A stretch of 64,000 nucleotides of DNA. Origin: Kappaphycus alvarezii. Its lineage: Eukaryota; Rhodophyta; Florideophyceae; Gigartinales; Solieriaceae. The position numbers were made by a program, and so were the translations under genes. The stretch covers positions 2,294,001 through 2,358,000 of the forward strand of contig NADL03000748.1 of NCBI GenBank assembly GCA_002205965.3, read 5' to 3'. Positions 1-64,000 of the stretch are shown piece after piece. How positions within the stretch are numbered: the first letter of the stretch is position 1; each line of letters opens with the position of its first letter. A model generated the notes under the pieces. The model did not search any database. It saw only the letters and a list, made by a program, of their open reading frames with translations, and had not been told where the DNA came from.

Positions 1-3000
1 GACCCTTGATGTCATTTTAATATAGAGTATATCTGTATCATCAAGCCTAAATCAGATGGGTAGATACCCATCTAAGATATGCATTTAAATTAATATTGAA
101 AAAAGATTGAATGGAAATATATTTATGGCTATAAGGCATGATTTGATGATCCATTCCCAGAGTCACTTTAACAGTCTTCATGTTGTTGATTTCAGGATCG
201 ATTATAATGTTAAAAAAGTTAGAATTAAAACTTTCTTGCTACACCAGAACTACCTTTACCATATCCAGAGTCAACTATGCTCCATAAGATATATTTTCAG
301 TGTCTGTGCGTGGATTAAAAAAATCCGACGTACGGGCATGGAAAATCTGTTATTCTTTGAGGTAGTCAACAAATGATAAGAATTTTCCAGTTTTTCCCAC
401 TGTACGAGGCTGAAGGGCCTTATTCTGAGTTCTGGGCCACAAGATAGCCATATATAAACTTTAAGATGCCGTGTTTGCATTAACAGCGATAATCTCGTCT
501 AAAAAGCCTTTTCATCGGACTCGGAGCCCGATGAACTGTCTTCATCATTCCTTTTGCTTTATTACTTCGTTTTTGAAATATTACGTTCCATTTGAAGGCA
601 CAAATCCCCTCACTTGTTGCAGCTAGTTTATCTGCATCCCTCTCGAATACAAAACAAGTTTTCCTACGATCAACCTTTCTAAGCATATTATGTGTAGAAA
701 AATAAAGGCAGTACACAACAAGAAAGTCCATGAATTCATATCTTTAAGGCTCCTTGGTAGGTAAAATGCTAAATAGCTATACAAATTGTCGATAATTCTT
801 TGAAAAATATCAGCGAGTTCAAAGTATTCCACTCTATAACAGTCAATATCCTTGGAAATATTGACTATTTTGTTGCGCATTATAGTTTCTTTTCTCCTAC
901 ACTTAAAATAAGAGTTCATATCCTGTAGAAATTAATTGAATCTATAAGACTTATTTAACTTTTGATTTTGCTTGACATAATTGATGATTAATCCCTAACT
1001 AATGTCCTGGTTTTCTCTGCTGCCTTCGATCTAGATTTAGTAAGGCATAATTGTTCATCAATCCCATGATTCTTAGCACGCAAAAACTCAAAGCAAAATG
1101 ATGTTTATCACGCACACAAATCATCATTCAGAACTAATGTCACCTATTTCTATGATCAATACCGACTATTTCGCAACCCTCTACGAACATAACATATTTC
1201 TATTGATTTTTTCTCCTGTTACCTTACTTTAGCGAAATTTATCACCTTGGTACGCCTCAAAAAGGTTTGGAAGACTACCGGAATCATATTTAGCTCAGGT
1301 TGTATTGGAATTTTTTTAATCGTCCCTTTCTTGTTTAACGTCACCCATTTCCCGGTCTCCACTTTCGTTTATTTTTACATTGATGGACAAGGGAAATCCA
1401 TCTCTATGGCTTAAAACAAGTATAAGATTTTTTAAAAACTCAATTCCCTTACAGAAATAATGTATGTTGTTATGTAAGTAGCTACTTATATGATGGCGAA
1501 CCTCTGTATCGGGGCCAGAGAAGTCATCCATCGAGTAGCTTGAGAAATCATCGGTGATGTACTTTAACAACTCTTTTTTTCGCCCATCCGTTGCTCCTGG
1601 ACGACTTCTTCTTGCAATGAAACGCGAATTTTTTTCCCAGGCGTAGTTCTGTCAGAGGTACCTTCCGAAAACGGAATATGTCTCATTCGAACGAATATCG
1701 GTTGCTGATCTGCTCGTCAAGAATAAGTCCATGACTATTGTCGCTCAAGTAGAGCACTAGATCGTCATTGGGAAGCTTTAACAGACTATTTTCTTGCCCA
1801 ATGTGATACTAGAGATTATTTACTCCCCAAAGGTAGTTTTATACAATTATGGAAGTGGAGAGGTATGGGGGCGTGGTTTCTTCTTTTCTGGCTGTTCCAC
1901 CAGCAGCCGTTGGACATTATTTTCTTCATTTGTATATGGTTACTAGTACGGAAATCAACTTTTCCTGCGTGGAATTCCATTCAAGAGCGAGAGAATGTCC
2001 ACTAACACGCAATAATCAAAGAAATATCGTGCTACGGATTACTTGTAATCTGCCATCAGTAACTGAGAATTACTAATTTGAAAAGAAGTAATGGAAAGTT
2101 GGTCCAGCGATATTTGGAGAGAAGAGGTGCAAAATGCTGATAATATTTCAAAATTATGGGGCATACACATTTCGAGGTGTCTCTGAAAAATTAAACAAAT
2201 AAAACTTTTCCTGAGAATTATAAAAAAATCATGAATGATTACTGCTGATTTTTTGCAGGTTTTAGGAGACGGTAAACTACTTGCGTGAAAAATTTATTTT
2301 ACTTTTACATGAAAAAGATAGATCATACTAATTTGCTCTCCGAATTTGATCAAATCAAAATGTACACCCACACTTGACATTAGATTCATTTTAGAATTAT
2401 ATCCTACAGTATCCAAAGGAAGAGTTTCATCCATTTCCTCTCACCCAGAGAACTCAATGCGACGCGTTCACGGGCCACTTTCTAATTTATCTCACTTTCG
2501 TATTATATGCTTTTAGGACTTTGAAACCTCTTTCCTCCAATACAAGGGCGGTATATACTCGTACAGAAATATCGTACCAAATGTATCCCTGTGAAAACAC
2601 GAAACTTTTATTGAAAACTTGCTATGTACGTAGTATATAGTATGCGTAATAATTTCGCAGCCTACCACTGGATCGTTTTTAAGCTGCCATCTGTGGAAAA
2701 AAATTAATAGCTGTTCATTTCTTGCGCTTCTCGACTTAAAAATATTAAGCAAATCTTAATTGAATTTTAAGACTAAACTATCCGAGATTATGGATCTGTT
2801 ATGGACTTTTACACGTTCCCTTTTCCAAGTATTCAAACGAAGTAGTTCGCATCAATATCATTCATTGTATTTTTATTCATTCACCCAAATAAGTAGCTAA
2901 AATGGGGGGAAAACTGTGGCGCAGAAAGAAAGATCTCGGCTATTTAATTTTCAATTCAACTCAGCATTAGCAGCTCCCGAAGTACCTTCCAAAAAGAGCA

Positions 3001-5085
3001 CAGTGAATTAAAAAATCCACAATATGGTACAAAGGCTCATAACATGTGATTAATATAAGTAGAAAGCAGTTTCATAGATTTTAACTGACTTTAAATATTT
3101 TAAAATCCAAGTGGGTCACAATTTTTACGTATGAACTTCTATCGCATCAAGGTAAACTTCGGAAATCTTCAAGCAAAAATTTGGCCAGTTTTTGCAGACT
3201 CCAAATTATTATGCACATCTTCTATGTATATTTATATTCTCTTTGATACTCAAAAAATAATAATAAATTTTTATTATGCCTTAAGATTTGATTCACCACT
3301 TCTTCCCGGCCTTCTCGAAGGTATGGGCGCTGACTCACTTCTCAACTCATCTGTTACAGTTTTGATGTCTTTTAATTTCTGTGTTATTCTCAGAATTCTC
3401 TGTGCAATCAAATTGAAAACTGCTGAAAAATCCATGGCCTCATTTTAAATGTACTTGAACGCGAAATAAAACATTTTCAGCACCAATTTCTATCCCTCGC
3501 CCTATCGAAACGTCTTTTGCAATTACAGTTTACCCTCGTAGCAAATTTAGCTATCAAATATTATTAATGTGATACTTTTTGTGAAATTGTGTCACCGAGT
3601 TCATATAAATATGAAATTTGACCTTATATTCTTTTTAACAAATTTATTTTGTAATATTTTTCACCTCAAATTGGAGTGCACTTTGAAGCACAAATATCTA
3701 CATTATATCCGAGCAAGTTTGATTGAGTCCTATCAATGAGTTAGCCGCTATGAGTTATGATGTTTGACTTCAAAGGTGGAATATCAAACTTAATTTTCTG
3801 GGATATGTTCGTGCTGTAAATATGCTTCAAAAACCTATGAAGTACAAAAGTAAAGTTCTTCTGATAAAAAGCGGTTATATGTTATTTCAGTTCTTTGCAC
3901 GAAATATGAATGAATGATTTGAACTACTAGTGCTTTTCTGAGATGCAAACATGATAAACATAAAAATTTAGGAAGAATCAGGACACAACATTCCAACAAT
4001 AGGAAAAAAATTTCCTAAAGGTATAATTGTTAAGAATGATCATACTTTCAGCATCTGAATAATTCTGAGAGGAATCTACTAAAATGGGTTCACATTAATT
4101 TCTAATGTAACCAGTTTATGATGATGCGTATAGATCTTTAAGTCCCGAAATGTTATCAAGCAGTGTTTACATGCAGTTCCTTAGTCAAATTAAATAAATT
4201 TTGTATTTAATTTTTGCTCCTACCGGCTCTTTATATTATTCTTATCTTGAAATTCGAAGAAGTTTTGTCAAGTACCCTGTTTGAATGAATGAAACTGAAG
4301 ATGAAAATAAGCTTGAAATGAAAGAATTCAATTGATTACAAATGAAACTCTAGTCAAAATATAAAGAAAGACAGGTAAAAGTCTGTATAGAGGTATAACT
4401 GTAAGTAAATGTACTGGTTCTAAACTATTCAAGATATTCTCATTTTCTTGGCCAACTACTACTGTTCTACCCTTTTTGGAAAATATTCAGTTTACTGCCA
4501 TGATTTTCAATCCTTTCGATATTTGGCTGAGTATTACCGAATACCAAGTATAATTTCTCATCTTTTAGAGAATTTATGGAGACGAAAAAATTAATTGACT
4601 TAATAAGGTCAATAGGAGGTCAAATATTAGCTAATCCTATAATTAATGTCTCAGGTATCCAAATTACAGTTGTTATCGTATTTTGTCAAAGGTACTCGAA
4701 ATATGTTCAGGTATTTCTTTCCAAGGTTCTTTTTAATAGTGTCCCTAAATCAATTTTCATTCACGAAAAGAAACTGGTATATATTTATAAAGATAGATAA
4801 AAGTGGAAGATGATAATCACTACTGAAATTAAGAGCAGAACTTGTTGCAAACATTTTAAGAATTCATAAAATTCCAATATTCCCTCTTTACTACCCATGA
4901 TATTTTAACTTCATTTTGAATAAACCAGAAGACTTTCAGTATTTTATGACGTATATTACTAGTGTACTTATCTCGGAGGCAATTTGTACACTTTGAAATT
5001 CTCCGTATACTTTTCTGTTTAAAGAAATATGATTCTATATCTAAGACAAAATTCGGTCATTCCCTGAAAAAAATACATCTTTTAT

Positions 5086-5128
5086 GTTGAACCCCGCAGG
5101 CAAAGACATTTGCCTGCGGGAGTTCAAC
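5086..5128. repeat. GC-rich hairpin in AT-rich DNA
   Basis: The left arm GTTGAACCCCGCAGGCAAA (5086-5104) and the right arm TTTGCCTGCGGGAGTTCAAC (5109-5128) pair almost perfectly around a GACA loop, with one unpaired or mismatched position. The stem is much more GC-rich than its surroundings. It could be the end of a small mobile element or a foldback remnant. No adjacent gene explains it as a terminator. Confidence 0.75.
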
Positions 5129-6868
5129 AAATAAATTGAAATACGGAAATACATTTGTTTGAATTTGATGAAAGAAGAATGCCAAGTTGCGCTTATTTTG
5201 TTGAAAAAATAAATGATAACGATTTGAAGCGTTCAGTAATCAATTTTGAGGTCATTGCAGACGTATTGGATCTCTATTAGAGTCCTTGGTTGGATTTTAA
5301 TTAAACCGAATTAGAAGGGCTGGAAAAAATTTTGAAATAGAGAACTAAACTTTAAATTTACACCCTTGTTTATTTTGTAGATCTTATTCTTTACTTATTG
5401 AGTGTCAAAATATAAATTGAATGAGTAAAGTTTCGACAGGAAAGTACACAAATATTTCCTCTTGAAAATAAAGGAGTTTTTAAATTTTTGAAGCCAATGA
5501 AAATATTTGCTCTTTAATTTTTATTGAAGATTAATAGGGCCAATAATCTGATGCGCCTTTCATTTAATTATTGTTATCTAATCTTCTCTATAAATTTATT
5601 TATTTTGGTCTATTTTGAAACATTTCAAGAGTTTAGTTTCTTCTGATATCAAAACATTAACTATCGATATGTCACAGTGATTAGTATATATTTTTTTCAA
5701 AGAAAACGACTCAATTTGCGGGTTCTTTACTACTCGTATTAATCTCGATGTACTCTAAATAACTTGAAGACTTTTCGCGCAATTGAATATTTGGAATACT
5801 CTGGAGAGCTTTTGAGTAGGAAAACTGGTTCCACGGGATAATGTCTCCATATTCGTGAAGTTTTGGACAAAATGCGTCATACTTTCTGGTTTACTGAGAT
5901 CAACCGAATTTTCATGGTATGCAATAAGTTTTTAATTAATTTCGCTTTTCAGACTACAGTTTGTCGTCTTTGGACAGGACTAATCAGGATTTCTATTTCA
6001 AATAATGCATAAATAAGATGCATTCATTTTGAATTCAGAAAAAGAAATAAAAATCAACGTATCTCTAAGATGGATCTATATGTGCAACTGATCTCGTCTA
6101 TTCTCATGAATAGATTTCATAGTACCTAATTTGCTATCATTTTGATGTAAAGTGCTAAAAGTACATAATTCGGTTCAATGCAAATCAATATGTTCCATAA
6201 TTATGCGTGCATGGGTTTTTGTCTTCCGTAAGGAAAACTTCACGCCCTATATAAGATGGATTGGGAAAATGTGCTTTAAATATTGAACAAATGCGTAGCA
6301 TGACGGCCTGCTCGAAGTCTTACGCCAATTTATTAGTTTCGTATACAATTCTAAGGATTTTGGAGAATCTTGGCCGGACCTGATGGACCTTCGACACCAT
6401 AATGACTACTTATAGACTCATATTGGTGCTTTAAACGCTAAATATGCCTTGTAATGCGAAATATTTTTACATACTTGTTGATAGAAGGAAATTATACCTT
6501 CCTTTTCACGCGTGAAGTGTTTTTTCAAGCAAAGTCCACTATGAATCTGAAGAAGTAACCTGTTAAATAACGAGTAACCCTCCTCTATCTCATGTTTTTA
6601 TTTTTAAATTCCATTATGCCTAAGACACGCATCATTCCCAACCATTTGTTCTTTATGTTTTTTTACTTACGAAGACAAATATTTCTTTTATTTCTTTTTT
6701 TCGATTTTAGCTGCCTGGTTTGGTGTAAAATAATTTTTCCGTGTCCAAAAAAATCTCAAATCACTTCAAAAGTATGTTACAAAATAGCTAATGCAGTCTA
6801 ATGAAAAAATCTCAGCGCTTATTTTTCACGTTAATGAAACAAATGTTCTGACACTTCAAACCAAATTA

Positions 6869-6895
6869 TTTGGGAACTCCACAGGTTCCCCAAAA
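6869..6895. repeat. Short imperfect hairpin
   Basis: TTTGGGAAC and GTTCCCCAAA face each other across a short loop, with one bulged G. It is weaker than the hairpin at 5.1 kb and may be chance, although GC-rich stems are rare in this AT-rich flank. Confidence 0.4.
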
Positions 6896-9800
6896 TATTT
6901 TATTTTTGGTCTTATTATGTCCATCAGTCGGCTAATTTGACTTATTTACACGAAAAATTAAATTTCCCAACTCTTTTTGAGAAATATGTGAGTATTTAGG
7001 TTATTTTCACCAAATTCTAGCCACCAACAAAGCATTGATTGACTTCTTTACTCGTAAGGAAGAATTTAATACTAAGAAATCATCAAAATAGTGAGACAAA
7101 GATCCATGAGATAGATTGAGGAAAAAGTATAAACGAATTGGGCATATTAGTTGAATATATTTAGAGGTCAAGATTACGCGAACAAAAAAAGCTTCCGCGA
7201 CACTTACTTTTAATAAGTTAGGTTACAATAATGTCATAGGTGTACCTTGGAAAATTATGACCATTTTTAGTTGGCGTGGTTAGGATATTTGAAATTAAAG
7301 ATAATTCAAAGGCAATTTCAAGAGACGCAGAACCTAGATAGTATCAAATTTTTCTTTTAGGAATTATTTCAAATCTAAACAGCTGGTTTGATTCCGCCCT
7401 AAATTTGCCCAATATCGTTTTGGAGAGAAATATATTTGATTTTTGGTTCGATTATTAAATGAGCAGCCTTTGTTCTAAATTTCAAGATAATTGTTTAAAA
7501 GATTAAAACGAACAAAAAAATGTTTTAACCACCCAATAAACCCTTAATCACTTCAAAGTTTGCTAATTCTTCCAAATTTTAAAGGGAAACAAAAAACATG
7601 TTTTGGGATACCAAATAAACCCTGAATTGCTTCAATCTAGGCATTTTCACATTTCGTTTCATTTTGATTTAAACGGAAGCATTTTCTTAAATCTGCATGA
7701 AGGAACCAAAAAAATTGTTTAAACAGTTAAATTTGGAAACTTTTACTTTTAAATACTTTAAGAACCTTAGTTGGGAAGTGGAGAAAATGAGATCTCATTT
7801 ATTGACAACGGTTTATGAAGAGAGTGTGCCGAGCAAGTCCTTTACATTATCCTGCTTCTAAGTAATGTGAACTAGGATAAGCAGTCCATATATTATAGTT
7901 CAAATGGGAACTTTGCTCGTGACAGAGCATTGAGATCATAAACTATAGCAAAAAACATTTGGCTCCCAATAGAGACATCTAAATCCGGTCCATATTTCAA
8001 GATGCAAGATGCACGAAAAACAGTGTAAGAAAACAAACCATTCTGAAAACTTAATGGGTAATAGAATCATTTTCATATTTTAAGATGCACACTGATTGGT
8101 GAACCTCTTAAAAAGACCATATAACTTACCTTATAAATTAATTTTTGTTAAATAGAGTTTTCCGGGTGTACAAAAGATAAAATCGATGAGAGCAGGAGAA
8201 AAGATACAAATTTGGAGTAAATTAATTATATGTATATAAATTTTATTCTGTGAGGCAACCTCAAAATTATATTTGACTCTGTTGACATATCTCGCATCAA
8301 GGAGCTCCGGAGAGAAGTTAGCAGGGGTGCTATATACCAAGTACGGATAGATGCTGCCACCTATTTGATTGAATGGACTATGAGAACGAGAGTTGGCTTA
8401 TTAATTGTAGTCGCCATCGAAAGTAGTTTTTGAGCTGATTCAGCCGTTGAAAGTATAGCTGCAGAGATTAATTCAGCTCTCTGTTTATGTTTTCAAGCTT
8501 TATAAACTACAAATTAGTATTTGTCTTTTATATTCCCTACTGTTCCAATACATTTATTTTCTTGGCATTGATGCCCTTAATTATTTAGAAACCTGTAAAA
8601 AGCATATTCACAATACAATATAGGTGGAGCGAGGTGCATGAGATTAATTTGTATAGACATATGAACTGATTGGAACGTATCGTTATTATTATGTTTTCTT
8701 AATGTTATTCACGCACACGGTAGTTAAGAGTCTGTGACTCGAGCTCCAATGTAATTCTTTTTTTATATGTTTCTTTTTTCTATCAAATATTTAAAATTAC
8801 CTTATGGAACATCGAGCAAATCATTAATCTTGTTACGCCGTAGAGGTGTTAATTCACTATACTTATGACATCTGTATTTGGACCGTAGTCCTTCGCAGAG
8901 TCATTTTCATTTATTTCCTTTTTTGGAACAATTTATTAGACACGACTGTAGATCTGTCATATACTTTATGGAACTCCATTCCGCGAATTCAGCGCAGCCC
9001 ATTGTCGACAATTTATTTTTTTCTAAAGATACTATCAAGATTGCAGCCGTTTTCAGAACTGCTGACTTTTCAAGAACTTTCTTTCTCTCAATTTTCTAAA
9101 TCTATAACACATATTGCAGGGGAATATATCCATTTGGAAGCACAGGAAATTACATTTCTCTAAAGTAAATGGCCCTTAAAATATCATCATATGGTGATTT
9201 CAAGATCTTCGACCTCATTTAGCGTGATTTTATAATTCTTGTGTATTTTTAACTATTTTGGAGCGCAATAAAAATTACAAAAATCTGCATCAAAACCCCG
9301 AACCAATGTTAATCGTTGCTCCTTCACCGAAGCTTTGTCTCCATGTTTCATTTAAAAATGAAAGCATTACGTTTTCTATCCTTCAATTCTTTTTCGATTT
9401 GTATAGACTCAAAAAATGTGAAGATTACTTTTTTGTCTCCTTTTAGCGTGATGATATTTAGCGATACTTTTCGGTACTATAAAAGATGAGAAATACGAAA
9501 GCAATCGTTTCCAGTTCAATTGCCTCGTTGCACCTGAAACGGTGAACCTATATGATTTTAGTTTTCTTTTTGTGTATCTCTTAAAGATTTTCGTGGTTAT
9601 TTGTGTTAAGACGACAACTTAATCTTGATTTTCAGAGAAGGAGAGCATTTATTGATTTTTTTTGTGAAATACATGTTTTATACATCCGAATATGGTTAAT
9701 TACAGGGATACTAAAATAATTCGGATTGATTTCAACTAAGGTATAAATTTTTAGGCTTTATATGAATAATAAAGTTATATACAAGTCTAATACGTTTAAC

Positions 9801-12300
9801 GAACTCGATGCTTGTTCATTTCTCATGAGAACGGAATAAAATTATATCCAAGCTTATGAAAATTTTTATTTGTATCGCATATTATGTTTTATATCCACAA
9901 GTAAGTATACTTAAACCTTTTCTAGTTCTACTGATTCTCAAATAGCCCATGCTGATACTTTTTAGTATGAAGTACAATTTTTAGAGAACTTATTCCAATT
10001 CTATTCAATAGAAATATTATGCCTGCATTAATGAGAACATGTGAGCATAAAGCTTTTGAAAAGTCAGAAAGGATAAAATAATATAGAGAGGCTCTAGCAT
10101 CCTCTATTTGCATCTTTATTTGAATTATTAGGTTAAATAGAATGAATAACATTTGCAGTTGCAGATGAGTATAAATAGTTGCTACGCGCAGAAATGATGA
10201 AAAGATCTTGAAAGAGCTAGAATAACACTCTGAAAATTATCTATTTCTTTTTTCAAGATTTAATTGGTTGCATGACATTTTCTAAAGACTTTTTACGATA
10301 AGAACATTTAAACCTACTAAAGTACAAATTTCTATTAGTTTTGTTGTCCGTAATTAATTTGAGGATTTCGTAAAACCCTTATTAAACCTATTAATTTTTG
10401 GAAACATTCTAACCTTTGACGGTCGGAGATGTTTTTGATTTTTTATAATACCTTTCCTTGTTTTCTTGGATTGTGTGGCAGAAGTACCTTTAAAAGAATC
10501 TAAATTTTGAAAACATCAATGATTCTGCTCCAAAAATGCCACGGAAAAAGCAAATTTGTATATTCTTATAACTTTGAATTATGTAAGACACATTTACCAT
10601 CTGTTGTCCAGAAGAGGCAAAATGAGAGCTGATTCAAAAATACCATTACATTGATATTTAAAGAACTTTTTGATTTGTATTTTATTTTATATGGACCCAA
10701 GAAGAGCATAGATTGTTCGTTGATGTCATCATGAGATCAATTCATCGTACTAGGTAACCTGTAGAGAATTCATAGGTAGCTCTGCGTGCTGCACTTTTGA
10801 ACGATGAGTATATGAAAGCCAGCCGTCTAGTTGAAAGTTTGTTCTGAAAACTACCTGACTACTATCGCTTCTTTCTCGGAGAACCAGTGGCCAACAATAA
10901 TTTATTAAGCTTCCAACTCATTAATTAGCCAGAAACATGTTACCATAAAGCATTATTTTGAAATTGGATCTTTAAAGTTTAAGGTCTTGTATTTATAAAA
11001 ACTGTCCGGATCAGTCAAATTATGCATTGAATGAAATTTTATTGTCACTTACCAAAATTTAAGAGACACGTAACTTCAGTAAATTACTGATACCTTCCTT
11101 TCCAGTCAAAACTGAAAAACTTAAAATTTTAATTCATTTTTCAATATCAAAATTTAATGTAACTAGTCATTTTTCGTAAAGTATCTTTGACTTCATTAGA
11201 TAATTCTGCAAAATTCTTACGTACTTTTACCCGTAAGTTTCTTTACTTTGCTCATTTGATCAATAGTCAAAATATAAAATTACTCAAACATAAAATTAGT
11301 TCACTCAGTAGTCTACTGGCTTCCAATCTACAATTTTCAATTTATACTCTAAAAACTACAGAGATCTATAGGCATCAACTTTATGTAGCATTACGTAGCC
11401 TTTGCATTGTTTAGTTCTTCTAATTTTTATGCAGATTCATTCTCGCCTGTCCATCCAACGAAAAACAATGGTATAAATTAATTGAATAATGAAAATGTAT
11501 TTTAAAATCCAAGAAAGCAAATATTTTTGTAGTAATTTCATTATTGAATACGAATAAATTAAATTATGTATAAACTTTAACCAAAAGTCACGTGAAAGTT
11601 CAAGCATAAGTAAGCCCTGAATTTTTGCATGTTTTTATATTGTGGAATTTATTTTCCATCTGAGGAGGCAGATGAAATGGTTGGTAGATTATTCGAAATT
11701 TTGATAAAATGGTGAATATTAAAACATTTGGATAGCACGGAACACTGGAATAAGTAAAAATATATCTAGTTTAAATAATGTCCAGTCGCTTTCGGCCTCC
11801 GGATATGACAGTGAAATATAGTGAAATTTTCTTTACTCGCTTGAAAACATAAAACTTTTACAATGCTTTCATACTGAAGGGATATCATAAATTCCAATTT
11901 TTACATTAATTTATAATTCTATCTCAATTCCGTATCTGAAACAGGTTAGATTTTCTGCCATAAGTGAATTATAAAAACCCATGTTTCATAGGTCAAAACT
12001 GGGCAGAAAATTATGTACATCTTTAAGTGTACGGGATTTTTCCTGAGGCACTATTCAAAAAATATGCGGTATTATTATGCATGGATACCAAAGCAGTAGT
12101 AGATCAGCCATTGTCTCGTTATACTGGTGTCCAATGACCCTAACCAACTTCATCTGTGCATCTCGCTCTTTAACGTACTTTAAGTGTGCTTGTAATAAAA
12201 TTTTCGATAGTAACTGTACCGAGTAAAGAAAATACGCGGGAAAATGTCGGAAAATATCTTCGCAAAAAACTAGCTTAAGATTTTAAGAATATTTATTGGC

Positions 12301-15159
12301 CGATGCTCTAAATAAAGAATTTAAAGTTGCTGTCCTTACAAAACTAAAACTATGTCACAGCTGGCCCCCTTGTATCCACTAGGAAATTCCCTTCCATCAC
12401 TACGTCGTCACTGTAAATGAAAAATCTTGGTCTCTTTTCGAGCAGGATCAAATAGATGATAGCGAGACAGCTGCGTTGATTGGACAACAGAAACCTTTTC
12501 AAACCCTTTACGAAATTTGCATAGATAGGGTTCCACCGACATATGAAGGCTGAAATAAACTTTAGCGAAAGTAAGTTCTGTTTTTAGTTTAGCATCTATT
12601 TAAAATAAACATACTACCCAGATTTGAAGTCCTTTTTTTCTTTTTCATTAGAATATTTCGCTCCACCATCATGAGATGTGTTATATTCGTTTGATTTATT
12701 TGTCCAATGACGCCTCCATGAAAATGACGCTCCGCCAGGCAAGCGCGACAGGCACAATATTACTATTGCGTCATTCTTTTGCTCCTTTTTCGATCTTATA
12801 TGCTTCCTGGAAGTTTTCCAGTGCCGTTACAGCAGCAATTGCCTCCAATGTGAGGACATCTCAAAGGATGTTACATGAAAAACCTCCTGTTGGGAGTGAC
12901 CTGGTACTCCCTGTTCTGTTTTAAATTGCTATCTTTGGTTAAAGGAGACACGCTTTTGTACATTAATGTGTCAGGCCATTCAGTAATCGGAGGCGTGAAA
13001 AAAGGAAAAGAGAACCGTTCACAAAATCTGGCTGAAGCATAAGAAAGAATATCCGTTGAAGTTGATGTCTCTGGTTCTAACAATGGCAAAAATTTAGTGA
13101 AAAAGCTCTCCAAGAAAGAAGAATACCGCGTGCATGAATCAATGACAAGATAAGCTCAGAAACAGCGTTCTAATGGCTCTAACAGACAGTTGAAACCATG
13201 CAGATTAATGTTGCTTTATAGAGGGGGTAAGAGGTAATTTGGAGCTAATGCAACAGAGTAAGCAGCGCAATTACAAATCATTGAAGTCTTTGGCGGTGGA
13301 GGAATGGAACTCTAGAATTTCTTTGTTTCTGATGCCCGATACTGATCCTCAATTTATTAAGAAATTTATGGAGATAGAACAACAGCCTGTGCTTATAGGG
13401 ATGCAGGAAATGTTGAGAAAGCTTCTGTGAGCAATTTAGGAAGCCCAGCAAAAGTAATTAAAAGAGAGATCGCAAAAATTCCCCCACATATCGACTTAAA
13501 AGTATTGAAAACAATTCTAATGAGAGCAAAACGAAGCGCGTTTTAGAGGCTGGGTCAATTGGCTAAACTTTGTCCAAGTAAAATGTGTCCAACCTAGAGA
13601 GAGATACAATGACTCCATATGGTCTATTAACGCATTATTAAGACGATCGTACTTGCAAAATTCTGTATATCTCGCTTTGGATTGTAGCTTTGTAGTCTAC
13701 TTAAAGCGTGGTCACTGAATTCATTGTGCAGTATTACCATTGGAACATTTTCTGCGGACTGAATGTTATCCTCCGACAACCAATTGTCTCTTATATTCCG
13801 ATTCCATCACCGAAAAATCCTTCACGACGTTCTTCCACCAACATATTGTGAAGGATTCAACATGCCTTCAGAACCATACACATATCTTGGCATTACCAAA
13901 ACCTAAATGGAACATAAAGCACGTCAAACCGCTTGAAAAAGGCACCGAATACGTGTTCCACACTCTCTCTTGCACTCTCTCGTAAACGTACATTCTTTTG
14001 GGACTTTTCCCCTTTCCTATGTTCGTGGAGCTCATGAATATCTTTCACTCTGGATCAATTCCATCCGTGAGATAATAAAACCAATAGAACTGCTCTCCGT
14101 ACAACGTTATTGGGCTTTCATTGTAGGAAATCTCCCAGATAGTATCTCGCTAATGTATGGACTGACCCTTAGAATATTGAGGTCACCCATTGACCCTGGG
14201 TAACCGCACGAAAGGTGTCGTATCCACAAATCTAAGTCACAAATGGCCTCCATTAGAAGACTTGGAGACCATTACTACCTCTTTATTATTCCTTTAAGGG
14301 CCTTGAGACACGCGCCCACGCCCATTCCGCACAGTGGAGACACCCTAGCCAGCCAGGTAATCCTATTTCAGCGAAGGAATTCTCTATTCTCTGTATGTAA
14401 CCAGGTGTTGGAGAGCGAATTTAGTTATCGGAAAAGAGGTTAACAATCATCTTGCAGAACGCCTTAACAGAATCAAGAGTTGTAGACTCGCTGAAACGCA
14501 ATGAATCGCCTAAGCTATCAGCTAGGTAACCGTAACATATGTAGCGCAAAGCCGCAACCACTATAAGCAACCGAGACGCGCCATATTTTCCCGTGCAGTC
14601 TTGTCTTAGCCCAGATCGCAGCACATCACTTTCAAGAACCACAGATGAGACTAATTTGCGGAAAACATTCTTCGGCATCCGAAACCGGCGTTCGAATAGA
14701 TTATAAGGACAAAAGGGCCGAGTTTCCCATAACAGCCGTCCTACGCTTTTTCATGTTTCCAAAAGTAGTCCAACATAAGCATTCTATGTTCTGGGGAAAA
14801 TTTCCTGAATGTATTGGCCTGCCTGCCTGCCCGAGATCCATCCCACTTCCCTTTCTCTAGTACTCTGGATGTAACGGTATCATCTGCATATACAACCAGA
14901 TTGCCACTGTCAGATATACATCATCATCAAAATTCCCACGAGCCGATGTCCTTTGCTAATCCACTCTCTCGGACCCGATAGGTAAAGTAGGTGATACCGT
15001 AATTTGAATCTCAACCACCGACTGAGATAGCTAGCGTGCACCTCGGTGGCTCCACCGGTGCTTGGAGAAGAGATGAATCGCAGGCAAGTAGGATTGAAGG
15101 ACGAGCTGGGAAGATGGAAAACGAGCGAACAGGTGGGTCGCCGTGGCCGTTAGTCCTAT
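12301..15159. other. Compositional transition, no assignable gene
   Basis: Base composition rises from AT-rich to balanced across this stretch. Short open frames (60-85 codons) occur around 12.7, 13.2, 13.7-14.4 and 14.6-14.9 kb on both strands. None has a motif I recognise. The 13.2-13.4 kb plus-strand frame has natural-looking residue composition and could be a transposon remnant. I assign no product. Confidence 0.4.
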
Positions 15160-15591
15160 TCAATGTAAGTGCGGCTGCAAACGAGGGAACCGGGGAACAT
15201 TATTATCAGCAGGGACTGTAGTTGGGTAGGAGAGGCCGTTAGCGTACGTTGCGGACGGCTTATGCCCTACCCTTTTTGGGCTGAGAGGTAACGTGGGGAC
15301 AGACGGGAGTGCAGCCGCCAGTAAACTTAAGCGCTGAACGCTAGCCAATCCGTTGAGTGTCCTGGAGGAAGTTGAGCGAGCTGCCGCTACTTGGGCGGAA
15401 GTAAAGCGTATCTGAGGAAGGATAAGCGGTTGTATCTTGCAGGTCGAGTACCGGAGGCGGATATACGCTACGGGGGACGGGTTGTGGAGGGGAGAGCAGA
15501 TGTGAGGGAAGACAGAGCGGCAGGGTAAGGCTGATGAGAGAGGGATTGCTGGTTGGTACGGTAGGACGGGTGTAGAAGTGAGTGCTGGCAT
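15160..15591 (-). CDS. Unassigned acid-poor open frame
   Basis: An uninterrupted minus-strand frame of 143 codons starts with ATG at 15591. The predicted product is rich in Ser, Ala, Pro, Leu and Arg, with no Glu and a single Asp. That composition is typical of organelle-targeting peptides, but it also arises when a C-rich strand is translated, and this strand is C-rich. No domain is recognisable and no mature-protein region follows in any frame I read. It could be the 5' end of a gene broken by an indel, or a composition artefact. Confidence 0.25.
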   Translation of the reverse strand: MPALTSTPVLPYQPAIPLSSALPCRSVFPHICSPLHNPSPVAYIRLRYSTCKIQPLILPQIRFTSAQVAAARSTSSRTLNGLASVQRLSLLAAALPSVPTLPLSPKRVGHKPSATYANGLSYPTTVPADNNVPRFPRLQPHLH

Positions 15592-16126
15592 GCACAGTGC
15601 TACAGTACCGTTGGTGATGACAAACGAATCTGGGAGCCCATACTAAAATTAGCTAGACATGACCGTTTCAATGAAAACAAAGTATGTTTCAGGCTAACAG
15701 AATCATTAAAATGTTTGGACTATAAATAGTTTGGAGCCTACCGTTAGGGATGCTCTAGCAGCAAACGCGATGGCCTCACATATCCTTGGAAGTTTAATCA
15801 CCTCTTATTCAGGCTTTATTTTTTAAAGGATTATGAGGACTATGCGGCGTTACAAAAACATACATCAGTGATAAACCATTAATAAACCTTTCACGCAGTT
15901 TTCGAGGGAATACGAGAATAATTAATTTACATTAAATAAATGCGATATCTCGGAATCATAAAAGTATATAGGAAAACAAACTGGAAGTACCCAGCAACCA
16001 TGCCATTAAGAATGCATACAACTTGACTCAAGTAAAGTAAAGTAACTCTTACGACTCAGGTACTGCGGGGAACTATTGGTATCCCTTTCAAAATAGGGCG
16101 GTCATTTCAAAAGTTCACAACGTCAT

Positions 16127-17441
16127 ATGCAATCGGTCGATCTCCCCATGTTTGTCACAGTAAAACACACCATAATACGAAAGAAGTGTACAGCCCAAAG
16201 CAATCATCCAAAAAACACCGGTACATCCAGAAAAGGCCGAAAAACGACTCCAAAACAAAAAATGACACAACTTCAACCAATACTGAGTGCATCGCAAGCG
16301 ACCGAAAAGTTGTCTCTTCTTTCTGAGGCGCAGAGGAAAAGGAGCCGATCTCGAAAGTTACAACTGCACGAGGGAAGATCCAGAACCCGATGAGGAAAAT
16401 GACAGTGACGCTCCGTGGCTCGAGTCATTTTACAATGCTGGGGTTCATGAAACATCGCTGATATGACAAATTTCACAGCGCGAGAATTCCAGTCGATCTG
16501 GGGAACTTTTTCGAGTTTCATCAGCCGGAACTACAATGTTAAAAGAGGCCGCCGTTCTCAATTTACACGGAAAGATGTTTTGTTTATGGCACTGACACTC
16601 ATGAAGCACGGGGGACCTCGGGACTTCGTTGAGAAAGCCTTCGCCATCAGTGGTCCGACATTCGAGAGAGCTGTCTCTGCTTTTATTTTGATATTTTCAG
16701 ATGAATTTTTTCGGCTCTGCGTCACTAGGCTTTCAACACATTGAAAATTCGAGAAATTACGTCGCAATAAAAGGCAGTTCAGGAATTTCCCTTATGCTCG
16801 TTATGCCACACATGTTACGTTTCAGAATTGCAACCGTCCAAGTGGGAATTTACAGGAAGCGAATAAGTAATTTTCTGGGAAGCACAGGCCGTATGGATTG
16901 AAAGTTGAGGTTTCCGTTCTCCCCACAGGGTTTCCAGTTGATTTCACCGGTCTTTACCCGGGGTCTGTGTCTGAAATCGATATATTCCATAAAAATATGG
17001 CTTGGCACGATGGGCAACTAGAGAAAACTGAGAGTCAGATTTTTTCTGAAAATGACGATGATATTGGAATATCTAGTTTCGAAATCCACTGGTCTGTTCT
17101 CGCGGCTAAAGGCTACCAGGGCACCATGGAGTTTTCAATTGCCTTGCATCCGAAGAAGAAACCTCGCAATCTTTATTTGACGAGAGATGAACATTTGTTA
17201 AATAAGACTGCCGCAAGCGACAAGATAATTGCGGAAAAACTTTTTTGGCCGTTTTTATAGCCTGTGAGGTGTTTTATCTTATAAATATCGATGTAATGAG
17301 AAACTGTATGCGGGTCTATGTCGTTGCTGTTTGGGACTTACTAACATGCATGTGGGATGGTATCCATTGCGGGACAGTGACCAAGTCTTTTATGTCAGCG
17401 CTGAAAACGTCTTGAGAAAATTGGGGATGAGACCACATTAA
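16127..17441 (+). mobile_element. PIF/Harbinger-type transposase, decayed
   Basis: The sequence encodes pieces of a DDE_Tnp_4 (PIF/Harbinger) transposase, the enzyme that cuts and pastes its own DNA transposon. In order I see a basic Lys/Arg-rich N-terminus (from 16127), an acidic patch EDPEPDEENDSDAPWL (about 16377), a helical segment MTNFTAREFQSIWG (from 16463), then VTFQNCNRPSGNLQEAN, SGKHRPYGLKVEVSVLPTGF, PGSVSEIDIF, KGYQG, ALHPKKKP, AEKLFW and a C-terminal LTNMHVGWHPLRDSD. The order and motifs fit the family. It is broken: frames shift near 16.45 and 16.7 kb, and in-frame stops occur just before the SGKHRPYG block and after the last DDE region. The residue expected as first catalytic Asp (before VTFQ) reads His, and the Asp expected in the PGSVSD block reads Glu. 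It is therefore probably inactive. I could not define terminal inverted repeats. Confidence 0.75.
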
Positions 17442-18740
17442 ACGCGCGATATCTCAGTTTAAATATCAAAACAGGCATCGGAGACGAGTGGAAGTTCAGT
17501 TGAGGCCCGTACCTCACCATAATATCCTTCTGATGAGGAAACGCAGTCAGAATGAGTTTCTTAGTAAATTGTCCTCATATCTTTAGAAGATTGGTTTTTT
17601 CTATAAAATTGGGTGATTTTGAATGCCTACAAATCATTTCTGTTTTTGGCAATCACTTTTTTGCGTACAGAGAGAGTTAGCGAGAATGTCTCTTTTGTTC
17701 ATTGAGTACGAAATTCTGTATTTAGGTAATATCTGTAGTAGAGACCTAATACGCCTTTTAATGTTACTGTAAGTTCAATTCTTGAACGTTCTTAAGGAGA
17801 GAGATCCACTGGGGGAGTAGGGGAGATAAAAAGAGAAAAAATGGCTCTAATAACTGGTAGGTCGTATTTTGTTCGCACTTGACAGTGATTAAATACATAA
17901 TGGCACCGAATTTATTGAATAGTTCTGTGCTTCCACAAGGAACATTTCTATATTGTTCCTTAAGACAGTAGAACACCAAGTAGTACTGTATATTATCATT
18001 ACTCCATCCCCTTGGGGTTCTGAACAGAATGTAACATTGCCTTTTTTATGACATTGTGTAATAGAGAATCTTTTGCTGCTTCATACCGTTTCTCCATTAC
18101 CCAGCTGTGTGTAAGAGATATTGAATCCTCTTGGAAGAATCTAGAAGTTAAGTGTAAGCGGTTAGCGGTTGTAGTATTGAGTGTTTGTTCTCTAAATTTC
18201 TTCATTTGATGTGGAGCCCCACATCAACTTCTACTTGACTGTATTAGTTCCTTGGTAGTACTATTCTCTAGTGACAACTCTACTTTCTAGTTACTTCCAC
18301 TGCGTTTTCACAAGTCTAGAAGTCCTATAGTAGAGGCGCAGTACCGTCTAAGAGAGGGGGATCATCTTGATTTTAGAGAGGATCCATTGACACTCTTGCC
18401 CCTCATCCTTCTGTATCTCACTACCACCGTCTCCTCTACTCCTTTGACAGCGCCCCTGGTGTCTCCCTCTTTGTTTCACAGAATGAGGACCCGAGCAGAG
18501 TTTCAGAGATGCTCGGGTCAGAGGCAGACAGACGCAAACAAGGAACTAGGTGCGTCATGTGGAACCGTCTCTGAGCTCACAAAAAGAGGACGTATGATTT
18601 AGAAAATGTGATGATTAAATTAGCCCAACTTACTGTAAGAAACCGTAAGGAATCTGTAATTTATGATTCCTGTCGTAATTAGTGTTACTGTACCTGTGGG
18701 TAAACAGTGGTAGTAACCCAGGGCTTACCGTAGTACTGTA
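17442..18740. other. Intergenic, no assignable gene
   Basis: Short open frames occur on both strands (about 17.8-18.2 kb minus, 18.4-18.6 kb plus) without recognisable domains. The 3' end of the PIF/Harbinger element may extend into the first few hundred bases. Around 18.6-18.8 kb the DNA becomes rich in GTA/TAC words and short inverted repeats. Confidence 0.4.
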
Positions 18741-18775
18741 CAACATAGTTGCGATTTAAATCGCGACTTGTGTTG
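18741..18775. repeat. Loopless near-perfect palindrome
   Basis: CAACATAGTTGCGATTT (18741-18757) is followed directly by AAATCGCGACTTGTGTTG (18758-18775), its approximate reverse complement with a few mismatches and one length difference. The core TCGCGATTTAAATCGCGA-like centre has no spacer. Loopless inverted repeats of this size are typical of protein-binding sites or foldback element centres. Confidence 0.6.
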
Positions 18776-18858
18776 AAGTCGCCAAAAACTTGTCAATTCA
18801 TGGGCCTTTCGTGGGCCCAGATCTGCTGCACAAACGAGGACAAATTGCAGTTTTGCAT

Positions 18859-20510
18859 CTAGCAGTCTCGCGAGCATGCCAGCAATTCAAGATGTCTGCA
18901 AGATGTCACATGACACGCACCCGCACAATTGGGGCATGACATGGTATTGTCGATGTACAGTTGCGATGTGATAGGGGAAGAAGCGACTGTACACATGAGT
19001 GGACACACAGTGCTAAGAAGGGTGAGGAGTAAAAAAAAAGGCGGGAGCTGTGACGACGGGGTTGTTGGTTCTAGGTTGTAGAAATGGAGGGTATGCGGGG
19101 GGTGTGGATGATGAACGGGGTGTTGAGGCGCGGTGTGATTAGCGGAGTGGAGTGGTTGGGGGATGTGGCTACTTGAGTGCAGGGATAGACGGGGTTGGCG
19201 GTGAGTCGGGGTTGTGACGAGAAGAGGCGTGGAAGCGTTGCGAATGTTATGAAACGGGGTGGAAGGACACGGGGGCTGGAGGGATGGGTTTTGCGAGGGA
19301 AGAGTATGGTGGGTTGGAAATGAATGAGTTGCAGGGTGAGTGGGGGAATGGTGAGGGATTTGGCGGGGTGGATGGGGATGGTTGAGTGGTGCAGGTTGTC
19401 GGGGGTGGTGGACGTGGGGGTGGTGCAGGATGGTGTAAATATTTGGGGGTAGCGTGTGGATTGGGTGGGCAGGATGGATGAATGACAGTTGTGGATTGGG
19501 TGTGTTGGTTTTGATGAGTGGATTTGTGTTGGTAGGGTAATACGGTACGCATATAGCCACGGGGTATGTGTGTGCAATGTGTAGTTGTAATTCAAGTGAA
19601 TATGATGAGAAGATACAGCGAGGGTTTGTCATGGAGTGGATACATGATGGTGTGTGCATTGGGGAGGGATTCGGATGGGTGAGACTGGGTGTTGATGTAA
19701 TGATACAGTGACACAGAGAGCAGTGAAGGGTTGATACAATACAGTAGATGGATATCGAGAAATGAGGAAGTGATGTGAGTGGGTGGACGTGACAACGGTG
19801 CAAAGCCGATAATGAAGTGGCGGCATGGATGTTTCCATGTGCACGAGTTGATAGGGTTGAGTGTAATGAGGGAGAGAATGGCGTTCGTGTTTGGAGGAAT
19901 CAGGGGATTGATGGGTAGTGGCACTGGCAGTGTGTTGAAAGAGGGATAAGGGGCGGTGTTGTTAAAGCAGCGTGTCGTCTGCTGGGTTGAATTGTGAGCA
20001 ATCGGTGGTGCTGCAACAAGCAGCATGTGCGGATCGAGTGCTCATGGATTGTAGTGTAAAGCGATGTTTGTGGAAGATTGGTCGTGCAGAAAATCAGTGG
20101 TAGTACGGCTGCGGCGAGACAGGGATTGTATCAACGTGCGCTGGCAAAGCCGTATGCGATTTGAAGATTGGTTCTGAAATAATCACTGTATCTGCAGAGT
20201 AAAAAAGCAAATTGCTTCCTGGGCTGATCGTGAGGATATGGTATTTGGGTGACATGAGCGCTGGAGAGTCACCATGCACAACTCGGCTGTGGTGACTGCA
20301 GTAGCGTCTATTGGACTGGAGCGAATAAAGCACCGTTTTCCAACATGGCAGCATTTAGAATTTGATGTAGAAATGTGAGTGTGGGAGGATGAACATGTGG
20401 CAGCTGCATGGTAGCAGCCCCCATGGTGCACAAGCAGCGTGGGTTTTTGTGATGACGTGTTGCCGTGTTGTTTGTTAAAGTATGGAGAGGAGAGAGAGAA
20501 TTGAACATAA
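18859..20510 (-). other. C-rich minus-strand tract with artefactual long frames
   Basis: The plus strand is purine- and G-rich (core about 19.0-19.6 kb), so the minus strand is C- and T-rich with few stop codons. This gives overlapping minus-strand open frames of up to 314 codons in more than one frame. Their products are low-complexity His/Pro/Thr/Ser sequences without domains. Several frames being open at once argues that composition, not selection, keeps them open. Similar C-rich sequence lies at the starts of the likely genes at 21.7 and 32.3 kb, so this could be the leader of an unrecognised minus-strand gene. Confidence 0.5.
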
Positions 20511-20779
20511 TTTGCTGGACGATTCAGGGAGTGTAGGGAGTGTGTGAATGGATGGAATGCATGCAGTGGTGAGGAGAGAGGTGTCTACATAAAGGATGTG
20601 GTGTTGTGGCAGGTGTGTAAATCTGCGCAGTATGATACATAGGTATGTGGGTGGACGCGGGCGCTGGATGTGTTGGGAACCATGGTCGGGCATCAAGAGG
20701 CGAATGAGAGAGGGACATTTGCTTTGCTTGGCTTGGCCAGTTGCGTACTGCAGCTGAGCTTGAACTTTGCAATGAATAG

Positions 20780-21126
20780 TACAGTACATTACACTACTGT
20801 ACTTGTCCAGACAAGTGCCGTATGGCTGTTGTGTTTCTGCGCTATACTGTGTACAGTGCTGTACAGTTACTGCAGTACTAAATGCTGGAAACTTCACGTA
20901 ACTTTTCTAATTCTTGTCGCCGTCCCCGTTTCATTGTGAGTCTCGCGCTTTCTGTAGGAATCAAAGTTAACGTTTTCTTCGAATGAGGCGTGGCTTAGAA
21001 GACAGTCAATTGTCGTCTACAATTTCTTGGTCACGATCATACTGTACAGTGCTGTATTGCTTTGTACAGTACAATAAACTACAGTATTTATACAGTCATG
21101 CAGGAACCGTACAGTACAGTACAGTG
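20780..21126. repeat. Cluster of GTAC-rich motifs
   Basis: TACAGTAC, GTACTGTAC-like and ACAGTGCTGTACAG words recur many times, for example near 20781, 20846-20870, 21040-21075 and the triple repeat GTACAGTACAGTACAGTG at 21109-21126. The unit is close to self-complementary. The same words recur elsewhere in the gene island. Confidence 0.7.
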
Positions 21127-21539
21127 TTTGTAGGAAAATTGTTTCAAAATAGAGTCGCAAACGGTTGCCATTGTAAACGCGAATCATCGAGGTGTGCTAT
21201 CCGCACGTACAAGTGTCATGATACGAGTGGTCAAATGTTGAAATCGAAACGGATTGATTCATGGATGTCGATGGATATAAAATAAATATTCAGAAGGCCC
21301 ACGAATTGGCCCTATGTGATAAACCACTAACGGACATTGCAAAGAATTGCAACAAGACTTTTTGTGGCTGCAGAAACCACTTGGCCTGATTCGGGACAGC
21401 TGTGCTCCTGTTGAAACCTCAATCCACCCTCCTCAAACAACTCACCTTCCTTTAAGCCTTTTCTGTTGCATTCAAAAAAATATACTGTTTCCAACTTTTT
21501 CTTCAAGCCTTTGAAAACATACAAAAGTTTACACTAAAT

Positions 21540-21700
21540 ATCCTTTCTTCTCGATTCATTTATTTCCTTAATTTTTCTTCCCACCTCTTTTCGCTTGGCC
21601 CTTGTCACTACCACCTCTTTGACCAACGCTTCCCACCACCACGCCCTCCTCATCTCCTGCTTACCGATTCCACAAACCCCCACCGCCCTCCCACCCCGCA
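21540..21700 (+). promoter_or_regulatory. Pyrimidine-rich leader of the MBB1-like gene
   Basis: The 160 bases before the first ATG of the HAT-repeat gene are almost entirely C and T on the coding strand, with runs such as CCACCACCACGCCCTCC. A comparable tract precedes the gene at 32.3 kb. This suggests a promoter or 5' UTR feature. The role is inferred from position only. Confidence 0.35.
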
Positions 21701-24700
21701 ATGTCAACTAATCTTCAAACCGCTTTCCTACCACCTCCACCTCCTCCAGCACCCCCCCGTTTTCAAACACTTCCCGTCTCAATTTCTTCACTCCAGCTAT
21801 GTCCGCCTCCCCTAACTGGCCCGAACTCTCCCGCCGTGCCCAAAATACCCTCTCCTCCCTCTCCAAAACCTCCCTAACTATTCCAAAGCCCTCCGTTCCC
21901 ACATTCATTCCGACCCGGCAAATCCCTTCCTCTGGCATGCCTTAGTCAAGCACCTCTCCTCCACCCAACCCCCTGCCACCGTAATTCCCCTCGTCGAAGA
22001 CGCAATCCGTCAAGTACCTCCCGGTCGCCGGGGGGGTCTCTTTGACGCTTGGGGTTCTCTCGAACTTCGTCGTGGTCGCGTCGATTCCGCACTCGCCATC
22101 TTCTCTCGTGGCATCGTCGCAGATCCTTACGCCCCGCTCTTCGCATCCCTGGCCTCTTTGCAACTCCGTTCCAAACTCGTCGATCAAGCACGAGCCACCT
22201 ATCGCAAAGGGAACTACATTATTTCCCCATCACGCCTTTTTGTGGAGGGCTTGGGCTTCGGCTGAGGCAAGGCTTGGTGCCGTCTATGTCGCGAGAGACT
22301 TGTGGAAGGTCGCCTTGGAAAGGGATCGTAGAAATCCAAAGGCTTGGTACAACCTAGCCTTGACTGAAAAGAAATGCGGTGCAAATCTTACCGAGGTCAT
22401 CAAGGTTCTGTACGACGCCCTGCACTACTGTCCTACTGATCCATGGTTAAGGCTCAGTTTGTCCAGATTAGAAGAATCCCGCTCGGGTCCTGCAGTCGCC
22501 TTGCGCGTCTTGGAGCCAGTGGAGAAGAGGAATGATGAGGTTATTTTGAGGGCAATGGCCCGATTGGAGGCTGATCAGGGCAATTTCGACAGAGCTCGCG
22601 CCTTGTTTAGAAAAGCTGCCGATGTCGAAGCAGTCGGCGGCTTTAAGAGGAAAAATAGAGATCCACCACAACCGTCAAGTCATTGCATGCCTGGGCCCTC
22701 ATCGAGGTAAAGACAGGAAATCCTGCTGCGGCGAGGAGGGTTCTGGAAGAAGCCATTAGCATAAATGACGGCGATGGCGCCGTGTGGAGGGCCATGGGTC
22801 AGTTGGAAGTCAAAGAAGGCAATTTCGAACGCGCAAGAAACGCGTTTCAGAATTCTGTTGCCATTGATCCCTCCGAAGCGCGAGTGCTTCTAGAATGGGG
22901 AAAGATGGAGGTGCTGGCTGGCAATTTAAAAGCGGCCGAGTCCCTGATGAACGTGTGGCAAATGCGGGTAATGTAAGGACTGGTTCCGATACAAGCAAGG
23001 ATGGCGATGATGGTGCTGCTGGACATAGTGTTCCTTCTGCAGATACTGAGACGGATTCAGACATGGTCACTAGCTCTGTTGGAATGGACCTTGAAGACGA
23101 TATCCCATAGGAGGCCCGTCAAAGAGGCTGAGAAACGCGCAGCTTACTCCGCATGTCTTGGCTGATGCGTTGCGAGAACGCGCATTACTCGCCTCAAGAA
23201 GTGGGCAGTTTGAGGATTCCCTGGCTCTGCTGACCCGGGCATCGGAAAATAGAGCCAGATTTTCCCAAGGGCTGGCGCCTCTTGCGTCCCAAGAAATGCG
23301 TTCAGTGGAGCTGAAAGCGCCAGGAAGGTGTACAGAACAGCATTAAAAAAAGCTCACATCAAAACACCCAAAGTTGTATCACTGGTGGGGGCAAGATGAA
23401 AAGTCCAGCGGTAACATTCCTGAGGCGCGCGGTTTATTCCGGCAAGCTACATGTGCAAATCCAGACTACATGTCGCGTGGTTAAGTTGGGGTATGCTAGA
23501 GAAGGGGGAAGGAAATTTGAAAGAGGCGTGTAGAATCTTCGAGCAAGCCTCTAGGAGGGCCGAGAAGGATTTATTGAGAGCACCATTTATCTTTCAAGCG
23601 TGGGGTAGAGTAGAGGAGCTCGATCGAGGACGACCGGAAATAGCTGTGATGGTTTTTCAGCGGGGTGTGAATTTGGTTCCATCGTCGGGGGCTCTGTGGT
23701 CCGCTTGGGGCTTGCTAGAAGAGCGGCGCGGGAATGCCAAAAGGGCAAGAGATTATTTGAAAGAGCCACGACGGAGGAACCGAGTTGAGCACAACGTGGC
23801 ATAGTTGGGCCCTGTTAGAATCAAACAGGGGGAATTTCAAGAGGGCGGGTGAGTGTTCCGAAAGGGCATGAGCATGACCCGACTGATGCGGCTCTTTTGT
23901 CATCTTGGGCTCGTTTGGAGGGTAACAAACTTGGGCATCCTGAACTGGGGAGGAGTTTATTTGAAAAGGCAGTGTCGGCTGACCCTTATTATGGACCTGG
24001 CTGGCACTCCTGGGGATGTTTGGAGATGAGCAGCGGGTCTTACGATAGAGCGAGGGAACTTTTCCTCAAAGCAGCCAAAGTCCAACCAAGGGACCCGTCG
24101 CCATACCACACCTTGGGTGTCCTAGAGGCAGAGCACTGTGATGATGGGGAGGCGCGGTGAGGAATTGGGCAAGGGCTGTTGAGGTAGCACCGGATCAACC
24201 TTTCAGCTATCAAACATGGGCCTTTTCGAGGGGCGAAGCGAGAGAACATGAAGGAGGCTAGACGCCTTTTCAATCTTGGATGGAGCGCGTGAAACAACGT
24301 CCAAAGGACTCTGCGTTACTACTACAGTCGTGGGCAGCATTGGAGGAGCAGAAGGGGAACAATGAGGAAGCACAGAGTTACTGCAAAGGAGTTTGAATGT
24401 AGACCAGGAAGAGCAGAGACGTGGCATTCACTGGCGCGAATAGAATTATCTCGTGGAAATCGAGATGAGGCGCGCAGACTGGTGAGGCAGGGGTGGATGC
24501 TGTGAACCAGGGTGCAAACTTGAGTTGTTTGTATGTGATGTGGGGGACTTTGGAGGCAGAAGATGGGAATATTGAAAAGGCCAGAGCACTTTTGCGGCGG
24601 GTGTGCGAGCAAATCCAAGTCTCGTAGCGACTTGGAAGGCATATGCGAACATGGAACGAAATACGGATCGGAAAGCCGAGGTGGGGAACTTATGCTCACG

Positions 24701-24751
24701 GCAGATGCTCTGGTTATGCGAGAAGGACAGTCGGATGTCGAGTTTGGTTAG
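21701..24751 (+). CDS. MBB1: HAT-repeat RNA-processing protein, MBB1/HCF107-like, frameshifted
   Basis: The gene encodes about 1,000 residues made almost wholly of half-a-TPR (HAT) repeats of the form W-x-x-W-(G/A)-x-L-E-x(3)-G-N-x-x-x-A-R-x-L-F. I count about twenty, for example LFDAWGSLELRRGRVDSA (near 22036), VWRAMGQLEVKEGNFERA (near 22783), LWSAWGLLEERRGNAKRA and GWHSWGCLEMSSGSYDRA (near 24000). This pattern is typical of Mbb1 in Chlamydomonas and HCF107 in plants, which bind and stabilise plastid psbB/psbH transcripts. Start is 21701 or 21799; the end is 24751, or 24821 in another frame. An Asp/Ser/Thr-rich insert (about 22970-23110) interrupts the repeats. The frame changes a dozen or more times, and the breaks I resolved are each recovered by one extra base in a homopolymer (C run 21872-21874, G run 24490-24493, T run 24590-24593). 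The repeats are otherwise intact, so assembly indels are likelier than a pseudogene. PRPF6/Clf1-type splicing HAT proteins are the alternative. Confidence 0.7.
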
Positions 24752-24997
24752 CTTATCGCGGTTGCTAGTAAAAAACGTAGCCTGTAAGGCGATTACTTTG
24801 CGGATATCGGAACTTAGGTGAGAGGTAGTCTTTCCAGCAGACTGTTACGCTTTCGATAAGGGGTCACTTGTTATGTGCAGACTTAAGTTTCCAAATGGCT
24901 GGGTAGTGTTTGTGCAATGACCTGAAGGTTTGTGGGCAATGCTACGATGACTGCAGGCGTTACTGGTAACGATTTTCTATAGGGACTGTGTCCACAG

Positions 24998-25318
24998 ATG
25001 TACAAACGACAAATCCGAGTTGACAATGATGCCCGTGGCAGATTGCGGCAGGATACTTGTGAGGACTCAGCACGCACCGGGGCGGGAAAGGGCGGACGTG
25101 GATGTAAAGTCGAAAGGACATTGATCTGTTGGCTTTTGTGGATTTGTTCAGTTGACCAAACATGCCGTGCGGATCGATGCGTAACAAACTGCAGGAATTG
25201 CAAACGATGTGTAATCAAAACATCTGGAAGTGAGGAGATTGTGCTATGTCCTCTTTGTCTTTGCGTTTTTGTTATGACAGATAAAGATGCTGGCCTGTTT
25301 GGATCTGAGCATGTGTGA
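24998..25318 (+). CDS. Candidate Cys-rich small protein
   Basis: A 106-codon frame contains a dense cysteine block, CRADRCVTNCRNCKRC followed by CPLCLC, in its C-terminal half, with a basic Gly/Arg-rich N-terminus. The spacing loosely resembles a zinc-binding module, but I cannot match it to a family. It sits just downstream of the MBB1-like gene, where frameshifts are common, so the true boundaries may differ. A longer minus-strand frame overlaps it. Confidence 0.2.
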   Translation: MYKRQIRVDNDARGRLRQDTCEDSARTGAGKGGRGCKVERTLICWLLWICSVDQTCRADRCVTNCRNCKRCVIKTSGSEEIVLCPLCLCVFVMTDKDAGLFGSEHV

Positions 25319-25460
25319 TTAGAGCGAATGTCAGGAAGCGAAGGCCGGATGGGAACCACTTACGGATGGGGTAAGCGTTAGTGGTGTCACGGGGGAACAG
25401 GACTTGTTTATTGGTATAAGACTTTGGCAAGCATGTTCTTGGATACTTGTGTAATTTAAG

Positions 25461-25598
25461 ATGGAATCGATTTCCTTTGATGAGGATGTGGTTAGACTTG
25501 AGTCCGAATGGCCGATAGTGGTGCAAGATTTAAAAGAAATTGTTGCTTTGAGAAGCAAGGATGGGGGTAACACGCTTCCTACATTAGAGGCAAAATGA
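25461..25598 (+). CDS. Candidate 45-residue open frame
   Basis: The frame opens with ATG at 25461 and ends with TGA at 25596-25598. The product begins MESISFDEDVVRLESEW and is acidic with a balanced, protein-like composition, unlike most short frames here. It could be an isolated fragment of a gene cut by indels. No function is recognisable. Confidence 0.2.
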   Translation: MESISFDEDVVRLESEWPIVVQDLKEIVALRSKDGGNTLPTLEAK

Positions 25599-26103
25599 CT
25601 GCTGCAGGTACAGACATAGGAATTGTAACTGTGACAACCATTGCTCAATGCTGTTTACGCCAGGGGTAATGGGCCGGAGGAGGAAGGGGTATGATGGGTT
25701 GAGACAGGGCCGGATGGCGGGGACACCGCAATGGGTTTTGAATCAGGTTGGAACGAATATGGTCCAATGACGCGTTACACAAAAAGTTTCTTTACTTTTG
25801 CCAATGGCAACGCACGAGGACTCGCAATCCAGGGCCCTGAATAACAAGTAACGATTGCCGTTGGCCAACTAAGTGGTGTTGCCAACTGCGGTTCCAGAAC
25901 GATTCCAACCTCAAAGGCTACCTTCATCTTCGTCATCAGGTTATTCAACGCACCCAATTTGATACCTCCACCGCTGATCGACTACTTTGAAAGCTGCACT
26001 CTGACAAGACCACCATATGCTGCATTATTCCGAAAATCAGAAACGTGCGCCAAACACTAGTCATGTCCCATCTCAACCCCCGCCTTCCGTCCCGCTACTC
26101 CGG

Positions 26104-27272
26104 ATGAATCTGGGCTTTCGCGCGCCAATATCCTCCATTCTAAATCCCAATCACCCCGGCTGGCGCCAATCCTCCCTTTCCCGCATTCGCTTCCTCCCGC
26201 TACACCGTCATCCTCGTCTTAATCCGCTTTGCCACTTCTCGTCTCAACCCTCTTGGCCTTCTCCTATTCCAAGCCGTCCTCTCCCCTCTCCACCCTCACG
26301 AGTCACACGCGACGGCTATACGCATTTCGGCCGCCGACCCTCCCCTTCCAGTCCTGTTTTTCGTTACCTTGTTGCCGCTTCCTCGGTCGGGCTTGGAGTT
26401 TACATCTATTCCAGCATTGATTATGCCCCATTACGGGTCGTAGGAGAATCATGGGTATGTCGCGATCCCAAGAACTTGCCGTGGGTGCCTCGGCGTATCA
26501 AAACATGCTCGAACAATGTGCCGGCCGGATCCTGCCGCTACATCACCCTGAACACAACGCGTGCGGAAAGTCGTAGCAAGGATCGCCTCACGGTTCGGCG
26601 ACTGGATTCCTCATTGAGTGATGGCTTTGAATGGCAGGTCGTTGTCATTGTCGATAACGAGCCTAATGCCATGTGCTTTCCCGGTGGCAAAATGTTGATT
26701 ACCACAGGTCTGCTCGGAATACTGCCGTCATCGGATGACGTTGCAGTCGTGTTGGGCACGAAATATCTCACGCGCTGAATCGACATGGTGCAGAAACTAT
26801 GCACTTGCAACACATGTTGGTCCCGTTGCTATTGCTGATGAATCAGCTGTTTGACATGCGATGGGTATCCTCCATGTTGGTGTCGTTGACATTATCTTTG
26901 CCGTACAGTCGCAAGCTGGAATATGAGGCTGATGAGGTTGGATTGCTCCTTTGCACAGAAGCCTGCTTTAATCCTAGCGTTGCCCCGGGGTGTTCAAAGA
27001 CTCGGGGATATGGAAAATCGACGCGCTGGTGGACTGAATAACGTGGTGGCCCTTTTTTGTCAACCCACCCGCAATCAAAGGAACGGGCTAAGCGATTGGA
27101 AAAAGCTGTGCCAGAGTGCCTTCGAAGGTATAACGACCGGTGTGTTGCATCATCGTCCTTTCGAGAGGGGTGGGAGATTTTGCAGGGCATCGGTTCACAT
27201 TTTGAGCGGCGGATATGGCAGGGGTTGGCGACTGGGTGTGTTGAGTGGAACGGATTTGTGGTCAATGAATGA
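26104..27272 (+). CDS. OMA1: OMA1-like M48 metalloprotease, frameshifted
   Basis: The product resembles OMA1, the zinc metalloprotease of the mitochondrial inner membrane that responds to membrane stress. In order: an Arg/Ser-rich, acid-poor N-terminus (start ATG 26104; 26017 also possible) suited to mitochondrial import; a hydrophobic segment FRYLVAASSVGLGVYIY (near 26363); the family block ITGRRRIMGMSRSQELAVGA; NAMCFPGGKMLITTGLL; the zinc site HEISH (codons 26757-26771); the third ligand motif EYEAD (26919-26933); and a C-terminal LSTHPQSKERAKRLEKAVPE, the usual M48 end. All metal ligands are present. The frame changes about six times, and each change is recovered by one base in a homopolymer (C run 26426-26429, G run 26754-26756 right before HEISH, T run 27053-27058). 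This suggests assembly deletions in an intact gene. A recent pseudogene is the alternative. Confidence 0.8.
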
Positions 27273-28116
27273 AGCGCTGCGGACAAGGCACACAATGAGT
27301 GCGGTGGGTTGCAGCTCTAGGAAAAATCAAGCAGGGCGAGCTGGATCTCTGTAGATCAGGGACACCTAACTTTTTCCGTATTCCATACGAGCAACACGGA
27401 CAGGCCTCTATCCGATTTCCCATACTGCAGTGATGCACGAGACTAGACGTGTAGGTTGTATAGCACGATGTAGTAGGAAGGATAGCATTTCGTGTTCCGA
27501 GTGGAGATGGTGTCGTTGTTGGGTATCGAGTATTAATGAAAGCACGCTAAGCTGCAGCTCCATTCCCACTCTCGAGAGATTTCGATCACATTGTGCACCT
27601 CAGCAGAATATCTTGTTGACAGGAGATTATATCCCCATCAGCACCTCAGGTATGATGGTTCAGTAGATTTCAAGATGTTGACATGACACAAAGTGTGGTG
27701 GTTGTATCACAAGATGCAAGGTGGTGGAATGAGCAAAAGCATTTCATGGAGTGCGACATGGCGCGAGAGTTGAGGCAATGTGGTGCCATTGATTTTTGGT
27801 AGTATTGTAGAGGGAGCGGAGGGCGAGGTGTACGGATGGTGGGTGGGTGGTTTGGAACATGTAAAGTTTGGATTGAGGGGTAAATATTGTTATGGGAGTG
27901 GTATAGACGGAAGTTGTTGATTTTGTGTGGTGTGATATGGTGAAGCAGTGAGGTGGAAAGGGTAAAGGGAGTGTTGACGTTAAAAGAGGTTAGAATTGTG
28001 GTAAAGATGTGCATGTACTAAGAAATGTGCAAGTAAAGAGTATACGGTAGATGGTGAGGCATGTCAGGAAGGATATTTACGAGGGACAGTCATAGCAAAG
28101 ATTATGAACTTGGACA
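27273..28116. other. Intergenic with purine-rich plus strand
   Basis: From about 27.69 to 28.0 kb the plus strand is G/A-rich, so the minus strand is C/T-rich and carries a 114-codon low-complexity frame I do not believe. By analogy with the C-rich leaders at 21.6 and 32.0 kb, this may mark the 5' region of an unrecognised minus-strand transcript, but no coding sequence follows to the left. Confidence 0.35.
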
Positions 28117-28311
28117 GTGGCAGTGAAGGATGCTAGAATGAAAGCGAGACTGCATTTAACAGTCTACGGTCTCGTCTCAGGCGGTTGCAGCAAAGTGGCC
28201 GTGGCAAAAGGCTTGATTCAGCTTGCATTAGTCGCTGACGATTCACAGGCATGTGAGGGGTCGTTTTGGTGGGTTGTGAAAAGACAGCATGGTATATCCG
28301 ACGCAAGATGA
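28117..28311 (+). CDS. Candidate fragment, faint L7Ae-like look
   Basis: The 64-codon frame contains the stretch VAKGLIQLALVADDSQA, which recalls the core strand-helix of L7Ae/S12-type RNA-binding proteins. A second coding-like stretch in a shifted frame just downstream (about 28303-28395) begins with TQDELPRKSVRVGLVEF. A homopolymer indel could separate two parts of one small gene. The similarity is weak and I do not assign a function. Confidence 0.15.
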   Translation: MAVKDARMKARLHLTVYGLVSGGCSKVAVAKGLIQLALVADDSQACEGSFWWVVKRQHGISDAR

Positions 28312-28989
28312 ATTGCCGAGAAAGAGTGTGAGAGTTGGGTTAGTTGAATTTTGCGAGGGGGTGAAGAAAATAATCGAAGAGGCGGTTTGCGGGAGGTGTT
28401 GAGTGAAAGGATGGGAAAGGAGTGAGCATTCTCTTGTGAGAGCGGTTGTTGAGGAAGCGGCTTGATCTGGTTGGCGATTGGGGAAACAAATATCTGGGAC
28501 TGGCGCAGTGACTTGAGCTGAGGAAAGGAGGGAAATGAGGTAAAGTTAGATGTTAAGAATGTACAAAATTGACATCTTTCCACTCGAAAGGTGATTGGGA
28601 CAATGTGGTAGGCATTTTCTCTCAACTGGATCAATTGCTGAGCTGAGATCAATTGAGGGCTGGTGTGGAACAGATTTGACGTCTGAAATGAATAAATTAT
28701 TCGGTGTTTGAATTGGCAAACGGTGGCGACTTCGGCCTAGGCCTTGTGACGCATCTTTTTTAAAATTACCCCGACTGAAACATCGATGAGCACAAAATCG
28801 TTCTTTTCGCCGTTAAACCGCAAAAAGGGAGGAAACAGTACATAATAGCAGTATTGTATTTTCAAGTTGATCTGTAATGTGCTTTTCGTTGTTTGAATTG
28901 GGCTTTACGGTGCCGCAAAGTGGCGGCATCAGAAGATTCATACTTACAGTACTTCAATTATATTGCTGCTAAGGTACAGAACAGGCTGT

Positions 28990-29075
28990 CCAGTACAGTA
29001 CGGTACAGTATCACCACACGTCGACACCAGTCCGGAGATGACCTATGACAAAATGAAAGCATTGCACAGTACTGT
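28990..29075. repeat. GTAC-rich motif cluster
   Basis: CAGTACAGTACGGTACAGTA lies at 28991-29010, and ACAGTACTGTAATG follows near 29067. These are the same words as in the 20.8-21.1 kb cluster. Confidence 0.6.
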
Positions 29076-29162
29076 AATGTATGCGCTGTAAAGCAGTACA
29101 CAGAGTGTTGAGCAATTTGTGAACAAATTCTTTCTGGATCCGGTTGCGTCGGATTGGAAGAG

Positions 29163-29582
29163 TTATGATGAAGCCATTGCGTGACGACAGCAAATGAAAG
29201 GGCGAAACAATAGTTTCTCTTCTAAACCAAATTTTGGTCTTGATGCCACGTTGCCTATTGTACAAAACAATGAAATGTTGTGGGGATATTGACAAAGCTG
29301 GATTTGGAACTGGTTGGCCTCCCCTACAGTAAATCCGTAATCAAGCAACAGCATCATACCATTATCTCCATGCTTTGCCCTAATGTTGCAACATATTTCA
29401 CGAGTTTCTACGGGGCGAGAGGGGGGTTTCTTACCAGTTGCAGTGAAAAGTAGATCGAAGCTGCAGCGAATAATGTGCGGTTGATATACAATTTGGCACA
29501 CGTACGCTACCCTTTTGCAAAGGTCTGTCAAAGCTTGGATATTTTCCACAAGCACATGTAAAGTGGCCTGTATAATCGGCAA
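29163..29582 (-). CDS. Partial SET-domain methyltransferase-like fragment
   Basis: A 139-codon minus-strand frame contains REICCNIRAKHGDNGM followed by MLLLDYGFTV and NQFQIQL. This matches the end of SET domains of the Rubisco LSMT/SETD3 type, where a GEE-x-x-(I/N)-Y-G block precedes an N-x-x-LLL-x-YGF block. That family methylates lysine or histidine in proteins such as Rubisco large subunit or actin, and is common in plants and algae. Only this C-terminal part is recognisable. The Tyr expected in the YG motif is not in place, and the upstream part of the SET domain is not readable in one frame. A frame loss upstream, as in the neighbouring genes, or a gene remnant would both fit. A SINE-free, unrelated chance match is possible but unlikely given the long match in order. 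Confidence 0.45.
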   Translation of the reverse strand: MPIIQATLHVLVENIQALTDLCKRVAYVCQIVYQPHIIRCSFDLLFTATGKKPPSRPVETREICCNIRAKHGDNGMMLLLDYGFTVGEANQFQIQLCQYPHNISLFCTIGNVASRPKFGLEEKLLFRPFICCRHAMASS

Positions 29583-29789
29583 TGTTCCAGCGTTTCAAGT
29601 AAGATGCCAGGCGATGGACGTGTTTCGGTTGTGCGCAATTATGGGTGTGGAGCAAACTGGTGCGGCGGGAAACAATGGAGGCCAACACTCACTCGATAAG
29701 TAATGAATAAATAAATAAAAAAACGCTCACGGCCAGTCATGAGAGCCGTTCTAGAGGAGAAAAAAAGTACTTGAAACAAAATCGCTGAG

Positions 29790-30310
29790 TGTACAGTACC
29801 ATAGATCTATAACTGGCGCCTACACTCGAGCCTTGCAAGTGGTCAACATGATGCTGGCTTTTGCGCAAATGAGATGGTGGCAGGCGAATGGCCATACCCT
29901 ATCAGTGGTTATCGATCCAAGGCGACTGCCATTTCTGTTTCCGGAAATCGCAGCGTGACGGGTACTGTCGGTCACTGACATGAATAAGTGAGGAGGGCGG
30001 GAACAGGCCAGATTATGTAGCGACATCACACCGAAGCGTAAAGTCTCTGCCTCCGTGTTTTTTCTTTTCTTTGCAAACTGGTGGTGTATTGTAGTGGTCT
30101 ACAGCCGTTGTACAAGTACAGTGCGTCGATAATGACAGGGTTTCGCCAATGGAAGACTCGCGTGTTCGTGCTAGCAGCACCTCAACCAGATATAGTCGTT
30201 AGGCGCTGCTAAATCATAGGTGTCGATGCCATAAGCACTGTACTGTACTGTTACTTTCTGTTTTTTTGGCGATCGGAGCCCTCTGATTTGAAAGTGCACA
30301 GTACAGTGGA
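29790..30310. repeat. Scattered GTAC-rich motifs
   Basis: GTGTACAGTACC (near 29789), GTACAAGTACAGTG (near 30110), CACTGTACTGTACTGTTA (near 30236) and GCACAGTACAGTGG (near 30296) are spaced through otherwise featureless sequence. Short, non-conserved open frames overlap them on both strands. Confidence 0.6.
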
Positions 30311-30654
30311 CAGAGGTAGGCCGTAAGAAGGTAGATGCTGTTGTTGATATCAGAAATGCAACAGCGCACTACTGTACCGCAGCAGAGGTGTTCTGCATTG
30401 TCCAGTCTAGCCTGGAACTGGCTGCCACTTTGAAATAAAAAAAATCGGATGCACAGGCTTGGCCACGCACGCACGGGTAAACTAGCCCACCCTTTCTCAT
30501 TTGTTGTAAATTGGGTGGATCGGAAGAAGAGTCCCTCCTCTAGTGCTTTTCACGTCAAGGATGAGGCTACAACCCAACAGTATCATCGACATAGTCAACT
30601 GCTTTAGTCAACGCGGGCCCAGGCGAAACGCCATGCTTTTTGCATAGGAAGGAA

Positions 30655-30670
30655 TACTAATCAATTTCAG
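30655..30670 (+). other. Possible intron branch point and 3' splice site
   Basis: TACTAAT (30655-30661) is followed seven bases later by CAG (30668-30670). This is the arrangement of a strong branch point and acceptor in intron-poor eukaryotes. It lies about 160 bases upstream of the candidate plus-strand gene at 30.83 kb. No donor site could be fixed, so chance is possible. Confidence 0.25.
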
Positions 30671-30778
30671 GTTATTTGACTTGTAACAGTTTTGCATAAA
30701 AGTGCTGGACGGTCTGAAATTGGTGACATTTAAAATTTGAACTGATCTATGAAGCATTTCTCGAGCCTTGGAATCATT

Positions 30779-31093
30779 TCATTGGTTGGACTGCTTAAAT
30801 TGAAGAGTTTCAGTTTTCAGGCTTGCCAGATATGGATGGAACTGAAATCCGTCAGAGTAGTTTGGAGAACAACTACTCAACGCAATTGGGTCAAGCCCTA
30901 AAACAGGTTTCAACAAAAAGAAAAGTGTTTCAAATTTATCCAATCTGGGCTTGGCGACAGCAGGTCTCTTGCTAGAAGAGCGGACAATTAGAATTTTGAA
31001 GGGCTTTCGTCTGCCTGAATTGCCCAATGACGTAAAAGCAAATGTCTTACTCTTTCGGCTGCAACGAAAATTAGCGTAATTTGATTCAACCAT
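30779..31093 (-). CDS. Candidate 104-residue ORF opposing a plus-strand frame
   Basis: The minus-strand frame starts with ATG at 31093 and runs 104 codons without interruption. Its product is basic, with MVESNYANFRCSRKSK at the start, and matches no family I know. The opposite strand holds a competing candidate (30832-31079), which I judge somewhat likelier. At most one of the two is probably real. Confidence 0.2.
   Translation of the reverse strand: MVESNYANFRCSRKSKTFAFTSLGNSGRRKPFKILIVRSSSKRPAVAKPRLDKFETLFFLLKPVLGLDPIALSSCSPNYSDGFQFHPYLASLKTETLQFKQSNQ
30832..31079 (+). CDS. Candidate small protein with one frame break
   Basis: From ATG at 30832 (MDGTEIRQSSLENNYSTQ) the frame reads well to KQVSTKRK. 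It then resumes one base out of phase as SNLGLATAGLLLEERTIRIL and ends KANVLLFRLQRKLA at TAA 31077-31079. The length of 248 bases fits one missing base, close to A-rich runs near 30.92 kb. The predicted product of about 82 residues is helical and amphipathic. I cannot name it. It lies downstream of a possible intron end, so it could be a last exon. Confidence 0.3.
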
Positions 31094-31959
31094 ACGCTAG
31101 TGGATTTATCCGTATCAAAAGAGAGGGATGTAGCACGACGTGACTAGCTTCTCGTTTGTGTACTTTCTCTGCAAAGTAACGCGCCAAATGTAAGAATTGG
31201 CCGAGTGAAGTGAGAACAAAATGTCTCATCCACCCGCAAATGAGGTTCTACAGTTTATTTTAGTTAAAAATATTGCATATAATATGATGATGTTACTTTC
31301 ACAAGAAATCAGGAATTACACTTTTTTTTTTGAATGCAGGGTGCTTTGGAAATCGATGTTTGGAGGGTAGGAAATGTCAGGTGCTGAATTGGGTAGGTAA
31401 TCTTTGATGTAACTACAATATACTTATTAAAGTATAAAATCACGTATGCTGTTGAAAATGGATTGATTGTGTAAAATTAAGTGGCTGAATGATAGCGTTA
31501 GTGGCGCTACTAACAACGACGGTCTGGTGCTCGCAGCTGTGACATTTTTGGTGGTGATGTACTGTACAGTACAGTGTGTCCATAAAAGGACGGTTGAGGG
31601 ACAATTTCAAATTGCAAATGTATTTGATTCAATAAAAATTTGTAAACACATGGATGACATAAAATCAGGAGATGCATCTTTTTCAGGAGCAGGGCTGTTT
31701 TGAGTGGCATTTTAAATCCGTAACCTAATTGTTTACATTAATGTGCAGGACAGTACAATATCAAGTAGCATGGGACCATGCCTCTTAACATCCACCATAC
31801 GCCTTCCAACCGTAGCGCAGACGGCAACTTGATCGAGTATTACAAGTATTGAGTGGTATATCTCCAATCGTCAACAAAGGGTCTGGTTTTTTCTTACAAA
31901 CATACGTACTTTGTAATCTATAGAAATTTCATCCAAAACTCCCAACTAAAGTACACCTC
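31094..31959. other. Intergenic, AT-leaning, with GTAC motif
   Basis: Only short frames occur. A clean TGTACTGTACAGTACAGTG sits at 31559-31577 and ACAGTACAATA near 31751. The last hundred bases lead into the pyrimidine-rich leader of the next gene. Confidence 0.4.
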
Positions 31960-32309
31960 TAAAACAATCAAACCAACCACCCAGCTAGGTGCCAGCCTCC
32001 TCCCATCAACACCACCCAAAACGCCCCTTCTTCTCTTCTCACGGTGCCAACCACACCTCCATTCGCCCGCGAATCCCCCCACCCCTCTCCCCTTTTATCC
32101 CTCCCCACACTCTTCAACCCCTTCTCATAATTGCCTATGTGCCACCCGCCCCACCACAACTGTGCCTCGTTTCCTCAATTGCATCCGATCCATTCTCCCC
32201 CACCTTACCCCGTCTACCCCAATACACCACACTCGCCCATCCATCCCCGTCCCGAAACTACCATACCCCCAAACATCACGCCCCACCCACTCTCCGCACC
32301 CCTCCTCAC
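31960..32309 (+). promoter_or_regulatory. C-rich leader of the gene at 32.3 kb
   Basis: The plus strand is almost purely C, T and A for 350 bases, with repeated CCACCC and CCCC words and few G. All three plus-strand frames stay open across much of it, which composition alone explains. It directly precedes the first credible ATG (32310). The position matches the C-rich tract before the MBB1-like gene. Confidence 0.35.
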
Positions 32310-33548
32310 ATGGCCCCTCCCACCTCCCCCTGGCTAAACACCCCCTCCTCCCTTCCCCCAGGTTGTCCCTGGAACTCCGTCCCCACCAAACCATCCCCCG
32401 ATTGGCCCTTACCCGTCCCCGACCTCCGCAGCACCAGCACCGTAACCGAAAGTGCCTCCAGTTCCGAAAACGACAACCTCTCCCACGACGATCACTCCCC
32501 CACCTCCTCCCCCACCCGTTTTCATCCACCACGCTCCACCATCCGTTGGACTCCCGATGAATTCGACGCCGATGACGACCTCCTCACCCCAATCTCTTCC
32601 TCGCGTCTCTCCGCCCAACCCCCCTCCGTACGCACCCTCCCCCGCTGTGCAGTGCTCAATTTTCGCAAGGAAGGAGACAGCTTGAGGTGGGCCTCACGCG
32701 TCACTCAGAATTGTGGCGGCGTCGCCGCACGCGCTCATAATTTGAGGACGCTTTCTCGTTGGAGGAGTTTTCGTCAAGGGCTTTGCCAATGGTGTGGCAA
32801 TCTACCGGTGGAAACCCCAGGTTGTCTACGGGTCATGATGAGCACGTCATAGTGCCTCGTCTTGTGAAAGTCGCAATGGGGCAGACGGGGAGAAGAATAA
32901 GCCAAAGTTGGTCGATCAGAGTGCATCGGAGAAAAACTTTGCGGAGAGAAGCTTCCGATCCGGGTTTGGATCGCAGAGGTCTATTTCAAACAGTCCTAGT
33001 TTTAAGAGGACTATTGTCATGGCAAATGAAATGCGGAGGCCTCGTTTTGGTCTCGCCTGGCGCATAATAATAAGTATCGTGGCAAGGCGCATTCAAGGTT
33101 ACAAGGGGATGAGAAGGGTAGAGGCCAGAGTGGGGGCCGTGGTGACGGTGGCACTAGAGGTTTAAAAAGAGCACTTGGAATGCCGTTGTCAAGGCAGTGA
33201 CTCGCAGGAACATGAGCGATGAGGAGACGCAAGTGGCGAGGAAGGGTGGGAAGAAGGGCTCGTTGATTCGGCGGCTTGTAGATAGAAAGCAAAGCAAAGA
33301 GGATGTGAGACGTGAGGGATGCGCAGAACTGGGCGTGTGGAGGATAGGGTAAGAGCGTTAAAATTGGGGGATGAACGCGGGCATTCGAATGCGTCGAAAG
33401 AATGGCGGTGGGAGACCGTCCGTGGATAGCTCGAGGGATGGGTTTCTGCCCGGGCGCCGTGTGCGAAGCTCACTGAGTGGGGCTTTGAGGACTAGGGGTG
33501 AGGAGGTGTCGGCAACATCTCAGGATGACCATATGTTACCTTTATGAC
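32310..33548 (+). CDS. Unassigned disordered protein gene, frameshifted
   Basis: Starting at ATG 32310 (MAPPTSPWLNTPSSLPPG), the product has a Pro/Ser-rich N-terminus, an acidic patch SSENDNLSHDDHSP, then STIRWTPDEFDADDDLL. In other phases coding-like sequence continues: DAFSLEEFSSRALPMVW, DQSASEKNFAERSFRSGF, VTRRNMSDEETQVARKGGKK and SSLSGALRTRGEEVSATSQD, ending at TGA 33546-33548. About 410 residues, mostly predicted disordered, with alternating acidic and basic Ser/Arg-rich segments. The phase changes about six times; those I resolved fit single missing bases in homopolymers, as in the OMA1-like gene. The CAGGTGAGT at about 33576 would make a good splice donor, so the gene may extend further. 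No family is recognised. A nuclear or cytoskeletal regulatory protein would fit the composition, but that is speculation. Confidence 0.5.
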
Positions 33549-33837
33549 GTCGATGATGTAGGGAGGACGATGTTGGAACAGGTGAGTTTTTTGAGTTTGG
33601 GGTATGTAAGCGTGAGTTGTTTGTGTAGTGAGCCTCGGCAAGGAAGGTTTCAATCTGAGACTTTGAGCGATCGTTGGGGCTTAATGTGAATGTAGAAGTG
33701 GTTCCGTTGTCAGAGAGGTAAGGTGGTGGACATAGATGGGTTCCTCCGATGGCAGTGTTGCTGAGTAGCGCTGCTTCAGACAGTTGGTTTAGTATTGCAA
33801 ACGAGCTGTAGCGGTAAATCGTGAATTAGCAAGCGTA

Positions 33838-33981
33838 ATGATCGCAGAGCGGGGCAAGATGGCCGTACATGTGGAGGGTGATTTGGGCGGCTCTCCCGCG
33901 GATGCACAAAGGAAAACGTGTTCATCCCGCGGTCTCACAACAACGATGTTGAGAGATATGACTCGACAAAGGCGAAGTTGA
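33838..33981 (+). CDS. Candidate small ORF or downstream exon
   Basis: ATG at 33838 opens a 47-codon frame (MIAERGKMAVHVEGDLGG at the start, MTRQRRS at the end) with a protein-like, charged composition. It lies about 290 bases after the apparent end of the gene at 32.3 kb. It could be a later exon of that gene or chance. No domain is seen. Confidence 0.2.
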   Translation: MIAERGKMAVHVEGDLGGSPADAQRKTCSSRGLTTTMLRDMTRQRRS

Positions 33982-34159
33982 GCTTGCGGTTTGGTTGATA
34001 TTCTGCTTCACTCTCGCGTGCAAAGCTCGGCTGTAGTTATCTGGGTCCTCCCAAATTGGCTGTGGCAGCAATGCGGGATTTTTCTTGAGCTTGGGGACGC
34101 ATTACACGTTGCAGGCTTGCATTTCACAGAGCTGGGCTCAAAGCCAGCAAAGTAGGAAG

Positions 34160-34560
34160 CTACTGTAACTGTAGTAATACTGTACTCCTATCAGAAGCTG
34201 GTAGTACAGTACAACATGGTTTGTACGTATTGTACGTGCATTACGATACTTTAGGTAGCAGAATTGACACTGACAGAAAAATTAGATTACTTTTACGATA
34301 ATTAACAGACCGGATTTGGCTATAAAGTGTTAGTTTTAGACAATCTTTGGCATGTTGCCCAGCAAGCATCATACCCGAAAACACCAAGCACTATCCTGGC
34401 TAGACTCAAATGCTTGCGATTTTGGGGGTACAACAGTTTATGCCTATGTACCAAACGGATTAAGGTGCTACGGAACAATAATATTACTACATTACTGGCA
34501 TTATTAGAGATTCCGTAAACTTGTGCCTCGTTACTACAGATAATGATAAGACAGTACAGT
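34160..34560. repeat. GTAC-rich motifs
   Basis: CTACTGTAACTGTAGTAATACTG (shown here only by its position, 34161-34183), GTAGTACAGTACAACATGG (from 34201) and GACAGTACAGTAAAC (from 34550) continue the motif family of the gene island. Overlapping short frames on both strands have no recognisable domain. Confidence 0.6.
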
Positions 34561-34899
34561 AAACTAATGTATATTGTACGCAAAGCATGCTCATTGGGTA
34601 CAAGATAGGCCACAAGCAGGAATGTGGGGCTGACAGTCATTAACCCCAATTTTCTTTCGATTTGCACACATGTTTACACTTGGTATGACAAAACATCTTT
34701 ACTTAAAAGCGGTACAGTGACTGTCCAACTGTTCTATTCGGTTCAGAGCTAGCCGGTGTACAACGTCCGCCACGTGCAGTGGGGTGCGATACAGAAATGA
34801 AAAGTTTACATCAAATTGTTTCTGCGGAATGAGGACATGTGTGATATGATACAACCGACCACATCTTCCACATTAAAAAACCCAAAAATTCCCCCGAAT

Positions 34900-36597
34900 T
34901 AACATAACGATGGACGACAATGACACGACAAAGCGCCTGCGATGCGCCAACGAATCCCACCGCCGAAAGTTTCGTACCGGCACACTGTGCTGGGAATGAA
35001 TCGCTCTAGTGGGTGCGTAGTGGCGGGGGCAGGTGCACCAGAGGAGTCAAAGGCGATAGGATAGACGTCGAAGCCGGATCTCGGACTAGGCCGTGGGCGG
35101 GGCGTCAGGCGACGTGGTAGCTTGCGTTCCACGACCAAGAGCTTATCGCGTGGGTAAGCCCTGCCCCGGCAGCATGGGTAGCCTTTGCAGAGGCGTCGGG
35201 GGGGCAAGCGGTGCGATGGTCACCGAGGTTGTCCATCTGGCTGCTGCAATGTTGCATTGAAGTCGGTAACGAGTCCGACACATCATCGTGTGTCCCAGGT
35301 TGTCGGAGTATATGACGCCATGTGGCCTTGGAGAACGTGGTGGCGGGGAGCGTGAACAGTAAGCAAGGCTGCTGCGGAGGTATGTCGGAGGGCGGGGCCG
35401 CGGATGGGACGCCAGCCACTCCCCCTCACCGTATCACGGAGATTGTCGTCGAATGGGCGTACAAGGCATCTCCCTTAATACTTACGCGTGATTCACCTCG
35501 TCAAATCCACAGACAGCCCCGAAGCCGGGTCACTGGACTCAGTGTCTTCACGACGCTGTTTACCCCTGCGTCGCTAGTGGTAGTGGGTATCTCCAAGGCA
35601 TAATTCCTCGCGTCCCTGCCCAATATCCCCAGCACGGCCTCGGGCCCTTCCACTCTGACCGTCTACCTGTTTCACCAATCAATATCCAAACCCTGCGCTG
35701 GGTGCATCAAGAGGCCAGGGCCAAGGTGCACTGGCACCATGAAGATGTACAGTATGGACGGCCGACTCTAATCCGGCGCACCATAGCACATCCGATATCC
35801 GTTGTCGCATCTGCATCCATTCCTTCCGGTACATCCCGCGGCTGCCTTCCTCCCTGTCCACCCACCCCTCCACTACCACAGCGGTCTCCAACGCCCATTT
35901 GGCCGTCATGTGCTGCTGACACCTGCGACTCAAGCTCTTCGCGGACTCGTAACCGCCCCACGTCAATACTCCACCCGCCGAGTGGACATCTCGGTGACCA
36001 TGCCGCCGACCTTTGCCCACCTGGCTTCAGGCGCATTCACCGCCACAACGCCCTACGCAATGCTCTGGCATACCACGTCATCCGCGCTGCTGGACTAAAC
36101 TGCCAATTCGACTTGCTACTCCACGTCCTTGGCACGGAGCTCAGGTCCGCGGACATACAGCACACCCCCTCTAACCCCCTACCGTCGACTCACCCCATCC
36201 CACCGCCTCCGATATCACGGCGGTCTGGCATTCAAGACCACCGCTATTGCAAAGGCCACCGAGGCTGCCCTCGCGGGCCTCGCCACGGTGTTAAGCTCAG
36301 ACATCTCGATCATAATCTCACTCGCCGCTTGACGCCCGTCGGCAACGGCCCAGTCCGAGACCCTGCCTTCGACTTCCCCCGTCTAGCTTTCGGCTCCTTG
36401 CGCGCGCCTTCCCAGCCTCCGTCCAACTACTTGATGAATTCATCCCCTGCCATTTACGCGCCGATACCACACTCCCGATGTTGTGGTCCATCTACGGGCC
36501 CTGTGAAGGCAGCACACTCATTAATGATCTACAGGCCAACTCTGTAAGGCTCACTGGGCACCCCACTCCGGATACCACAACGCATGCTCGTGATTGA
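34900..36597 (+). mobile_element. 3' part of a non-LTR retrotransposon (LINE)
   Basis: The clearest part is at about 35994-36160: GDHAADLCPPGFRRIHRHN then ALRNALAYHVIRAAGL and LRSADI. This matches the region after the reverse transcriptase in many LINE polyproteins, where a Cys/His knuckle, DHA-x(3)-C-x-x-G-x(3)-RHN-x-LR, is followed by a helix with AGL and a RPAD-like box. Further on, in another phase, VQLLDEFIPCHLRADTTLPM continues to a stop at 36595-36597. The catalytic reverse transcriptase core is not readable, so the copy is 5'-truncated or strongly eroded upstream. The stretch is GC-rich, and long frames overlap on both strands; the minus-strand ones are shadows. At least one frameshift lies between the knuckle and the C-terminus. 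The exact start is uncertain. Confidence 0.5.
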
Positions 36598-38300
36598 AGG
36601 AAGTTAGGATGGATTACGCAAAAAGAATACGGCGAAACTTTTCTTACTCTTGTTCAACAGTCAGAAGAATTGACTGAAGGACCTTTCCCGGGATTTTCTC
36701 GAGAAGGTCTGTATAGGTTGCAAACATGCTGTCCACACTCGTTGGGCTCCTCGTCACCGTGTCAAAAACCGTTGCAAACAACATGAAACCTCCCCAGTAT
36801 TTGCAGTATTGGTGAGGAAAGCCCGTGTGGGTACGGTATTACGCAGAAGGGCCCTTAAAATTGCGGAGGGTTTGTGTGGCTATTCCCACGTCCTGTCATT
36901 TATTTGTCTAGTCTACAGGGACCTCTCTCGTAAACAAAAAAATGTTGACGGGCTGAACGTTTTAGTCCCACTGCAGCCGCTAAGCACAGCGCTTTGCGGA
37001 GGGTGCCATCCAGCAGGTGGATGAGGCAGAGGGGGCATGATGGAAGTGTTCTTTTTGGGCCATGTCCGCTCAAGAGACCGAAGCTTCAGTGCAGCAATTG
37101 CGAAGAAACTGTGGGAATATGTTCCCATGACTCTTGAAACTGGGAGATTGGACGGGTGTTGCCGAAACTCCAAGTCCTGAGCAAAGTACTTAAAAGATGG
37201 CCCTTAGCCTTGACAAGTGTCCCGCTAAAAAGAATGACGCTGTAGCAGAAGAAGATGACGGAAACCAGGAACATTCCTCAGGTGAAGAGGCCGTAGAGGA
37301 CATTCAAAAAACCCTCCCCGCTCGGGAAGTATAAATATGAACGACGAGGTACCGATCGGCACGTTCAAGCAATCTGCCCGTTCAGGATGTCAAAGATAGA
37401 AGGGGACAGAAAAAAGCACCACAATTAAATCCAACAGCCCTGCTCAGCAAAATGGCCGAATTGATTTCCTGGATGGCTGGGACGAGGGAAAAAATGGACC
37501 AAACTACCAAACGCCTTGACATGTTTGATAATGCCACAACGCCTCCTTCAGCCCCGTATGAGATGTGTGTTGGGCTCTACTAGAAACTCGAGCAGGACTC
37601 CAGGTTGAAGGCTCTAGTAAGGAGACTTTCGACTCGGGCTTAGGGGGAGGACGTTGAGTACGTTGCTTTCCTTGCCCTTTCTCAGAAATAGGAAAAGGGA
37701 TATGCCAAAATTAAACAGCTCTCAAGACTTGCCCGGCTTAAAGTAAGCGCACAACAGGACAACATATCAGTGACTTTGGAGGTAGAAGCCTAAAAATTAA
37801 CGTCTAGAAAGAGGATTGAGTCAATATACAGTATCTACGCTCCGGTACAAATTTACTGGGTACCAAACCACATATCTACCACAGTAAATTAACCCCCCAT
37901 TTTCTCTCGGATTGAGTTGGAACAGTAACGGTATACTGTGACTTTTATCTAGAAACAGCATATCTAACCACTTCAGAGGTATTCTGGCGATAAACAAGAA
38001 GAGAAAAAGAGCACATAAAATGGTGTGAGGCCCTAGTTTTGGGCTCGTATGATTGATGAACGCCTCGCAAATGAGGGGTAGAAACGGGTCTATGTCCTTC
38101 CTGACTTCGAAATTGCCGTAAGAAGGCTGGTGACTGTTGAGATGGCCATGGAACAAGGGCTCGGGAGTTCGCTCGACATGTAGAGGAACTTCCAGTCGCT
38201 AATGATTCAGCAACGCACGCAGTAACACTGAGATTCTGGTAACGTCGGGCACATACGAAGATTTTCGGCTGGCCAAAAATTTACGCCAAGAATAAAGATT
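36598..38300 (+). mobile_element. Left part of a DIRS-like retroelement fossil (gag-like)
   Basis: Around 37.4-37.6 kb the plus strand encodes a coiled-coil, gag-like segment (LLSKMAELISWMAGTREKMD among its residues). It precedes, on the same strand, the reverse transcriptase region at 42.0-42.6 kb. With the pogo-type element in between, the two parts look like one DIRS-like element split by an insertion. The element is old and broken in many places. The link between the two parts is inferred from order and orientation. Its left border is not defined. Confidence 0.35.
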
Positions 38301-38842
38301 TGCGAACTAATACTTCCACCGCAAAACATTCTCCTTCATCGTTCCCATCCAACACACGCACTTATCGAAGCAAGCGCCCAACCCTTGTCTGGCACCTGAC
38401 TAGGCCCTCACCTTGAGACCCAATAACGCCCCGCGACAGCTTCCCCAAATCTGTCCTGCAACGCTGCCCGACCTCCCGCCCCCACCTCGTCCCGCTCTCG
38501 CTACCGTAGTCGGTTTGGAAGAATGTGTCCCCTTGTCTGCCGCTGTGTCGATTTTGATGACCAATAGTCATCGCTTTTTATAACCCTCATGTTGTCAATG
38601 GTTACGACTGGGCTACCATGGACACACAAGTACCGGCAGTGGCCACGCCGTTAGCGTCGCCAATTCCAGTGGGCGTGCCCTCTCACCCTTCCGCCGCGCC
38701 GTCCCGCCTCGTCTGCGTCCCCAATCTCCTCAGCAAGCCCCTCCCGTCTCGTCCTCGGCTAGCAGTCAGAGCTCTACCTTGCCTACCGGGTCGCAAATTA
38801 CTTCTACCACTGATCCCTGGGCCGTGGGCTCAATCAAATACC

Positions 38843-40571
38843 TCACCGAATAAATGAAACGAAGCGCCATTTATCGCTAATATTAATGCGTACCTCTCTG
38901 ATTGGCAAGCTTGATTTGAATGGAAGGCCGCGTCTTTGAATGAAAGAGGAACTACCTTGAGACCAGCGTTTCTCTCGCGTTTTAGCCTTGGCCGCCTCAC
39001 AATTGCGCTTCTTCCCGTTTCTGCACTCGATCGCTTCTTCCGCCGCTCTCTTTGCCTCCACTCTGCGCCGTTTCTCCTGCTCCTTTTCCTACCGCTCCAG
39101 CCCAGCTTTTTAATATGCATACCACCTCCTGTCGGGAAAGATCAAGACCGAAGGATTATCGAAAAATCCCGAGCGCACAACGGATCAGGTAAACCGTCGC
39201 GTTTCATTTCCAATACTGTGCCGCGCGATCCTTTTCTAGATCCTCTGCCGAGGACATGGATCTGTCGCAGGAAGACTGGCGAATTGCTCCGCCAACAGCA
39301 ACCGCCATATTCAACGGCCACAGACCAGTGAGTCGGAACCCTTCCCGTACTTCCTCTCACACACAGCGCTCTGGTATCCCTCTTTGATGGCCTTTACCAC
39401 ACCCCATGCAGCTTCTCCATAGAACTGAACTTCCGATTCTCCTCGACAGCCAACTTCATCACGACGGTGTTGCAGTAATGTTTAAGAGGACCAAATACCG
39501 CAACATCCAAAGGCTGAAGGCGGTCACTCGTGTTTGCGGGCAACGCCACAGTGACAATCTTGGCATCGAAATGCTTCTCGATAGCCGAAGATATCATGTG
39601 GGATCGGCACGCATCAACAAATAAGATCAAACAGTCTTCGCGCGGATGCTGTTCTCTCACCACATCAATAAAAGCCGTAACCCATTCTTGAAATGTAAGG
39701 GTGTCCACAATGCCCATTTCAGGGCGCCAAAAGGCTTTCAATCCTTCCGGCGTCAGCTTGGTGACCTGTTCTCTGTCTAGTTTAGGTTCGTTCACGCGCT
39801 TGAAAACTGGCGCAGGAAGGAAGAAGAGTCCTGCGGCGTTGATACACACGAGGAAACTGATGCGGTTCTCATACTTGAACGCGACTTCGGGCCTACAGGA
39901 ACGAGTCCTAAAGTAGCGAAAAAACGTTTACCATGCTTACCACACAAATCTCGACCTGGGGTAAACCCAGTCTCATCCAAGTTGAACACTTGAGTCAGCT
40001 TGCGAGTGTTATATTTCTGGTGAATAATTGCCACTTGTGCGAAAAACGTAACCACATTATCACCATTGAAGGCAGTCAAGCGATGGTGGTCGACCGGACG
40101 GGCAGCCAAGTTGCTCAAGCTCTCTGTATGCCTTGCCAGAAACTGTGAGAGCCAATACCGCGAAAAAAAAGCCCGCTCCAGTCTTGCTCGCGCTCTCGCT
40201 CCCAGCCATAGGCTCCACCTTGAATCGCATGGCCTGCTCCCGAACGCACTGTGATCCAAAAAGGCCACTTCTCCTAACTTACTCTGCAGTCGTCCGACAA
40301 GCTCAAGCTCTTCGCTCGTCGTTAGAACAGTGCTCCGATCGTTTTCACGATACTTCAGGTAGAAGCATTTTTCTGCATGCGCTATGATGGGCGCCTGTCG
40401 ATGCAGCCATCGTGCTAGGGCTGCTCGTGAGAAAAAGGTCTTCCGTGGGTCTTTCATAGATACAGCCACAGCGCTGAGAGACACGCCGATTTTGAGCTCA
40501 TTAAGACCATCAGTTAGGTCCGCCTTAGCACGCAGAGCCTGCATACTTGTCGGATATAGGACGCGAGTCAT
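38843..40571 (-). mobile_element. Pogo/Tigger-type DNA transposon
   Basis: The minus strand encodes a DDE_1 (pogo/CENP-B type) transposase. ATG at 40571 gives an N-terminal helix-turn-helix region (ALRAKADLTDGLNELKIG, then FFSRAALARWLHRQ), a second DNA-binding helix set (WLSQFLARHTESLSNLAAR) and the catalytic domain. FNLDETGF (first Asp), LILFVDACRSHM (second Asp) and SDRLQPLDVAVFGPLKHY (third Asp) are all present. In a shifted frame the family's tail motif EEVREGFRLTGLWPLN follows near 39.3 kb, and a Lys/Arg/Glu-rich coiled coil VEAKRAAEEAIE ends near 38.84 kb. All three catalytic acids survive. Frame changes near 39.85, 39.40 and 39.3 kb separate the blocks; given the homopolymer indels in neighbouring host genes, some may be assembly errors. 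Terminal inverted repeats were not identified. Confidence 0.75.
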
Positions 40572-40859
40572 TAGGGATAGGATTGTGGACGTTGCGACGG
40601 AATATGCGGTTAGACTTGAGATAATAAAGCTCAGCAGCACGGTTCATACGCAGGCATACAAGTCGTGTCCCGAAAAAACCCGTGCTGTGAACGGAGTGAC
40701 GGGGAATCCCCCAACGAGCCAGGCGGGGAACGTAGCGAGGAAAAGGAGGAATCAAGCGCGGGTGGGGGGCGGAGAAGGGACTCGGAAGTAGAGAGGCGAG
40801 GGCAGGAAGCGGTGAGGCAAGCGGAGGTGTGGCAGGAGCTGGGGGAGGCCTAAGGGAAG

Positions 40860-43800
40860 TGGTTTACAACATGTAGGCCAGTGAGGGAGGTGGAGTGGAT
40901 TGGGCTTTTCGTATGCAAATATCCAATTTTTACAAAGGGAGTTTCGGAAAAATAATATGGCGGGAAAACAGTTTAGGATCTAGAAAAAAGCCGATTGATG
41001 AAAAATTGCTCGATTTCGAAACTTCCGCCGCCCAGCCCCGGAATACAGACTCCTTTGGGAGGCGTCTATCAAGCGTATAGCGCTAGCAAACAACTATTAG
41101 CGGAGTCAAGGCGCCTCAAAGTCGCCGTAACTGCCCCAAAAACCCCTGGTTGGAGAGAAAATGTCAAAGGCTTTCCCAAAAAACAGGTTATTTTTGCGTG
41201 AATTAAAAGTGATCATCTCGCAAATCGATGCAGCTGTGTTACTCAGGAGGCTGTTACGTTCTTCCAAAATCACAAAGATGTACATTATACGCTACAAAGT
41301 CTCTCACAAGGACCGTGAGTAACGTGAGGGCCAAGAGGAGTAAGCACAAACAACTGAGTGGTGAATATTCAGAGGACCGAAGGGACCTTTTCAGAATGCT
41401 ATGGCCAGTTGATTTAATACTGTTTTGGAAGTCTTATCAAAGCAGCAGGCCTAACCACAGGCAGGCAAGGCACAAGTGCATTCAGGTGGGGACAAGAAAA
41501 GTAGTATGGGAGATAGAATTCCTGAACTCCCGGGATCCACATTATTTAAGGGATATGAATGACTTATGGCTCCCAATAAAAACGCGGAAGAGGCACTGTG
41601 TTCCACGATGACGTGTTAATATATCTGAAAATAGATGTCGCAAATGATGGTCCTAGAAAACGATCCTTGTGCCGCATATGAGTTCGGCAAAGTATGGTGG
41701 TAATTTTACAGTCGCTGATACGAACTTCATTAACATGACGAGAAATTCCAACTACCTACTGCAAAAGTAGCGGGATATGTCCTGCTAAAAGACGTGGTAC
41801 AAGAAATGATGCAAAGCCGCTATATTGATTCCAATGACACAAGCCTCCTACGGAAGCTCAGAGAAGGTGCCTCCCTGTTAAACCACTCAACTGCCCTCCA
41901 CTTGTCTCACAATTGATGGAATGAACTATTATGGAAATGTAGTATGAGAGGAAAAAAGAAATTAATTGTTTCTTTGCGACACTAGAGGAAGGGACCAGAC
42001 AGGGGCTATTTTTGATGCTCAGGTATTCAATTTTCAATTTGAACCCACCTGGGACGGGTAAATTCCCCATCCGGCGCTATTCACACGACATGAGGCAATT
42101 GAGGACCAATAGGTTTACATGGACAAAATTTACATTGACAACCACTATCAGCACCTGGAATTACTGGTACAAATTTGCCCATATTTTGAGCTGTGCTCAG
42201 TTACTGTGGGTGGAAGAATATTTTGGTCCCAATACAGAGTAATTACTATGGGTTATATCAGTATGTGGAAGTGAGGAATTCCATTGACGGGGAACTATTG
42301 CTTCAAGCTGGGATTGACTCGCAACTCGAGATTATTGGTGGAAACGCACGGAAAATTGACTTGGTCTGATACAGCCGGTATATTGATCTCTTGTTTGTTG
42401 TCGGACACGATTTTCAGTCCATTAAATTGGTGTATGATAAAGTTTGGAAGAAAATTGAAGTCGTCAAATTGGATCCAAAACCTGCCAAATGGGATCCTCC
42501 AAGTTGGGTTCATAAGTCTTTATTGGGGATTCTTTTGGGTGCTTTTGGCCGCCTAGAACCGGATACCGAGAAATTGGCAGACTTAGTGGCCCGCATCAGG
42601 CAGCTCCTAGACGCCCACATGTGGAGCGTATTAGAGCTGCAAAAAGTCCTGAAAATGGTTCATAGTGCTTAAGTGACCTGACTTCTAAGCCCTAGAAGAG
42701 TGTTGTAATTTCAGCCACTCTTACAACTAAGAGGTGGCTACCGCTCAAAATGCGCGAACTGAGTTGAGAATCCTGGTTGCCTCTACCTCCCTACTATGCT
42801 TTGATGCAATGGAAGTTCGGAGACTGTATAATGGTATTGGATGGCTCAAAAAGGGGGATAAACTATGTGTGCTCCTTTCACAAGCTGCAACCCGGATCAG
42901 AGAAAAATTTTCTCCAATGTTTCCCGAGGATGGGCTCTCTTTGACCTACAAGTACTGAAATTCAATTGGAGATTAATTCTTTCTAAATAATGGAAATTAA
43001 ACCAACACATTAAGGTGTTGGAACACCAAACCACACTGATGGACTTTCGCTGGCTTGCCAAGCAGACCTAAAAGACGTTCCAGAAAACATTGGCTCTCAT
43101 GGACTCGCAGGTGATATATTAATTCCGATCAAAAGGCCGGCCCTGTTCTCCCGGTCTCCAGCGCCCTGGTCAAAAATTCGCCTCTATTACCCTCGACTGT
43201 GCCATCCGCCAACTACAAATATGGATAACTTCCAGTCAAAATCCTGCAGATGGTCCCTTCCGATTGTTCTATCCTGATACTGGAAAATATAGGGCCGGGG
43301 CGGCACGTGAATATAGGACTGCCTTAATGCTGTCCGCAACGAGCAAGAAAATCTGCTCAATGATCTCAGCTAGTTTCTAGACTTTTTCGTCGACTAATTC
43401 CACAGCTTTTATTATCTAGGTGACCTATTACGGCACAAAGGCCTCGCCGGAAAACCTCTGTCGGCTGTTAAGTTACTCCCTCCTGAAGCTTCTAGTAGAC
43501 TACTATTGTCGGGCAAAGAAATATACAGATTGGACCTGCTCGCTCCTAAGTAGAAGTTTTCACAGTGTCCGCCAGAAATGGCTCTCGTAATTGCTTACTA
43601 ACTCCTCCGAGAGGAGTGATTTACAATGGTTGTTGACGTACTGCTCTCCCACGAATGCTACCTAAGAGCCGATGAGTGTCACCTAGTACGCCGAAAGCAG
43701 ATCATCTTTGATCCGAAGCCACATTACCCGTGTTTCGGAATAATTCTGTATCTACACTTCTAGATCATCTCATTAAGCTTAAAAAGCGTGGTACGGCCCA

Positions 43801-44300
43801 TAGAATGTTTAAACACAGCCAAGAATCATTCCGCTTGGAAATTCATCCGGTAGTCCGATACCCTACAAAGCTCAACCTCTCCACCTGGTCTGTCAATTCG
43901 TACTCTTTGCTGTAAGTGGGAGAGACCAATGACTTCCACCGTGGCAGACTCCCAATGATTTATATCGATCATCGCAGTTGGTTGGTAAGTTTCTCTACCA
44001 TTGAATATTATATTCGAGCAGGGACCATGGTCATACTCCGGATACAATATTTTAGTCGACTCTCTGAGAGGCTCTCACGCCTCATTAATGCTCCCGGTCA
44101 CTATTTGAATCCACTCAGTGTTAAATTTAAATCCCGTGATGAAGCGGAATGGGATAGTTGAGAATATTTAGGATGCTCCAGGTTGGCACCCGAACTTCTT
44201 GGGCTCCAGGGTTCCTGTCAGGCAACAGAAAGGAGAAAAGATTGAATAAAATGTTGCTTTTGTCAAATTCAGGTATGTTTAATAGAGCTATCAGAGTATA
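40860..44300 (+). mobile_element. DIRS-like retroelement fossil: reverse transcriptase and RNase H
   Basis: On the plus strand I recognise a reverse transcriptase (about 42.0-42.45 kb: a palm segment with DNHYQHLEL, ITMGYI and a YIDD-box region followed by LFVVGHD), the connecting segment typical of DIRS/Ngaro enzymes (DTEKLADLVARIRQLLD then VLELQKVL, about 42.56-42.66 kb) and an RNase H tail with SSQNPADGPFR near 43.2 kb. These parts in this order point to a tyrosine-recombinase (DIRS-like) element. A recombinase would be expected at 43.4-44.2 kb, but I cannot confirm one. The 127-codon frame at 41.2-41.6 kb lies inside the element and is unassigned. The copy is old and broken in many places, well over ten. 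Confidence 0.55.
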
Positions 44301-44497
44301 ATAAATCCGGGGTATGGGTTGGATATGGAGCTGGAATGTAAGTAAAAACGAACGAGTCAGACTAAAGACTAATCAAACTACCTAGTAGCTGGTGTACTGT
44401 TCTTCACTCCACTATTATCATTAATTTGCTCCTCCAGCCCGGCCGCCCTCCAATTTTCACGCTCTTTTCGAGTATTCCGACTGCTCTACACTGCCTG

Positions 44498-44902
44498 TCA
44501 AGGCATCGTTCTCCTTCCTGCCCCTAAAACGCCTGCAATGCCCCCTCCGGTTGCGTTGACGCCCCCCTGTGCCGTGTGAGTCCGACCGATTCGCCTCTCT
44601 CCAACTTTAAACAAATAACGAAGTGAATTACTGAGGTGCTGTGAAACAGCCGGTATACGCTTGGCGTCAACGGTCCAGACGAGAGAGACGACTTCATGGT
44701 TCGGATGAAACAAATCGCTCCGCTGAGCACCGGTGGCCGTGCGCAGAGGAAGGAGCTGGCCTCGACAGCTACATGGAAGACCTCCAAGGGTGTAGCGTCG
44801 ACGTAGTGGAGCGATTTTATCCGAACACTTTCGCACAGATGAGATATACAAAAGATCGTCTACGTATGCCACAACTTCCAACCAACTCAAACTCAGCCTC
44901 AC
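44498..44902 (-). mobile_element. Trace of a Ty1/copia-like reverse transcriptase
   Basis: A minus-strand frame of 134 codons begins with VVAYVDDLLYISS followed by a helix and a Tyr/Leu/Gly block, which resembles the catalytic palm of copia-type reverse transcriptase. The rest does not match well. It would be a short, old remnant. The match rests on one motif. Confidence 0.25.
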
Positions 44903-44906
44903 TCAT

Positions 44907-44938
44907 TGTACTGTTCCGCGGAACGTTCGTACAGTACA
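44907..44938. repeat. Nested palindrome with GTAC arms
   Basis: TGTACTGT (44907-44914) and ACAGTACA (44931-44938) are exact reverse complements. Between them lies the perfect palindrome GTTCCGCGGAAC (44913-44924). This is the rightmost clear member of the GTAC motif family. Confidence 0.65.
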
Positions 44939-44989
44939 GATTTTACAATCTGTCCAATTAGCTGCTTTATGAAGTAGGAATGTCTCTGC

Positions 44990-47900
44990 AAAGTTAGGCT
45001 GGAGTAATGGAAAAGCCCAATAAAATGCCGGGCTCCTCGCTGTTTCACGCGTAAACGGTCATCTGATTTATTCGTCTTAGCGCTAGGCCATTTTATCCTC
45101 GCTCTTTTTCCAGTTCGCGTGGTCGCTGTCTATTGTGTCCGTTTTGAAAAGTAAAGTTGGCGCTAAATCCCTGTTCAAAGTTGCATTAATTGATAGCTTT
45201 ATTATTTGCACTAAACCACTTCAAAAACGAGGAGCACAAAATGCTCTGATACATTGAAAGTCTAATATATCACCTAGTAGTACCAAAAAGTACAGCAAAG
45301 GAGCATTAGAGTTATCGCTGATGCCTTTCTTAAGCAAAAAGGATGACCTCGGGTAATCCTTCTTTAGCGCATCTGCTATATTATATATTAGCTTGATCAT
45401 GAGAAAACGAATCGAGCTCTTTCTAATCAGGAGTATCTGATTTGCTGCAAGTACTGAAGAAGCACGTGTTATTTTCATCTTGAAGCTTTGGAATAGTATA
45501 AATTAACCCTTCCCAACCCAAGTTGAGGGTATGTTGGAATATGTCTCCAGAGGATATGGATGTTCTCTTCACTTTGATGGAATAACAGCTCCACGTCAAT
45601 TGGAACAGTGGATAACAAAAAAAATCAACAATAAAATTATATTTCTGTCATACAGAACTGTGAAAACCGTCCCGAACACCAAAATTAAGGCGTATCGGGC
45701 CGATATATTATTAAGATTAAAAATCGCGTGTTCTTTTTTTTTGTGTATTTCTATTGCAAAATCTGCTTTGTGGAACATGAAACGAAGGAAAAATCTAAAA
45801 GAACTAAAACATCTAAAACTTAAACTCATCAGAGAAGCCGACTCAAATTCGATATGCTCTAATTTACCCAAAACAATGCACTAAATTAGCCCACAACATT
45901 CCAGGTAAACAGAATTTCACTATTGGGACACATGCGTTGAAACTGGAGCGTTCCAAGGGGACAATTACATTTTATGCATCAATCGCTTCAAGTAACGATA
46001 AAGTAGTGTCGTTCTTGCCTCTTAATCGAGAACATCAGCTCTCAGAGCGATCTCAGAGTCCAACAAATTAGCAAACGAGTGAGTATATAGATACCATCTC
46101 CCAAAAAATTGAAGTCTGGAAGGACGCGAAGTGATTTCTCAGATCTAAAAATCAGATAAAAACCACAAAAAGGCCTTTTTCGAGTTTTAAGCGTGCCTCA
46201 GTTGCTTCTCGAAACACTTCGAATCGGCTGAGATCCGAACAGGCGTGACGGGATGGGTGGATCAGTTCCCTGTTGAGCAATAAATGCATTAGTATTTGGC
46301 CAAACCTTGTAGGCCTCCTGCGATAGTTACAGAATTGGATGGAGAGAGGAATTGGACGCGAAGATGGCGGAAAATGAACTTCAGAAGTATGCTGCAATCC
46401 TCAAGTTGAGCCAAAGTTGCAGAAAGGGAGAATCTGTCTCGGAGAGTGTGACGAGGCATCAGTACCGAGACCATGCCTTCTAGTTGCGACCAAAGGTAAT
46501 CGTCCCCAGTCATGGGGGGGCTGGAATTGAATCCAATCTTTCAAGCCTGTCGCAGTTGAAAAGGCTCGAAGCAATTTCTACTTATCAGCTCTTGTCCAAA
46601 GCGTCAAACACTGAAATCCTCTCCGGATTGATGATTAATATTACCAGAAAAGACAAGGCGAGGCAATCGCAGTCAGAGGGATGACAAACTTCTCAGAAAC
46701 TTAGTTTTCTCGCGTTTAATGTGCCTGAAATGTGGCCTTGAAGAACAAAAGAGCGGTTTCAGGCAACACGTGGAGAAGATGAGTACAGAGAGAACAAATT
46801 AGGGACACGGATTGAAAGAATGTTCCCGTTGCCACGGTATCAGCGCAGCAAAGACCGATACCAAACATTGTCACTCCTTTTCGCAAGAGCTTGATAGGAA
46901 TTTGAAGTTCAGTGAAAATATGCTTATCAAGCACAGCTCCAATTAGTTCTCTAGAAGTATTCTCAACCAAGCTATCAAAAGCAATGTACCGATATTTTTA
47001 GCCTAGGGAAGGTTTCGTTCGTAGCCAATGGTTGATCTTGAAGATTTTGAATCAAACTCGACGCAAATTTGCACACACATTAGTGTATTGAAGCCTCTTG
47101 AGTTGCTCAACAGAATCGCCACTGAATCTACGTGGAAAAAAGTTCCTTTGAATACGGTTACCATCTCCGACCTTGGCATGCGAAAAGTACCTCTCGGGAC
47201 TATATCCCTGACAATACTCTTGTGTGTGGGCGCGTAAAACCTTTAAAGACGGCGCGCCGGGTAATCATACTGCTCCGTTGGGCATCAAAATGCATATTTT
47301 TTCAATTTAGGGTGCAGTCAGCGATAATTTGTCGCGGCAGAATCAGAAATCCATAACGCTTCACGAATAATTTCATGGGTTCCAATAATGTACCCTTCGT
47401 CTCGGTACCTCTGCACTACCATAAATTTTGCTAATTCTATTTCTTTGAGAGCCCCCGGAACTCCTTTTGCCAGTCACGGCCCCACGTAATCTAGCACCAA
47501 AGAGAAAAATAGGGTCCCAAAGAATCCTCCTGCTGCATTCTAGTGACGTTACCGATCGTATTTCATGCGCTCTACAAGTAGGCTGGATCCGTTGCATGAG
47601 TGTAATAGACCCATGAAAGTATCTCAAGGTAAGAAGGATGGAACTCCTCTAGAACTGCGCCACGACTAGTTTGAAAACTTTCTGATTTTAAAAGTGAGCA
47701 TTACATGGACCTCAGAGTACATGAAGTGGTCTTACACTCGATAAGTAGTGTGAAACATACTTTGAGTTTTCTATGAGTTCTCTATGCCGATAAAAAGTGA
47801 TTGAAAGTAAAAGAGCGCCGAGTCAGCGAAAAAAGACATGATGCAGCTCCCAAAAAGACGACGTACCATCTCATCCACCGCAGTAGGCCGGATTCCCCTG

Positions 47901-50900
47901 ATTCATTCAAGAGGAAAGTGAGGGAAGCTTCAGATGTCCAAGGGGAGATTTAAGCATAGCTGTTTTCAGCAGAAAGTAGATTAAATCCTTTGATGAGACC
48001 AGGAAGTAGTACCCTGCCCCATTCTGCACCTGGGGTGACATCGAAGATCTCTCGAGGATGGTCAGGTTGGAAACCAGAGCTGCCTGATGCAGAGATACGT
48101 GGGAGTTCCAGAAACTACCTAATAATCTGATCAGGAGGCGTAAATGGGAAGGATAAGGGCACTGTGGAGGGACTCTTTTACGTGGAGGACTCTCCAGCCG
48201 GGAAGGAATTATGGAACTTTGACATATGTTCTTTCAGCACCTCAAAGGATAGGAACGCGAGAATATAGAATTCCAAATCCTATATGGTTTTCCGTAGGCC
48301 ACCTCTTTACCCAAGTGAGCAGCGCGTTTGAAGTTGAAGTCAGTCTACTTTGCGCTGTGAGAGAAGCGTATAATTTTTCTCATATAATAGCTGAAGAAAA
48401 TTAGCAAAATTGGAAAGTTGCTCCTGGGTTGGGATTGGATTTTTGGAAACATGGATCTAAGGTTTACAATAATATCAGAGGGAAATAGGACTAGTTTCGG
48501 GAAATTATGACCTGACTTGCGAGACCCTTGGTGTGCCTCAGCCCATTTCCATAGCACACGACTGAGCTTAGTTGCGATGGACTGCCGCCCACCCCAATAA
48601 ATGCGTTGTGCGAAGGACACATGGGTCATGCAGATGTCTTGTAGTGATCGGGGTTTTTAGAAATACCCTGAGGCGTGGGGACAGTGTCCTCTAAGGGCGT
48701 TTTCGTAGTTGGCCTGTCATCTGGCAGCGGCTGTGGTAATGACTCCGGCTGCTGTTGAGAGGGGAGGAGTGGAGTAATGAGAGGTATTGGAATTTGAGTT
48801 ACAGCTGCAGAAGACTCCTCCGCGCTCTGCGGGGATGTATCCCCTGCAGATGTCCACCCATAAGGAACAATACCGTCGCTATTACTTTAGTTGCTGGGGC
48901 AGCTCCGCTAAGGTCCGAATCACGTAGAATGGTGAATACGAGTGAAACTTGGCGGGTTAGGGAGAAAGATGCCTCTGGTTACTCTAGCCAGACCTATACG
49001 TGAAAGAATTGTGACTCAGCCTCAACTTACGGCTTACCGATGTTCCCAGGTCTTTCTTGTGCGAGAAACAGTACAAGTACCAAAAATCGTTGCGGCAAGG
49101 ATGCAGCTCAGAAATTTTGTCACGTTATAAGTCGTGTGAAGCGGCCGAAGCCCCTAGATTTTGAGGTGGGAGAGAAGGTCTTGCGAATTATCTGCTGTAG
49201 TAGATACACATCCAAGTGGGAAGCGGTGGGGAAGATGGATGGTTCGCTCGGAGAGTGGGTTGAAAAATGTTGTAAGTAATCATTTCCTGGTGTTCAGCTT
49301 TTTGTTTATGTCCTTATAGAGACTAGGATGGCCAGACGGACGCAGTTTTTCAAAGTTGGTTGTGTGGCCTTGCCCAAATTCGAGCCCCGGGTGCCATCGC
49401 TGGAATAATTCTTAAAATATGGGCACACTTGCCACTTACCCTCGGTGTAATCCAGTATCCCCGCAAACGAAAGCCACGAAAACTAGAAGCAATGGAGAAG
49501 AAAAAGGGAAGGGAAAGAGTTGAAGAAAAATTCACACTTGTATGATAGGGTGAGCCTGTGCAAGGCCATACGACCAGAAGGCATATTTTTGCTGTCCATG
49601 TGTCCATGAGTTTATCTGTACCCTTGGCGACGACGGCTGTTGTGCATATTTGAGCAATCCCCGAAAGCAGCCCAAAACAAAGAATTTTTAGATTTGCAGT
49701 TTAGTCAAGAAGATCACGGTCGCTCCGAACTAAGTAAGCCTTTCCGACACATACTAAAACTCAAATACTATATCCGGAGCGTTCGCAGCTTTTCCCATAC
49801 TCAATCATGCAATATCGGCGATTATGAACGTTTCATGATTTCTCTTTAGGGTAGCTAAGTACCCTATAAGTAACATCAAACGCTTCTCCTGGGAGATTGT
49901 ACCACAGAAAAAAACTTTCTACCCTCTCGAAAACCTTCTGTTTCTCCCACACTGGGGAAATTAGATCCTTCTTAACCTAAAACCTGCAGAATTAGATACC
50001 GTTGTCCAGAGCAGGATTACAGTGGCTAGTAACTAGAGAGAAAATTTTGTGTTGTACGAAAAGACGGCTGCCCCACCCCTCCGCAGAGGAGAGATGGGAA
50101 CAACTGCAATATTACGATTACTGCAGGAATCGGGTGACCTATGTTTCCCAGACGCCGTGTTAAATGTAATTTTAATTATCCAAAAAGACGTCCTAAAACC
50201 TTCTGACAGAATTTTGAGTTGGAGAAGCCTTAAATTATCTAAAAATCCTTTTTGAATATTTTCTCACTATTAAAACATTACTCGTAGAGAAATAGAAAGC
50301 ATATTAAATATTCGATAATTGGTTTTCCGTTTCCCCCATTTTCCCCTTTCCTGCTAGTGATGCTTGAGACCATAAAATTCGAACTATAATTTCATGTCTA
50401 ATGGAAACTTTATTAGCTATATAATGAGCTATTATCAAAAATTCTCAAAATTGTGGAGTCATCCATCTACCTGAAAAGTAATGCCTTGGGTACAAAATTG
50501 TAGTTATTTCCAGTTAGCATTCAGATATTAGAGAGAGATTAATGGAAGGAATTGAGAAGGATGGTTTCTATATTTCTAGTTGCGGAGACGGATATATGCT
50601 ATGGGCCTGATGAATAAGCCCGTCCACACTTCTTCAAATGATTGATGACATCTTAAAGGCCATTTAACTCGTGAATATTTTCTAGAAATCAGATTCACTC
50701 TATACGCAGATCATGAGGCACATGTCTCGTGTTTTTCCTTCTTATAACTCATCTTCTTGGTAGGAATGAATAAAGCTCACAAAAATGCTTTTGCGATGCC
50801 TAACATTAGCCTACTGAGTTCTTTACGCAAGAAGAGTTTCACTTAGAGTAAAACGTCATTAAAGATATCAAAAATCACTTTTTACAAGGAAAAATGAATT

Positions 50901-53900
50901 TAACTGACTTTCCTTGGCATGTGTGATGCTATTGCTAATCTTTTAAACAGATTGAATACAATGATGGCTCAAGCATGTCTCACAGGGGTTTTCAATTTTT
51001 TTCAAATAGTTTTCCACTATAAAGTTCAATGATTTCAATCAAAGATTCAGTCTAATATCTATTTTTAAATAACCTGCGCGATTATCCAGGATGGATTATC
51101 AATTAATGCCAAAATTGATGCGTCAGATTAAAATCTTCGCCATGCTAGCCAGACAGCCTCCCAATACAGCTTCCTTGGATAGAACAGGTCGATTAAGAAA
51201 TATTTTTTTTGATACTCGAAATTAGAATTATTGATTGCGCACGCATACTGCTAAAGGAAGCAATAAAAATGGTGAATGAAATATTGTTTAGGGCAATTAC
51301 TGAGAGCGTAATTACAAATGAACAATCAAAAAAGATGTATATCAACTAAAGACAGATAGATGAATGAGTAAGAAATTAGATCACACAGGATAGCAAGTGC
51401 GGCGACATCCATAGTTAAAAGGGAGGAAAAAATGAGACAAAAAAGGCCCGCTCTTTATTGTCGGTGTGGACAAAACATCCAAAAAATTCTTTGCCATTAT
51501 CATGTAATCCGCAAATTACAAAAAAAACTGGTTCCTCTCTATTTCTGCGCACATGGAAAATGTTTGATTGAAAAGAGGAATACAAGAATTTTTATAGACT
51601 CTGAAGAAAACTTTCAATATATTATTTCTTCTAACAATGAATTACCTGATATTCTTTTTTATGCTGAGACAGAAAAAATTCTATAATTTGCATATACGCA
51701 GTTTTCACAAAGAAGAAAGAAGATGATAACGTATTGTCATCGCAAAAATCCATTAGCGCCATCAGCCCACATTATTTAAATTTTTCTGAACTTGTGCTAT
51801 ATTTCTTTCGGTTTTTTCGACCGAGGGAAGTTTTAGGTACACTTCTTGCTTGAAACAGTTCAATTCAGTAAAAAATATCATCAAGCGCATTCTTCAGAAT
51901 TAAGGAGGAATCCTATTTATAATGGTTGACGTACCGCATGGAATTATTCTGCCAGGGAGATTTATAATTAGAATGAAGGTCATGGAAAGAAATAAGGTCA
52001 TTGATCACTTCTCTCTAGTTTTTCGAATCTACAATTTTACAGGGGCCTGTGGTACTTCCAAAGTCTGAATAAAAAAGAAAAATGTGAGGCTCAGCGCTAT
52101 GAAATCAATTTTGCTGAGAAGCTTTTTATGTTACTTCAGAGTTAAGATGAGTGACTTAAATGATAGGTCAAGTATAAGCACCTCTAGTGGAGATAGAATA
52201 GGATTCAAAGTACTTTTGATAATGAAATATGCTACCGATGAGGACATTTGAACTAATTATTGTCTTTTTTATCAACTAACAATCTCATTCTTTTCAATTA
52301 AGGGGAAGGCTGGCACTAATTTGTTACCGCTCTAAATTTATCAAGGTGCTCCACTATATTCAATATTATTTGAAGAGCCTCCATGGATTTTAGAAAACCA
52401 TGCCACTACGTCTATCCCTAAAAACTTGAATAAAATGCACAAAACTCTTCGAGAACGAATCCCACGCTTCTGCTGAGCTAATAGCCAAAAAGAAGACAAT
52501 AAAAAGTTTTCTGACTGCTATTGTGCTCTAAAACACGCCTTTTGGCACGGAAAATTTGTTCGCACGCTTCGTCATTATTTTCGTAATTTTGGAATTTTTT
52601 CCCATTCCAACCTTTTCAGTGTCCACAAGACCATTGTACTTATATAGGAACAAAGTTTAGGGCTAAAGTTTTGAGTAAAAATTATTCTTTTTCTGTTCTT
52701 TTTCGCGGACCTATAATTTCAACAGTAATAAAGCTCGATCAAAACAAACTTTTCGGTAATTTTAGCGCTATTGATAGTACAAACTAATTTATTCCATTTG
52801 ATAAACTTTGATTTTAGTACCAATTTGCCACATTTTATCTTGTAGGTGACCGCTTTAACCAAAGTGATGTAGAGCTGAGGCCACTGAACACCTCTTCACT
52901 GTAATTATATGATTTTAGAGTATATTTTTTAGAAAATATTTACGGGCCCCAAAATTTATTTTACTCACTGTACATTTTTGTATGATAAAGAGGTCTGTCC
53001 TCATATGGGGACAGTGCTATCGCGAATAGACACTAAGGACCATTTTGAAAACATCCTTTACCAATTAAAATGCGAACTCTCTTATCGAAATAGTAGATGA
53101 AATCAAGATCAATAGAAACACTGATATAGTCAAAATGTTCTTTGTGTAATTTTCGTATGGAAATTTTGATTTTTGCCGTTAAAATGAGAAAAGTTTTTTT
53201 GGCCAAGAAATGGACTTGTATCAATTTTTCATCCCTAAGGTCCTGCATCTACTCCATTAATATCTTATTTCGGCGACTCTTCGATACTTTGAATTTATTT
53301 TTGTATTACAACAAGCCTCGCACTTCTAATCAATTCCCATTGACCCTTGAGTTGGTTTGCACACCTTTAAAACATAAGCTGTAATCATCTAGTAATTGCT
53401 CAATAAAACAGAAAAAATAATCTGTAGAATGGTGAATGGTGAAAGCAGGTTAGTAAATAAAGTTTTGTACAGTCCATGAATTTAGTTTCTAATTTTCCTA
53501 GGTAAAAAGCTCCTGTAAATGATATTCATTCTTTGTTCCATATCACCTACTTTCTGCAGTAGAAATTATGCACGGTTGTCCACCTGATGGCGTTTTGCCT
53601 TCCTTCAGTATTATTATCTAACGTAGGGCATCTCATTAAAGATGATAGCTCCCTACTCTCTACTCAAGCTGTATGTAAGCAGCCTTGAATTAAACAATGA
53701 AGATTACAGTTGGAAAATAATTGCAAAAATATGATTGATCTATAAGCATTTCATCCTTTTTTCTGGACAACTGTTTAATACTTCATCAACTTTGATCATT
53801 TCGATCAGGTACCAGGAAAAGTTGCTTCAACTCAAACGAATCCAAAAAACGTTAATATAAGTTCGAGACAAGGAATATTAAAGCTTTCAAGTCGACAATA

Positions 53901-55590
53901 GAGTGTCAGTAAACTTTTCGGAGCCGAAAAGGCCTATCAAAATGTCTATAGCTCTCCACGTTCCGTCAAGGTTACTGTTTTGAATACCATTCTATTATGA
54001 ATCAAGAGAACGAAGCTGCTCAAATTTGCCGCCTTACTTTCATTGAAGAACAATTCGTCATCCACAGTGTCATTAAATGCACTGAAGTCCTTTAATTATC
54101 ATTTTTGGAGCTGAATAACAATTTATTTTGGTTATTGAGTGCACCTTTTTCGCAATTTCACTGCTTTCTTAAGGGTAAATCATTTTATTAAACCTTTTCT
54201 GGGTAGCTCCAGAGATATTTACTTTCTTGCATAATTATGGTCTTTCAGAGATTGAAATCATATTTTTTACTCCTGTTTGTGTAAAAACACAAACTGACTG
54301 GGTTCAGAGGATATTTGTTGACTGAAATTATTTGGGTTGTCGAATCTGAAACTAGGTCAGAAATGTGTAAAGTGTGGATAGTATTGGTTTATTTATAAGA
54401 TAAAGAGCTCAGCGCTGTTCAATTTGAAACTGGAATTATCATTACTGAAATAGGACTAAAAATAAGAGGGGAATTATCGATGGCGTACGTGGGGAAACTG
54501 GTGCAAAAAGAAGATACGGTGAATGGTTTCATTCGCTACGAAAATCCGAGGCTTTTCTGTACTGAATAAATATTATGCTTTAATTTGAGTGCAAGTTGCT
54601 GCAGCCGATTTTCCCAGATCATTTTAGTTTTTTAGTTTCATAAGTAATTTTTACTGTATTGATTCGTACACAGGATAAGGTAGGCAGTTCTATTATAACC
54701 TTTTTTATTTCTATGCTAGTTTTATTTTGTATTTAATTCTTCATTCTCAGCGATAAGCGCATTTTAGATGAATATTATATTCCAGTTAATGAAAATAACC
54801 AGGAAAACACGAAACGGGCAGAAAAAAGACATTTTTTTCGATTGTTCCCCTCCTCGCAATCAACGTAGAAAAACGAACTCCACAAGGTCTACATTACTTC
54901 ACTGTGCAAAATGGAGCTTATTCCTAATAGCTACATGGGATTTCGAAACAAGGGGGTTTATTTTGTCCTTTCACTATACTATAATCTCAAAAAAGAGAAG
55001 ACGAGAAATCAAATAAATAACGTACGTAACAGAAAAATCTCCGCCCTCAGACAGGGCTGTGTAAAATGTATTCATAGGACTCGAAAATGTTAAAATATGA
55101 ACACTGCGTTCAGTTTTCAATTAGAATTGAGTCTACAGCACATCACTTTATAGGATCGATTCCATCGATACGGTTGAGAAAATAAATAAGACAACTATTC
55201 CTTTGTTACTAGCAACACACCCTATGTGCCTAGTTCCCTTGTGGTCAAACTGCAATATTTCACGGGAAAACATTCAAATTCGGTCAGAAATAAATCGTCA
55301 CACATAGTCGCCTAATTTAATGCTCTGTCTTTAAAAATATGAAATTGAGATTAACATTTGAACGGATTACAGTAGAAAAATTACCACTGAAAGCATAAAA
55401 ATTTGAATTTTAGTCGTCTCATTGGTCATGCAGCAGAATATACTATTTAAAAGCTGTGAAAATATGTCGTTAGACGCTCTATAAAATTTTCCTCTCTTTT
55501 GATGATTATTGAGCAGAATAGGATTACGCATTAGTTCCTATGAGATTTATCTTTATGAAGCCAAAGGACAAAGGAAACTTCCTGCCTAAA
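44990..55590. other. AT-rich flank with only weak coding traces
   Basis: Composition falls back to AT-rich, most clearly beyond about 49.6 kb. Open frames are short and on both strands. Between 46 and 49.5 kb composition is intermediate. A plus-strand segment at about 49.14-49.28 kb (LDFEVGEKVLRIICCSRYTS, then KWEA) faintly recalls the C-terminal region of Ty3/gypsy integrases, but alone this is not enough for a call. No RNA gene or host gene is supported. Confidence 0.5.
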
Positions 55591-55593
55591 TAA

Positions 55594-56390
55594 TTTCTGG
55601 TTCTGTCTCTGCATTTTCGGACTCCTAATGAAAATGCTTCCGGTTATAAAAAAGTACAAGATCCTGGTAAAAGGTCACCGAGGGAAGGTGAATTAGGAAT
55701 AGTTACAGAGACAGCCGTTGAAAAAGTTCATATAGTAAAAGTAAGATTCAATCACGCACCATCCGAACTTGAACAACTTAAAAATTTTCGCAAAAAAGTA
55801 CGCAAAGGACATAACTATAAAGCAAAATCACACACTGGCCTCTCTAAAGCTAGAAGAAGCACTGTAACGGTGTTATTCCGACAAAAAAATCTGCAAACAC
55901 TAAAGGAATGGATATATCATCGGGGAAAACGTAAATACTTTACTTCCTAAGGAAGAAACCCTCCTCCGAAAAATAGAAACGTGATTTTTTGTAAGGTTCA
56001 ATTGGAGCCATTGAAGGATAATTATTTTACAAAGTTCATAAAACAGATAGAGATGCCATGGGCACTCACATCGAGGCTATTGGAAGCGATACGCCACAAA
56101 TAAGGAAGGTTATTTACACAATAGAAAGGTATATATTTGAAATGCGGACGATTTCTAGTTATATTACATCAATAGCTGAATCAGAGCCGTTTTAGAAAAA
56201 ATACGCCAGTCCTTAAGAAAGAAAAGGCCCTTTTGACCTTCTAAGTTTCTAGTATAAAGATAGCTGAGAATTTATGCCACTGATTAAGGAGTTAAACCCA
56301 TTGACGACATGTAGGTGCAACGGGAGAGAAGAAGTAGACCCGGTCTACTGTTACTACGAAAAAGTCATGGATGACTAGAGATGCTCATAA
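55594..56390 (+). other. Coding-like remnant without a start codon
   Basis: From 55594 to 55950 a plus-strand frame stays open for 118 codons in very AT-rich DNA, with no in-frame ATG. The product is strongly basic (SELEQLKNFRKKVRKGHNYK among its residues). Further coding-like pieces follow on the same strand at about 56.03-56.19 kb and 56.27-56.38 kb. An acidic stretch, partly open, lies at about 56.87-56.96 kb. Together they suggest the eroded coding region of a mobile element. I cannot assign a family, and a retroelement gag region is only a guess. It is old and broken. Confidence 0.35.
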
Positions 56391-59003
56391 ATAGTTGACC
56401 AAAATGGATGTACCCTTAGCCATATTTTTGACATAAAAATCTTCACTTAATCGAAAAATGTTTGTACCGACGTTAAAAATGGCAGACATATTCGTCAAAT
56501 AATGTTTGCCTGCAAAAAAATCCAACGAGTAATAATTTAAAATACGCTTCCGTATACTTAAAATTTCGCGGCCGTATTGTAAATTAATCTAAAACATCTA
56601 TTTTGTGATTCACTGACATGTTTTTGTAGGGAATTGGTCCAATTTCTTTGCGTCTTTAATTTTAAATCATCTTACTCCGTGAAACAGTCAGGCAGCGATA
56701 CTACGGTACTCCAGAATAAACTATGCATATTTCTCTACAAATTATCGAAAGGACGTTTCTAAGCATACCTGATGCAAACCAAGGGCATTCCAGAAAATAT
56801 TCAAACTAGTTCTCTGAGTGCGTTTTGTTGCACAGTGTAAATTTCAAAAACTTTTTTAGGAATTGGACGAGGAGAGCGACGGCTGAATTTAGGATGGTGA
56901 TGAGGATTCACAGTTCGGAGAGGAAGAAGATTTCATCTGTGTGCCGTAACAGTTCAAATGCCAAGCTATGGCTAAAGAAACCTAAGGAAGAGTGCGAATT
57001 TGAGTTCATCCTGCATTCTTACATTTCGTCAGTGTCAGCGCGATCTCGGGTTGAGGAGCAAAAATGACATGATCAATAGTAAATTACAGTAAGCCATATT
57101 TAATGAATCCCCATACATCAGCTTGCCTCTATTGAGTTTTGCCAGCTTTCTTCATTTCATTTTATTGTTAATATTGGGGGAATAATGCAAAAACACTGAG
57201 ATTCGACATATCAATCATTTTCAACTATTCATTTCCTTTATATATTTCACTTTTCGGAGTACTGTGGAGTTCTTTTACATCAAAATTTGTAACCATTAAT
57301 TTCTCTGCAAATTTCATCAGTTTTGGAATTTTGTGGAGTTTTTTGGCGATATTGATCTGCTCGACCAACAAGAAATTGTATACTTCACGAATTCTGAAGA
57401 AACAATGAGCAACTGTTTCTCAAATATGCTACGATTTATTAAAAATTAATTCAAATTATTACTATGCAGTGTTGTCTGGGAGAACTCTTAAGAAATTTAG
57501 GAACTCAAGCATTCAAGATATTCGAGACACTCCAAGGAAAGAGTTACATTTTTTACTCAATGTGAAGCTGTTTTAGATACTAGGGGCGCTTGAGATTCCC
57601 TGGATTTCAGTATGATTTTAATGGTACTTTTCATTTTAGATAATTTGCTCATAATCATGAATTCATACTTTTATCTTGTTAAATGCGGCCACAATTCCGT
57701 CCGCCGTCTATAAAATAATTTCCTCTCGTGTATTAAAATCATCTATATAATTTCACAATGCGAATACCAGTGCTGAGCTGGATTGAATTCTTCAAAACAT
57801 TAGGGTTTAGTTGGTCGTTTCGTGATTAATTGCTTCGTCATCACTCGCTTTCTGTATCTACTCTAGTAGGTTATGAATTTTGGGTTGGTTTTGAACTCAT
57901 GTGGACGTTGAGCATCGCTAAAATCTGATTTTGCCTCTAGAAAATGTTCTCAGTCTTCTGGAGAATCACTTCTATCTGTTGACATCTTAAGGTATCGTGT
58001 AACCTGTTGGTTGCTGTCTTTTGCGAATTAAGTGGGGTTCCCTAATTTCTAGGGTATCTATCGTTATATTGAGCTATATAGATACTGATTGGAACTATCA
58101 AAAATAAATTTGAGACTATCAGCCCGCGTGCTTTCTCTGTAGCTTTACCTCTTTTATCTTAATGATCGTCTTTTTTCGTTTTTCCTTTCCTTCGCGCACA
58201 TTTTATCGTTTCTTTTGGTCTTTTGAAACTCTAAACTCTCTTCCTGTATTTTTTTTTATTGAGAACAGCTTGTAAATTCTCTTCAGATCTGGCTCTTGTT
58301 GGCCTCTTGTAAAATCAGCTAACTGGTTTCGGAATATGGGCCTCAAGTCACTTTTAAGCGTTATCAATCATATTTTTTATTTCTTTGGTTTTTTATATTA
58401 CTCTATTATCATCTCGGTTAATTGTTTGAATATTTAGCTTCAGTGTAATTATTTATCTCTAACAATGCCAAGTGTTGTATGATTTGAATGCAAATTAACA
58501 GGACTCCAAATCTTTACACCACTCGCAGTAAGCCAACTCTACTTGCCCTCTGGGACTGTAAATGGCTGTAGTTTTATTGATTGAGCAGAGGTACGCATAA
58601 ACATATTTGGTTAAACAAGCTTGCTCCGCTGTAGCATGATTTGTATCTCTTACTTTTTTCGGCTTCTCTTTTTAAACATGTGTTTAATTACATATAACTG
58701 TGTATTTCTATCCTTGGTTCTATTCAATGGTAGAAATAGGAATAATTGTAAAACTTTCAAGAGAAAGTCACTGGAATGGTCCTCAGGTATTCTAAGTCTT
58801 CATAATGGTTACCCTGCCCTTTAAATATTGGTTTGAGTTGGATATCGTCGTAAATTTGGCCTTCGCTATCTGCGAGCAATGTAGTCAGCCCCTGAGTTAG
58901 TTTTATATTTTCTCACCGCCAGGTTGTACAGTTGAAGAGTATGGCGCCTTCACCTAAGTTCATACATTCAAAGATTCCGGGACAACAATCTGTACAGTTT
59001 CGT
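56391..59003. other. AT-rich, no assignable feature
   Basis: Short frames only. The acidic stretch at 56.87-56.96 kb is mentioned with the preceding feature. The end of the Ty3/gypsy fossil (integrase and terminal repeat) would be expected in this interval, but I cannot recognise it. Confidence 0.4.
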
Positions 59004-62000
59004 TCAATTGAATAAAAGATAAGGTAAGAAGGTGGCCCTAGTATATAATTGTAACCCAGGTTCATCTACCCTCTTATTCATTTCGATGCAGTGCGGATTT
59101 TTATCTGCTTCTTGAGGAACTCCTCTACCGGGATATTCATTTCTTTGCCGGCCCTCACCCCGTACGCGCGAACCCGCGGGCTGGGCTTGATTATTTAGGG
59201 CTGACTCGTATCCTTGCCTAAACCGAGACAATATGTGATCTAATTGAGACTTCTCTGTACCTTTCCAGAAGGGACAATGAATTTTTGAGATTGTGATTCC
59301 TGCACAGATTGTGCTATACTCATCTTCAAAATCTACTAGGCGAGTTCTCCAACAGACGAGACTTTCTGTACAGCCTTTTTTTAGTAACCAAAGGAGGGCC
59401 TGCTGATCCGTCCGGGCTGTAAACCTAATCCATTCCAAGTAGGTCTCTATTTGAGCAAAACATACGCCAAAAAATGGAACTATCTATCGGCTGTGGAATA
59501 CTTCTTTTAGGGCTTGCCTGACGTACGGCAGTAGTATCCAATTAGTTTTAAGGCCATTTTCTTCTTTGAAAGAATATCTGACTTGGGTAGCTACGCACAT
59601 TTGTCCACGTTTTGGGTCTTGCAAAGGATCATTACAGCCAAGATAGGATAGCCTATCAATGCTTTTTGAGGAAACCTATGCACTCTTGGTCAGATAGGGT
59701 TTAGAATCCTGTAGGTAAAATCTTCCCAAGCTTTCAGTTTAGTGTATATTCTACTAGCTTTTTGCAAAATTTTGCGCGAACCCGCGGAAGATATATCATA
59801 TACTCAAAAAGGAACTAAATCTTTACTGATTTTAGAGGTTTTTACTTATGGTAAAGCCTCCGAATTCTTTAAATCAACCTCTAGTTTTTCCCGGTATGAT
59901 ACCGTGCACCAATACTCCACTGCTGACTCGCAGAAGCAGAACTTTAAAACCTGAGAGAAATTAAATTCAATTGGCTCAAGTTTTTTACCGACTGGATTCG
60001 TTCAAAATTTCCGTACGCATGTGCGAGAACGCGAGGATATCATACAAAATAGAGTAAAACGTATTACGCTCCGCACTTGGCTACAATGAAATCTTGAGAC
60101 CAACTTAATGCCGCTGATGCCTTTTGCAGACCAAAAGTCATTCTGGAAGAACTTTTTTATCTAGCATGACAAAACATAGATGTAGTTTCTGGTCTAGTTT
60201 GTCAATTGGTTCCTTCTATTACCCATAGCTAGTATCTAGAGTCGTTAACAGTTCAGAATACCCTAATAAGCCTATCACTTCATCCATTAGTGGTACATGG
60301 TAGGGTACCACAACGTTCAAGGCGTTTATCCGCCTTTACTTGAAAAAATGCCCTAAGATACAATCAGATTTCCTGATAAGTACCACGGAGCTTACCTATT
60401 CCTATTCCGGGGGTTTGACTACTCCTTTTTTCAGCAGTTTGTGCACCTATTTCTTTTCTTAATCCCATGTCTTCTATCCCTGTACGGTAAGCTTGTTGAT
60501 TAACTAGCATGGCTTCGTTAAGAAGATGTATCAAATATGAGGTAGCTTTGATCCCCTTCAAACGACCTGATCACTTATGCCGGAACCCATCTATAAAATT
60601 CATGAACTGCTGACTTTTATCCATTCTTCTACTAAATTACATAAATTGCCCCTCGAATTAAGTCCTTAACCTTCATTATAACAACGTTTTTGATCCTCTT
60701 CTGTTACAGCTGCATTAATAACAGCCAGTGCTAACTGACCGTTCTGAATAACTTGGTTCCATCTTACCCTGGCTTTTATCTCTCTAGAACTAGTTACTGC
60801 GATGAGTAATGAAACCAAGGGTTTTATGTCCTGTATATTGTTACAAAATGAGTTCCAAATTCTTCGCTGCCACTCAGGCATATTCTGTATCTAGTAAATG
60901 CCCTTATTATCCAAATGGACGATACTAACTGTTTTGGAGTATACAGAGTTGTATCATCCTTCGCAACGAGCACCCATCTGGATACCGTTTCCCCGGGGCT
61001 CTATACTGCCTAGATTCCATAGGATTTCAACAGACGGGAAATCATACAGTGCTTTTTGCTTTCCTTAGATAACTTTCGTGACGAAATTTCTCAGCATAAA
61101 GCTGTTCGCAAAAGATTTTTCCTTTAGTAACTGAACGATTACTAAAACTTTCCCAATTCCAAAATGAAGGATAGTTATTCTACCTTGTCTTATTGCATTA
61201 TTCGACGCATCTACTAACCTAGAGCCGCCCTCACATGCTAATGCAAACATTTTGAGATTCAAAGACAGATGTTAAACATGAATTATATTCTGTCCGGCTT
61301 CGTTGTTTGTCAGGTTCTTAACAGGAATCAACTTTGATGCTTTTAATCTATATGACAACTACACCATGTAATGGATCTTCCGGAGAAGAAAATAAGTGTG
61401 AATTGTATCCTCCATTCCCTTTGATTTAAACAAACTTATGCGTGTTCGACTGATGGATAGTAGTTCATTTAATATCTGAGTGTGTAGGCGACTTTGCCAT
61501 ATCTCTTGAGCTTTTTTATCGATTTCGGTTTCGAAGAGTTTTCTTCTTCCAACTCTCGTAGTTTTGGAACAGATCTAAGCTTTGTTTTATTCCTTCCGCT
61601 TGCTTTCGGTCCGTTTACTCCCGTTCTAAATTTACAATCCTTTCCAGTATTATTTTACTTTTCATTGTCACATGCACAAGGGATCATACTCCTGCAAAAT
61701 AGTCGCAGCCGGCACAAATCCAACAAAAAAGTTTAAACGACTCTGCCGATGCATTTACACAAAACTTTACCACAGGATTAAATGTCGTGTCTTCTCCGCC
61801 TGGAAGTACATCACTCCTTGGTAACCTTCCGGTACTGATAGGTGTCCGATGTATCAGTTGATCCAAAGTCTTCTCGATCCAATTGTCCTCTCCCGAGTAC
61901 TTATTTTCTCTTCCCCAATAGATCGACGTTTTTTTGATTTTTCGTTCTGTTCCATTCTTCATCTTCATTGGCCATGGCATATTGTTGGATGTCTCACAAG

Positions 62001-62404
62001 GATAAATTTTTGTTCTTACAAGGATATTTTTGTCTAAACTTGGATTCTTCGGTGTAAATAATCATCGTAAATGAACTTAAATCTTCTCTCGAAATACACA
62101 GCTCCATATGAGCGGTCCGTCACGTAAAGGAGTCCAACAAAGTATTCTATCTTTATAGCAGGTTCTTTTTCATGTTATTGATTCCTGTATAGATTATGTA
62201 GATGGCCTTATCAGTGAAAAATGCCGGTAAAAGTAAACGTACGGCTTCTAAATAAGATTCTACCGAGTCATTGTTGCCTCTCTTTTTAATTGTTGGGCCC
62301 CTGTAAGTTTTTGAGCCTGATTTTAGATTCTTTCTAGCTAAATAATCCATTAAAGAACTGGAATAACTAAACTTTGAGTCCTTTCTAGATATGATTTTGG
62401 TCAT
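59004..62404 (-). mobile_element. Ty3/gypsy-type LTR retrotransposon fossil
   Basis: The minus strand carries, in the usual order, a capsid-like segment (about 62.2-62.4 kb; SVESYLEAVRLLLPAF and a following helix resemble gag), a reverse transcriptase region (about 60.0-60.2 kb; the MTFGLQKASAALSW block) and RNase H (about 59.3-59.5 kb; YLEWIRFTARTDQQALLWLL then WRTRLVDFE). The RNase H match is the strongest. Integrase and terminal repeats are not recognised. The copy is clearly old, AT-rich like its surroundings, and broken in many places. Confidence 0.65.
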
Positions 62405-64000
62405 ATGCGTTCTTGGACTCCGTCATGAATCCCGAAACTGTTACGGAATCAAGACCAGTGTAATCTACCTCTGTAATCTGAGCTGCTGATTTCATGGATG
62501 TCGAAGATATTTTTTTGGTCTTCTTTTCTGAAAATTCCATTGAATGGACCCGTTCTTGTTAAAATCGTTATAAGTTCTTCCGTGCATAATTAGGGCGTCC
62601 ACTGAGTAGCTCTTCAGAACTCAGCCCTTTGAGTACGACCAAGGAGTGTAGACTTGCTCTCTTCAGTCAACTTTCCCTCGAAAGTACTCGACGAACAAGT
62701 TCGCCTCCTGTTGTTTTTTCTTTTCTGTTTGAAACCCTTCTAATTTCACTATCTGCCTATCAGACTGTCACCATTGCTTCCTTCGTTCCTTAACGACGAG
62801 TTGAACGAGTTAATATCTCTTTCATGTCTTCTCATTCCATGACCGGATTTTCTGCTACTGTATACTACAACTATAGCAATCTCTTGGGGTTCGGTCTTTT
62901 CCAATCGAAGCATTTTCTAATCTTGCACTCTTTGAAGCATTTGTATATTTTTTACGTACTGGGAAGCGCAATAGTTCTCTCACATGGTCGCAACCATTCT
63001 GGATACTATTGAGGGCGCCAATTTCTCAAAATTTTTGACTCCGATGGCGAAATCCGTTCTTCTATAACTTTCTGTAAAGAGTCCTCGGGTATTTGTCGTT
63101 TTTTGGCACGCAATTTCTCCTCGAGAAACCACCATATTGTTGTTTAAGCTGGAATCGGTACTCTCTATTCCAGTTCAACTTAGAGTCACTGTGTTAACCG
63201 CAGGGTCAGCTCAGTTTTTCACCAATTCTATCGATTGGACATCAACGCTATGGAAGATTACATTCTGGAAATGTAAGGTTTTGATACGACAGATAAAGTT
63301 TTGAAAGCTGACTAACATGTATCTATGTACTAATGTGTAGGATAATACCGGTTTAGTTTTCGTCAGCAACGTAAAATTATGGTAGAGCAGAGCGTTTTAA
63401 AAGTAAATACAGATTCAATTGGCGGATAATTTAACAACTAAGGTAAAGTGGTCCCGGACGGATGCCGACCTCTCAGACGCTCTAGTGGGTAGTTAGGTCC
63501 TACTTTGTTTTAAACAAGCTGTTTTCCTGTTTCATCGGTCCAATTAGGAATAGATAGCCTATATAATAATTAATTGCCTAACAGGGAGCTACTTTAAACT
63601 TACTTTAGGAGGGCTTCTAGCCGCATTTGTAATTCACAAGGGACTAATGCAAAATATGTGCCACAACAATCGGAAAAGCACCATACCCTAGCGTTTTTCG
63701 CCCCATTTTTAGACCATCTCCTCAAAAAATTCATATAACATACTCATGCAAGGTTTCCATCATTTTTCTATGAGTCCTTACTGCATTCTCCACTAGGTCG
63801 ACAGTTTTCAAGTTGACCCGAGTATAGTTAAGCGTCGCCAACTACCAAAAACCACTTACATAGAATTTCTACTACTTTTCGTTTCAGTATAGCGCCTGTA
63901 AGAAAAATTCGACAAAGGTGAAGACTTTCCGTAAAATTAGCTAAGCGATCACTAATTTTTTTAAGATTCTTACATGCGCTTGGAGATAATTAAATGCTAT
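62405..64000. other. AT-rich end of window
   Basis: No gene, RNA or repeat could be supported. The upstream end of the Ty3/gypsy fossil, including any left terminal repeat, may lie here but cannot be delimited from one copy. Confidence 0.4.

Follow-up and report, generated by a model that had tools for sequence, protein, structure and literature searches.

Single-base frame steps in two conserved genes of a Kappaphycus alvarezii contig: probable uncorrected assembly indels

Genes whose reading frame changes every hundred bases or so raise the question of whether they have decayed in the organism or were broken on the way to the assembly. This question was addressed for a window of 64,000 nucleotides (the whole stretch analysed) of the red alga Kappaphycus alvarezii, contig NADL03000748.1. 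A previous sequence-only reading had described three genes, one OMA1-like, one MBB1-like and one at 32.3 kb, as broken almost only by homopolymer contractions, and had attributed these to uncorrected long-read deletions. For two of the three genes, uncorrected single-base indels of the assembly were found to be the best explanation, and we hold this with considerable confidence. The features considered are collected in Table 1.

Table 1. Features of the window, with their positions, strands and the evidence for, or condition of, each.
Feature	Positions	Strand	Evidence or condition
HAT/TPR-repeat gene (the MBB1-like gene of the sequence-only reading)	21912..24701	+	Frames, Pfam TPR matches, frameshift-tolerant alignment, posterior
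OMA1-like M48 metallopeptidase domain	26433..27143	+	Pfam match to PF01435 split between two frames, alignment with 17 relatives from bacteria, posterior, residues
Putative third gene of the sequence-only reading (open stretches only)	31989..33548	+	No Pfam family, no codon peak
Harbinger-type transposase remnant A (Plant_tran)	13821..14750	-	About 3 frame steps, 5 in-frame stops
Harbinger-type transposase remnant B (DDE_Tnp_4)	16451..17257	+	One frame throughout, 2 in-frame stops
DDE_1 transposase remnant	39397..40250	-	A single clear frame step, an uninterrupted domain stretch of 450 bp; upstream limit by eye

Two conserved genes in three frames

The translation of the HAT/TPR-repeat gene is scattered over all three forward frames, and Pfam TPR families match pieces of it in several frames between 21.8 and 24.2 kb, with HAT families remaining below their cut-offs. 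In the frameshift-tolerant alignment, the repeats keep their length of about 34 residues over most of the steps. Tandem repeats of this length with tryptophan and aromatic positions are shared with the MBB1/HCF107-type HAT proteins of chloroplast RNA processing, and such positions are described for HAT motifs in PMC8635915. That paper gives 10 HAT motifs for Chlamydomonas MBB1, whereas the array found here is longer, at about 2.8 kb. The name MBB1 is putative, being taken from the repeat type. When one piece of the gene was searched by sequence against PDB chains, the only structures covered, the splicing factors SYF1 and PRP6 came out on top; no relatives of the gene were found in viral_contigs.

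The OMA1-like gene is likewise distributed over all three forward frames, with Peptidase_M48 (PF01435) matching at 26.6–27.0 kb in two different frames. This match, together with the zinc-site motifs, places the gene among the M48 peptidases, and one piece also matched a bacterial M48 structure in the PDB. As in 17 bacterial M48 relatives, the HExxH and ExxAD motifs of the zinc site are present, with TGR preceding the domain and STHP following it. The near-invariant M48 residues are retained in 36 of 39 cases, the yardstick being the 91–100% of near-invariant columns retained by bacterial members tested singly. The sole difference from OMA1-like M48 metallopeptidases, in a comparison that covered bacterial relatives only, is the broken frame. 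The name OMA1 is our assumption, carried over from the sequence-only reading.

Number, sign and position of the frame steps

Frame steps were counted with a forward-backward model in which one base could be skipped or re-used, both signs had equal prior and a stop cost the same as a step. The M48 profile was built from 17 bacterial relatives with the TGR motif, selected from 80 fetched; the repeat-gene profile was circular, with 34 columns, and came from the gene's own clean repeats, so that it involves some circular reasoning and is less strict than the profile of the M48 gene. The main figures combine profile and codon usage at a step penalty of 6. Counts from an unsupervised codon model by itself were unstable (9 to 16 steps for the HAT/TPR-repeat gene and 2 to 4 for the OMA1-like gene), and profiles were therefore adopted. 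An early hand reading of the HAT/TPR-repeat gene, with about 19 missing bases to 2 extra, was not upheld by the later posterior.

The HAT/TPR-repeat gene was found to hold 13.2 missing and 7.5 extra expected steps, about 21 in total (11.5–14.7 and 7.5–8.0, respectively, at other penalties), with its linker at 23.0–23.17 kb ambiguous between one missing base and two extra ones. The OMA1-like gene presented 4.5 missing and 1.1 extra steps, about 6 in total (4.1–5.6 and 1.0–1.7 at other penalties), and one further step, beyond the profile fit and seen by eye only, lies at the domain start (26426–26429). Together, the two genes carry about 26 steps of one base over 3.5 kb, which corresponds to about 7.5 per kb and a mean spacing of about 130 bases. 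The expected in-frame stops at penalty 6 were 0.04 and 0.03 for the HAT/TPR-repeat and OMA1-like genes, or about 0.07 for both. Anchor stretches contained 0 stops in 698 codons, compared with 65 in 1403 when the same stretches were read in the other two frames; these anchors were hand-picked inside open frames, so that the count is not independent and the model posterior is the better figure.

The reliability of these counts was assessed on 62 M48 genes that the profile did not include (from 63 loci, of which one was skipped), which yielded 1.12 missing and 1.28 extra steps in 43.7 kb at penalty 6 without the codon term, the worst single gene (L071) reaching 0.65 steps. This low rate places the steps of the two genes far above model noise. 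An earlier control on the 17 genes of the profile itself had given 0.41 missing and 0.43 extra in 13.4 kb; it and the first simulation were both redone with genes outside the profile. In a deletions-only simulation the model returned 293.2 missing and 5.1 extra bases, with deletions spaced at least 45 bases apart, a spacing that matters since a close pair of missing bases may pass as one extra base. Given so few spurious extras, the extra-base share observed in the genes is probably not all confusion of sign.

Over the two genes together, a missing base accounts for 0.67 of the expected steps, a ratio to extra bases of only about 2:1. That the two genes are frame-broken, being spread over all three frames, was confirmed, but the breaks are not contractions almost exclusively, as had been claimed, about one third of the expected steps being extra bases.

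The six homopolymer runs named in the sequence-only reading all lie where it had placed them, those at 21872–21874 and 26426–26429 falling outside the profile fit. Missing bases were nevertheless not concentrated at homopolymers: the 11 localised missing-base clusters (penalty 7) had 0.17 of their weight at runs of at least 3, against a background of 0.24, with positions as under uniform loss, and all 16 localised clusters gave an enrichment of 1.0 (95% interval 0.1–4.0) in such runs. The cluster at 24.59 kb does fall at a run, with a weight of 0.92, and the 5 extra-base clusters lean to runs of at least 4 (share 0.40, background 0.11), although these are few events. When contraction of runs of at least 4 was simulated, draws of eleven events gave shares of 0.34–0.70, and none of 2000 draws was as low as 0.17, which rejects the model in which all missing bases come from contracted runs of this length and leaves a mixture compatible; draws under uniform loss ranged from 0.06 to 0.44. 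For contraction to a run of two, the enrichment of 0.9 (95% interval 0.1–10.8) is compatible with either model. The window holds 10 A/T runs of at least 8, against the 18 predicted by a first-order model (chance 0.03), which weakly suggests that long runs have been shortened and speaks in part for the sequence-only reading. According to PMC12007338, deletion errors of long-read assemblies accompany homopolymers of 2 to 8, a pattern from which the present genes depart, with no enrichment at runs of at least 3. Taken over both genes, the steps look scattered.

Transposase remnants and the remainder of the window

The window also contains three decayed cut-and-paste transposase remnants from two superfamilies. 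Two are of the Harbinger type (DDE_Tnp_4/Plant_tran), and the third is DDE_1, which we take to be of the pogo/Tigger type. Two of the steps of remnant A follow from Pfam stretches in three frames and the third was placed by eye; its stops lie inside the matched stretches. Combined, the remnants presented about 4 steps in 2.4 kb and 7 in-frame stops, their lengths and one step being judged by eye. The chance of so few steps at the rate of the two genes is 0.001 if there are 4, 0.007 if 6 and 0.03 if 8; the remnant steps were found by eye and from Pfam stretches, with a sensitivity below that for the genes, and the remnants were spotted through long open stretches, which biases them toward few steps. 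The comparison of indels in genes and transposons that the sequence-only reading had suggested speaks against a uniform error rate along the contig, which is doubtful; error density may vary along it, or remnant steps may have been missed. Stops and steps are swapped between remnants and genes, which indicates that the genes were broken by a different process from the one that decays the transposons. In viral_contigs, no relatives were found of the DDE_1 remnant piece or of two pieces of Harbinger type, and two pieces searched among phages had none there.

The third gene, said to behave like the other two, was not corroborated. No Pfam family was found in six frames of 31–36 kb at E 0.1, and a step-tolerant codon scan at 32.3 kb showed no peak above 14, with shuffles reaching 8.6–16.1. 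As the scan was trained on the other two genes, it is not independent, and the outcome is a failure to verify and no disproof.

Several other features were observed. A reverse transcriptase-like fragment with a YVDD motif by eye (44501–44902, minus strand) and an RNase H-like fragment (59007–59483, minus strand; Pfam RT_RNaseH, E 0.023, below cut-off) may each be a retroelement remnant, and the open stretch at 42385–42657 (plus strand), with a codon score of 14.7, about the top of the shuffles, resembles a reverse transcriptase end by eye only. In Pfam scans, 41–46 kb and 57.5–62.5 kb yielded no additional domains at E 0.1. Two segments that match in inverted orientation over 130 bases, with 70% identity (35064–35189 and 36248–36376), are possibly the ends of an old element. 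Short TACAG/TACTG repeat tracts recur between genes (21060–21130, 28980–29100 and 31558–31577), and the window is of two compositional kinds, with a GC content of 0.30–0.36 at 1–12000 and 50000–58000 compared with 0.41–0.55 in 14–50 kb. Repeat pairs of at least 80 bases, sought within the window as a yardstick of error, were absent at E 1e-5, the longest weak self-match being 130 bases at 70%.

Assembly error or decay

Many single-base steps, no stops and the retention of conserved residues make uncorrected indels the best explanation for the two genes, both of which would most likely be intact in the organism. Dense single-base steps in otherwise conserved genes, as expected of a long-read indel artefact, are what was found, and neither in-frame stops nor lost catalytic residues, the marks of a neutral pseudogene, were seen in the two. 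Concentration of missing bases at homopolymers was absent, a feature that marks homopolymer-type error and not all read error. Gene-breaking indels occur in published long-read assemblies (PMC12007338, PMC8445201), and such errors resemble the present ones in being single-base indels, mostly missing bases, that split gene calls without true stops. We infer that the steps arose during sequencing or consensus building rather than in the organism: poor polishing or thin coverage in an assembly made from indel-prone reads would leave indels behind, here about 7.5 per kb, and the scattered steps would be better matched by low-depth reads with random indels than by errors purely in homopolymer length. 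The cleaner transposase remnants could reflect added depth from reads of other copies, or coverage that varies along the contig.

A competing idea, that both genes lost their function and gathered small indels as genuine pseudogenes, would suit the uneven density of steps over the window and the abundance of decayed mobile elements in it. It has to accommodate about 26 steps without a stop, although 4.8% of random substitutions yield one: at 3 substitutions per indel 3.8 stops would be expected (chance of none 0.023), and at 8 per indel 10 (chance of none 4.5e-05). At 1 or 2 substitutions per indel the chance of no stops rises to 0.29 or 0.08, so that the stop test hinges on the true ratio, and no usable substitution-to-indel ratio for pseudogenes was found in the literature. 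The transposase remnants, a natural yardstick of decay within the window, give 7 stops for about 4 steps, and this, like the 36 near-invariant residues kept by the protease, argues against decay of the genes, which we consider improbable. A similarly low probability is assigned to collapsed haplotypes, that is, two diverged copies merged into one consensus that left indels in real genes; the phenomenon is reported for another eukaryote assembly (PMC8445201) and could cause local differences in error density, but no second copy was found within the window.

Steps real in the DNA and corrected in expression, by insertion/deletion RNA editing or ribosomal frameshifting at many sites, would account for the absence of stops, the conserved residues, both step signs and the transposons having fewer steps than the genes. 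About 26 corrections of both signs, at varied sequences in two nuclear genes, would be required, and no common motif was noticed at the steps by eye, the only means used. We know of no system that makes so many frame corrections of both signs in two nuclear genes, and we regard this as a remote chance and the least credible reading; if true, widespread restoration of frame in nuclear mRNA would also explain why the transposons have fewer steps and more stops.

Uncorrected assembly indels are hence retained as the preferred reading. The earlier conclusion that such indels truncate gene calls survives as the best explanation for two genes, without its homopolymer argument and its third gene. Gene calls over 21.9–27.1 kb are not trustworthy, and since the steps look scattered, the homopolymer label is unfit for choosing a repair method. 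The transposase contrast offers a check within the window, in which stops without steps indicate decay and steps without stops indicate error. Neither the HAT/TPR-repeat gene nor the OMA1-like gene should be counted as a loss or a decayed gene of this alga.
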